Shown in pieces: positions 1-64,000 of a stretch of 64,000 nucleotides of DNA. A program made the translations under genes and the position numbers. Source of the DNA: Antedon mediterranea (lineage: Eukaryota > Echinodermata > Crinoidea > Comatulida > Antedonidae); the NCBI RefSeq assembly GCF_964355755.1, contig NC_092670.1, positions 40,473,795-40,537,794 of the forward strand, in the 5' to 3' direction. Every line of letters starts with the position of its first letter. The first letter of the stretch is position 1. Below the pieces are notes generated by a model. That model was not told where the DNA came from. It saw only the letters and a program-made list of their open reading frames with translations, and did not search any database.

Positions 1-80
1 CTAGTGAGCCATAATACTGTTCTGTTTTTTCTTTGTCCTAGTGAGCCATAATACTGTTCTATTTTTTCTTTGCATTTGTC
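1..80. repeat. Short tandem duplication at window edge
   Basis: A unit of about 40 bp beginning CTAGTGAGCCATAATACTG occurs twice in direct succession at the very start of the window. It lies in the intron upstream of the first visible exon. No function is evident. Confidence 0.7.
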
Positions 81-146
81 ATTATTATCTAAATAAATGC
101 TTATGAAAATTAATTGAAACATTTTGATTTAATCTTTTTTCTACAG

Positions 147-1753
147 CCCTCAGATCGAATTAAAGGTCCTCAAAGGCAGTACAAGAGCAGAGATGGTGGA
201 ATCATTATTACAAGATCAACCACCAACAATGCCGCTGCCATTCCAGACCCTCCGGTATTTTATAACTAATTCTAATAATCAAATTCAAAATCCAATAATG
301 TCATTTTACTTCAATAATAAAGTCCTATTCATTTCATTTATTCATGGTCAAACTCAGTAAAATATAGTCCATGGTTTGAAATCATTTTCGTTTGTTTAAA
401 GTTAAAAATTCACATAAAAATTAGTCAAAAAGGTTAAAATTTGGTAAAATACGATAAAATACATCGTATAAAGACCTCTAAAGTCAGAAGTTCTTCACAA
501 AATAAGACACAGAGAAAAAACATTCTCCAAATATAGACTGGAAACTCTGACAAACATTTTTAAAAATCTCAACTTTTTCAGATTAAAACTTTGTTGTTTT
601 CTTAGCACTACTTTCAATTGATTGTAAGGTTTCTTCATTTTACTAATTTGTTTAGGTTTTACAAAAGCCACAAGAGATCCATTCAGATCAAAAAAAGAAT
701 TCAGTAAGTAATTTGGTTTATTTTATTTTAAGTTAGCAACAAATTTAGAATCTAAGACCATGGCGCTGAAAGGCTTAGAATTCATATTGCAATTCATCTT
801 GTCTAAGTCTAATACTATGCTTAAGAACTTTATTGCAATCCGCCCCAGGCCCATACCCATATTAACATTTTTAATTCCAGTCTTCATCTATTTCGTCGTA
901 GCTGTTTCTAAGTTGTTTTAATTGTCTTTGTTTCTGTTAAATCAAGCTGTAAGTGGCGGATTTGTTTCTGCTGCTGTTTTTGATTTTAAAATAAAAATAA
1001 AAAATATTTGCTAGACTTGTAATTTAATTAATTTATTTGTCCTTAGTTTTCTAGCTTTGTAAAATTAATTTTTTTTTTTTAATGACCATACACCCAAGTG
1101 ATAACTGAATACAAGGTCATAAACCTAGAATTGATGAATTTGGTCCAAAATTAAACCAAACTCCACTTTATGCAAATAATACCTCCATATAATAAAAATA
1201 CTAATGTTCAATTTATATAGCGCAAAATGCAGTTTGGCTCTAAGCGCTGAACAATCAACAGAAAATGTTATAAAAGAGAAAAAGATATATGTAGAAAGTA
1301 GAAATTAAAAAGGGATTTGACGAGTGACTCAGCTTTCCTGATTGAGTTTGAAAGGGCGTTCCAAAGAACAGCAGCTGACCAGGAAAAGGCGCGTTGTCCA
1401 TAATATTTTGTTGAAGGCCGTGTAAAGCTCTGTCTTCACTGTAAAACTTTATGTGACAACAAAATGTGATGTGCCTATGATATATGGACATATCACTACC
1501 ATAATTGGGTATATCACACTTTTTTAAAAAACTAGTTTGATAGTGTAGACAGAGCTTAAGTATAGGCCTGAATAAAACCTATGATAGGTCGTCTCAATAT
1601 CGAAGTTGAATGGAATCAATTTGTAGAACTTTCTCAATTTTATTGTTTTCGTTTCAGGAAAAAATGCATTCAACTTTGCCACCAAAAAGTAGAGGAGCAG
1701 CAGCTCACATTGAGAACGAAATCTTTGAAGGGATTGGTGATGATGACCTTTAA
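147..1753 (+). CDS. 3' end of an unrecognised gene (three last coding exons)
   Basis: Three exons join in one frame: 147-254 (acceptor ctacag, donor gtattt), 656-703 (acceptor tttag, donor gtaagt) and 1658-1753 (acceptor tttcag, stop TAA at 1751). All junctions are phase 0, giving the last 83 residues of a protein whose start lies left of the window. The peptide opens PSDRIKGPQRQYKSRDGG, continues through Thr/Asn/Ala- and Lys/Gln-rich stretches, and ends in an acidic tail, ENEIFEGIGDDDL. No domain, membrane segment or signal peptide is visible, and I do not recognise the family. The acidic C-terminus is distinctive enough for a database search. The stop codon lies in a near-perfect hairpin (see separate entry). 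The exon calls are solid because three independent splice pairs keep frame; the function is unknown. Confidence 0.7.
1205..1415. repeat. Probable LINE 3'-end fragment
   Basis: The stretch begins with a motif like TATAGCGCAAAATGCAG and later contains GGGCGTTCCAAAGAACAGC. Both resemble the 3' non-coding portions of CR1/L2-like LINEs common in marine invertebrates. No reverse-transcriptase frame remains. It lies in the last intron of the gene ending at 1753 and directly abuts a family A MITE. The assignment rests on recall of similar sequence, not on an alignment. Confidence 0.4.
1424..1558. mobile_element. Family A MITE, copy 1
   Basis: Inverted termini AAGCTCTGTCT... and ...GTAGACAGAGCTT enclose the family core: a GTGATGTGCC word, a degenerate ATATGGACATATCACTACC and the sequence ACTAGTTTGATAG. 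It is non-coding. The copy is intronic, 100 bp upstream of the last exon of the gene ending at 1753. Confidence 0.75.
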
Positions 1754-1783
1754 ACTTTATCTCGGTGTAAAGTTCAAAGGTCA
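1744..1783. other. Hairpin spanning a stop codon, with DR1-like half-sites
   Basis: TGACCTTTAAACTTTA (1744-1759) and TAAAGTTCAAAGGTCA (1768-1783) are reverse complements at 15 of 16 positions, separated by an 8-nt loop. The TAA stop codon (1751-1753) is inside the left arm. Each arm also reads as a DR1-like nuclear-receptor site: AGTTTAAAGGTCA on the minus strand and AGTTCAAAGGTCA on the plus strand. The pairing is directly visible; any role is speculative. Confidence 0.5.
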
Positions 1784-2052
1784 AACGAGTCTATACAATT
1801 GGATATAGAATACATTTTAATTAAATTATAACATATCTAAATTTGTAAAGATTATGTAAATATAGAAAACAGTGATCATGTTGTAACTTTCATAATATGA
1901 AAGATTAAAAGATTTTAAATATTTTTTCACAAAGAAATTGGTTAAAACAATATTTTATTTGAAAATATCTACTACAAATTATGTAGGTAAAAAAGTAACT
2001 TATTTTTATCAAACACCAAATGTGCTTTAGTAGTATTATATAAGCATTGAGA

Positions 2053-2065
2053 AGGTCAAAGGTCA
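2053..2065 (+). promoter_or_regulatory. Perfect DR1 nuclear-receptor motif
   Basis: AGGTCAAAGGTCA is an exact direct repeat of AGGTCA with one-base spacing, the consensus for RXR-heterodimer, HNF4 and COUP-TF type receptors. It lies between two plus-strand genes, about 1.1 kb upstream of the probable first exon of the acidic repeat gene. Such motifs also occur by chance. Confidence 0.4.
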
Positions 2066-2568
2066 ATTAAACATTTGGTAGGTGAAAGGTTATTATACTA
2101 TGGACATTGGATATTTGAAATTGATTCTGTTCTTCCTTTGTTGTGGGTAATTGTATTATTCATTTTAAGAAAACACTAATTTTAGAGGTATAGAATGTTT
2201 TATGTTTAATTAAGCATTTTTAATGAATCAGCATTATTATCTCATAATTTGGCATATTTTTTCTTAGATTTTTACCCAATTTTTGTACGTACAGTAATTA
2301 TAATCCATAACAGATTTGTAATAACAAATATTACAGTATTTGTTGTTACATCAATTTGGTGCTTATAAAAACTGTCCTTTTTAATAGAAGCATTTATGCA
2401 AACTACCAATTTTTCCAGGAATTGTTTAATATTTGGCAGCTAGTTATTCAGTTTAGTGCTAATTTATAACACTGACATACTACTATATATTTGATGTCAT
2501 TTTGCTTCCATCATGGTAAACCATGTAAGTTTCACTTTGCTGAAACCAAATAATTAATTTGATAAAAA

Positions 2569-2760
2569 CTAGTTCAGTACTAATCGGTAGATTGAGCGGA
2601 TGAACCAGCAGATGAGTACAAGGTTCTTGGTGCCTATATTTGCTTTAAGAACATGCTGACCAATCATAAAACCAAAATGGTTTGTAAGCATCTTACGCAA
2701 GGATGATCCCTCTCTTGTTTTTGTCAAATTACTTTCTTCCATTCCTTGCCAGTTAGTCAT
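2569..2760 (-). CDS. Possible small protein, 63 residues
   Basis: A complete ATG-to-stop frame on the minus strand. The composition looks protein-like (for example NHFGFMIGQHVLKANIG), and the C-terminal third is hydrophobic (NLVLICWFIRSIYRLVL), suggesting a membrane anchor. The local base composition is less AT-rich than its flanks. I do not recognise the product. No splice sites, clear promoter or poly(A) signal support it, and it could be chance or an exon of an unseen minus-strand gene. Confidence 0.2.
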   Translation of the reverse strand: MTNWQGMEESNLTKTREGSSLRKMLTNHFGFMIGQHVLKANIGTKNLVLICWFIRSIYRLVLN

Positions 2761-3174
2761 AAGTTCATATAAATTTTAGATATTATTATTTTCATCTGTA
2801 GTATTTCATTTATGGTAATTGTACTTATATATATTTTAGCATTACATAGTGTAAGCCCACTATCTTGTATTAATAGCAATACTACTATACTGTTTTTCTT
2901 TGTCATTTATTTGAAAGAAATTGAAATTATTAACACGCACTTATAAAACCCTGTGTGTTTCAAAATTCATAATTTTCATTTTATTATTCATCTCACCGAA
3001 TATTATATATATTAGTTTCAAATTTCATTTGTATTATTACTGGACCATAATAAACACCACCAAATAAAGAACTGTGTAGGTTTTTTTTCTATATTTGATA
3101 ACTTGAGTTTTCTTTCTGACAATTGTCACTATATTTATATTAATAAAAACCACCAAAGAATGCAGCAGCAGCAG

Positions 3175-3329
3175 CAAGAAAGGCGACACTTTTTTAAATA
3201 GCGCCCTCTCTATCAGCGGCGGTAAAATTGATTTTTATGATCGGCAGTTTTTTGTGTGTGTGGTTGTTGTTCGGCGTATGACTAGCTAAGGCAGAAAGAA
3301 TGATTCTGTTTTCTCTTTGAATTTTAGAG
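3175..3329 (+). promoter_or_regulatory. Probable promoter and 5' UTR exon of the acidic repeat gene
   Basis: A locally GC-richer block (GCAGCAGCAGCAAG, then GCGCCCTCTC and CAGCGGCGG) ends in a donor-like TTTAGAG|gtaaat at 3329. It precedes a candidate coding exon with acceptor at 3663. This is the only promoter-like stretch upstream of the large acidic protein, so I infer that transcription starts here. No TATA box is apparent. Confidence 0.4.
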
Positions 3330-3701
3330 GTAAATAATAACTTAAGTAATCAGTGTTTTAGTTAACATACATTTCATTTAGTGCAACCGTAATTATAGTT
3401 TTAATACCTCTCATAATAGTCTTATTCTTAGCCAAAAAATCGTTGGCCTAGCCCTATTCTATAATAATAAATATGCCTTTTATGGTACGACTGTCCTGGC
3501 TGGGGGTTGACCTGCTGGCCGAGTAGTCCCACCTAAGCCAGGGCGGATGGGCTAGACCTACTCTACATGAATCTTGAAATGAATAGCAGACAATGTTTTA
3601 AAAAAGTAATTAAGGCTAGGCTATGCTTATCATAATCATATGGATCTTTTTTTTTACCAACAGAAGATCTCCACTTCTTCACAGGAGATTACATAAAAAA
3701 G

Positions 3702-6700
3702 ATGTCATATCCTGATACCTTTGAACCACAATCTAAGATGACAAGTTTGCTGAATACAAATGGTTACTTCACAGTTATATAAATAGTATATCATATTGCC
3801 AAATCAATAAGTATTTCAAACAGTATTGGAAATATAGCACACACACAGTGCCATTCATTGTTTTGTTTGAGGTTAAATAGAGGTTGAATTTTCTATCTAA
3901 ATTAAAAACATTTATTATAATTCTCTTTTTTTATATAGATGTTGTGTCTGAATCATCTATAAAACGAACACCACTGCAGACTCTTTCACCAAATTCACCG
4001 TCACTGCTGCTACGATCAAGAAGAAGTTCCACTAAACGTAGATCTCCACTTTTTGATAAATTTGTCCAAGTGTCTCAATCGACGCCAATCTGCAGATCCA
4101 GTTGGCAATTTAACGCAATAAACGACAACAAGAAACAAGATGCTGTTACGTATACCAACCTGCCGCTCTGGGACACTCCAATCACTTATACCAAGACTCC
4201 AGAAGTCTCGGTCGGTTCTTCAAACTTCTCCCTGTTGGAGGACATGTCAATTCCAGAAGTAACCACCTCAATACCATCTTTGGGTCACATCAACATGCCC
4301 TGCGAAAGCTTTGAAATTCACAATGATGTGGATAGTTCAAAATCCTCGAATGAAATCTGCAGCACGTGCGATGAGAGCTTTGTAAAGTCTGATAACAAAG
4401 AAAACGATGTTGTACCAAGTTCTTGTCTCTACGAAGACATCAGTAGCGATGATAATGACCTGCTATTCCATTCAAGGAACAGCAATTCCAAGATTTATCT
4501 TGTGCCAGCACTAGAAGATGACATCGCCATAGAAAATCTAGAGGACAAAGAACCTGCATCATGTGAGACATCATTGACCCGTCACACTACTTCAAGCTCA
4601 AACATGTGTCAGACCTCAAGCTCAAATGAGTGTTCTGCATCATCAAGTCTCAATAAGCCCCAAATATCAAGTCTTAGTGCGAGTCACACTTCAGATTCAA
4701 GTCTCCAAATGGCAAGCTCAAGTTCTAGCAGCAACCACCAAACATCAAACTTAAGCCTTAGTGAGAGACAAATGCCGAACTCAAGAAGTGATCATCAGAC
4801 AACATCAGACTCAAGTCTTAGTGAGCTTCAGACATCAAGTCAATTTGGTGACAATGAAGATAGTGACGGTGGTGGTGCTGCTGCTGATCTCTCGCAAAAT
4901 GCAAGTTGCAATAAGTTTGAGCAAGAGGAGGCATTTGAATTGTCTTTGGAAGAGATTCAATACTTAATTGAGAATGAAATGTTCCTCCACAGTCCAACAG
5001 GACCAAGACCGGTCGCTTGTTCATCCGATGGATACATCCCAGTTTCTTTGCAAGCTTATGAACCAGAAGAAGGAGAAACCGATCAAACTGATGAATCATC
5101 TCTTCTGCAAGACGACGATATATCGGATAGCTCACTCTCACCCGGTGAAATTGGATCAAGTTTGTTCTCAGATAAATCTAGCACCTCCAGTGAAAGTGGC
5201 AGGAGATCCAGTACCAGTTCAAATACACAAAATTTACGTCCAGCATCTGACAGTCTCCATGACAACTCGGCGAGTCAAGAAGATTCCTGTTCAGGGGAAT
5301 CATATGAGGTAGCAAGTCTTACATCCGATACAGAATCACATCATGATGTTGAGGAAGAAGATGATGATGACGACTTTAAAACGGCAAATATGACGTTTTC
5401 CTCTCCAGAAGAAACGGGCAAATCTCAATATTTCAAAGATTATATAGGTGTGTGCGATGATCTGTTAGCAGTGATAGGGGAGTCTGACATGGGTGTAAGC
5501 AGTTCGGCAGGTGTCCAAATTAGAGAAGACCTTCCATTAACGGATAATGTTGCAGAATCTGGGGTTCTGTGTGATGAAAACTGGTCTCTGCGAGTTCCAA
5601 CCGACTCCTTGACCTACCAAAATGAAGTTGACTTATGGGAGTGCCATGCCCTGCAAAATGATCTTGTGGATTATTTTGGAGCTACTAATAATGATCTCGT
5701 GCCCAATAATTTGACCAAAGATACGGACCTTCATAAGTACAATAGTGCTCTGCAACAGGACGTAGAGGATCTTGAAGAACCATCACATAATTTGGGTGAA
5801 ATATTTGAAAATGTGAACAGTGACGTTCATGACGCCGAGTCATGTGTGCTCTCAACCTATGAACCTCTGGAATGTGTTATTGAAAACCTGTGTTTCAATT
5901 TACCAGATGATGTTGAAAGTCAACTGAAAATAAAAGAACAACATTTTTCTTCAGCTGATTGTCATCAAGTCATCACTGACAAAAAAATGGCCTGTAATAT
6001 TGAGAATTTGGAGAAACCTGCATCAGAAACCGGCAAAACAGAATTAGAAATGGAGAAACTTGCATTAGAAATGGAGAAAACTGGATTGGAAATGGAAAAA
6101 CCTGCATCGGAAATGGAAAACTCTGCATCAGAAATGGAAAAACTTGCATTAGAAATGGAGAAAACTGGATTGGAAATGGAAAAACCTGCATCGGAAATGG
6201 AAAACTCTGCATCAGAAATGGAAAAACTTGCATTAGAAATGGAGAAAACTGGATTGGAAATGGAAAAACCTGCATCGGAAATGGAAAACTCTGCATCAGA
6301 AATGGAAAAACTTGAATTAGAAATGGAGAAAACTGGATTGGAAATGGAAAAACCTGCATCGGAAATGGAAAACTCTGCATCAGAAATGGAAAAACTTGCA
6401 TTAGAAATGGAGAAAACTGGATTGGAAATGGGAAAACCTGCATCGGAAATGGAAAAGTCTGCATCAGAAATGGAAAAACTTGCATTAGAAATGGAGAAAA
6501 CTGGATTGGAAATGGAAAAACCTGCATCGGAAATGGAAAACTCTGCATCAGAAATGGAAAAACTTGAATTAGAAATGGAGAAAACTGGATTGGAAATGGA
6601 AAAACCTGCATCGGAAATGGAAAACTCTGCATCAGAAATTGAAAAACTTGCATTAGAAATGGAGAAAACTGGATTGGAAATGGAAAAACCTGCATCCGAA

Positions 6701-7583
6701 ATGGAAAACTCTGCATCAGAAATAGAAAAACTTGCATTAGAAATGGAGAAAACTGGATTGGAAATGGAAAAACCTGCATCGGAAATGGAAAACTCTGCAT
6801 CAGAAATAGAAAAACTTGCATTAGAAATGGAGAAAACTGGATTGGAAATGGAAAAACCTGCATCGGAAATGGAAAACTCTGCATCAGAAATGGAAAAACC
6901 AGCATCGGAAATAGAAAAACCTGTATCGGAAATGGAGAAACCAGAATCAGAAATGGAAAAACCAGCACCAGAAGTGGAAAAAACTGAATTGGAAATGGAG
7001 ACACCAGCATTGGAAAATATTGAATACGTTCATTTGTTAGTTGATGATGATGATGATGATGATGAATGGGAGAACATTTCATATGATGACGAGGATTGTC
7101 TTCAAGAAGCCATTGCTGCTGATGGCACCTCCTTGATCAAGAATGAGAACCAGACAGCAGTTCAAAACGAGTACATCAAGGGTAAGTAAAATATACAAAT
7201 AATTATTATAGTAGAACACTAAACACGCAAAACAAGGATGTATACACAATTGCGTCCAGGTTGGAACTAAGCTTTAGGGGTGTCTCTTAGTTAAGCGTGG
7301 TTCCCACTAGCGACGCAACACAAGGATGTATACACAATTGCGTCCAGGTTGGAACTAAGCTTTAGGGGTGTCTCTTAGTTAGGGGGTGTCCAAGGGTGGG
7401 GAGTTTTTGTGTGGCTTCAAATAAAACCAACGTGTAACATTTTTTTTGGTGATTTTTTTTAAAATCAAATTATTTCTTTTTTTTTCTTCTGTAGACTCTG
7501 ACCGTCAACCTGAAGGTCGTCTAGTCCAACAGAAAAAGAGCATACCCAGTGGTCATACCAAGTGGTCTTGTGCAATTCTTTAA
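3702..7583 (+). CDS. Large acidic Ser-rich protein with 28-residue repeats and CaaX tail
   Basis: Proposed exons are 3664-3762 (ATG at 3702; weak donor ATG|gttact), 3939-7181 (acceptor tatatag, donor gtaagt) and 7495-7583 (acceptor ctgtag). All junctions are phase 1, giving about 1,130 residues. The order is: a basic Ser/Pro-rich N-terminus (KRTPLQTLSPNSP..., RSRRSSTKRRS); a Ser/Thr/Gln-rich tract; acidic stretches; ten copies of a 28-residue unit (residues about 728-1007); an Asp run (DDDDDDDEW); and a C-terminus WSCAIL that fits a Cys-aliphatic-aliphatic-Leu prenylation signal. The 28-residue unit consists of four heptads (EMEKLAL, EMEKTGL, EMEKPAS, EMENSAS), so a coiled or extended charged rod is possible. 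No enzymatic domain is visible and I do not recognise the family. Exons 2 and 3 are solid. The start exon is less certain: an in-frame ATG at 3884 also exists but lies in what looks like the intron's pyrimidine tract. Confidence 0.7.
6059..6898 (+). repeat. Coding minisatellite, ten 84-bp units
   Basis: Ten head-to-tail 84-bp units encode LALEMEKTGL...SEMEK with very few differences. Units 4 and 7 have LEL for LAL, unit 5 has EMGK and EMEKSAS, and units 7-9 end in EIEK. More degenerate heptads flank the array on both sides. The near-identity at nucleotide level points to recent unequal exchange or gene conversion. Because 84 is a multiple of 3, length changes stay in frame. Confidence 0.95.
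7232..7381. repeat. Duplicated 62-bp segment with family B end
   Basis: A 62-bp segment beginning ACAAGGATGTATACACAATT occurs at 7232-7293 and again at 7320-7381. The stretch between them contains TGGTTCCCACTAG, the terminal motif of foldback family B, and both copies carry TTGGAACTAAGCTTTA. It is therefore a rearranged, partly duplicated family B element inside the last intron of the acidic repeat gene. Confidence 0.7.
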
Positions 7584-8600
7584 CTCCGTCTATCAAGTAT
7601 CTTTTTCTAATCCTGTACTGAAGGCACTGAGATACTGCATGTGCCTACAGGAGATCCTTAAAAATATCTACAGATTTAGCCCTTTATTTTATTATAGTTT
7701 TATTGGATCCTTTTGGTGTCTATTGACTAAAACACAGATTACTTTTGAGGTATTATTAGATGCTAATAAAGGAATGTTTTTTATAAAGAATTATTTATAA
7801 ATATTCCTATAGGTCTACTGATTAATCTTCTGAAATTAATAATGCTAAATTCTTTGATTCTTTTTTTATTGAAAAACTTAAATCTGTTACCAAAATAAGA
7901 TCAATTTTTACATTAGTTAGTTGTTTACTTTACAGCTTCAAAACAGTAATGTATTTGAGTGTTTTGACATTGATGTGTTTAAAGACGATGTTCCAAATAT
8001 AGTTCATGTTTATGTAAATAGTTTAATGCTTTGAAATATTTATTTTGTAAAGTATATTACAGTGTTATAGTAATACAGACTTATTAACCAAATGCACAAT
8101 TATACTATTTTGTTAAGTAATTGTGTAAATACAGTAGTAAAAAATGTTTAAAACAATATGCTTATATTTAAATACATTTTCTTTGCAATATTTCTTTTCT
8201 ATTGATACAGTGTTAATCTAATCAGATACATTTATATATATATTTTGTTAGTAACTATACTTACATTATTCATATCACCTTGATCTTTTATTAGTTTTGT
8301 TGTTGAAATTGAAATATAAATTATATTAAGACAAACATTACAATTTGTTTCAAAATAAAATGTTGTTCATGAATCTCGAAGATTATTATTAATGAGAAAG
8401 ACCGTAATAACGCGTACGCCTCTAGAAATCCCTTTCAAAAACTGCTTAATAAAATCATATTCAAATTGATTGAGAACTATACATGACTTTTAATATTCTT
8501 TCTTTAAATGCAGTAATGGATATGCGTATGCCCAAAAGACAAACGCCACCAATTCCGCAGGCGCTCTCACGACTATTGACCAATCAGATCATTGCAGGCT
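7584..8600. other. 3' UTR of the acidic repeat gene and spacer
   Basis: AT-rich sequence after the TAA at 7581-7583. A canonical AATAAA at 8354-8359 is the best poly(A) signal, which would give a 3' UTR of about 0.8 kb. No other gene is seen. Confidence 0.5.
8354..8359 (+). terminator. Poly(A) signal of the acidic repeat gene
   Basis: An AATAAA hexamer followed by TGTTGTT (GT-rich), about 770 bp after the stop codon. Other AT-rich variants occur nearby, so the choice is moderate. Confidence 0.4.
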
Positions 8601-8676
8601 TTTTTTAGAATTATAGCCTGCCGCCTTTGTTGCATGCTGCAAACGTTACATTTCAACGAGCATAAAAAGCGGAAAA
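8570..8676 (+). promoter_or_regulatory. Candidate upstream promoter or first exon for the cystin-like gene
   Basis: A GC-richer block contains a CCAAT box (8580-8584, in TTGACCAATCAG), an RFX-like imperfect palindrome GTTGCATGCTGCAAAC (8629-8644), and a donor-like GGAAAA|gtgagt at about 8676. It could be the first non-coding exon of the cystin-like gene, with an acceptor just before 10145 (TTTTGTTAAG). No transcript evidence is available. Confidence 0.3.
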
Positions 8677-9273
8677 GTGAGTAATAATGTAATGTTTTGA
8701 GAAGGAAAACTCAATACACATCTTAAGAATGTTAATGTGTTTAACGTCACGATAAGTAGCAATGTATAGATTTGTTAATGTAATAATAAGCTTAAGCTAA
8801 TCGCTAGGCCTAGGAAGGAGCCTCTTTTTCCATTTTGGCACACGCACTTTGTGGTGCCCTCTTGGTTGGTTGGGCATCATCATAGACTTAAACCAGTATT
8901 GAGTAGCCTAAGCCCGAGTGGCGAGCACTTTCTCAAAACGAAATGACAAGACGACGCTGTTGCCTTGTCATATACGCCTAGATTCCTACAAATTTGATTT
9001 TATTATTAAACATAATTGAATAAAGGCAAAAAAAACAGGTCCAAAGTCAAGCGGGATACTAGTCTAATCCCAATCAGAGTTAGCACCCTCTGTAGGCATG
9101 CCTAGGTTAACGGTAATAATAAACATTACAAAAAGTAAAATAGAACATTAATCTAAAATAGGCCTAATGGTAAAATAATTCTGTTTTGTGGGAAAACATT
9201 CTTGATAATTATATCTAAATTGTTTTAGGAAAGGTTTTATGTCAATGTTATTCCCATAAACTATAATTCATGA

Positions 9274-9395
9274 GAACATGCCTAGCAAACTAAGAAACGA
9301 TGCACACAAACGTAGCGTATGTTAACTATGATGACGAACATGCCAAGCAAACTAAGAAACGATGCACACAAACGTAGTGTATGGTAACTATGATG
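9274..9395. repeat. Direct 62-bp duplication upstream of the cystin-like gene
   Basis: The units at 9274-9335 and 9336-9395 both contain AACTAAGAAACGATGCACAC and ACGTAG[C/T]GTATG. They differ at only a few bases. A CTCGCTCGCTCGCGAGG run follows directly. The duplication lies within the region expected to hold the cystin-like promoter. Confidence 0.85.
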
Positions 9396-9422
9396 ACTCG
9401 CTCGCTCGCGAGGTATGTCGTC

Positions 9423-9436
9423 GTTGCTAGGTAAAC
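9423..9436 (+). promoter_or_regulatory. Candidate RFX X-box upstream of the cystin-like gene
   Basis: GTTGCTAGGTAAAC matches 12 of 14 positions of the X-box consensus RYYNYYWWRRNRAC. It sits about 720 bp upstream of the cystin-like ATG. X-boxes drive many ciliary genes in animals, so the location is plausible, but the match is imperfect. Confidence 0.3.
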
Positions 9437-10151
9437 TATCTATTTAGATATATTATTTTAATATTATTTATTACTTAAACTATAAAATAACAATCAATAT
9501 AATTTCTTATGACCACTAATTGTATTGCAAACTATACTAGTGGCGCTATAATAATCTTTGTTTTACCTTGCATACTGACCTCCCTTTCTAACTTAATTCT
9601 AGTCAGTCAAGTTTATTTTTTTCTTTTCTATTTATATGTCAAAACACAAACGCGTTGCTACGTGCGTTTGCCTACGCGGGCTGAGACGTCGACTTTTGAA
9701 TAGGGAAAATCGAATTCTATAAAAAAACAAAGTGTATATTAACGACCACTTTATCGCGGAGCAATTGCTATAAATAAAACTAATCTATTGTTAATTAAAG
9801 TAGCAGAATATTAATTATTCTGTGTGACAAACTTGTTTTAAATCATAACATCATTTTATAGAAAACGCCTCCTACAAAGAAATAATATCGCCTACGCGTG
9901 TGAACAATTGTATTGTTTACGCACACGCTGCGTAGATGATCCGAATGTTGGGACACACTTTGTTCTTAGCGACCGTTCTTATTATCAACAATCTAGATTG
10001 ATGGTGGAGGTCCATCATTCGTCGTCGTATCACTGGTGAAATATTTGATCTGTTTTGGATACTATAAACAATCACAGCCCAATATCGAAAGACTTTTATT
10101 TGCTTAGGATAGTACATAATATTTGTACATAATATTTTGTTAAGATGTAGA

Positions 10152-13100
10152 ATGGGATCTAGCCCCAGTAAAGCAGTGACAATAGAACAAGTTTCAAAAC
10201 AAGAATCTAATAAAAACTCTACGATGACGTCTTCTGCTGTAGATAGGCCTAATCGGTTTGAGGCACCTACACGTTATGGAAATACTGAAACAATTACGCC
10301 TAAAAATGCTACTAAACCAGCTACTGTTGACTATGATGATTGGGATGATGGAAGTGAAATGACCAAACTGACGGATGAATTAGACGAACTTTTAGGAATA
10401 CCACTAGACGTAAAAACAAACGCAAGGGTACCGGAACCACTGGGATACCAAGGGGGAAATATTCCAATACGGCCAAAGAAACAAGAACTTGGAAAGGGAA
10501 ATGCTTGGAAGATGCCTGACGAACTTTTAGAAAGGGAATTAAATGCGAGACAGAAGAGGATTTTAGATAAAATGAAAGCATTGATGATTGCATGTGAGGA
10601 AGAGGATGTTGATGTATCACCGTGGATACATTCAATGGCTAACGAAGAGGAGGAGGATGTACAGCAAAATACATCACAACTGGTAGGTTTTAGTCATGGA
10701 CAAATGTACGTGCATGATATTTTATATGGTCAATGTGTTTTTGGTTGAATGTGTTAGGTCTAGGCTAGGGCTAGTACTGACTTAAGTAGGCCTAGGCTAG
10801 TTAGTGTAGGCTTAATATTTCAATATGTAATTTATTGCGTTTGTTTAGTATACCGTACGTGCATGCATTGTTGTTCATGAATGTCAAAACAATTCTACTA
10901 TACATTTTTACTGCAATAACGAATAAGTTTGAGGCAGCCAATCACAATAAACAGTTATTACCCAGAAAGGGCTTCAATTGTTAGAAACCTAGGCCTAGTT
11001 AAAGAAAAAAGAAAATGTAGTTATTGCAGTAACTAAACAGTAGGCCTATAGTAGAATGTTCGACATCGTTCATTCTTTTATTTACGTGAACATGTAATGA
11101 CGGTGTTGGTCAGTAAGTAACAAGTAATTCTAGTGTTTTACAACTAGCACCGCTATTTACTTTTGACCTTTATAAAAAAAACATATTGACACTTGATTAA
11201 TTTGACAACCCCGCACGGTATATACACTGATTATATTCTTAAAACTTGGTTACCACCACTAGGACCCAAAGCAAAGACGTAAGCGCAACGCAAATAATTT
11301 GGACCATCGACAAGCGACAGTTCAAATAAAATCAATCGCTTGTGACGGTCAAATTACTTGCGTTGCACTTAGGTCATTGCGTTGCCTCCTCTTAATGGGA
11401 ACTTCTAAACTATTAAACTAGTTTCACAAAAAAAAAGTGTGAAGTGTCCAAATATGGTAGTGATATGATATCATCATGTCCATATATGGGCACATCACAT
11501 CACATAAAGTTTGATAGCAAAGTGTAGACAGAGCTTTAAAACTAATCCTTTCTTTCAATTTAGGAGGATACGTCTAGGTTTGATACTAGGAAATTTAAAG
11601 AAGCAAATGTTTACAAAAAGGTTAGAGTCCAGTTATAAAAGTTTATTATTAGTCACATTAACATAACCAAGAAAACAAATATTTTATTTTATCAATTAGC
11701 AATATCTTTATGAGCGAGAACAAGTAGGCATACAGACACATAAAATTTATGAGGTGCGCGTAAATAAAATGTCGACTTTACGCGTCTCTTTCATGTGTTT
11801 TCAATATTGAAGATTGAGAACAATTAAAGTACGAAGTGTAGGCCTAAGCCTACTTTAATATAAACCATACGTTATTAATTTCAAGATACTACCTGGAAAA
11901 TGTTCAAACATTAAACCCAAGAAAAATACCAATTTGTAATACTCCTTTGTTACCTAGAAACACGTACCGGTAAGATGCTCCTTTTAAACGTTAATACATG
12001 TTTTATGATCTATCGTAGACGTCGCCATGGTAACAAATGGCGCAGCAAATTGAAACAGAGGTGATTTAGAGATTCTGTACATTATCAGATATTTTTTACG
12101 ACTAACATGTTTTATCGTATTAGTATACCACCCACTGAAACAATGTAAAGTCTTTCCTAGCACTAGATCTTTTAATAACAAATTACTTTCCCACTAAAGC
12201 TTTGTTTCCACTGTCCAGACGCAACTCAATGAGGTAAATAAAACGTAAGCAATTTGACCAATCACACGCGATTGATTTTCCGAACTGTCGCACTTGTGAT
12301 TGGTCACTTCCGTTGCGTTGCGTACTAGTGGAAACCAACCAAGTTTAACCTACTTTCGTGTCTCTTCTATGTATCTACTGACTAATGTTCATTGTTTTTC
12401 TTGTGTTTGCGTTCAATTATCTGTGATAACCATTTGTAGGCCTATAACCTATTCTATTTTGTATATAGTGATTACTTTGCTTTTAAATCAAAAATGTATT
12501 TTTATCTTGCTATATAATTTATGATGACGGCGATTTTCTTGACGATGATGATGATGTAATATTCGTAATAATATCTTTATGATGACGCTATTATTCGTCA
12601 TCTTTTGCGAATGATGCTATTTTATTCTTCCTCTCTTGATGAAAATGATGATGAGAGATTTGTAATGTTTTTGCTGAAAATGATCATGAGAGATTCGTAA
12701 TTTCTTGTTGAAAATGATGATGAGAGATTTGTATTTTTTTTTGCTGAAAATGATCATGAGAGATTCGTAATTTTTTGATGAATTCGTCCGATATTAATAA
12801 TTGATGAGATTAATAAAGGTTTTTCAAAGTAACTACCATCTTTCTCTGTAGGTTGACAACAACTCATCTTCAATATCAGTTAATCGTCTAAGCAGCCACA
12901 AATCACTAGAACAATCATCATCTGCAATGTAAGTGTACGCGCGCGCGTGTTAATTAATATAGTTTCAGTTTTCAGTTTCAGTTTTTATTTTCCAATAAAA
13001 CAAGTGTCATGAATATATAGCAAAAATGGAAGGATGACCAAAAAAGAGCAAAGCTCGTACAGTATTTGGCCACCTTAACAAAATAAGTTGATATATTACG

Positions 13101-13908
13101 GTCACGAGAATAAACATAGGAATTCTTATTGGATTGGAACGTATTACGCTTGCTTTGCTTTAAACTAGACTATTTATGTTTTTCGATTTTTCAATTACAA
13201 TACTTTACGTATGAAAAAAAAAAAAATTATTTACCAATATTAAGTTAAATCGGCGTATAGAACCTAACGAGTTGACCAATGACAGTTCAAATAATCTTGA
13301 AACGATTGATTGTTTGAACTTTCGCTTGTGATTGGTCAAATGACTTGCATTGCACCAGGGAAGAGTTAAATTATAAATTATTAAATAAAATTGTAATTTA
13401 ACTCTTCCCTGATTGCACTTACGTCTTTTCGTTGCAGTGGAAACTTAAGCTTAAGCGTGGTTCCCACTAGCGTCGCAACACAAGGACGTAACGCAACGCA
13501 AGTGAATTGACCAATCACAAGCGATGGCTTATTCGCTTGTGATTGCTAACTGTCTATAACTTCGCTTGTCATTGGTTAAAACGCTTGCGTTGCGTTTACG
13601 TCCTTGCGTTATGTTCTAGTGGGAACCAAGCTTAAAGCTGGTTCCCAGTAGGACGCAACGTGAGAACGTAGACACAGTAGACAAATAATAAGCGACTGTT
13701 CGAATAATTCATCGCTTGTGATTGGTCGCCTCGTTTACATCCTTGCGCGTTGCGTCTGTAGTGGGAGCTTAAGTATCAATGATAATCATAATATATATTT
13801 TATTTTCGTCTCTCTTGCAGACAAGAAAAACCTACAAGTAGACTACCATACAACAGCTCAGAGGAGGCTCTTATGTCAAGCATTGAGAATCAATACACAT
13901 CAAAATAA
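10152..13908 (+). CDS. CYS1: Cystin-1 homologue (ciliary, N-myristoylated)
   Basis: Exons 10152-10682, 11564-11620, 12852-12928 and 13821-13908 join in frame (phases 0, 0, 2) to a 250-residue protein. The start MGSSPSK is a classic N-myristoylation signal (Gly2, Ser6, Lys7), like cystin's MGSGSS start. A middle segment, LTDELDELLGIP, resembles cystin's LLDELLAE. The C-terminus, SSEEALMSSIENQY (residues 234-247), closely matches the cystin end SEEGLMASIEREY. Mammalian cystin is a cilium-associated membrane protein mutated in the cpk mouse kidney disease model. This copy is longer than the roughly 158-residue human protein, mostly through an acidic N-terminal half (DYDDWDD) and a charged helix (LERELNARQKRILDKMKAL). 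The in-frame sequence before 10152 lacks an upstream ATG, so the MGSS start is favoured. Homology is judged from recalled sequence. Confidence 0.75.
11245..11405. mobile_element. Family B foldback element
   Basis: Left half: ACTTGGTTACC..., then CAAAGACGTAAGCGCAACGC, then a GACCATCGACAAGCGA-like core. Right half: the near-inverse CGCTTGTGACGGTCAAAT, then TTGCGTTGC and a degraded GGGAACTTC end. Terminal and internal inversions are visible. It lies in intron 1 of the cystin-like gene, immediately before a family A MITE. Confidence 0.7.
11408..11538. mobile_element. Family A MITE, copy 2
   Basis: ACTATTAAACTAGTTTCAC leads into GTGTCCAAATATGGTAGTGA, TGTCCATATATGGGCACATC, and the right terminus GTGTAGACAGAGCTTT. 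It ends 25 bp before exon 2 of the cystin-like gene, so its tail adjoins the splice-acceptor region. Confidence 0.85.
12021..12034 (+). promoter_or_regulatory. Exact-consensus X-box in a cystin-like gene intron
   Basis: GTCGCCATGGTAAC fits the RFX X-box consensus RYYNYYWWRRNRAC at every position. It is in intron 2 of the cystin-like gene. RFX factors control ciliary genes, so an intronic enhancer is possible; a chance match cannot be excluded. Confidence 0.4.
12198..12345. mobile_element. Family B foldback element
   Basis: CTTTGTTTCCACTGTCCAGA begins the element. An internal GACCAATCACACGCGATTG faces CTTGTGATTGGTCACTTC, and the end GTACTAGTGGAAACCAACC mirrors the start. Two opposed CCAAT boxes are present. 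Intronic in the cystin-like gene. Confidence 0.8.
12636..12775. repeat. Minisatellite, about 45 bp x 3-4
   Basis: Units like GAAAATGATGATGAGAGATT and GAAAATGATCATGAGAGATT alternate, each followed by a (C/T)GTAATTTTT tract. The array lies about 75 bp upstream of exon 3 of the cystin-like gene. Confidence 0.8.
13245..13773. mobile_element. Three adjoining family B foldback elements
   Basis: Three copies lie nearly end to end: about 13245-13452, 13447-13640 and 13634-13773. The middle copy is the best preserved. It has GCGTGGTTCCCACTAGCG at the left and CTAGTGGGAACCAAGCTT at the right, with GACCAATCACAAGCGATG and CGCTTGTCATTGG internally. The first copy carries a nested 56-bp insertion (see 13356-13411). 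The cluster fills intron 3 of the cystin-like gene up to 50 bp before the last exon. Confidence 0.85.
13356..13411. mobile_element. Nested 56-bp hairpin insertion, hAT-like ends
   Basis: CAGGGAAGAGTTAAATTA at the left is the near-perfect reverse complement of TAATTTAACTCTTCCCTG at the right, leaving almost no internal sequence. The flanks ATTGCAC (13349-13355) and ATTGCAC (13412-13418) form a 7-bp target-site duplication. CAGGG...CCCTG termini are typical of hAT-type elements, though those usually make 8-bp duplications. It interrupts one arm of a family B element. Confidence 0.6.
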
Positions 13909-14000
13909 GTAACCATCTCCTATCCAATATTAATGATATCGTACCTCCTATATATCGTATAATTAGTGTAATATAAATTGAGTCTATTAATTATTTATGA

Positions 14001-14006
14001 AATAAA
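14001..14006 (+). terminator. Poly(A) signal of the cystin-like gene
   Basis: AATAAA lies 93 bp after the TAA stop (13906-13908), giving a short 3' UTR. It is the first canonical signal after the stop codon. Confidence 0.6.
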
Positions 14007-14144
14007 AAGGCAACAAATTGTTGTGGTAAGGATGTTTTATTTATAATTATACGTAACTATATTTAATTTTTATAAATTGAATTAAATAATATAAAACATA
14101 AACATACTGCACATTTAACATAATAATATACATTTTGCGAACTC

Positions 14145-14300
14145 AGAGCTGACGCTTGATTCCTCATTAGAGGACACAGCATTTAACCAATCATTCTCAA
14201 CCATCATTCAACTATCGCTTGTGATTGGTTGCTCAAATTATGTGCGTTGCGCGAATATTACGTTGCGCGTACGTCGTTGCTTTGGGAACCGGTTGTAGGT
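14145..14300. mobile_element. Family B foldback element, degraded
   Basis: The core CATTTAACCAATCATTC opposes CGCTTGTGATTGGTTGC. This is followed by TGCGTTGCGCG and a right end TTTGGGAACCGG. The left terminus is poorly preserved. Confidence 0.65.
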
Positions 14301-15466
14301 GAAAACCAAAGCTTTATAAATAGATATGAAATTTAATGATCTAATCGAATTTTATAAAATATAGGTAGGAGTCATTATTGTCCATGTTATTTTGACATAA
14401 TGCATTCTTCGATATATTGTTAAAAACGTTTTGAACATTAATAGATCGATTTAAGGAATGCGTTCTGTTTTTATATTGCACTTAAAGATGAAAGACAACT
14501 TTGCAATAAAAACAATTGATTCAAATAATAAAAATATTATATAGCAATATTGTAAAATCAGTATAATTGAATATTATGAATATCTTGTTATGAACATTGA
14601 TTACAACGTTAATTCTTTGAAATGTAATGTATTCGAAATTAGGTCAGAATGATATAAATAAGTCATTGCACTAGTTAAACTGGTGTTATATTAACTATTA
14701 TTATAATAATTCCAAAAGGATCTCAATGAAAATACAAATAAAATAAGCAAAAAACAAGTAAAAATGGTGAGTAAAAACAGACTACCAGATTCTCTGTATC
14801 TAGATTTTCCCAACATCATAGGAATCTTCCATAATACAACATCACATGTGTTTCACATGTAATCCTAGTATCATAGACTATAACGTAGCCTTTAACATAA
14901 CCTAACATGATACAGGCAACTAACATGATACAGGCAAAACATGTGATAAATATAAGATATTGTATTACCAAATATTTATGATAGGCCTACTGTCATATGG
15001 GGAGAAACAGCACTGAGAATTGGGAGAACAGCCAGAAAAAGTACAGGTCATACTTTCGGAAAACACTACCTAGATTAGGGTAGATAACTATACCTTTTAC
15101 ACCGTTTAATTTAAATTAATCAATAAAACACAAAATATTTTTTTAAAAACAAGGTATGAAATGAGGTCCTTGTAATCATAACAGTTGAATACATTTTCTT
15201 TAAAACAGCCTTTATAGTCAATATATATTATTGCAATGGTAAATAAATTAATAAATATATTTCTATATATATTAATATTCCTGGAATAATGAATTGCTAA
15301 TTTTCTCTAATATATTTATAAGTTATTTATTATTAATATTTATTAAATACAATAGTTTCACCACTTACTAAAATACAGTAAATTACAAATATAGAAAGGT
15401 TTAGCCAGATACCTAATGTCCTAAAACAGTAAACTTACAACAATATATTAATTAAAATTATTCAGC

Positions 15467-15660
15467 AGAAAGTTTGGTTCACACTAGAATGCAAAGCAAA
15501 GACCAATCACAAAGTGCAACACAAGTAATTGACCAATCACAAAGTACAACACAAGTAGTAGACCAATCACAAGCGATGCATTATTTGAACTGTCTGCTAG
15601 TCATTAGCCAACATGGTGTTTACACCCGTTTGTTGCATCCTAGTGGGAATTAAGCTTTAT
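15467..15660. mobile_element. Family B foldback element with duplicated CCAAT segment
   Basis: After AGTTTGGTTCACACTAGAAT the segment GACCAATCACAAAGT[G/A]CAAC occurs twice, then GACCAATCACAAGCGATG. The right end is TTGCATCCTAGTGGGAATTA. The tandem CCAAT segments show local duplication inside the element. Confidence 0.8.
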
Positions 15661-15907
15661 TAACACCCTACAACATTTATTACTTTTTAAATAAGATAAA
15701 AATACCATGGTCCTTTACATTTCATTAGAAACATATAACTTGTCCCCTACATTAGTCTACAACAATTATCTATTGAGCTAATTTCCACCTAATTGAAATA
15801 AAACCTAGCCTACAATGGCCAACATTAGTTAGGGAACCAACATTTGGTAAAGGTGCTAGTGTAGAGCAGGCTTAAGTTTCAGGTGGAAAGTTAGTATGTA
15901 CCAATTA

Positions 15908-18900
15908 TTAAAATTCTGATACTCCGGAATCTTTCTCACGTGAATCAGCAGAACAGTATACTGTATCGTAACTCTCGTACACTGCGAAAACAGCGCTGAG
16001 ACTGCCGGACGTACTTTCTTCTACGATATGACCTTTATCTCTTAACTCGCTAATCACATCCGCAGGAACATCAGCTAAATACAAAAATTTAATTATTAAC
16101 TTTTGGAAAAAAAATATTTAAAAACTACACTATTTTTTTCAATCTGGGATAAAATATGAAGTTTGTAGCATAATGACAACCGAAATGTTAAGAAATTCTC
16201 ACACTCTTTATTCCCTTTGGAAACACAACCTAATTTTTATTTGGCCAATCTTCTGTCTATTTAATTTCAAAGAACATATTGTACTTACACTCAGCAACAA
16301 CAGTATTTGGTTCCAGCGAATGATACACATGATTTCTTTCATTTATTGCATCATTCAAATCTTTTTCCAACGACAGAAACGATATTAAAACTTGAGCGAT
16401 TGCGTCTATGGTATTACTACCAGACTTGCCACCAATAGCCATGTGTGGTTCGCACTTGTCATTCAGGTCCCACACGAGGGACGGCGCTTGAAAAGTCTGA
16501 GGGCGCTTGCCACTTTCTATATTATTAGTCTATGAAAAAAACAAATTTGCATAATACAATAAACATCTATTAAGGTGACTCCTTAGGGACCTAACAAAGT
16601 TTCCACTTAATAGGAGTGTGTCCTGAATAGTGGTTCGGTATGGTGTTAAAATTGCTCCTCCTTCCTCCTCATTTGTAGAGGTTTTGCTATGTTATGGTCC
16701 AGGTGATAAAGAATGACCCCTTAGACTAAGGAAAAAACACTTTTATAAAGAGGGGTGGCCAGATGCTTACAGTTGATTCTAGGAGTCCTGTAGCAGACTT
16801 TCCTTGCCAATAAAATTGATCCATTATATTGTTCAGTATAACACCACCTTCTGTCATTATGCCTGACCCAAAGTCAGAATTTAACGAGCTGAAAAAACAA
16901 CAAACAATTGTAGTATGACTTTCTAATTCTGAAGTAAAGCCTAGTCTAGAATATCAAACTAGTTTGACAAAAAAGTGTTGTGCACAATGACGTCATATAT
17001 GGGCATATCAAATGTTTATGTCACATACAGTTTGATAGTGTGAACATGACAGAGCTTAATACAAATGTAATTAATGTGAAGAAAAAGACCTGTACCCAAT
17101 GCTTGTATGATGATGGGGAGTGTTTGAAGAGACAATCAATAACTTTAGGCTGCAAGTTTACCAAAACTGCCTATATATTCAGTAGGTGAGGCATACAGTT
17201 AAGAAACCATCAGAAAGTTTTGGTTAGAATATGGTTTTCCCAAAAAATGGGAAAAAATTGTTGATGTTCTTTTTTTCTAGGGCGTCAACACTTGTGTGCT
17301 TTGTATGGTGTGTACCCTGGTGTGTGTAAACTCCCGAGTTGTACTAGGTGGTGTGAAAGGGGTATAATACTTATTTTTGGTGAATATGTTGAATACTTAC
17401 TTTGTAATTGACACAAGATCGTTATTACTCTCATCCAACACTGAGATATGTGATGTTCCACTAGCTGACAAACTATTTGCAAACTCAGTATAGAATTCTA
17501 TATCATGTGTGCTGTTTGTACTTATCTGTTCACGAATACCTTCTGCTGTTGAATCGCTATAAATACATAAATAGTTTTTATTTTTGTTAGTTTAATTAGA
17601 ATGCAAATGTGATGATAATTGTCAAACAAATCACCAACTTTGGGCATGTTTTACTATAGGTGGACTTCCAGTTATATGAAACTACTCGCACATCACAAGT
17701 TTGGTGTACTCAGCCATGACTACTGTCAGACCCAAATTCAGGGTACATTTCTTTACCTTGAAATAAACGAGGGGAAATATATACCTTAACACTACTGACA
17801 GCCAACCCGGGGACACCGCAATGGAAGGACGTAAGTCCACCGTTATGATTGGTCAACTCACTTGTTTTGCGCCTACATAGATGTGTTGCAAGTGGGAACT
17901 AAGTTTTAGTGGACAGTATACAATCCTTGATCACAAATATACTACAAGTACGTTCTTTCGTCTGGGTGTAGCTTGTACATACCTTAACATAATATCTGTA
18001 TAATTGTCAACAGAATCCACAAATGATGGGTCTCCTAAATGCAACATCTGTGCCTTTGCAAACTTGATAGCCTATAAATATACACAATAATCATAGAGTG
18101 CTAACTAGGCAACGACTTTTAAAAATGGCTGATGTGTTGGTTAAAAAATATATTAGTATATAAGGCACTTGCACTGATGAAGAGCGAGCATTGCCCAAAA
18201 TCTCTGCTAATTTTTCTGGTTGTTTTACTTTATCCTTTTGATTTAGCTTTTTGCTTATTTTTATTTTGTATCGTGATCCAGCCACTGATACCCACAGCAT
18301 TGTCATTTTTTTTTAAATTTGCCTTTGGATTAGTATATAAGGCAATCTATAATGCCACTACAATAAGATGTCAAAAATTCACCATTTTATTATCGTTTTT
18401 TTTTGTCTTATAATTTGTTTTTAACTTACCTCAATTGTATAATGATACCTGAGTGCCTCGTCAGTGGATGTAGAAAAGTCATAATCATTCAGAATATTCA
18501 AGATAGATAGAAGACCAGGACCACCGCTTGGAGCTGGCGGACTATAGATGGAGTAATCTACAAAGGAAATTAGAACAGTATGAAGAAAAGTATGTTATTG
18601 ATTAATTCAATTCAACTATTTCCGAAAGATGCACTGGGTTCATGTATGTGCTGGATTTATGCCGTTATCTGAGAAGACTTGTTCTACCAACAGAACTAAT
18701 GGTTAAGAAGATCTATGAACCTGTGCCAATATCATGGCTGTGGTTTGGCACTGCTCGGTCACAAAAAATGCATTGGGTTCATTTAAGTACACTCAAGCCA
18801 CACTCAGATTTTAGTTCTTTTTCAAGAAACTTGTCATTCTACCAGAAATAGTTAATTTAGGAGTCCCTTAAACTTGTGCCGATTATGGCTGGGGTCTGCA

Positions 18901-21900
18901 TTGCTCGGTCACTTGACTAAAAAAATGATGTACAACATTGTAAACAAACTTACTGCCATAATCAACTGCAAGTGGAGATGCTTGAAAGACGTTGTATTTA
19001 TCAAAATCATCAGTTTTTATGAGGCCTTCATCAGTCAGCTGAAATGAAAGGATTATAAAACAATTAATGCTTATTTAATTTATTTATTTATTTAACAACA
19101 TCTTTATACAGGATTACACAATCAGGTAAAAGAAAACCTGTGTTGCATTTTGGTCTTAGATACAAATTAATTTGGGGGACAGAAAAAAAAAATTAAGATC
19201 GATACCAAGCTTTGAATGAAGCAATTGTTGTGGAATATTTAATTTCAGTTGGTAGGTTATTCCATATTTTAGCACCTGCAACTTTGAACGATGAGTTCAT
19301 CTTACTAATGGTATAGTAGAGTATTGTTATATTTAGGTGTTGTATTCCACATGTTAAGTGAGTATGAATATAATAATCAGAACTTTATTTTAAAGACTTG
19401 ATTTGTTCATTCAGAATAAAACACTTAAGTCTTGCTAAGACACTCACCGCATTAATGACCTCCGTCATGAACTCATTCCTAAAATACGCTTCAGGACCGA
19501 CCTCTCCAATTTTATCAAGAGTGTCTGCAAGACTTGACAACACCAGTGTCTCTCCAGCTTTTAATGGTGTTCCGTTTGGAGTGTAAATACTTCTCCATTT
19601 TTCAGACATCTGTTCAGCATTGGTGGCATTGATTGCATTAGCTAGAGAAAACAAGAAATATCATTACTGTGACTAACCATGTAGCTGCAAAATAATAGGA
19701 GTATGGTTCTATACGTGTTTGACCGGAGTAATGATGTAAAGCGGCTTTGTCTATTAAGCGCTATATACGACCTAGCTAGCAAACTATGTTATTAAATAGT
19801 GTAGTTTAACTCTAACTTCGTTAATTAAATAGTAAGATAAGGGCGACCATGTTAGCTTTGACTACAGTAGCTCACTAATATTACAAATGTAGTCCAGATC
19901 TTATAGTTGTTGTTTGTGTTATTTTGGTTGGTACTTACATAGAGTTGAAGAAACTGTAAAGCCTTCTCTTGCAAGCTTGGATGCTGGACTAACAAGTTCA
20001 GACCATTTTTTCCTATAAATAATTTACAGTGCCATATTAATAATAATACTAATTTACAATGCAATATAACAGTGCAATAATAATACTAATTTACAGTGCA
20101 ATATGACAGTGCAATAATAATACTAATTTACAATGCAATATGACAGTGCAATAATAATATTAATTTACAGTGTAATATTAATTACAGTGCAATAATAATA
20201 CTAATTTATACTGCAATATTACAGTGCAATAATAATACTATATTACAATGCAATATGACAGTGCAATAATAATACTAATTTACAGTGCAATATTACAGTG
20301 CAATAATAATCCTAATTTACAGTCCAATATTACGGTGCAATAATAATACTAATTTACAGTGCAATATTAATTACAGTGCAATAATAATAATTTGTTGGTT
20401 AAGTTCAACCGGATACCAAAATTGTCTTTAAGGTCACAGTTCCAAAAAGTGACAGATTTATCAAATATGCTTAGCTAAAAAAATACTCTTAACTTTGTCA
20501 ATGATCTTGGTCAGTTTTCAAATTAACCTAAGCACTTATTTTTACATATATATTTATTTAAAATAAATTATAAAGAGTTAAATGAATGCAATAATACATC
20601 TAATGGTAGAGTACAGACTTACTTTCCATAAGCATCATGGGCCACCTGCATACCAAGGAGTTCTCCTGGAACTGCTACTGCTTTTGCACCCTGACAACAA
20701 CAAAGTGAGTTATTTATAACAATTACGGATCATGCCAAAATTATTCAGAAAGGGCAGTGAATTATCTATTTACTTTTTAAAATGAAATTTGTAACAAAAA
20801 TATGTTAAATTTAAAAAACCTTAGTAATAGTATGTCTGAACATCATCATTAAATATATTTTAAACATATAGATCATTAAAACTGGTTTATGTTTGCAGTC
20901 TTCAATTTTCGCACTCCTTAAATTTCAGTGATATTTAGAATGCCATTAATTCACATTATTTTCACAAAATCAATGATGCATAGAATTAAAGGTTGGATAT
21001 GAAACACAAAGTCTGTAAGTAGAGATACTTACATATTTTGCTAAGTCTGCATCACTGGCAAACATATCCTCTGTAGCATCTGAAGGTGCCGTAGCTTGGA
21101 AATCAAACACATTACTGCTTTCGCTGTTGGCTTCATACACCATCATAAAACCACCACTAAACATCATACATAATATAATATTATTCACAAACTATCAACA
21201 ATAAATAAAATCACGCTTTAAAAATATAATCTAATCAGTTCTTTCCTAACATCAATCAGTTTTTAGTCATGTGCAAACGTGACTCTACAGTTGGTTGGTC
21301 GGTGAACAGCTACTGCAGCCATGTATATGGCCTTGTTTTCATTAATTTTTATACTAATTAAGTTTTTGGACAAAAATGTTTTAGTATTTCTTATATATTA
21401 TATTATTTTCGTTTTATTTTTACAACCTATGCTCCCTATATAGTATGATATGTACCCCACTACACCACCCTATATAGTATGATATGTACCCCACTACACC
21501 ACAAAATCCAGAAAACACAGTACCAAATGTTAGTCTTACCCCCCAATTCCACCAGATTGACTATGTACCACCCCAATACAGAACATGGCAGCAATAGCCG
21601 CATCAACTGCAGAGCCTTGGTCTTTTAAGATGTCGCCACCAATATCAGAACACTGCTGAGATCCCGTAGATACTGCTCCTTTAGGTGTAATCTATCAAAA
21701 TATACATTGGATTTTTTAAAAATTGAATAAAAAAAAAATTGAATAAAAAAAAAAACAAAAAAAAAAACCTTTTTTTCACAAAGTAACCATCATAGGACGG
21801 ATAAATTATATCATGCATAAACTATAATTTTCCCATTTTATGCTTAGGGAGTGGAGTAGAGATGCGAGTTACAACCCTGGCACTTAATCAGGGTTGAACC

Positions 21901-24876
21901 CTGGACTGTGGAAGGCAAAGTGCTGTTAACCACCAAGCTACAACTCCATCACAAATTGATAGAGCTCATATTCTTTTGATTAAATTAATCATATTGCAAT
22001 ATGGAATGGAATACATGAATAAGTCAAACTGTATAGGTCAAAGGTTATATTTAATCCTACTGCATTAAAGTATTACCAGTAACTTTATTCATCTACCAGT
22101 AATTGTGTTAACACATTGTTATTATTATTACATGACTGTATTTATTGTGTATTTGCATATTGAATTCAGTAAAAATCTTTTTTTACCAAACAATATGAAT
22201 AAAGGCATTATTTTTGCATAATTTAGGTGTATATTTATATATAGTACTCTTTTATTTAAAAAAATGTGTTATATTGTTTTATATATTTTTAATCCATTCT
22301 ATTAGTGGCAGTGTTGAATGTGAAATAAATTCTCTTGGATGGGCTTCTTTTTTAGATTACTTTTGCAAAGCAAAGCTTCTTTTGTAGTAATTTGCCAAAC
22401 AAACCAACAACAAAATTGTTTCTAAACATTATTAACAGCTTGGAGCACTGTAGTAAAAATACAAGCACTGTACCTGTTCCATTCCTGACACTATAGTAAT
22501 CACCATGGCGATAGTAATTGCCAACCCAAAGATAATGGACGACAGGACGATTACTTTGAGTCCGTCATAGCCACAGATTTCTTCATGTTGATACGCATGA
22601 GTTTCATTTAACGGTACAGCCTCATGGAATGCTTTAGTGTTTCTATCTGTTATCAACAACTGCTTGTCTAAGTAAAATATAAAGAGAAAATTTCAACCAT
22701 TACAAAAGTAACTCATTTTTCTCAATACTCTAAAAATTGCAAACTCTCCCGAAAAAGGCTACCAAATACTTCTTTTTTACCATTAAAAAAAACCATTTCA
22801 GAATACTAGTAGAGAGTTTCTGGGATTGGGAGAGTTGACTGACATGTTTGTTTCCATTCCATATCAAATCATTCAAATACTCGCCAATGGGAATGCATTC
22901 TACCTCAACCAAGTCACATGTAATATATTATATATTGCAATTCTTGGAATTGCTGAAGGATTTGAACCAAGGACCTTGGGATCAGTAAGCATCAAGCACC
23001 AATATTTGTTTCCCCACATGTACAGTAACTCACTATATACTCATTATATTACTGATACTAGTAACATTCTGTTTAGGAATTTGTCTATGATTTAATTAAT
23101 AGAAAGCACAATTTTTTCAAAAATTAACACTGAAAACGGTACATATAATGACACAAAACAGGAATGGAAAATGAGAAGAAGAGAGAGAGAGAAATCTACA
23201 CTGAATAAAGAAAAGCCTAGCAAGGACAATAGGTGTTCAGAAACAAAACCTTTAAAGGCCAATTTACACAGAAGAGCAGTCGTAACGGACACGGAAAAGG
23301 TTGACAACTTGTCCCACATAGAATCTGCATCTAATTGGAGTGAGTTTTCATGTTTTGTCTAAATTTAAGGTACTGTATTATTATTAACATAGATTCTATA
23401 TTTTTGTTTTGCGCTTACTGTTTACAGCTTGTCTGTGTAAAATGGCTTTTTTTATTCAAGTATTACTACTGTAACTATGATTAGTATTTTTTTAAATTTT
23501 GTAAAGAATGGAAACTTAGAGAAAGATTAAACATGCATTGAAAATACTCTGACTAGTATTAGCCACACTACTTCAAAGCCATTATATTAAATGAAAACAG
23601 CTGCTATTGGCAAGTATTGATCTAGTTATAGTCCAAGTGTTACGCTGTAATTATCATAATAATAAACGAAGGTTTTACATAATTTTTATTTTGAAGGCCT
23701 ATTATAAACAAATGGAATTATGTAAATTACAAATTAAACAATAAAAAAAAAATTATTTTTATAAAAAATAAGGTAGATAAAAAATTGAAAAAATAATTTG
23801 CAATTTACAGCAGTAAATCAATTCAATTATAGCTTTTTTTAAATGTTATTTTATAAATTATATCATTTATTATAAAGCTGAGAGATATCAAATCAAATTC
23901 ATTATTTTTCATCTACAAAGTGTGAGATGCAACTAGAGTATAAGCAATTAATAAGCATTAAATAATTTTATAAACAAAATCTTTGGAAGAAGATTGGGAA
24001 ACAACACAACACAAAAATGAACAATCTCTAAAAATCACAAAATGTATGATTCATTAATTGTATTCGGCAAACCAGTGCCAGTTCAAGAATATCTGATATT
24101 ATTATAAGGAAAGATGACTGATTAGAATTTAATAACATAAAACTAAAAATAAAACTATAAATAAAACTATAAATAAACCCAAATTAGTAAAAAGAAGGTA
24201 ATACAGTTAAAAACATAAGCAAGTAATAAACATAGTTAACAAACAACAATGTCACTACAAACAACTTAACCAAAAATACACCAATCTTTAAAATAATGAA
24301 TATTTATACAATAATAAGTCTCATGATTTCTTACCTGATTTTGATTTACCTCCTGGCGGAAGATGATAAAACAAAATGTAAACCAGCATTATTAAATAAT
24401 AATATCAATTACTTTTGGGGTCATTTACAATTACATTTACTATTTTATCATAAATTCTAATTTATTTATTAAATTAGGTAGGCCGCCCTAGAGCTAGTAA
24501 TAGATAAATTAATTTATTTTATACTGTATATTAATTTGATGAAAAGAATAACATTAACAAATAAATAAAATATGTGAACGTATTGTCAATTTCTATAAAT
24601 TCGGTGATATTTCACAAACAGTACACAAAGAGCTTAGTTAGGCCTCTGGGGCATGAGACATGGTCCTATAGTACCACATACAGTATTGCCAAAGGCTCTA
24701 TCACACACCCATGATATTTCTAAAATTAACCACCAGCTCCTCTCTTTTTCAGCCTAGCGTAGCTCGCAAGCCGTACAATTTATTTGTCGTGTATTCAAAA
24801 TACCTGAAATTCCATTGCTACCTTCTTCATGGATGTCAATACCTAACGAATCATAAGACGGTTTACCAGTAGCCAT
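15908..24876 (-). CDS. GGT7: Gamma-glutamyltransferase 7-like, type II membrane protein
   Basis: Fifteen exons in transcript order: 24876-24804, 24352-24335, 22667-22474, 21691-21540, 21156-21033, 20690-20623, 20012-19939, 19641-19448, 19038-18954, 18557-18430, 18071-17983, 17556-17401, 16888-16771, 16529-16289, 16074-15908. The 1,881 nt encode 626 residues with frame kept throughout. Residues 68-90 form the membrane anchor of a type II protein. The sequence GSAVDAAIAAMFCIGVV and the PPAPSGG loop are GGT-family hallmarks, and the presumed autoprocessing nucleophile is Thr434 (SASGTSHISV). GGT7 rather than GGT1/5 is indicated by CGYDGLKVIV at the anchor, NSDFGSGIMT and GKRPQTF. Pocket residues known from human GGT1 are changed: Arg107 is Gln165, Glu420 is Ile473, Asp423 is Gln476, and Ser451/Ser452 are Thr503/Phe504. 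Glutathione hydrolysis is therefore doubtful. The gene is head to head with UBTF. Confidence 0.93.
16935..17059. mobile_element. Family A MITE, copy 3 (degraded)
   Basis: AAAGCCTAGTCTAGAATATC is a mutated left end. CAAACTAGTTTGACAAAAAA and the right end GATAGTGTGAACATGACAGA keep the family pattern. It lies in the GGT7 intron between exons 12 and 13, 46 bp from exon 13. Confidence 0.7.
17800..17915. mobile_element. Family B foldback fragment
   Basis: AAGGACGTAAGTCCACCGTT, then TATGATTGGTCAACTCACTT and a right end GTTGCAAGTGGGAACTAAGT. Only the right half of the family pattern is clear. It lies in a GGT7 intron. Confidence 0.55.
18205..18315. repeat. Dispersed repeat family C, copy in GGT7 intron
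   Basis: GATCCAGCCACTGATACCCA, then CAGCATTGTCATTTTT and AATTTGCCTTTGGATT. The same words recur several times at 35430-35700 in a UBTF intron. The sequence is non-coding and of unknown class. Confidence 0.65.
18625..18915. repeat. Degenerate two-unit direct repeat
   Basis: ATGCACTGGGTTCAT and ATGCATTGGGTTCAT open two units. Both then contain an ACTTGT(T/C)(A/C)TTCTACCA-like segment, TGTGCC(A/G)AT-TATGGCTG, and GCACTGCTCGGTCAC or GCATTGCTCGGTCAC. The units are about 150 bp long and are intronic in GGT7. Confidence 0.6.
19070..19360. repeat. Probable LINE 3'-end remnant in GGT7 intron
   Basis: TTATTTAACAACATCTTTAT..., followed by GGTAGGTTATTCCATATTTT and AGCACCTGCAACTTTGAACG, resembles the 3' portion of jockey/CR1-type LINEs of marine invertebrates. 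No reverse-transcriptase frame is left. The class assignment is from memory only. Confidence 0.35.
20027..20395. repeat. Minisatellite, 37 bp x about 10
   Basis: Tandem units built from TTTACAGTGCAATATGACAG and TGCAATAATAATACTAA, with some units shortened. The array begins 15 bp upstream (in GGT7 sense) of exon 7 and fills most of the intron between exons 6 and 7. Confidence 0.9.
21430..21502. repeat. Short direct duplication in GGT7 intron
   Basis: CCCTATATAGTATGATATGT followed by ACCCCACTACACCAC occurs twice in a row, 35 bp per copy. Confidence 0.8.
21875..21948 (-). repeat. tRNA-derived SINE-like sequence
   Basis: On the minus strand the segment starts GGAGTTGTAGCTTGGTGGTT, with an A-box-like TAGCTTGGTGG. 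Further on it contains CAGGGTTCAACCCTG, a good B-box (GGTTCRANYCC). The box spacing is that of a tRNA, but a complete cloverleaf with a paired acceptor stem is not evident. A tRNA-derived SINE head or tRNA pseudogene in a GGT7 intron is therefore most likely. Confidence 0.45.
22668..24334. other. GGT7 intron 2
   Basis: AT-rich intron between the 18-nt exon 2 and exon 3. It contains a possible B-box remnant near 22965 (GGATTTGAACC) and long A/T tracts. No exon or other gene is recognised. Confidence 0.5.
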
Positions 24877-25484
24877 GTTAATATACTGCTTTTAAATTAA
24901 TTTTATATGAAATTTATTCTCAATCTCAATTTTTCTCAAAATCCAGAGATCCTTCCTTGTAAAGGTAATTATTAATAATGAAATGCTTCAGTAATTTTCA
25001 CCGGAAATTGGCTCAGATCATTATGTAGCCTCATAAATATTCAAAAGTTTGCTTACGGCTGTCATTCTGATTGGCTGATAAACTAGTATACATCCTCGTA
25101 CATTTATTTTCTGACCAAACAAATAATTCTGCATTGATAATCATACAATCGATTTTTATATGGATGAACAAGGTTGTGTATATCCTAAAAATTTCTTACG
25201 AATTTCCTACAGAAATATTATTAAATCCGAGTAGAATTTATAAAAAAATAGTCTTTACTTGTATTTTCTTTTAATTTAACCAAAATATGTTGGTTTGTTT
25301 GAGGGTTTTCAAACATATTGCATGGACTACTTTTCCTAGGCTCCTGCCCACTTCCCGCCAACTCATGCCCAGGGCAGCCATCGCGCGGAAGCAGCGGCAT
25401 CACGCACAAGTGTTGCATGACCGCATCATCAAGCAGCTTAGCAAACGATGACCCCGCGAAACCCAAGTTGGTCAGGCGAGGAAA
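24877..25484. promoter_or_regulatory. Shared GGT7/UBTF bidirectional promoter region
   Basis: The start codons of GGT7 (minus, 24876) and UBTF (plus, 25485) are 608 bp apart and point away from each other. The UBTF-proximal 200 bp are GC-rich (for example CCATCGCGCGGAAGCAGC) and probably form its 5' UTR. A strong NF-Y-type CCAAT box is central (25067-25074). No TATA box is evident, as expected for housekeeping bidirectional promoters. Confidence 0.65.
25067..25074 (-). promoter_or_regulatory. NF-Y CCAAT box
   Basis: CTGATTGG, extended as TTCTGATTGGCTGA, is a near-ideal reversed CCAAT box. It is 191 bp from the GGT7 ATG and 411 bp from the UBTF ATG, and could serve both genes. Confidence 0.45.
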
Positions 25485-28400
25485 ATGGCTGAAGAAGAAG
25501 GTAGGCCGTTGAAGTACTCTGTTGTTTTTCTTACAATCCTCCGTTATTGATAGATTTTTTACCATTATAATATTGTAGGAAGAAGGAATAATGTTTTAAG
25601 ACAAATTCTGTACGGTAGAAATTTTTAAATTTTAGCCAGATTTTTAGATTATTGTGAAATTAGACAAGCAGACTTTCGTTTCAAATCCCCGGGCGCGGCC
25701 CGGGTTCCTCGTGGTGAAAACGGTTCTTTTTTCGATGGCGTCATAGCATGCTGATATCACACGCAAGCTCAGCGCACTGATATCATTGGTCGGCTTCTTT
25801 ATGGGGTCTGCCTAGCCTAGCTTTCAAGGCCTGGAAAGATATTTTTTGTGTTTCTGATTGTTAGTGACGTATACGATCATTTGAAACGGTTTCAAAGAGC
25901 TCAAAGATAGTTCGTTATTTACATTAAAGCACGTATTTCGTTTTTAATGAATTAAAATAAATTTTAGTGAATTTTGTTTGACAAAAGGGGCAGTGCCTTT
26001 TTTAGAATATCGTCTAGCCTAACCAGTAGGCTAATGATGGGACTTCTAAAATTATTTGTGTTGGCTGAATCAATTCCGCTCAGCAGCTAGGCCTAGCCTG
26101 CCTAGGTGTAGGAGAATTGAATTTAAACAGAAGACTACTTTTCCATGACAAATAATGTATTTTTATAAAATACAATTAAAAAAATTATCTGTTTTAATAT
26201 TTTTAATTAGAGGCCTAGTTAGTAGGCTAGGTTTACATTTGGTTGGATTGGTCAGCTTTTATTTTTATAATAAAGAAAACTATAGCTTAGAGGCTGCACA
26301 TGATATTAGGATTATTAATTGGTCCTAGGCCTACATAAATTACAAATGGAAAGTTCTGCTTTTTACTTTAATAATATTTAATTATATTTTTTTCGTATAT
26401 CAAAATTATTTTATTCGATACTATATATAAAACTGAATAATTAATTTAATAAGTGTTACTGTAGTGTGATCCACTTACAACAATGTAGTACAGTTAACTT
26501 TAACTAAATTAAATATATTTATTTTCTTTGTTTAACCATTACTTCTGTAATATATATTATAAGATATTAGATGTTAATATATTAACAGTTACTGTAAAGT
26601 ATTGCAAAAGGATCAATTTTATAATTTATTAATCAACAATTATTGAATTAGTACGGCATTTATTCTACTGTACTGTGTTATTGATCTTGGATTTAATATT
26701 TGAATTAATTAAAATAAAAATTATAATGATATAGTCATTTTTATTGCTGTCTACATTTAATATTTGAATCATTTAAAATAATTATAAGAATATAGTCCTT
26801 TTTATTGCTTTCTTTCTATTTAAGTAGTTTTCAACATTAATTTCATTTCAAACTTTGTTTCCTTAATAATTGTTTAATATACTGTAGCCTGTAGATCACA
26901 TGCCAATTATCAGTCAGTTATCATTCTAACTTCCGCTGTTGACCAGCTTGAATTCCTGTTTAAATGTTGATAAATGACGTGTGAATCAGAGGTCTTATTT
27001 AGGGGAATACTGTAAAAAAAAAATGGTTATACACAATTCATGATGTGAATAAAGTATCCTAAAAACTGTATATACTGTATTAATTATTACAGTAATTAAC
27101 TCATCTGTACTGGGTGTACAGTATTATTATTACTGGGTGTACAGTATTATTATTACTGGGTGTACAGTATTATTATTACTGGGTGTACAGTATTATTATT
27201 ACTGGGTGTACAGTATTATTATTAATTTAAGGTACTTTACTATTAGTGTTACTGTAAGGTACAGTACTGTCTGAAAAATAAATATCTACAGTATTGAAAA
27301 AAAAAACGCTACGTGATATTAAATACTTTTAAATTACTTTTTTTCAGTAATTACCATAGTAACTGAGGTTGCCGACGTAGAGGGGATCGCAGAATTAAAA
27401 GTTGAAGATGTTAGTAATGTTATTACTGATGAGGTAGCGCATGTTGATGTTAACATAATTGACTCTGGTGTTCTATCGTCGGATGACGAACCTGCTAAAT
27501 ATAATCCATGTAAGTTTTTGTCTTGCTTTTAGTGAATATTTAGTTAGGAAAAAAAATTTAGTTGGGGAAAAAATATTTAGATGGGAAAAAAATTGGGGGA
27601 AATATTTAGTTGGGAAAAAAATATTTAGTTGGGAAAAAAAAATATTTAGTTGGAAAAAACAATAATTAGTTGGGAAAAAAAATATTTAGTTGGAAAAAAT
27701 TTAAGTGCTACCATTCCTAAAAGAAAAATATATCACAGCAACTTACAAACATTTTAAAAATTATCTACTGTCCAGCAAACTTAAAAAAAATTTAATTTCA
27801 GGAAATAGATTTCAGTTTTTAGTAATCATTTCAAAATTGTTGTGGACATAATTTTGTGAATAATAGGAAGAATATTCCAGGAATAATTATAAGGATGAAT
27901 ATTGTAAATTCTAAGTAATTTTAGCAATACTCGTACTTATTAGTTAGAAATAGTAACTGCAGTAGAATAATTATTATTATACCTAAAGCTCTGTCTACTG
28001 TATTTGTCAAACTAGTTTGATAATGTAGACTACACTATCAAACTATTTTGACAAAAAAGGTGTCATGTGCTTAAATATGGTAGTGATGCAGTATACCTTA
28101 TGGTAGTGATACTGTATGCCTAAATATGGTAGTGATATGACATCATCATGTCCATATATGATCACATCAAATTTGTTTGTCACATAAAGTAGTTTGATAG
28201 TGTAGAAAGAGCTTTACAGTAATCATGCAGTGTTTTACACACCTCAGATTACTAAATATTTTCACCATAACCAAGCTTGATTTGCGTTTAATTTTCTGAA
28301 CTTGTTTCATTTTTTCCTGATTAAATGTGTCTGCAGATATTACAGAATGTTTAAATGCTATAAAAAAAAAAGCAATAAGAAGTATCAGGTGAATTGTCTA

Positions 28401-31400
28401 CTTGTTTAGTATTCCATAAACGTACAGTAGTATTTTTAGCGTGGATTCACGTCGCTGAATCAGGTCAGGCTAGCTTGCTGTTGGCATTTGTCGTACATGT
28501 GAAGCCACGGATTGTGACTCTATTGCCTATGTACATTCACAATGTAATTTGTCAATTCTGTAGTATGTCATTTCAGCTGCTATTTTTTCAAATGTTAATT
28601 AGGAAATTTTATGCAGAACAAAAGAATTATTTTGTACAGTATGATACAAAAAGATTAAGATAAAAAATAAATTCTAATACAAATAATTTGTTTACATTAC
28701 AAGTAACTTGTTTTAAACTTGTACACCTTCCATGATAGTAAATCACATAGTACAGTTTTTTTTAATTTTTTTTTAAATTTGTAATTAAGCATGGGCTAAG
28801 CCAAATTCATACTGTACTGTAATCCTTACAGTATGTCTGTACTGCTGTAAATAAAGTACAAGAGTCATTAATATTTTATTCATTTTCTGTATATCACTGG
28901 ATGGTTTTCAGTTCTCTTTTGTGATACTGTATAAATTATGTTGATGCACACAACATTATAAATATTAGAAACTTCATCTTATTTTGAATAAGGAAATAAA
29001 ATGTACAAAAACTGCAAATTAATGTTTACCAGTTGGCTATAGAGTACTGTAGATAAACTAAACTAGTTAATTCCTTTTGTTCTGTCTTTATGACAGTATC
29101 TACTATCTTTTTCATTAGTATGTTCTGATGTCAAATCATAATACTAAAGTATTCTTAAAAAGTGTACATCATACTTGTACTGTACAGTAGTTTAAAAAAA
29201 AAAATCGTAATTTAAACAAATTTAAAATGATTAATATTTATATACATGTACAGTATAAAAGGAACCAGTCCTTGCCGACTAGGGACCACTGATTTCTTAA
29301 CATAGTAATGTAAATATAACCGATGTATACAAGTATAAAATATAAACTAAAAATTAGTATGTATATTGTATAAATATTATTTAATTTTGTTTTAGTTGCT
29401 GGTCAGAAGCGGGCGTTCCCAGGTGACATCACCGATGGTGGTCCTACTTCCAAGAAGTTGTATGGTAAGTTGATGAGCTTGCATCCATTAACATTTACAG
29501 TTAAGGTCAGGTGCATGCAAACATTTACAGTTAAGATCAGGTGCATGCAAACATTTACAGTTAAGATCAGGTGCATGCAAAAATTTACAGTTAAGATCAG
29601 GTGCATGCAAACATTTACAGTTAAGATCAGGTGCATGCAAACATTTACAGTTAAGATCAGGTGCATGCAAACATTTACAGTTAAGATCAGGTGCATCCAT
29701 TAACATTTACAGTTAAGATCAGGTGCATGCAAACATTTACAGTTAAGATCAGGTGCATGCAAACATTTACAGTTAAGATCAGGTGCATGCAAACATTTAC
29801 AGTTAAGATCAGGTGCATCCATTAACATTTACAGTTAAGATCAGGTGCATGCAAACATTTCTATTGATCATACATTCTATTCATTCTAATAATTATCGAT
29901 TTATAGTTTCAACTATTTTTACCTTTAACTAAATATTCATGCCTTTAAAAATCTTCTTTTGTTTGCCAAACAAAGGTGGTTCAATGTTTGGGAGACTTAA
30001 CTGTAATATTTTAAATATTTTTATCCATACAACCGTGAATGTGTATTCAATTTTAAAAATATTAATATTATAAATGAAATATATATTTTCCTATTTCATA
30101 AATTGGTTTTCAACGAAAGAAGAAAGTTACTTTATAAAATGATTGTTTATATCCTCTATGACAAAGAAAAAGATATGGTGTGATGTCTTATCAGTGCTAA
30201 TGTATACCAGCATTTTATCTTGATTCTTGCATATCATTTTGTTCCTAATATGGTAGTGCTATACCCAAATATGGTAGTGCTATACCCAAATATGGTAGTA
30301 CTATGCCCAAATATGGTAGTGCTATGCCCTAATATGGTAGTGCTATACCCAAATATGGTAGTGCTATACCCAAATATGGTAGTGCTATGCCCAAATATGG
30401 TAGTGCTATGCCCAAATATGGTAGTGCTATGCCCTAATATGGTAGTGCTATACCCAAATATGGTAGTACTATGCCCAAATATGGTAGTGATATGCCCAAA
30501 TATGGTAGTGATATGACATCATCATCTCCATATGTGGGCACATCACATTTTGTTGTCGCATAATGTTTTATAGCGTAGACAGCGCTTAAAACAAAGAAAT
30601 TGTGTATTTGTATTTAATAATAGTGATTTGTCATGGCATTTCCTTATCATTCAGTATACGGTACATGCCTATGTTTTCATACATTTTGTTTATATAATTA
30701 CAGTGCTAATAATTATATGGAAAAGATTTAAGATTCTTTATTGGTCCATGACTGGAAATCTTTCTGTTGGCCATTATAAATTTAAAATACATTAAAACAG
30801 CAAAACGCCAAAATGAAGATATGTGAAGATATGTGTGTCATTAACATTTCAAACAATGTCCCCTTAACAGGGTTGTACTGTGTAATTGTTGAACAACAAT
30901 ATTTAATTTTTGTTTTAATTTATTTTAATAATTTATTTAGTTCCTGACTTCCCAAAAGAAGACCAGGTAAAGCTTGTAGACCAAGTACGACGTCAGATAC
31001 CGAAAAAAGACATTCACTCGTACAAGTCGCAAGTGAAGAAGATTGACTGGCGTGAGGTCGCTTTTGGAACATACTCAGACAGAGAATGTGAACGCCAGTG
31101 GGTAATGCTTCAAGAGAATGTAAGTAACAAGTTTTTTTCTTTTATTGATAATAAAAGCATTTATAATGCTCCATATATCCAATCAATGATTGCTCATAGG
31201 CACGGTACATACATTTATAAAACCATTATAATAATTAAAACAACTTTAGGAAACAAGTTAAAATACCATAACAGTCTACTAAAATTCATAATGACATTTC
31301 ATAACATCTTCATTTCCAAAAAAAATCCTTTTGACGAAATTAGCAGTCATATCGGTACATCCATGGGAAAAGCACGGAATGCATCCAAAAATTGGATGTG

Positions 31401-34400
31401 TTCAGGACGAATTCTTGATGTGTCGCAGTTGAGAAGGTGTTTTCACACAGATCATAAAGAAGTTTTATGATTATGCATACAGAGTAGCCAAACAAGCGTG
31501 TTGCATTATGGGATATGTTTCGATCGAAAACTTTGACTGGAAATCAAAGTTATTTTTGGAACAAAAAAACGTCTGTATTTCAGTTAAATGATTTTTTTTT
31601 TCTACTAATTTTTGGTGAAAGTATTATAATACTTCAAAATGAATGAAATTTTTTCCAAATCTTTTTTTTTTTTTAGAATTAGTCAAAGGGACAATACATC
31701 TTTAACATATTTATTTCATTTCCATATTCGTTATTGTCTTCTGTAAGTTATCATGTTTATGCAACACAAGATATATCTCAGGTTGTCTTTGTTTAATTAA
31801 CATGAACATAACATTAATCAATGTCTTGTCTGTTACAGATTCGTAAATATAAGACGCTGTCTGACGTATCTGCTGAGATTTTAGTGAACATCAAGGACCC
31901 GAATACGAGCCTTAAGAAATGGGTAAATGAAGTTAAAATGTACTGTTAGATTATGTATTGCTTTTGAGGATAGACATTGCAAATTTGGACATGATCAATA
32001 ATAAAGTACTTCTTGAATAACATCTAAATATAAATTGTAAATTTATGTAGAAATGTTCAATGATAATGCAGTACATAAATGACATTTAAAAAAGTTTGTT
32101 TCTTATCACACTTTAATAATTAGGAGATTGTATCCATTTTGTTTATTTGTAAAAATCAAAGCATTTTGAAGTGTGGAAATTGTGGATATAAATGAAACAT
32201 CGGAAGAAAAGAATTTAGGACATTTTAGATCTGAAGAAATGTTTGTTTTGAGTTTCCAATTTTCAGAAAGTCTGGTATTGGGAGATTTGACTGTACTACT
32301 TTACACTATTGTAGTCTTATCTTGTAAAGTAACCTACATCTATAATTTCAAATTTAAATGAAATATGACCGTGTATTTTTTTAGCAATCTCATCCAGAAA
32401 TGCCAAAGAAGCCGATGACTCCATTCTTTCAGTTCTACCATTCCAAAGCGAAGAAGTTACGAGCGAGATTTCCAGAACTCTCACAGATTCAAATTACTCA
32501 AAAATGTTCACAACTTTTCAAAGAACTATCGGAAGAAAAGAAGGTATACACTTGCATTATTAAGCCATTTGGATCCAGGATTCAAAAAAGGTTGTTAGGG
32601 TAATGGTAAAAGTGCTGAACTTAATCTAATGTTTTAAATTTGTCATTGTACCTTTTCGAAATGATACAGCTGTGGATTCATGCCAGCCATTTTAGTTTAA
32701 TAAGTTGGAAACTACAATTAATTCAAATAAACTACATAATAAATTATTATAAAAGTCATGCATTAATTGATAAATGAGATGACAGATTTATAAATGTATA
32801 CATTTTCATTTTTCAGCAAAAGTACATATCTCTGTATGAAGAACAGAATGAACAATACAAAGGAGCACTTATTGCATTCAGGTTTGTAATTACAATAATA
32901 TTCACTATCAAACTAGTTTGACGAAAAAAGTGTGATGTGCCCAAATATGGTAGTGACATACCCAAATATGGTAGTGACATACCCAAATATGGTAGTGACA
33001 TACCCAAATATGGTAGTGATATGACATTATGTCCATATATGGGCACATCACATTTGATGGTGTAGACAGAGCTTTATAGGTTTAATTGGTGAATAAACAA
33101 TAGTAATGTAAGGTTTGAGATGCACCATGTTTCCACAGGAAATAAAGCTTAAGCTCTGTCTACACTATCAAACTTAATGTGACCAAAAAAAAACTTCCTC
33201 AATTGTACTTTATAATCGTTTGAGAAACACATGGTACACTGCAGACATGACTATTGAAGCTACATGTTAAACCAATTTTATAACATACATAGCCTCATGT
33301 TATTTGATAGAGCTTCAAAAATATTGTATCATTTTCGGTTTTGAATTTAGACTCAAGTATCCAGAGTATGCTTTATTCTCAAGTAAGAAACATAATACTG
33401 GACCACCTAAGGCTAGTACACCATATCAGCTGTGGGCAGCTAATAAACTAGACAGCTACCTGGCCAAGTACCCTGATGTAAGTATTTTAAATGAAACCGC
33501 AATTATGTGCACATATTCCATTTTACAATACCTAAGCGCTATACACAGAAACACTGGCTGTATCTGACCAGAACAATCCCAACCTTGAGTACAGTCCCAT
33601 CGACTAATTAAAAAGATTGTTTTTCTTTGTAGATGCTGAAAAAGGAAAGAGATGAGAAAATGAAAGAAACATGGCGCAATTTGTCTGAAAAGAAACGCAT
33701 CAAGTGGATCAAGGCTTCCGTCGAAGATGATGAGAGGTTTGAGGTAAGGCCAAAGAGGTTACATATAAATTGGCAGACTCTTTGGGTAAGGATTAACCCT
33801 CCACTGAAGTTGTCCATTTGCTGTTAATGTATTTTTTTCTTATGTAAATAAATACCAATATAATGTATATATGTCTGTTACCAACACAAGTCAACTACTA
33901 GGCTTATAACCAGGATTACTGTATTCTGACACAAGGTCTAGGGACACTTAATGCCCATTTAGACAAAGGTCTGTGTGAAAGGTTATCACTCTGTCTAACT
34001 CCAATGATAGTTATACCCAAATTGTCATTTTTCTAAAGGCTAGCACTGTACCAGGCATGTCACCTGGAAGGAGCCCAGTGTATGCATAGAGTGTATATAG
34101 AAAAAGGTATGGGTATATATAGTAATCAGTTGTAGTTTCTCTGTTAAATAATTTTATTTATTTGTTCAGGGTGCACTTGAGGAATACTGCAAAGGACATC
34201 CAGATTACAAACCACCAGATAAACGACCAGTTCTTACAAAAGATGAATTGGAAATGAAAGAGAGATTTGATGGAAAGCCCGATAGGCCACCATTGTAAGT
34301 ACCAGTTTCTACTACAGTCAGTCATAACAGCATTTATTTCTTTTTCTCTTTCACATTTTTTTGTTACATAAAGTTTGATAGTGTAGACAGAGCTTAAGAA

Positions 34401-37400
34401 AAGTTATCTAGAAATAACAGTTTATACCTTTTCACACAGAACTGGATATGCACTTTTCTGCAAGGAAATGTTGCCTCTGCTTGGAGACGACGTACCAAAC
34501 AAAGATAAGTTTGTTGAATGTAGTTTGCGCTGGAATCAATTAGATGCGAGCAAGAAAGAAGACTATAAAGAACGTGTCGAGAAAATGCGCATTCTGTACG
34601 AACGCGAACTCAACAACTATGTTGGCAACTTGCCAGAAAATGAACAAGAGCGGTATCACGCAGAACTTAAAAAGTTAAAGAAAAGTCCTGCTGGGTCTGG
34701 TAGAGGCACCAAGAGCAAAGCCAAGGTATATTGCTTTTTTTAATTTTTTTTAAAATAATTTTTTTGTCAATTTCATTTCTTCATATGTTGGTTCATCCAT
34801 CATTATCATTATAGAATAATACTGTTAATATTTCAGTGTACAATTGATATTAGTACAATCTATACATCATTGGCAGCTTAACTGGAAAATTATTGTTATG
34901 TTGAACCAAAAAAATACATACACAATTGGTAGCTTAATCTCGGAAGACCATGCTAATTTACACTCTTGGGTCCGACACTATTTCACCAACTACTCAAATC
35001 TCATTATTCATATTCTTATGTTCTTGACTTATTACTATTATACACAAGTAAAACAAACAATGTTTGAATATTTAGAATGCGTCCTCCAAACCCAAGAAGC
35101 CTGTGTCTGCTTTGTTTCTGTACACAAATGAGCACAGAGCAAAATGCAAAAACAAGCATTCTGATTGGACGGACACTGAAGTCACACGGCATCTAGCCAG
35201 AAAGTTCAGTGAACTTCCAGATAAAAAGAAGGTAAGTAAATCTGTGTGTAAATTCTTGGTTGGGTGTGACTTGCTCAGCTGTCCCTTCACCACCTACTTG
35301 ATTTATATAGTTCTCATAATATTTTATTTTTTATCATTTCCCTTTTCCTTATTTTGTATCTCTATTGAGATACAGCCTTATATATATACTATTTTTATAT
35401 AATATTTGTTAACATTTTTAAAAATCCCTGCTCTGTTCACATTTCATTTATTATTCATCTCCATTGAGATCCAGCCACTGATCATATTGTCATTTTTGTA
35501 TCTCTCCACTGATACCCACAGCATTGTCATTTTTTCTGTGCTTATTTTATTTTGTATCTCCATTGAGAGCCAGCCATTGATACCCACAGAATTGTCATTT
35601 TTTCTGTGCTTATTTTATTTTGTATCTCCATTGAGATCCAACCACTGATACTGCTGCATTGTCTTTTTTCAGTAATTTGCCTTTGGATTTAAATTTATGT
35701 AACATTTTGAGAAATCCCTACCCTGTCACTTTGCTGTCCCCTAGTTGACCCTCTAGGGGCATAATACTTATATAGTATTATGACAGCTGTTAATGAAATC
35801 TAAAAACATTTCTTGATCAATAACCAAAAAGACATAAAGCTTCATTTTTTGTTACATTTGTTATCATACACTAATCATCCCACTCCCTTTGTTGCTATGC
35901 AACCGTGCTGAAATAGTTCTCCCTCTCCGATGAGTAAATATTGCCTTAGACGTTACTATGGTAACCCATCGGCTAAGTAAACACTTGACGGTACTAATTA
36001 ATAAAATCTCCAAAATGAATTCATTAGTATCGTGTTCAGTGACACCAGATAAGACAGTAAGTACACTCCTTGAAACAAATGTATCATATAATTTATCTTT
36101 TTTAATGTTAAAATTTGTTTTTATTTTATCGTCATTATTATTACATATTTGTTTTCTTTCAGAATAAATACAAACGGATGGAGGCTGAAGCAAGGAAAGA
36201 ACTGAATAACTCAATGTAAGTTACTTTGATTTTTTCCTTCGATTTCATAAATTAAATTCATTTTTACAAAATTAAAAAATTTCAATTGAAATAATTTCTA
36301 AATATAAGATTTAAAATAAAACAAAATATTGTATTTATTGGTATTTATATTTGTTTTCAATCTCAATATTTCTTTTTATATTCGGATTTACAAAATTTTG
36401 GGTTTCTTTTCTCTTTGTATATTGACAATTAAATGTGTTTGTTATAGGGACAGTACTGCACCGTTTATTGCTGATGGACGAAAGGTGTCCGCATTTGAGC
36501 TTTGGTCAAATACAAAACTAAACCATGTAATGGATGAACAGAAGGTAAGTTATCATTTCAAGCCTGCACCATGTCACATACTATGATAAACATGTATACC
36601 AATTTTGTTTGAATTCTTTTTTCTCTATCTGTCTGCATCTGGACCTAACATAGCTTAACTGTGATATATTTATGGAATTTTCGTTTTTATATTTATTATC
36701 TTCAAATTATACATATTAATGTTAACAAAAATCAACAAATTTAATGTTTCTATAAATGTTACACGAAAATAATATAATAATACGTAAATCTGGCGATTAA
36801 TGCATAATCCTTTAAGCACTTCACATTGCCCTTGAGTCAATAGTCCAACGTACAACACGTTGCGCCACATGCTATCACCTTAACATAGTTAATGTTGATA
36901 TATTTAATGACATACATTGCGTTACTAGAAACTGGATCTTTCAGTTATTACTTATTTTGGGTAAAAAAAATTGATAAAATGACGACATTAACTTTTTCTT
37001 CTTGTACAGGTTACAAAGCAGAAAGCATTGTTTATTCTGAAGAAAGAATGGGAAGCAATAGAAAAAAGTGAGAAGTCTCCATGGGTGAGACAGGCTGAAG
37101 CTATTAACAATCAAATTGAGGTATGATATTTTGGTATCAGTACTTCAAAAGTGTTTTAATTGGGTAGCTAACATAATAGTATTGATGTAATTGTACTTTA
37201 TGCAGCCAAGAGTTACTTACCTTTGTGTTAGTCAGAGTAGGACAAACAACAAGTAAATAAAATGTTTGTGTTGGACAAAATATAAATGAATTTAGTTTAT
37301 CGATGCTCTAAATTCTTTTTCCAAATTTCCACAAATTGTTTAAATAATGTGATATACATATTGATTATAATGGGATATACATATTGATTATAATGTGATA

Positions 37401-39299
37401 TACATATTGATTATAATGGGATATACATATTGATTATAATGTGATATACATATTGATTATAATGTGATATACATATTGATTATAATGTGATATACATATT
37501 GATTATAATGTGATATACATATTGATTATAATTTGATATACATATTGATTATAATGTGATATACATATTGATTATAATGTGATATACATATTGATTATAA
37601 TGTGATATACATATTGATTATAATGTGATATACATATTGATTATAATGTGATATACATATTGATTATAATGTGATATACATATTGATTATAATGTGATAT
37701 ACATATTGATTATAATGTGATATACATATTGATTATAATGTGATGTACATATTGATTATAATGTGATGTACATATTGATTATAATGTGATGTACATATTG
37801 ATTATAATGTGATGTACATATTGATTATAATGTGATGTACATATTGATTATAATGTGATGTACATATTGATTATAATGTGATGTACATATTGATTATAAT
37901 GTGATATACATATTGATTATATTACCTTTTTTTTTCTAGAATGAAGACCGAGATAAATTGTTGTTATCTGGTTCACCGAAAAAACCCATACAGTGAGTAA
38001 ACGGTCTTTGCCAGTAGAGTTCGTTCTTTTTTCGTCATAACAAAAATATTTGAAATAATAAGTATGAAAAGGTTATGTAAAGAGTTCATGACAGATCGTA
38101 ATTTTTAAATTTAAAAAAAAAATTATTTTCTTAGCAACACCTATCAGATGTTTACAGCAGATGTCGCACGAACACCTGAATTCATGGCGATGGAAAACCG
38201 AGAACGACTACAGGAAATTGGCCGTAGGTGGCGTGCTCTATCAGCAAACGAGAAAAAGAAATATGAAACGAGAAAAACACAAGCATGGAAGGAATATCAA
38301 AAACTTCTTGATAAATATATACAGGTGTGTGAAATATTTGCTTTTTTTAATAATGAATAAAATAAAATGTGTGTAATTTAGAGCCCACTTAAATTTGGTA
38401 AACTTCTACACCAAGATACAAACAGCTGCATACCTGAATGTGTTGAAGATTACAATTTTCAAAAAACAACACTTGGATATTCTTAATTTTAACTTGACTT
38501 CCTTTTTAGAATAGTTTAATGTACGGCATACTTGACTAGTGATTCTTAAGCTCTGTCTACACTATCAAACTAGTTTGACCAAAAAAGTGCGATGCCCAAA
38601 TATGGTAATGATGATGTCATCGTGGGCACATCAGATTTCATAACGTTTTAGGGTGTAAAAACAATAAATGTTTTTTTGTAGAGTTTGTCTAGTGAAGACC
38701 GCAAGCGATTTAAGGAGCTGATGGCCGTTAAAAATAAAGGCAAGAAGCCTCCTCCAGCATTTCTAAAAAATGTGAGTCATTTGCTGATTGTTTTTTTTTA
38801 TTTTAATAGAAATTGGCAGATATTACACATTATTCAGCTCATTTTTCTTTTCTGAAATCTGATATAAAAGAAAAACAAGTATATTCTCATTTACAAATGC
38901 CTCTCCAACCAATGGGTATGTTAATGAGGTCAACTGTGTGTATGTTAATGAGGTCAACTGTATGTATGTTAATGAGGTCAACTGTATGTATGTTAATGAG
39001 GTCAACTGTATGTATGTTAATGAGGTCAACTGTATGTAAAGAGCAACTTACAGATTCAGTAAAAACAACCTGTGAACAATTTACAATTATTTTTTTTTCA
39101 GTCGGTATCAGAAGATTCAGAGTCAGAATCCGAGTCTGAATCTGGTTCAAGTTCGTCGGGTAGTGAGTCTGGCTCTAGCTCCGACTCGGACTCAGAGAGC
39201 GGGTCAGACAGCAGTTCAAGCAGCGGGTCGGGATCAGGATCTTCATCGGAATCCGGTAGTGGTTCCGAAAGCGGTAGTGGATCCGAATCTGAGGAGTAG
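25485..39299 (+). CDS. UBTF: Nucleolar transcription factor 1 (UBF), six HMG boxes
   Basis: Nineteen exons: 25485-25500, 27348-27509, 29396-29464, 30941-31119, 31839-31922, 32385-32543, 32817-32881, 33351-33477, 33633-33743, 34170-34294, 34440-34725, 35076-35231, 36163-36215, 36448-36544, 37010-37120, 37940-37992, 38135-38324, 38682-38771, 39102-39299. They total 2,331 nt and 776 residues (human about 764), in frame throughout. UBF binds rDNA promoters in the nucleolus and supports RNA polymerase I. Residues about 90-170 match the dimerisation region (IDWREVAFGTY). HMG boxes follow at roughly 176-240, 262-324, 362-430, 470-530, 540-600 and 610-681. SLSSEDRKRFKELM matches the segment after box 6. 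The last exon encodes a 65-residue Ser/Gly/Glu/Asp tail; vertebrate UBF has a more Glu/Asp-rich one. The first coding exon is only 16 nt (MAEEE). Introns are rich in minisatellites and MITEs. Confidence 0.97.
25501..27347. other. UBTF intron 1
   Basis: Mostly AT-rich. It contains a GC hairpin, CCCGGGCGCGGCCCGGG (25688-25704; arms CCCGGGC and GCCCGGG, loop GCG), close to the promoter, and a five-unit minisatellite at 27117-27222. No other gene is seen. Confidence 0.6.
27117..27222. repeat. Minisatellite, 23 bp x 4-5
   Basis: TACTGGGTGTACAGTATTAT plus TAT is repeated head to tail with almost no divergence, about 125 bp upstream of UBTF exon 2. Confidence 0.9.
27540..27705. repeat. Imperfect repeat of TAGTTGGGAAAAAAAATATT
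   Basis: Seven to eight variable-length units of TTTAGTTGGGAAAAAA follow shortly after the exon 2 donor of UBTF. Length variation is in the A-run. Confidence 0.8.
27984..28216. mobile_element. Family A MITE, copy 4, internally expanded
   Basis: AAAGCTCTGTCTACTG at the left and GATAGTGTAGAAAGAGCTTT at the right. The left end is partly duplicated, and the internal AAATATGGTAGTGAT word occurs three times instead of once. Intronic in UBTF. Confidence 0.85.
28217..29395. other. Rest of UBTF intron 2
   Basis: AT-rich with scattered TACAGTA and TACTGTA words. No exon, RNA gene or further named repeat is recognised. Confidence 0.4.
29488..29868. repeat. Minisatellite, 30 bp x about 12
   Basis: Units combine ACATTTACAGTTAAGATCAG and GTGCATGCAA. 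Three have a GCATCCATTA variant junction that recurs at intervals, indicating higher-order duplication. The array starts 24 bp after the donor of UBTF exon 3. The unit length is a multiple of 3 and lacks stops in several frames, which creates spurious open frames on both strands. Confidence 0.95.
30240..30588. mobile_element. Family A MITE, copy 5, with 20-bp tandem expansion
   Basis: About 13 units of CCAAATATGGTAGTGCTATA or near variants (30243-30515) run straight into the normal family A right half: ATGACATCATCATCTCCATA, then GGGCACATCACA, then TAGACAGCGCTT. The left terminus is missing or replaced. The array clearly grew from the internal word of the element. Confidence 0.9.
30725..30805. 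repeat. Possible LINE 3' tail fragment
   Basis: AAGATTCTTTATTGGTCCAT followed by GACTGGAAATCTTTCTG parallels the antisense LINE end at 61120-61185 (AAGAAATTTTATTTGTCCAT, then GGAAATTCACTTTG). It suggests a short 5'-truncated insertion in a UBTF intron. Confidence 0.45.
32902..33075. mobile_element. Family A MITE, copy 6, four internal repeats
   Basis: TCACTATCAAACTAGTTTGA, then four units of CCAAATATGGTAGTGACATA, then TGTCCATATATGGGCACATC and the right end GTGTAGACAGAGCTTT. It starts about 20 bp after the donor of UBTF exon 7. Confidence 0.9.
33148..33195. mobile_element. Family A MITE left-end fragment
   Basis: TTAAGCTCTGTCTACACTAT, then CAAACTTAATGTGACC, about 70 bp after copy 6. Only the terminus remains. 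Confidence 0.75.
34352..34396. mobile_element. Family A MITE right-end fragment
   Basis: CACATTTTTTTGTTACATAA, then AGTTTGATAGTGTAGACAGA, then GCTTA, located 44 bp upstream of UBTF exon 11. Confidence 0.75.
35320..35700. repeat. Dispersed repeat family C, tandem copies in UBTF intron 12
   Basis: Four to five degenerate units of about 65 bp contain TATCTCCATTGAGATCCAGC, CACTGATACCCACAGCATTG and TCATTTTTTCTGTGCTTATT. A single related copy is at 18205-18315 in a GGT7 intron. Confidence 0.75.
35891..35965. promoter_or_regulatory. Paired RFX-like palindromes in UBTF intron 12
   Basis: GTTGCTATGCAAC (35891-35903) is a perfect palindrome with a 3-nt centre. GTTACTATGGTAAC (35952-35965) matches the X-box consensus RYYNYYWWRRNRAC at all positions. 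They are about 50 bp apart, about 200 bp upstream of exon 13. Two strong RFX-type sites this close are unlikely by chance but remain untested. Confidence 0.4.
37345..37921. repeat. Minisatellite, 23 bp x about 25, adjoining a splice acceptor
   Basis: The unit is AATGTGATATACATATTGAT plus TAT. A run of about eight consecutive units near the right end carries GTGATGTACAT instead of GTGATATACAT, while the first units carry GGGATATACAT. The array stops about 18 bp before UBTF exon 16 (37940), so it takes up the region where the branch point should lie. Confidence 0.95.
38547..38657. mobile_element. Family A MITE, copy 9
   Basis: TTAAGCTCTGTCTACACTAT, then CAAACTAGTTTGACCAAAAA, then a shortened core (CCCAAATATGGTAATGATG) and GTGGGCACATCAGATTTC. 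The right terminus is degraded. It ends 25 bp before UBTF exon 18. Confidence 0.8.
38915..39040. repeat. Minisatellite, 24 bp x 5
   Basis: GTATGTTAATGAGGTCAACT plus GTAT is repeated five times in the last UBTF intron, ending about 60 bp before exon 19. Because 24 is a multiple of 3, it yields open frames on both strands that are not genes. Confidence 0.95.
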
Positions 39300-39421
39300 T
39301 ACTTGAATTCATACTGTTGTGACTGTGAGTCAGGAGAGCTGTAATAACTAGTAGAATCGTTTCATGTTTTTGCAGCTGATACACATTTATGACTGCATCA
39401 CTGCTTCGTTGATGTTGTTTG

Positions 39422-39427
39422 AATAAA
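39422..39427 (+). terminator. UBTF poly(A) signal
   Basis: AATAAA 123 bp after the TAG stop (39297-39299). It is the first canonical hexamer downstream. Confidence 0.6.
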
Positions 39428-39589
39428 TGCCGTACTAATTCAATAATTGTTGATTAATAAATTTAATGTTATTAATGAATTCTTAATTGATATATTAATC
39501 GATTGAATCATTTTTTGAACAAGTTATTGATTAATTGTACATGATTGGTTTTTTATTAATTTAATCATTTATGTACATATCTAAATATA

Positions 39590-40048
39590 AATTGCTAATT
39601 GATTCTCATTGATCGATCATTATCAATACATGATTCTAATTGATCTACCATGGTCAATACATTGATTCTCATTGATCTACAATTATCAATACATTGATTC
39701 TCATTGATCTACCATTATCAATACATTGATTCTAATTGATCTACCATTATCAATACATTGATTCTCATTGATCTACCATTATCAATACATTGATTCTCAT
39801 TGATCTACCATTATCAATACATTGATTCTAATTGATCTATCATTATCAATACATTGATTCTAATTGATCTACCATTATCAATACATTGATCTTCCATTAT
39901 CAATACATTGATTCTAATTGATCGATCATTATCAATACATTTATCGATTCACCATAATCAATACATTGATTCTGATCTACCATTATCAATACATTGATTC
40001 TAATTGATCTACCATTATCAATACATTGATTCTCATTGATGATCACTT
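39590..40048. repeat. Minisatellite, 32 bp x about 13, downstream of UBTF
   Basis: Units read GATTCTCATTGATCTACCAT followed by TATCAATACATT, with truncated and variant units in the middle (TTGATCGATCATT). The unit contains repeated TTGAT/ATCAA words that can self-pair. Confidence 0.95.
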
Positions 40049-40854
40049 GCTAATACTGTATATTGATTTGAGAACCTGGTTGCAATGTAATCATTTCATT
40101 GAATTAGCAATGCTTTTGTCAGGAGGTGGTCTAAGATAAGCAATACACTACGTAATATGCTTTTTAACTACATATTTATTTCTTGTTTACCATTTGTTGG
40201 ATCAGCTAATATCCTTTTCTTGTCCATTTTGGTTTAAAATTGTCTTGGTTTAGTCTTTGTGTCTTAAGTTCACTCCACGGTTTAAAGTAGTTTTGTGGCC
40301 TTAACCCTTTTTTTATATCTAGTACTGGCGTAAGTTATATAATAATTTTAAGATATGTAATGTAATTACAGTAGTACAGTACGTGATTGTTTTTTTTTTT
40401 TAATACAAGAAATCATTGTTACAGGTCATTTGATTTAAATTTACCTTCTTGTCCGTTGCTAAACAAAATATTTTCACATGAAAATTAAGTTTGTCTACCA
40501 AAACACACATGCTGATGCAATACATAGCAAGAAAACTGTTCACGTTCATGATGTAAATAATATAAATTAAATCTTAATTATGTTTTACTCCATTTAAACA
40601 GTTCACAATATTTATTCAGATTATGATGGTTTTAGTTTTTTTGGTATTTTTTGGCTGGTTTAAGTCAAACTTAAACTAATTAAATATATTGAATTAATTA
40701 AATTGAAAAAACTTTGCGAGTTAATATGATCTTGTATATGACCAAATTGTTGCTTAGGGTTAGGTAAAATTATCCATTCGGTGAGAGTTTTATTAATGAA
40801 GATGTTTAAACAATTTGTGAGAATGACATCAGAAAAAGATGCCACTGCCCACGT

Positions 40855-41110
40855 TTATAAAATGCCTTGTGATTTGTCACTGACTAGTGAGAGAAAAGTG
40901 TGATTGGCTGTTGAAGTTTAGAATGCTCCTCCCATGGTTATTGTGATTTGTCAAAAAGTAATGGTGAAAAGTGTGTGACTTAAGCTCCTCCCATATTTTG
41001 AAATATGGCTGGCGATTAGAAAGATTAAACATGTGCGAGTGACCAATTAGGTGTAGGTATCTCCCATTTATTTATAAATATGGCTTGTGATTGGTGAGAT
41101 AATTCTGACA
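40855..41110. repeat. Degenerate array with CCAAT and CTCCTCCCA words
   Basis: About three units of 75-90 bp each pair a GTGATTGG- or GTGATTTGTCA-like word with an AGTGTG word and a CTCCTCCCAT or TCTCCCATTT word, usually with AAATATGGCT. Divergence is high. Confidence 0.55.
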
Positions 41111-41330
41111 GTGTGCGCGTGTAATATTTGAACCAGATGAATTGCTTGTAAATAAGTAGTGCATTGTTGAAATAACAAACGATAAACCGTTTTCATGTGA
41201 TGCTGTATATAAAAAAAATCTCGTTAATTTGGTATGTTTTTTGTGTTAGCAAATGACCAAGTGTATAAGCCCCATGTTTCTGATTTGTTTTAAAACAAGT
41301 CCACGTCATTATGGGCTTATTCTAGATCAA

Positions 41331-41541
41331 TGTAAAGCCCGGCGCACTATGACGTAACGTAGCAACAACAAGTAATTTGACCAATAAGCGAGAGTTCGGA
41401 TGATCCGTCGCTTGTGATTGGTCAAATGGGTTTGCATTGCGTCCTAGTGGTAACCAAGCGTAATGAACATCCGAACTCTCACTTATTGGTCAAATTAATT
41501 AGGTTAGTGCTACGTTACGTCCTAGTGCCAACCAGGCTTTA
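41331..41541. mobile_element. Compound family B foldback element
   Basis: TTGACCAATAAGCGAGAGTT in the first half is inverted as AACTCTCACTTATTGGTCAA in the second. A central part reads CGCTTGTGATTGGTCAAATG, then CCTAGTGGTAACCAAGCG. Both outer ends carry ACGTTACGTCCTAGTG-type or GACGTAACGTAGC sequence. It looks like one element plus an inverted partial copy. Confidence 0.8.
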
Positions 41542-42004
41542 TAGATTCACAAGAGTAGTAGCAATGTTGAATTTTACACAGTTAGAAAAAAGTTCAATTG
41601 TAAAATGATACTTGTATTTTGTGATTTACAGTTATCTGTAAATAAAGTTGTTTTACAAACTGCATTTTATTCCTAAAATAACATCATTCATTCAATGAGT
41701 CGTTTTTATTTAAAAGTTGTTGCTAAAAACTTTTTTTTAATGTATATTTTGTAAATTATGTAACTCCACCAGGTTGGTGTAATGTTTAAAGACGTGCTCT
41801 TCGTCTAGTTTCATTCAATTGTTACCTTTTGATATTGAGTTGTGTTACGGAATAATTTCGTAACGTATTTTGACGTCACATCGACGATCGATTTTGGTGA
41901 ATCGAACCGAAAGTGAACACCGTGTCGATTGTAAAAATAAAATATCTTGCACGTGACAAATGAGTAAACGTAAAAGAACCCTTAATGTTGTGTATCCTAG
42001 ATTT

Positions 42005-42260
42005 GAATTAAATTAAAGCGTGGTTCTCACTATGACGTAATGCCACAAGCGCAAGCAATTTGACCAATCACAAGCAGTTCTGATAGTCCTTCGCTTTTGA
42101 TGGGTTAAATTGCCTGTGTAACGTGTACTTGCGACTCGTAAGAGCAACGCATGCTAGTTAACCATCAGAAGCGACATTTCCGAGATCCATCGCGTCGTGA
42201 TTGGTTAAATTATTTGCGTTCTGCGCTTACATTTGGTCATAGTTGGAACCAAGCATTAAA
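42005..42260. mobile_element. Family B foldback cluster
   Basis: AAAGCGTGGTTCTCACTATG, then TTTGACCAATCACAAGCAGT at the left; CGTCGTGATTGGTTAAATTA and a TTGGAACCAAGC end at the right. A second partial left arm lies in the middle (CGACTCGTAAGAGCAACGC). Confidence 0.75.
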
Positions 42261-43024
42261 GAAAACGCCTCGAGGTCGTTGTTTTGGGCAAGGAAAGAAT
42301 GAAATTTCACTTTTCCTTGGTCTTAGACAAAGTGCTAATATTGATATCACCTGTTGTCGACACAGTTGAATGAATAAATTTTATTTAATAAATAAAAAAA
42401 CCTCGGCATTGAGGTATAAATCTTCTTTTCCGTATAGTCCCCGAGAAGGGTAATCACATTCCCCAGACTACTGACATGCGGCACTCAAGTTCAAACATCT
42501 CTCGTTACCAACTGTAATATTCATAACTTAAAAATGCATCCTGGACAGAAATTTTAATGTGTGCAAAAAAGTAGCAATTTGCTTAGTTCTTATATTGTTA
42601 TTGTTTATATCTGAAAGGTCATGAACAATAACATCGTTGTAATTATTGCTCTATATAATCATGACTTTCACTTTGTACTTTGCTTTGACTTTGGTTGTTT
42701 CTCGGTTTTGGTTATTTTTCAACTCGGCGACGAATTTATTGGCGCGAATTGAAAGCATTGACTAGTGCACGTGCGTGTTAATTATCCTTGTCTCTAGATG
42801 GGTTTTTTTCTGCTTTTTGTGTGCGCAAGTGCGCAAACAATCACAACTCATGTATGTTCGATTCGCGTGAATTCGCTCCTAATAGAAAGCAGGCTCTTCC
42901 TGTCATTATAATGCTAATAGCTTCCGGTGGCAAAAGTAAACTTCGTATAAGCATAATATCTCTATGGTATAAGGAAAGTACCGTAATATATTTTATATAA
43001 CTGTATAACAATACATACATAATA

Positions 43025-43110
43025 CAAGGCAATGTTGTTAGATTGCCCATCTTAATATCACGTATAGCAAGGCAATGTTGTTAGATTGCCCATCTTAATA
43101 TCACTTATAG
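43025..43110. repeat. Direct 43-bp duplication
   Basis: CAAGGCAATGTTGTTAGATT, then GCCCATCTTAATATCAC, occurs twice in a row. A third start of the unit (CAAGGCAATGTAATAG) follows at 43114. Confidence 0.85.
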
Positions 43111-43489
43111 CATGCAAGGCAATGTAATAGTTTGTATTGGCTTACTGTAGGCCTAGTGGCCAGAAACTTTTATTTGTTTGTTAACTGCTAGAATTTCCTT
43201 GTTTTGACATTTTGCTGAATTGGATACAGTTCTCATAATTCAGAATAAAAACGTTGAGTTACTTGAACTCCTTTTTGACCCAACACAAATTGTATTAGTA
43301 ATGTATCGTTAGTTTTACTGTATTAATTTTATTTTATTGTTTAGTTTAACTTAATATTCCATTACTAAAAATACTATTTCTATATTTCTATATATTCTAT
43401 TTCTAAATATTTTGGAAATTCCTACTACAGTAGGCCTATCACATGATTAGGATGTTTACTATAAAATTGAGTTTACTTAGGTCTCCGCG

Positions 43490-43591
43490 CAGTCAGATCA
43501 CCTGCGCATGCTCCATAGAAAATACATTTTGGAGGCTTTATCCATTTGTTGGTCAATTGTCTTTTTATTTGGCATTAGTTTCGGTAAAAAG
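43490..43591 (+). promoter_or_regulatory. Probable 5' UTR exon of the Ig-domain gene
   Basis: A stretch ending CGGTAAAAAG|gtaagg is a good splice donor. A matching acceptor (TTTATTTTAG) ends at 44272, 71 bp before the first ATG of the Ig-domain protein. The exon's left boundary is not determined. Support is from splice signals only. Confidence 0.4.
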
Positions 43592-44164
43592 GTAAGGTAA
43601 GGCCTCTTGATGATTATGCTACTAATTAAGTATTATGTTGTGTGTAGTCAATGCATTCTAAATCCTTAAGGCGTTATCATTCTTAAATCGTGTCTACGGG
43701 GAAACTTCAGGCTTTATTCAAAGGTCGTGGCTAATGTAGCAAAGAAGATAGGAATTTGAAGGGAAATTTCGGGGATTTTTTGGAGGACGGTTTTCTTAGA
43801 ATATTTGTTACCTAATATTATGTTCTCATTGTTATCTGATGCCGACGCATCTTTCATTTAGTGAGCGCCGCGGCGACATCGCTTAGACGACGAGTAGCAA
43901 ATTTGAGTTTTTTTTTTATGAATTGAAATTGAAATGACACGATAAGTATGAAACGCCATGTGTGTCAAAATATATGTTTACCAATGTCGAGATGCGCCAG
44001 ATTATTGTCTCCTTTACGGCCCATTTACACTAGGACGATAAATAGATAAACATATAGGCCTACTTTTCTTACATAAAACAAAATAAATTATAGTTTTCAT
44101 TCTAGAACTATAGGTTTTGTGTTTAATTTGTTAATTTGTATTACGTTGTAAAACGTATCTTTTG

Positions 44165-44199
44165 ATATTTGTCTGATAGTAGTGTGGACAGAGCTTAAG
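44165..44199. mobile_element. Family A MITE right-end fragment
   Basis: GTCTGATAGTAGTGTGGACA, then GAGCTTAA. Only the terminus survives, in the presumed 5' UTR intron of the Ig-domain gene. Confidence 0.6.
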
Positions 44200-44343
44200 T
44201 AGTGGTTTTAATCATCTTCATAGAGCTTGCTTGCTTACCTCATAACCAATTAATGTAATGTTTTTATTTTAGAAGTCGGGATTTCCATTTCTCGCTTGAG
44301 TTGATATGACGTTTACTCTCAAGTAAAGTCGTCGATCTCTTTA

Positions 44344-45189
44344 ATGATGGCTGAGTATTTAAATACAGGTATAATTACCTTTCTGTTACTTATCTTAACG
44401 GCGCTAAATAAATCTGAAAATGAAACAGTTTATTTTTGTCCGTCGTCATCCAGTGTTGTGACCAAGCCCCCGGACTGCTTAAACAGCAATACACGACTGA
44501 TATACTGGGAAAAGCGCTCTGATGGTAGGCCTACCGCCGTTATTGCTTCGTACAACTTCAAAACAGACGTTAAATACATAAAACCAAACTATAACATTTC
44601 TTCTGAGGATCTTTCTCTGATTTTGAAAAACCCATCAGCTTCTGAAGACACGTATAACTCGCGTTGCCAATACAACAACGGTATGCATTCTAATGGACAA
44701 TCTGTAACCTTACAAGAGTACAAATACATTGAACTAATCGGCATCGAAATTTTATCAAAAAATAACACTAAGTGTAATAATACGAGAAAATGTAATATTT
44801 CTCGAGAAGACTCAGAAGTTGTGTTGAAGTGTTCAATTAGAAGTGTTGATGTTCCTTATTTGGACAAATTGGAGTTTTATTGGAACGCAACACGTCGTGA
44901 TGATGATACGCCCACTGAGGTAGAATGGGGAGGAGAGAGGGTCACTCAGAATGGTGACATTGTAGGCCTATCCTCAACTGTCACATTAGACATTGATACG
45001 TACACAGACATTACAGTAATGTGTATAATACATGGGCCTGCATTGTGTGGTTCATTGTTGACAGCGAGGGTCGATATAAAGGTTGTATCACCACACCAGC
45101 ACCATCCTAATAATGCTAACTCTTTATTAAGTTCATCTATTTACTTAACCTTTTTAACTGTAGGCCTATGTCTACTACTTCTTAAATGA
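44344..45189 (+). CDS. Two-Ig-domain surface protein, secreted or GPI-anchored
   Basis: A single uninterrupted coding exon of 281 codons. Residues 2-22 (AEYLNTGIITFLLLILTALN) are a signal peptide. Domain 1 (about 26-115) has the V-type Ig layout: Cys in YFCP, Trp in LIYWEK, then SEDTYNSRC. Domain 2 (about 135-245) has VVLKC, LEFYW and the strand pair TVTLDID...ITVMC. Six N-glycosylation sites are present (NETV, NISS, NNTK, NNTR, NISR, NATR). The C-terminus is a hydrophobic run ending directly at the protein end (SIYLTFLTVGLCLLLLK) after small residues NANSLLSSS. This favours GPI attachment over a transmembrane receptor, since no cytoplasmic tail exists. The ligand is unknown; immune or adhesion roles are only possibilities. 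Two ATGs are adjacent (codons 1 and 2). The lack of coding introns is unusual among its neighbours. Confidence 0.75.
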   Translation: MMAEYLNTGIITFLLLILTALNKSENETVYFCPSSSSVVTKPPDCLNSNTRLIYWEKRSDGRPTAVIASYNFKTDVKYIKPNYNISSEDLSLILKNPSASEDTYNSRCQYNNGMHSNGQSVTLQEYKYIELIGIEILSKNNTKCNNTRKCNISREDSEVVLKCSIRSVDVPYLDKLEFYWNATRRDDDTPTEVEWGGERVTQNGDIVGLSSTVTLDIDTYTDITVMCIIHGPALCGSLLTARVDIKVVSPHQHHPNNANSLLSSSIYLTFLTVGLCLLLLK

Positions 45190-45204
45190 TAATTAATGTA
45201 AGGT

Positions 45205-45350
45205 TGTGGTGCTGGAGAGGTGGGGGTTGTGGTGCTGGAGAGGTTGGGTGGTTGTGGTGCTGGAGAGGTTGGGTGGTTGTGGTGCTGGAGAGGTTGGGTG
45301 GTTGTGGTGCTGGAGAGGTTGGGCGGTTATTTGGTGCTGGAGGGGGTGGG
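45205..45350. repeat. G-rich minisatellite, about 26 bp x 5
   Basis: Units of GTGGTTGTGGTGCTGGAGAG plus GTTGGG begin about 15 bp after the stop codon of the Ig-domain gene, hence in its 3' UTR. The plus strand is strikingly G-rich with few C bases. It generates long open frames on both strands that are artefacts. Confidence 0.9.
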
Positions 45351-45595
45351 GCGGTTGTGGTGGTGTTGATTGAAGTGGTGGGGATATCTTGGTGTTTGGC
45401 AGTGGCTATGTTTAGCACTGTTTAGGCTCTTACCACAAACTTACTTCCCTACTCCTCCACCACTGCTGTAAGCCTTGCTAATCAATATATTGCCAAATTT
45501 AACATGTATTTTTAACAAACTATATATTTACATATCTCTTTATTGTTAAATGTAAAATAATAATACATTGCTCAACTTATTTGAGAAAACCACCA

Positions 45596-45601
45596 AATAA
45601 A
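45596..45601 (+). terminator. Poly(A) signal of the Ig-domain gene
   Basis: AATAAA about 410 bp after the stop codon, just left of a long inverted repeat. It is the first clear canonical hexamer. Confidence 0.4.
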
Positions 45602-45608
45602 ACGCTTT

Positions 45609-45706
45609 CGAGAGGCAAGCCACGATTCAACGTTTTGATCTTTATTTATCTCCATTCCTGATGATGATCAAATAAAGATTTAAACGTTGAATCATTGCCT
45701 CTCGTT
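45609..45706. repeat. Inverted repeat of about 98 bp
   Basis: CGAGAGGCAAGCCACGATTC, then AACGTTTTGATCTTTATTT at the left pairs with AAATAAAGATTTAAACGTTG, then AATCATTGCCTCTCG at the right. The centre is CTCCATTCCTGATGATG. A foldback element at the 3' end of the Ig-domain gene is likely. Confidence 0.8.
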
Positions 45707-45709
45707 GTT

Positions 45710-48119
45710 TGGAGTTTTTATCAGTGCATCTGTTGGTTTTTAAAATATCGTTTGTCTAGATTTGGCCTTGTAGGCCTACACATGAAATATAAAGTAATTA
45801 ATGTGTAGGAACAATTATATGAAGCATTTAATTACGAATGAATAATTTGTTTTCGCTCTACAAAAAGGCGTTTCTTCTATAAAACGATTATTGAAATCAT
45901 ATGTATTTGTTGTAAAATCCAAAAAAGTTAAAAATAATGTACAGTATTCACCGATCAGAGACGCACTGATTCCAAAAGGGCGCCCTCATTTTGTCGTTTG
46001 TCTTCCAATAGGGAAACATACATAGTAATCATTTTAATACATTATTACAGTAATAAATGTTATAACGAGATTATGCTATATGTTGATGGTGCTATAGTAA
46101 TATTATATTTATTAATTTATTTTATTAATTTCTTTTTATTTTAACAATTGTTGCTGACTTGCTGTGCAAGGTAGGCCCTACATGGGTTGAATTTATAATA
46201 TTATAATAGGCATGTATATATATTTGTAATAATTTCCTTATTATTTATATTAAATACATTTTTGAATTATTAATAATTGATTTAATTATGTTTCTTCTAA
46301 TGTTTGTTCTAAATGTACCTATAAGTACTCTCTATGTTATAAGTACTCTCTATGTTACCAAAGATACTATCTTTGCTATTAATATCATGGGCTTTGTTAC
46401 TAAATTATAGTGCGCCGCCTATAGCTCTTACATTTTCAATATTATGGACCTGCCCGCGCCCAATTAAATCGGATTTCCGCTCGCGCGCGTCGTCACGTGC
46501 ACGTACTTCCTTTCGTCACGTCTAGCAACGACACTGCGCGCATTTCCGTTTTTTTATTGGAAAGAATACACTAGTTGTTGATAGTTGTTTTCTATATCAT
46601 AACGTAATTTAATAGGCCTTTTAAATGATGTTATTTTTATTGTATTAAAAGAGGAAATTTTACAGTAACCAATACTCTCTAATGGATTGCTTAGTTGAAA
46701 AAAGTATTGAAAAGACACAACACTTAATTAACGAGGAGTTAAACATTTGGCCACTGACCTGCTCAATGTACTTTAGTCGTTACACACCCATTATGATCAA
46801 CCGGACGCATGCTATTAAAACGCTTCTGGAAAATGTAGCCTACAACATCCAATGTGACACAAAAATGTGCATCTTTTCGTGATCGGAAATTCATGGTTGA
46901 CATTTCCAATAATATAATGTCAGAAGTAGTACCTCTGATTTCAATACGTACATTTAATTGCAATGATCAACCATGCTACGAATTTAAATGCACGAATTGC
47001 ACGATAACATAAAATGGTGGGTTTTAATTCTGGCCATTTTGATTTTAGTTTTTATTTAACAGTAGGCCAACCTAGCTCCATCATGGCATTAATATTTATT
47101 ATCATTCATATGTGCTACTGCAACCTTCATCTTTTCAGTATTTTTATAAAGAATTTCATTCAATGCAGTATTTTTCGATCGATCTAGTTTGTTATTGAGT
47201 AAGTATCTCGGTTAATATACAAATGTACAGAATATACATAATGTATATAAATAAAACGACGTCACAGAGTTACGCCGGTAATAATATTATTGCAGAATAT
47301 GTTGATTGGCTTTACTCCCTCTCTCCATGAGCGGCGTGATATTGAATGAAAATATTGCAATATGCGCATGAATTTCATACTTAATTGTACTATGTTAGTC
47401 AATTAAACATTTATAATTAAACATTACGTCATAATGTTGTATGACATTCAATAGAAAGGTGGTGAAATGTACCCCCTCTCTCCTCAAACCGGTGCCGCGT
47501 ATTGAATAAGTATGTACAATTATTGGAACAGCCAATTTATTAAATCCCAAGCAGTTCCTCACAGCTGACAGGTCATTCGCCCTTTTTAGCACGTACTCAA
47601 ACTTTGAGTTCAGCCCGTATATTTGGTTAAAAAATGCATTTGCTTCTTAGCCAGAATGGGTGATTGCCTTATATTCATTTTTGTGATCAAATCAGCTATA
47701 GAAATATATTAGTTTTAATTAGAATTGGCCTCAAATTTTGACACGAGTAATAGCTAAATAAAACCTAAATCATAACAAAGAAACATGTGACCGCTGTAAA
47801 TACTTCCTGTTTTTATCGTGACTGTCAGTCATTTCACCGTCATCCAATCACAGCAAAGTGTGTGTAGGAATCGGTCCAATAGGAACGCTAATTGATAGTA
47901 CATCGCTTACTTTGCTCCGCCTACTGCAAAATGAAAACAAACACACGATTGGATTTTACCGGCGAAGTCGCGGCTTGTTGTCAAGCAAAAATAGGATAAT
48001 TTGAATCGAGTACAGGGGAGTAGAAGCTGTACTTTGATTTAGAAATACCATATTGTATTTATCACGCTTTTGGCTTTGTAGAAATAGGACTAATTTGTTG
48101 AGGGAGTGTGAGGTGAAAT
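45710..48119. other. Spacer and promoter region of the ZNF395/704-like gene
   Basis: AT-rich, except for a CpG-rich island-like block at about 46440-46560 (GCTCGCGCGCGTCGTCACGT, with CACGTG E-box and CGTCACGTC words). Two CCAAT boxes, at 47844-47848 and 47876-47880, lie 240-280 bp upstream of the ATG at 48120. No further gene is supported, although the CpG block could be a promoter of an unseen transcript. Confidence 0.5.
47844..47880 (+). promoter_or_regulatory. Paired CCAAT boxes upstream of the ZNF395/704-like gene
   Basis: CATCCAATCACAG and CGGTCCAATAGG place two CCAAT boxes 32 bp apart, about 240-275 bp before the start codon. This is a typical position and spacing for NF-Y-bound promoters. 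Confidence 0.45.
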
Positions 48120-51100
48120 ATGTACGGTTCCCGAAGAATGGCAAAACGATCCATAATCGGTACAAGAGTTGCCGCACCGTGGCAAGATGGGGTGTTCTAT
48201 CCCGGTGTGATAAAAGATGTCAAAAATCGTGGAGGAGGCGATACAACATATATAGTGCACTTTGATGACGGTTATGCAAGAACATACCGAGATATGGAAA
48301 TCGTAGGACCATGTTTTCAGCCAGTTTCAAAGGTACATCTGAAATTTAATCAGACGGTGTTCACCACTCACAATGGGCGCGAAATTTCAGGTGTTGTTCA
48401 GAAACACCGGAAACAGACGAACGAGGTGTTGATTGTTTTGAACGACGACGAAGACACGATGGTGAAGGTCAAATTGGATGATGTTAGGCTGCTAGAAAGT
48501 AGAAAATCTGCCCGTCTGGTGTCCAATGATACGGATTATTCGAAGCTTGCAGATATCTCGGTTACCGAAGCTAAAAAGAGGCATGTCTCGAATTATATTG
48601 ACGTTCCAAGCAGGTATGTCTATTAGTCGTTAGCTAAAATTTTAATGATGTGCATTGTTTTTGCTTATAAATACGTCATTCATTTTTTATATATGTGCAT
48701 CCCTTTAAATTTAATATTTCATAAATATTAAATTTAAAGGGATGCACATTATTATTATAGGATATTTATGGACACCTTGGAAACCCCCAAATTTCATGAT
48801 TGCGTCATACAAATTTATTAAGAATACGTTGTGCAATGTTGTATATAATTTTAATATAGTCAGCGAAAATTGTCTTCTTTTATTGGAAGATTGCCAATGT
48901 TTTGCAAGGCAATACAAAAAAAAAACTATACGGTGACGTCATTAACTCGTGTTGATAGCTGAGGAGATTATTTTTCCGTGCATGCTAAATTCGCCGCTCT
49001 GTTTTCATCGACTAATAAACATGTATTTTATAAATTTATTCCGTCATTAACGTTTAATAAATATTGCATTATACATTTAGAATGTTAAATTTGAATTTTG
49101 ATACGTAAAATACACGAAAAATTTCGTTTGTTTAATGTTTGTTAGCGGCGCAGCGACTGATTTGATAAACGTCATATTGGGTTTGTTTTCATCGTTCAGG
49201 GTTGTCAACTGCATCGACCTTGGCTCCGTTTCAACTTCTCTATCCATTGTATGGTAATATGTGAGGCCAAGCATTTTATGCAGTGACACAGCTAGCTAGC
49301 CTCTAGAGAACACAGCAGAAGAGTGTGTTGCGTTTTGCGATTATTCATGCATAACAAATGAGCTGTGGGCGCCGGCCGGTTTGTTTATATCTCAACTTAG
49401 CATGTGCTTAATTTGCATAGCTTCCTTATGGCTGTGTTGTTGCTAAACTGAGAGTTTGGCTCAGTTCAAGAATTTCATTTTAGATAATACTTTAAATTAG
49501 GTCATGACCTCAATATGAAATTACTTGTTATTGACATGCATAATAAATTTAAAGGGATATTTGGAAGGAAGAATTCATGGTATAATATTCATAAAAACCC
49601 TTTCTGACATTTCTATTTTTTATAGTGCTATAAAGATATACTATAATATCTCTAAATTTATAGATATGGTAAAACATTTATTTTTTAAGACATAAAATTA
49701 AATTATTTTGTGGTTAAATGATTTCAGTCCAAAAGCACCCAAAATAGATGAAGAACCATCAATGGAAGACGTTATGGCCGCTATGGTTCTTACGTCACTC
49801 TCGTGCAGTCCAGGATTCAGAAGTGGAGGTGAATTTTCAATTTCATTATATTTTCCTCCAATAATTCTTTTCAAATACAACATTCTTTTATTACTGTTGG
49901 TGGGGTGCTTTTTCCTCATCTTTATCATTATCACTGGATGGTTTACAATTTGTTCTGTTCCTGTCAATTTCTCTTTGTTATACTGTAATGCATCCAAAAT
50001 TATTAGAAAGAAAATTTAAAAAACTACAATTTAAACACATCCACATGTTATACAAACATGTTACAAAATCAAAACTATTTTAATTAAGTACATACCAAAT
50101 ATAGACAATATTATTTATGGAACAACAGTTTATATCTTGTTGTTATGATCATGAATGTTTAATATGGTCCAGCTGCCTTGTTTGAACAAGTCCAGACAGG
50201 TCAAATTTAGCAAGTACGCCCATTGTTTGAATTCAAAGTGAGGTTATGTGTGTACCTTGTTTGTGCAGCCATAGGCCACATCTATTTGTACAGCCATATA
50301 CCAAATTTATATAATGATTGTTTATTCAATAATTGACTCAATTAGAATATTCATGACCAATAATTCTCAGTGTTATCAGGGAGGCTAATGGCCAGCCAAG
50401 TGCTGATAAGAAGAGTGGTGTGGTTTACCTACAATTGATAGAATATACAGTGATGAGGTCATGGCCAAAAGACCTCCAAATATGGCCAAAATACATCCAA
50501 ATATGGCATTAAAATACAATAACGTCTCTGTGGTTTGATAACAGGATAATCAGTATAGAGTTTTCCTTTATTTTTGTTTGCCAAAATATATTTTAATACT
50601 AAATAAAATGTATGTATGGTGCAAGGCTATTTTGATCAAGAAAAAACAAATTTTAAAGAAGACAATGTTTTCACAAACATGAACTAGTAGAGACACTATG
50701 TACCCGGCCATCCATGTAATATAATTATATGGATTTACAGTGTTTGGGAAGTTTTAATAAAGAAATATGCTGCACATTGTCTATGAAAATAACTGACGAG
50801 TAAGTAGTAATTTTTCCATTAAATTTCAGTTGGGGAGCCACCTAGTCCATCTAGCCCAGCCCGCCATGGCCTGTCATCATCCTGGTCTCCCGCCACCATC
50901 AACGCACCACCAAGCAGCCTAGGTTCTGCATCCAGCGGTAGGTTTAGCTTTGATAACACAAGGTGGATCCCTTCTCCATCTGCATCTTCAAACAGCGATC
51001 GTGAAAGCCCGCAGGCTGGCACGGAAAAGATGGAGTATGAGGGAGGTAGCCGGTCCTTGGTGGAACCATCGTTCGGTCCACCTGCGCAGGTGTTTAGTTT

Positions 51101-54100
51101 GTCGTTGGATGAAGGTATTGATGTGTTTGACTGTGGGGCGGAGTTTGAAGTCGAAGAGAATACCCCATTGAAAAAGGTGAGTTATTGCATTTTTGATCAA
51201 AATCAATTATCAATCAAAAACTAATTAATGAGAAAGGAATGTACATCTGCAGATCTGTAACTTGTTGTTTCATGTAAAATGTATAAAAAAGTGCATTGTC
51301 CAATATTTTAATGTGTATTTATCTACACACGGAACCAACAGCTTAACATCCCATCCAAAGAACCAGGCAATTAGAAAAAAAAACATCTTTCCTAAAGGAC
51401 ACCTACAAATGTTGTACTTGTTCCTTATTGTGTTAATGGTAATAGAATCACATCTTAGTTCTTACTCTGAAATGGAATAAGCACATACTCTGTATGCACC
51501 AAAACTATTCTACCCAACCTTCAACTCATTGTATATTGTGTGTATTTGACCTTTGACCTTGGGAACAGCCTTTTATAATTACAGCATATTACTGCTCTAA
51601 TCAATATGGTTACCTATTATGAGGCTAGAACCAATGTCTTGGGCTATACTTGGATAAGTGCATCTAGAGCCGTCACTAGTGAGACAGTATTCCTGGCTCT
51701 ATTTCATTTCATAGTGTTTTGAACTTATTAATTTACAGACAGCAGCATTACATTTACACCAGTTTACTTGTTAATGTTGAATGTGGGTTACGGCCATGGT
51801 TTTAATTACTATGCTTAAGGTAGTGCACTTTCAGACTGAATTTATAATGTTTTAGTACAGTGAATCTATAATACCATTATAATAATCTTTAGTCTGCCTG
51901 CTTAATTTCTTTCTGTTTGAAATCAAATAGATCATCGAATTGATGTTTGACATTGATCAAAAACCGGTTGTTTTGATTCAAATGACTACAACCATGCAGA
52001 GGCTTTAACACTGTGGGGAAATTAAGGGTCATAGTGTAACATTCTTTAAGGGGCCTACAACGCTGGCCTCATGCTCTGGGGCCCTTTAATACTGGGCCAC
52101 TGGATTTAGCCAGTGGGCGCTATGCCACTGTAACCGTTTAGTATACATCTCACCTCTTTCAAAATGGATTATCCTAAAAGTACAACTGCTACGTTATTGA
52201 CTCTGTCAAACAATTGTTGAAATATATTTGTTAATGTTATTGTTTGTTTAACAAAGTGACTAGCTAGGACATCAAAAGTATTGTTCCTTTATTATGTCAC
52301 AAACTCCACTTATCAAATATCCCTATTTTATTTAATAAGGGATAACATCTTTTAATTCTAAATCGCCTCTCTTGATCAATCATCATGATTGCCCATTTGT
52401 AGGTCACCAACAGGTCACTTTAAAAATCGTATGAATTCCGTGACGATGTCGTACTACAACTCAGCTATGTTTAACCATATATCTATCAAGAACACAAGTG
52501 CAACATACATTGTTAACAATATTTCATTAATAGAACAGCCATGTGACATGTGACAATTGCTAAATGACCCTAATAAAATACATACATTAATGATTTCAAA
52601 CCAGGTGTTATTCTATGTAAATATGTTAGCTGCAATCATGTCATTGGTAGAGTATCCCCTAATTAGGAGTAATGAATCTGGTAATGAATGTTGTTTAAGA
52701 TTAGTATGTGTTGAATGTTCAATGCCGTGGTCTATTGGTATATGTAGCTGATGTTGTTGCTGTATAGAATTTCTGTAGAAGTAACCTACTGTGATTGGGG
52801 GAAAGTGAAAGTTATGGAGAAGGGGAGATGTTTGGTAAAGTTATTCAGAAAAGGAGAATTTAAAAACTGTTTCAGTAGTAGAATGATTAATTTGCAGTTT
52901 AATGCCATTCATTGAGATTCTTGTTTGTTTACTGAGTAAAAAGGTACCTTGATTTTATGGAGAGATATTTTGGGAAGATTGTAGGAAATCTTCTACAGTA
53001 AGTAACTCTAATGTCACAATATGGCAGCTTATATTATTCCACTGTAACTACTCTACTTATCAATATATTGTTATTCTAAAAATAAAGCTATTAAATATGT
53101 TTGCTTACCGAGTCACAGTTGATCAGTTTTCACATGATGAATAACGCACACTGACTTTAATTAATGGTGCATGTCACACTATATATAAACAAACTTCTGT
53201 TTGTAAACCTATCGTTTCTATTGAGCAAGTGAATAATACAGGTTTTTTCTTGCTAGCAGAAATGGGTCCATGCAAAAAACTGCAAAAAAAGAATTTATCT
53301 TAAAAACATTTTAAAGAGGCCAATTGAATCAAGTGTCGGGAACCGTTCTTAAATCATTTCCAATAACATTTTAGCAGAAACACAATTACTTTCTCAATTT
53401 GACCTCAAATCTGTTGAACCTGACACTGACAGAACCAGTTTTTTTTATTGTAAAAATTCAGTTGGCACATAATCTGTATAATTCGGAGGAACCTGTACTT
53501 TTGAAATAGAAAAGGCCTTATAAAATAAACTCAGGTAAACCAAGTCACTGAGAAGCTGGTGTTATTTATTATTACTAAGCTATGGCATACATAGGTGATA
53601 TAAAGGGGACTCCAGCCGGCTTAATTTCACCATTTTTTTTATTGGCTCTCCCTATTTAAACATCCTGGATCTGCTAACTGTACAACTCCATTACAGATGA
53701 AATGGAAAAATATTAGAGAAGGGGAAATACTAATTGTAGCATGCATAGCTAATTAATTTAGAGTAGATTTCGCCGGTGTTTCTTGGTATCGGTATCGTCA
53801 TACTAACAATATATTTGATCAGCTGCCAATTACTACTTGCTAATATGACTATTGTTCCTGCTGCTGATCTTTAACCTTTGGTGCAGGGATGTTATTTTAT
53901 ATCTCCCAGGTCAGCAGTTTTCAGATTGAGTTATAATATTAATGAACAAAAGAAAATAGTGCAGGACAGTGGATTAGTAGGAAAGGTATTTTTAGAGGAT
54001 AGATTTAGGTCAAACATGCCAGTATCTTTGCTCTTACAGCTCTTCATTTTTAAAAAACAACTTAAATATTTACATTCAGTATTTACCTATTCAATACTTC

Positions 54101-57100
54101 TATTAATAATAATATTTTATTTGATTGAACCTTATTTAGTGAGGGTGACCCTAAACAGCATATGCTGACAATCAAGGGGCCCTCAAATACTATAATAAAG
54201 GCTTAATCGATTTAAAGACATTACATTTTAGAATATACATTGAATTATGATTAAATTAAGTACTTTTGTATTATAGTATTTATGAAACATTTTAATTTAA
54301 TATTTAAATTTAGCTTATTTACTTTATATTAAACTTCAGGCATTTCTATTATTAACCACCCTTCAACTTAATAATTGAGACAGCTGATAGTGTGCTAATT
54401 AGCAGCCTGTCATTATTTTAGGCCTCTTATGTAGGATGACAACCTACCACTTAAAAAGCATTTACTGTCACTGAAGTATCATGATCTAGGGAAGGTTGTA
54501 ACATAACCTTTAGTATAATATTATAACACTTTTGTATACAGATAAAAACAATTGGAATGTCCTATACTCAAAATTATAAAAAAGATGCCAAAATATGATA
54601 TGAATAAATTTGTTTGGGGTGTAAAGTGTTTTGCATTTTAATTTGGTTCTTGCTTGTTCTTTTTAAGTAATTAAGTGTCGCTACTTTCATAGCTTCAACT
54701 CAATATGTTTTCTAAATTGTTTTTACAATCAAATTGTGTAATAATAATAATATTTAAATTAATGTTGGTGTAGTGCATTGTTTTTTTTCATAGATTCTTC
54801 TTACTGGCTGTCCTTAACATGTGCTTTTTTTTCTAAATCAAATAGTTGAACATAGGGTCAATAGTCAATAGAGTAGAGGACGGAAGTTGCGCGGTTTCTC
54901 AACTGTCATTCATAACAATTTATCAAACTTTTTACAGTTAATTAAACATTAATATCGTTCAGGAAGCATCTTCAGCAATCTATAAAAACGCTATTTTCCA
55001 AATAAAGTTGAATATAGCTTTATGGTTTAAATGTAAAAATTAGATTGACTACTATATGTACTTTGTCTTAGGCAAAAATAAATGACTTTATTAACTATAC
55101 GGTAGTCATTTTGACTTTATTAACTATACGGTAGTCATTTTGACTTTATTAACTATACGGTAGTCATTTTTTTTCATACTTTTAGAATTAAAAAAAAGGC
55201 ATAGAATGTACAAATTATTTAATAATAAATTTAGACATTATTTCTGTGAATTAATCTTATTAAAAATCTGTTCTTCAAGAGCAAGCACGTCCCTTGAGTG
55301 TGCCCCTGATTGTAAATTTACAATGATGATTTAAAATTTAAATGTTTAGTTTAAAATAACAAATAATTCTCAAACAATTAAAAATAAAAACTGTAAAAAA
55401 AATACTGTTTTACTGATTTTGTATAGCTCATGCATAGCAACATGAATATTCATGAGTAACTAATGATATTCATATTTTCATATTGATTTTCAGTTTGGCA
55501 CTGAAATATCAATTTCAATAATCATTCAAAGACCAAAACCATAATATGAAAAATGCTGAGAGGTCAGAAAAAGGTGTTTTATAATTTACTTTAAAAAAGG
55601 TTTGACGGGTCAGTTATTGTGCTCTGGGGCTTCACATAATTATTTAATTACTCCAACAAAATAAATACTATATTATTATAATAATCATATATAAATTATA
55701 ATTTATTTTATAATGTTTACAACATTTTGATGTTAAAACAAGTTCCTCATTTGTCAGAAAACAATCATGTTGAATTATGGGATGAGAGAACAAGCTACAA
55801 TAATATGATAACACAGTTTTTTTTGTTAAATGTCAAATTTGACAAAAATAAATAATTTTGTAAACATTTACAAATAGTTTATAAAATTGAAAATAATATT
55901 AGCTTTGTTTTTCATTCGCTTTAAAAATAAAATTAACATTATTTTTGATAAAGAATAAATTTAATAATGCAATACTAAATTAATACACTTAACATTTGTA
56001 AGATATTATTTCCATGAAAAACACTTGTACATCCGTTTGAGAAAAAAAAAATTTATATGCAAACTCGCAGACCAGCATATTGATTGATGAAATGGAAGCA
56101 TAAATAAGGGTTTTTTATTATTGCTTTTAACCTCAAATGTTTCAAATGTATTAAAGTATGTTTGTTTATGAGATAATGTCGTGCAGACTGATCTTAGGTT
56201 CCATATCAAAATTATTGTTTCAAAAATCTTGCTAAATAATACATTTAAACCAGTAAAGTGAGTAAACAAATGTAATTACTGCAGTAACTATATGATACAA
56301 TAATTTTGACATGCATCTCTCCCATAGAAAACTATATAACTACGGTATTATGTATTTGTATTGAGCATTTATTTGATTATTACATCAATACATTACAGGC
56401 TACAAATAAACTGAATAGTGCAGTGAAATCTAAGTGAAAACCAACAGTGTCCTAGTATTTGTTTCTTCCCTAGCTTATAATATGATTGAACTTAGAACAA
56501 CTTCTAGGAGACACCATCTCTACGAGATTAGAAAACACACCGTAGTATCCTCTACCAGATTAGGAGACATGCCTTTTCTATTATATAATATCCTCTACCA
56601 GAGGAGACATGCCTTATTATCTAACAGCCTCTACCAGACACGCCTTCTTTATCTCGTCTTTTTGTATCCCAGTAAAACGTCTTGCATGCCTGGTTATGGT
56701 CTAACGATCACTGATTATTGTATATTACAAAACCAACGGCTTTAGGGGTCATGACGAAACCATTACATTTTAATATTAAAGTGTATTGCTTTTGTCTTTA
56801 CAAAATTGAAACAAAAAAAATTGTAAGCTAAATAAAATAATGACAGCTGTTAAAAATAGGCTACAAATACATAATTTGTTTGACAACAAATTAGGAAAAG
56901 GCGATATCGGGAGATTTCGACGATTATCGGAAGACTTGCGAGGTCTGTGTCATGTTGTATTTTGTGTTTACTCTTCTAGTAAAACAAACCCTAAGGTGGC
57001 AGAACAACTGGAAAATCATTGATGTTTTTTCCAGGTCTCTGTGGCAGCCCTGAGCATTATTGCCTGCTGCATGCCATTGGGTCTATGCCAGAAAACATAC

Positions 57101-60100
57101 AACAGTACATAGTAATACACAATTATAGTTTTGTAAATTGAAGGAGGAACTGAACTTTTGAATTATGAAAGTTGAAGCCTTCTTTATGTGTTTTTATTTC
57201 AAATTATTTTTAATAAATTACAATTCAATCAATTTCAATGTTTACTCCCTCAAAATAATTTTAAAAGATTAATTTGAAATTGCTTTTAATTTCTTTCTTA
57301 GCCATCCCAATTTGATAATACTTACTACAATTAAATGATTAACTTTAATACAACATTATATAACAAATATTTATATTTGTTATTATAATTTAAAAATGTG
57401 TATAAGACTATAACTTTATTTTTTTTAAATTAAGGAGCATTTCTGTTTCAAAATGTATCGCATACAGTTATTTTTGCAGGATATTAATATCATTATGCCA
57501 CATAATATACAGTGTTCTGAATTAAACGCTAATTATACTATTCAACCAATAATTACTTATTAGTTTACGGTATGATTCAAGGGAAGAAGAGTGAAGGTAA
57601 AAAGACAGTGAAAAGTTTTGACATTTTCAAAGAATACAAAACTTGGGAAAGTACAATTGTTGTCACATGATCCGGTTGACCTACTTCGGAACTGACAAGG
57701 ACACCAGCGCATCGTGGTTTCCCAGCATGCATTGTTGAATTGGATTAGTTTACATGACTTCCATTAATAAAAAACTTTTTACAACTTTGTAGAGCTTGTT
57801 ATTCTTCTGTAGGCTGTGTGAACAGGGCCTAATACTATACTATTATTTTAAAGGGATCCTTTATGATTATATAGATATAGAAACTGTGTGTGTGAACATA
57901 CCTTATAACATACTAACAACTATATAAAAAAAACATATTTTCAGGCCTTTCTTTTGGGTAATGATAGAGAGAGTTGAAACTATTATTATATAATAATGTG
58001 AACTTGACTTGATCTTATACTATCCATACTCAGTGATAGGTCCCTTATTATGGAGACTTCTTTTTTTTCGGAGGGGGATGGGGGTGGGGAATAAATAAAT
58101 TATCTGATTTATATATATAGTAGTATAGTCATCTATATATTATATAATGCTTCATTTTGTTGGAAATACCAATGAATGTAAAAATAAACTTAAACGTCAT
58201 TTATTTAGAAATTGATTATTGCATCATATACTTAAAGATAGAAACTGTGTTTGTGGTTAAAACCTGGTAAATTCCATAAATAAGAATATTAAATTAAAAA
58301 ATGCAAGTGAAGTGATATAGCCTTGAAAATGAAGGGGGAGGGGAAGATAACTGAGAATTTGTGCTAAACAATTAGCTAGTGAGGGCAATTATGTGCCCTT
58401 CAAATATATTTGGAATACTCGCACCTTGCTATTCTCTCTTAATCACAATGTTTTCATGTTATTTCCTATATTATCCCATTATAATATAATTTGTATAAAT
58501 ATTGTCATGATTAAAGTGAAAGGATGTATTGAGAGGTGACTTATGGTGTGATTAATTGTATACAATGGTTTATATTTAAACATGACTGGAAAACACCATC
58601 AACTATAAATAGCAAATAATGACGTACAATACAAGGTAGATTGCATAATATCACTGTAATCTCTTTCTAGTTTTACTTTACCACTGTTTATATTCTGTTT
58701 GTTTAGTAAAATCATCCTTTCAAAATTTCAGAATTTCTATGTTTTTTCTTAAAACAAATGATAATAAATGATACTTGACTTGACTTTATTTTAAATATAA
58801 AACACTTAAAATAAGAAGGTAAAATAGTAGAACAAAAATCCAAAAGGCATAACATTTAGATTGCTATAAAAAGAAAGTTATGATAAAAAATTACATTAAG
58901 GTAACAATTGTCCCACGTCTGTTCATAATAAACAGGGCAGTGACGGAGCTACAAGGCATGCAGACCCAACTCAAAAATGTCAATGCAAAAGATGGGAAGT
59001 AGCAGTTCATTTTACAATTTTTAGACCCTCTTCAAAATCCTTGATCAGCCACTATAGTCAGTCATAGGTACTAGGTACCGGATTCTGGTGCATTTTGGTA
59101 AAAAAAATAAAACTGAGAGAATTTGCAGGCACCTTGTCTTCATCTAAGAATAAAAAAAGCTTTACATTTTGTCTACCAAATTTGGTTACCAAATTTCATA
59201 TTTATTGGGTTGGAACCAGTGGTTGATTAATCGTCAGTAGGTTGAAAAAAAGAAAGTGTTTTATGCAACCCAATCTGCTCGTGTCTGAAAACAAGATCAA
59301 TCGTCCTCCCAATAACCAATCAAAGGCCATCTTTATCTGCAAACACTCACAGCTTAAATTTCATATCCAACAAAATGTGATTTATGGTGTTATCATTGAT
59401 ATAAAGACCATCTTTTTATCAGTTAAGCTCTTTCTACACCGTCTATCAAACTAGTTTGACAAAAAAATTGTGCAGTGCCCAAATATGGTAGTGATATGCT
59501 TAAATATGGTAGTGATATGCTTAAATATGGTAGTGATATGCTTAAATATGGTAGTGATATGCTTAAATATGGTAGTGATATGTATCATATATGGGCACAT
59601 CACACCTTTTTGTCAAACTGCTGTAGTTTGATAGTGTAGACAGAGCTTTAGATGTAGAGTTATCAGCACAGAAATATAAGAGAGTGTGATCACACTAACA
59701 CTCTGATTTGGATCAGCTTAAATCTGCTCCAGTCATGATTAAATCTAATGCATGTGAACACATCTTATGTTTTTTTTAGGGCTCAAAGAAATTGTATCAA
59801 TGTAGATGGAATAGCTGCACAAAGGTGTTGTGTACGCGTCAAGGAATTGAGAAACACGTCAGGACCGTTCATCTTAAGTGAGTGTCATTTGAATTGTCAT
59901 TTTAAAATTAAAATGAAAATGAAAAGAAATGACATAATCATTGTTTAACGAGGGAGTTATTTAGAACCTATTTTTCAACTCCCCTGTTTTAACTGGTTGC
60001 ATATTAATTAATTAATTAACACTATTAACGTATGGCTTAGTTTACTATGTAATTCCAATGTAAAGTTTAGAATATCTCAATATCTGAAGTAATTTGAAAA

Positions 60101-62803
60101 AAGGTAAGAGGAAATATGAACACCACCATCATTTTCTACTTCTTTGTCATCCGCCTCTTTAGCATCACCTTTGTAAATGAAGTCGCTTGTGGTTGGTCAA
60201 CTCACTTGTGTTGTGGCTACGTTGTTCCGTTATGTCCAAATTCGAACCAAGCTTTATTAAGGACCGCACCCCTCATTGTCTCCTACTACTCATATGATTG
60301 TTATAAACGTCTTTGGTTTTATGTTATTATATTTTATCATTTACAGGAGACCATTGGAAGATGATGACAGTGATGATGGTGAAGAAGATTTCTATTATAC
60401 TGAGATTGACAGCACGATAGATACAGTATCTGAGGGCTTTGCCAACATGACCACATCCTCTCCACCACCAACATCAAGTCATATTGACATGGCACGACCC
60501 CTGATTCACGATGAGCCAAAACAGGTCATGCAGAAACAACGAACAGTCAGTATGGTAGGTGGCGACATTGTTTGCATTTTGCAGAGCATTGAGAGCCTGT
60601 TTATATAAAGAATGAAATATTATTATTTATATTTTATAATATATATAATATAATCATGATATAATGTAACATTTCAATGCACTGTACACAAATTAAGTTT
60701 GTTGACTTGCAGGATGTATAGTGGGCAGTGTGCCACATGTCAACCAGGACCTTTCATTCTCTGACCTCATGTCCTAGTACACATCTACATAATTATTATT
60801 ATTGCTTACAGAATGCTGAGCCTGTGCCAATTGCTGACACCTTTTCTTGGCAGCATAGTTTTCAGCCAGAGTTTAAAGCCACATCCGCACCAGCAGAGGT
60901 AATTATGCTCTTTACGTTATGTAACTTAACTTTGCCTCGTTAACTAAAAACATCTGTAAGCTGAAAGTGCTTGCTTTGTATGTACATGATGAATAGTCAT
61001 TTGGATAACTGATTCTAGATGAATAAAGGAAATTTATTGATGAGTTAAGAACAATAATCCATAGCCATCCATAGCCATCCATAGCCATAATATCAGCAAG
61101 GATTCGAGACTCACTCTCTTCAAGATTCAAGATTCAAGAAATTTTATTTGTCCATAAAAATGGAAATTCACTTTGCTTGGTAGATTAAAACAACAATATT
61201 GCAACAATTTAAAAACGAGCAGTATTATAACAGATTAAAAATACAAGATAAAAAGTTAAAAATACTGTTAAAAATGTAAAACTATTAAAAATTGCATTAA
61301 CGTCTTACATTAGAATTAAAAATATGAATGCTATTTACAACGAAGGATTTTCTAGTTCTACAAAGATTTGCTCTTGGAGGTCGTAGCCTAATGCCTGATC
61401 TATTTAAGTTATAACAGTAATGTAACGGATGAGTGGGGTCTTTCATAATATTGTTTACTTTTTTTTAGAATACTCTTTTCATAGATAAATGAACAAGGCG
61501 TAAGATCAGCTTTAATAATACGTTGTGCAATTTTACGTGGTCTCTCAATATTTTTCTTATCATTTTCAGTAAAGTTACCATAAAAACATCCAATGCTAAA
61601 AGATAAAATACTTTGAATAATACTTTGATAAAATAGAATTAAAATAGTGTTATCAACTCTAATTTGCTTGAGTTTTCTGAGAAAGTAGAGCCTTTGAGAT
61701 GCCTTCTTGGAAATCATGAGAGAGTTTGACTCCCATTTTAATTTGTTGTCAATTATAGTACCTAAGTATTTGTATTGGGTTACTCTTTCAACCTCGGTTC
61801 CTTTAATAGTTATTACATTATGTTCAACTGCAGTTTTACGAAAATCTATTATCATCTCTTTGGTTTTAGTAATATTAAGTATTAAGTTCATATCTTCACA
61901 CTAATTAACAAATCTTCCAACTTCATTAACAAATTCATTTACATTATGCTTACTATCGCAAAGAAAACCACTAATTACAGTATCGTCAGCGTATTTTACA
62001 ATATTGCAATCTTTGCTTAAAATATTAAAACTACTAGAATAAAAAGAGAACAAAATTGGAGAGATAACACATCCTTGAGGAGCTCCAACACTGGTAGATT
62101 CTTTGTTGGATAGGATACCATTGCACTTAACCATCTGCGGTCTATTAATCAAAAAACTATATATAACTTTGGCGAGCTGAGGTGAGACATTAAAACTTAA
62201 TAATCTATCAATTAAAACATGTGGTAAAATAGTATTAAAAGCACTGGAGAAATCGAAAAATATAGACCGTACATAATTTCTTTTTGAATCAAGGTGATGA
62301 TATGCATCATGGAGATAAGAATTAACAGCATCGTCAACCCCTTCATAGGTAGAATCAAGTCTTCTCAATGCCTGCAACGACTACACAGACTTTTGACCTT
62401 CCTTCTAGTTGCTACATTTATGGCATAATGAAACTACTACTTTTGAATGCTCAAATAATGAATATTCATTAACGTTTTAAACTTTAAACCAATGAAAACA
62501 TTCCTCTCATTCAACTGATGAATAATCATTATTTGAATAACAATTTTTGAATATTCATTAATATTATGAATATATTATTTGTTTCCATTGTTTTTTCAGA
62601 TGACAATCCATACTCATAAGTTGAACGTGGTTCAGCAGAGACAGCAACAACATCAGGCTGCCTCTCCTAAGTCCAGTGACTTTCACGCACCCAACAGGAT
62701 TAGAAGTGATGGGCGCAAATGTCGTAAGGTTTACGGAATGGATAACAGACATATGTGGTGTACGCAGTGCAGATGGAAAAAGGCATGCACGCGGTTCAAC
62801 TAA
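48120..62803 (+). CDS. ZNF704: ZNF395/ZNF704/SLC2A4RG-family transcription factor
   Basis: Seven exons: 48120-48613, 49728-49828, 50830-51176, 59780-59877, 60347-60554, 60812-60898, 62600-62803. They total 1,539 nt and 512 residues, in frame. The family (HDBP1/HDBP2, GLUT4 enhancer factor, ZNF704) binds GC-rich promoters. Residues about 14-62 (GTRVAAPWQDGVFYPGVI...) form a Tudor-like fold of the DUF4772 type. The landmark NYIDVPSR is followed by MAAMVLTSLSCSP, a family signature. Exon 4 encodes one C2H2 finger (Cys322, Cys327, His340, His345; C-x4-C-x12-H-x4-H). EEDFYYTEID is another family motif. The last exon ends with a C-clamp (GRKCRKVYGMDNRHMWCTQC; Cys486, Cys499, Cys502, Cys508), the second DNA-binding module. 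Intron 3 is 8.6 kb; no extra exon was recognised there. Start: ATG 48120 is used; an in-frame ATG at 48138 (MAKRSIIG) also fits the family start. Confidence 0.95.
48614..49727. other. ZNF395/704-like intron 1
   Basis: AT-rich, with a 57-bp perfect hairpin at 48693-48749 and a related AATTTAAAGGGAT word near 49545. No additional exon is seen. Confidence 0.5.
48693..48749. repeat. Perfect 27-bp inverted repeat with 3-nt loop
   Basis: The arms at 48693-48719 and 48723-48749 are exact reverse complements (left arm starts ATGTGCATCCCTTTAAATTT), separated only by CAT. It can form a 27-bp stem in DNA or in the pre-mRNA. The lack of any mismatch suggests a young insertion or active maintenance. Confidence 0.95.
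49829..50829. other. ZNF395/704-like intron 2
   Basis: AT-rich. A short CCAAATATGGCC-type doublet lies near 50470-50505. No exon or named element is recognised. Confidence 0.4.
51547..51559 (-). promoter_or_regulatory. Perfect DR1 nuclear-receptor motif in intron 3
   Basis: TGACCTTTGACCT is the exact reverse complement of AGGTCAAAGGTCA, the same 13-mer as at 2053-2065. Its proximity to the exon 3 donor (370 bp) makes an enhancer role thinkable, not shown. Confidence 0.35.
55078..55172. repeat. Tandem repeat, 31 bp x 3
   Basis: TGACTTTATTAACTATACGG plus TAGTCATTTT is repeated three times with no visible change between units. Confidence 0.9.
56510..56650. repeat. Imperfect repeat of CTCTACCAGA / GGAGACATGCC
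   Basis: Words of the form CCTCTACCAGATTAGGAGAC and CCTCTACCAGAGGAGACATG, each followed by a TTAT-rich gap, occur three to four times with differing spacers. Non-coding. Confidence 0.6.
59424..59648. mobile_element. Family A MITE, copy 11, with tandem expansion
   Basis: AAGCTCTTTCTACACCGTCT at the left and GATAGTGTAGACAGAGCTTT at the right are well preserved. Five units of AAATATGGTAGTGATATGCT are in the middle, followed by ATATATGGGCACATCACA. It lies 130 bp upstream of the zinc-finger exon. Confidence 0.92.
60155..60262. mobile_element. Family B foldback right-half fragment
   Basis: GTCGCTTGTGGTTGGTCAAC, then TCACTTGTGTTG and a TCGAACCAAGCTTTATTA end. The left arm is missing. Located 85 bp upstream of exon 5 of the ZNF395/704-like gene. 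Confidence 0.65.
61120..62377 (-). mobile_element. 5'-truncated LINE (non-LTR retrotransposon), antisense
   Basis: The minus strand encodes the C-terminal part of a LINE reverse transcriptase. Visible blocks are FFDFSSAFNTI, the GAPQGCVISPILF motif and the YADD catalytic box, then the thumb-like region NITKTKEMIIDFRK. The frame is interrupted at 61906-61908 by one in-frame stop, with no frameshift. The 3' end (61120-61185, antisense) has AAGATTCAAGATTCAAGAAA tandem tail repeats, as in CR1/L2/Rex-type elements. The 5' part, including endonuclease, is missing. It lies in the last intron of the ZNF395/704-like gene, opposite its direction. Dead as it stands, but little decayed, so recent. Confidence 0.85.
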
Positions 62804-64000
62804 GCATCGTCTATTATGTATTATAATTTGCAGAAAAGTCCAGTTTGTCATTCTTGTATCATGGAGGAATTATTTAGAATAATAATAATAATTATTAAAT
62901 AGTTTCTCCGTACTTTTGTTTTAATGATACTTTCCCCCACCTTCATACTGTAGGTAATTTATTCGTAAATGGTTAAGGTTAATATAAACTGTACAGTTCT
63001 GACTGGTATAATCCCATCTAAGCCAGATAGTTGAAAAAAACTTTTTTTTTTTTGCTAAAGTGCCCTTTTAAAACTAGCTGTGAAAATAATGGTAAATAGG
63101 AATAGCTCATGACGATTTTTTCCCCCTTTGTGGAAAAAAGAACCAGTCTGTAAAAATCCTGGCAACAGGCTTGCCACCACATATTGGACCAAATTGATTT
63201 TAGTTGGTCAACCTTTATTAGGAAAGGTTGTGTCCCAGGGTGGGTTTACCCCTGACTTCTAATCAAGCCGGTATCATTTTCTGACAATTTTTATTTTCTG
63301 TTTTGGGAAACTTTTTTAAGTTATTCAAATTTAAGATAAATAATTCTGCTGAGCTGAAGCCTTTTATAAAAATATTTATTTTTGGTTAAAAATAATGTTA
63401 AAAGGGGGTTTTTATACCTAAAATTGTTAATATTAAAACATGTTGGTGCAATACACATTTGCGTTGAGCTGTCTGTATTGATTGAACGACAAACCACCTT
63501 TTAAAAAAAAACTAACATAAAAAAACACTTTTAAAAGAAAAAGTAATATTTATACAAATAAATAATTGAAGAAACTATTTTTGATAGTTTGGTAAAAGTA
63601 TTTTCTTTCAAAATAAACTGGTTTTTATGTTAATAAGATAACTTAGATTATCTCAAGCAATTTTAAAGTTAATTTAAAAAAAAAAATATCATTTAATATA
63701 TTTCAATTTCAATAAAAATACAATTTCTCAATATAAGAAATAAGAGTAAATAAAATAGAATCAGTTTGTTGCTTCTCTTCCCACAATGCCTAAGGAGCTG
63801 TCACCTATCTTGCGTATTCTCATACGTTTCTGAGCATATGTAGAATATGTTTTGATCTGCGTAGTATAGTGGCGCATCAAAGGGTCGCGATTGTGTTCAA
63901 CAGGCCATCTACCTGGTCTTTAATTGGATGTTTAGTAAATTAATAAAGTCTTTGAGGAGCATGTATTAAAGTTTTATTTAGGATAAAAATGAATTTGAAG
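62804..64000. other. 3' UTR and downstream sequence of the ZNF395/704-like gene
   Basis: AT-rich, with long A and T homopolymer runs. AATAAA at 63711-63716 is one possible poly(A) signal, but others occur and the transcript end is not fixed. No further gene is recognised before the window ends. Confidence 0.45.

Follow-up and report, generated by a model that had tools for sequence, protein, structure and literature searches.

The window analysed here, a stretch of 64,000 nucleotides from the crinoid Antedon mediterranea, contains a predicted spliced gene, single-copy in its genome, that would encode an acidic, mostly disordered protein of ~1130 aa (Table 1). Its genome also gives a strong match to bindin (107 bits), in keeping with an echinoderm. 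A SNX17-like gene lies upstream, with PX and SNX17/27/31 FERM exons (L003:4067-4913 and window 148-1753) and a last exon that ends FEGIGDDDL at 1753, an end that we take to resemble the known C-terminal tail of SNX17. Farther along are an intact exon, MGSSPSKAVTIEQ onward, at 10113-10748, which belongs to no Pfam family and has a possible N-myristoylation signal (MGSSPSK); a run of HMG-box exons at 32385-36000, probably a UBTF-like (upstream binding factor) gene; a DUF4772/Tudor exon at 48117-48626, presumably as in transcription factors of the ZNF395/SLC2A4RG type; and, on the minus strand at 61409-62380, reverse-transcriptase fragments of a non-LTR retroelement, matching RVT_1 and also ALKBH8_N, as is often seen at the ends of reverse transcriptases.

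Table 1. Coordinates in the window of the predicted gene and of segments of its protein
Feature	Position	Strand	Remarks
Probable exon 1	3664..3762	+	ATG at 3702; gives MSYPDTFEPQSKMTSLLNTN, then D across the junction; least certain part of the model
Exon 2, main coding exon	3939..7181	+	About 1080 aa; stop-to-stop ORF of 1102 codons
Basic, proline-directed N-terminal segment	3941..4190	+	pI 10.1 over the first 90 aa
84-bp (28-aa) tandem array, 12 copies	6009..7016	+	TRF: period 84, 12.0 copies, 94% match
Acidic stretch VDDDDDDDEWENISYDDED	7031..7096	+	Direct reading; WxxI core resembling an LC3-interacting motif
Intron	7182..7494	+	GTAAGT...TTCTGTAG; phase 1; in-frame TAA at 7187
Predicted terminal exon 3	7495..7583	+	29 codons; basic flexible linker, C-terminal CAIL, then TAA

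Exon 2 makes up most of the gene. It begins with a basic, Ser/Pro-rich segment, continues through an acidic, Ser-rich, disordered body into the 28-aa array, and closes with a run of Asp, the sequence EWENI, and the end YIK/G. Splice sites were ranked with generic metazoan weight matrices, built from textbook frequencies, against all 3606 GTs and 3270 AGs in the window; by this measure the acceptor of exon 2 (3939) comes 108th among the AGs. Exon 1 is less secure. Its phase, 1, is compatible with exon 2, and its acceptor at 3664 ranks 27th of the 3270 AGs. Doubt attaches to the start at 3702 for two reasons: the exon's donor, ATG/GTTACT at 3763, is weak—809th of the 3606 GTs, top 22% in the window—and the frame is open upstream to the acceptor; it runs open 5' as far as 3636, with no ATG ahead of 3702. 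The stretch from the end of the SNX17-like gene to 3664 yielded no other coding exon containing an ATG, and the first in-frame Met within exon 2 is at 4244. If exon 1 is wrong, then the basic N-terminus is either lost or comes from some unseen exon, instead.

The original prediction held that splicing in phase 1 from 7181 to 7495 replaces an early stop with a 29-codon exon ending in CAIL, and frame, phase, splice ranks and a repeat within the intron all bear this out; on these grounds the junction is very likely. The G at 7181 occupies codon position 1, and the unspliced continuation reads GGT AAG TAA, which places the read-through stop at 7187-7189, exactly where it was said to be. Joined to 7495, the frame continues for 29 residues, DSDRQPEGRLVQQKKSIPSGHTKWSCAIL, to the TAA at 7581-7583, and the spliced protein ends ...KKSIPSGHTKWSCAIL (SGHTKWSCAIL). 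The donor, AGG/GTAAGT at 7182, ranks 9th of 3606, and the acceptor, tctttttttttcttctgtag/AC at 7495, ranks 2nd of 3270. Between them, as expected of an intron, sits a MITE-like short interspersed repeat (~7289-7337, in 7210-7385) that recurs elsewhere in the genome 40 times or more, on nearly all the large contigs (C1-C11). A local duplication of ~60 bp adjoins the repeat. Downstream of exon 3, AATAAA sequences of the polyadenylation type occur at 7765, 8354 and 8448. A CaaX-ending terminal exon is thus well supported as part of the gene model.

With a stop only two codons into the intron, retention of that intron would yield a clean, soluble protein ending ...YIKGK alongside a membrane-bound one ending CAIL. 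Splicing is known to decide prenylation in this way in human OAS1, where the p46 form, unlike p42, is supplied with a CaaX box (CTIL) by its terminal exon (PMC7612834). The parallel is in arrangement, a terminal exon that furnishes a CaaX-Leu box absent from the other reading; OAS1 has enzymatic activity and a known fold, whereas the crinoid protein is a disordered orphan whose alternative splicing is hypothetical. An isoform switch of this kind strikes us as improbable, since both splice sites are near-optimal, which favours constitutive splicing, instead.

Leu at the X position of a CaaX box favours GGTase-I, and CAIL is accordingly a tetrapeptide that predicts mainly geranylgeranylation. 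On the predicted splice, the Cys stands four residues from the C-terminus and is followed by acceptable a, a and X residues (...WSCAIL, then the stop). The end of exon 2 is unstructured in the AlphaFold2 model. CAIL is among the motifs whose affinity for FT and GGT1 has been measured, and GGT1 prefers Ser or Lys at -1 together with a small, flexible, hydrophilic linker of 11 residues (PMC1175975); work in plants also rates CAIL a substrate (PMC3017772). Compared by eye with these published rules, the linker KSIPSGHTKWS is suitably small, flexible and hydrophilic, with Ser at -1 and Lys at -3 and -11; the Trp at -2 is off-pattern, an untypical residue for a linker. The assignment of the box to the geranylgeranylation type agrees with the rules for GGTase-I and FTase in its Ser at -1 and in its flexible, basic linker (PMC1175975, PMC3017772).

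The genome is equipped for the reaction. Three loci, one each on C4, C10 and C11, match the beta type of prenyltransferase subunit, alpha-subunit repeats occur on C4 and C8, and ICMT is encoded as well. The genome's own G-gamma genes end in KCGIL and KSCTIV, so boxes of this sort are in use. G-gamma subunits and Rho and Rap GTPases resemble the crinoid protein in carrying a CaaL-type box behind a flexible basic linker; they are small, folded proteins, and share neither an exon nor similarity with it. We considered whether the CAIL exon had been shuffled from a G-gamma gene and rejected the idea: the exons of the G-gamma genes have other ends, and exon 3 has no further match in the genome.

Might the last exon carry its box by accident? 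The protein would then be a disordered acidic scaffold in solution, perhaps in the nucleus, and any lipid added to it would have no role. We rate this as unlikely, though to be taken seriously. The window has 3501 stop codons with 12 or more open codons before them. Of these, 4 follow a C-a-[VILM]-L ending, the CAIL gene included, and a null model of independent residues gives 1.7e-4; at a chance rate of ~1e-3 to 2e-4 per stop, several genes per genome will carry a CaaL ending by accident, which across a genome is not negligible. The gene, moreover, is an orphan and encodes no conserved domain that would call for attachment to a membrane. Against this, CAIL is a very good tetrapeptide and sits behind an accessible, hydrophilic linker with Ser at -1, so an exposed CAIL would probably be modified whatever its origin. 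Prenylation of the protein is, on its sequence, plausible.

The array is the other conspicuous element. Its unit is MEKPASE MENSASE MEKLALE MEKTGLE, and with 12 copies of 28 aa it comes to 335 aa and 48 heptads by TRF and by direct count, rather than the 280 residues estimated at first. Units 2-10 differ from the consensus by 0-2 bases, and the edge units, 1, 11 and 12, are degenerate. Among units 2-10, 7 codons differ nonsynonymously and 1 synonymously from the consensus; random single mutations of the consensus split 206:46. The numbers are small, and within them the array has the pattern of a recent expansion by unequal exchange, a young coding minisatellite on whose units purifying selection is undetectable. 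Intragenic minisatellites in general look like this: a unit that is a multiple of 3, central copies that are nearly identical, and degenerate copies at the edges. Repeats in human proteins, by contrast, are mostly ancient and stable (PMC3995336), whereas the crinoid array looks recent. Two ORFs that cross the array in antisense, 354 and 387 aa long, were dismissed as a side effect of the repeat.

The array had been proposed to form a flexible rod or tether. The tether half of that proposal has become part of our preferred explanation; the rod half is weakened. Heptad position a is Met in 41 of 48 cases, and position d is P in 16, T in 12, L in 10 and S in 10, with proline in at least one heptad in four (MEKPASE); this is not the regular, proline-free pattern of hydrophobic a and d residues that marks a coiled-coil rod, and prolines at this frequency make a conserved coiled-coil rod unlikely. 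The young units, free of detectable purifying selection, point the same way. Nor is the 21-bp period by itself evidence of a heptad coil, since separate arrays of one dispersed 21-bp minisatellite (AATATGGTAGTG..TATGCCCA; 30247-30515, 32940-33019, 59481-59582 and L003:4464-4568) fall outside any recognised coding exon. Single-sequence AlphaFold2 modelling renders the array as two long helices, at a pLDDT of about 70 that lends weak support to a rod, and nearly everything else without structure, the body at 37; single-sequence models of repeats are biased towards helix. On this model an acidic spacer with partial helix is plausible, and a stiff coiled-coil rod less so. Because the minisatellite expanded recently, the length of the spacer probably varies between individuals, and would not itself be conserved.

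Searches for relatives covered Pfam, PDB and the source genome (354 Mb, 18 contigs). In a scan of the protein outside the array, no Pfam family exceeded its cut-off; a match to KxDL, at 16.4 bits where 27.2 is the cut-off, is noise. The PDB sequence search returned no match, the genome holds no paralogue, and all eight matches to the array fall within the gene itself. A literature search for prenylated disordered proteins of echinoderms found nothing relevant. The description of the protein as unrecognised stands: judged by its sequence, within Pfam, PDB and its own genome, it is an orphan.

What it resembles by features is Kugelkern, a farnesylated protein of the Drosophila nuclear lamina with a C-terminal CaaX box, a putative coiled coil and an NLS (PMC5973253). 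The N-terminal segment invites the comparison. Its clusters KR...RSRRSSTKRR could serve as an NLS, and the first 110 aa contain 7 SP/TP sites, a density above that of all 2000 composition shuffles. One can picture a lamin- or Kugelkern-like protein of the nuclear envelope, imported by its basic NLS, controlled in mitosis by proline-directed phosphorylation, and held by a prenylated C-terminus at the inner nuclear membrane. By analogy this is a possible reading, and an unlikely one. Neither an intermediate-filament rod with a lamin-tail domain nor any other lamin similarity was found in Pfam (for the protein outside the array) or PDB, and the putative NLS depends partly on the uncertain exon 1. 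The crinoid repeat, furthermore, is a young, proline-bearing minisatellite, and CAIL is mainly of the geranylgeranylation type, whereas Kugelkern and the lamins are farnesylated.

We prefer to see in the protein a largely disordered tether or scaffold, acidic and geranylgeranyl-anchored, in which the spacer varies and the N-terminus is basic, rich in SP/TP sites and probably regulated by phosphorylation, and we give this reading about an even chance. A transcript spliced as predicted would be translated, and GGTase-I mainly—farnesylation being possible too—would then prenylate CAIL. CaaX trimming and methylation would follow, and the C-terminus would hold the protein on a membrane. A flexible, partly helical spacer, formed by the acidic body and the array, would present the N-terminal region, probably under the control of kinases, away from the membrane. 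This tether and the rival readings are not all mutually exclusive. A bolder version, which we consider doubtful, makes the tether lineage-restricted, its hypervariable minisatellite setting the distance between lipid anchor and N-terminus, and that distance differing between individuals or species. Long CaaX proteins outside the GTPases, the lamins and proteins of the CENP-E/F type are a small set; if prenylated, the crinoid protein would add to it a large, disordered orphan, and would exemplify how a fast-evolving coding minisatellite can determine the length of a membrane tether.

One further motif deserves mention. LC3-interacting motifs have in general a core of the WxxI type with an acidic flank, and DDEWENI, beside the array, matches this form. 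Coupled to a prenyl anchor, it could make the protein a membrane adaptor of the autophagy type, which we regard as very improbable: [DE][DE]Wxx[ILV] turns up in 4.5% of composition shuffles, so the motif is weak, and nothing else in the protein speaks for such a role. A KEN-box degron, considered as a sign of cell-cycle control, was set aside on similar grounds, KEN being present in 44% of composition shuffles.
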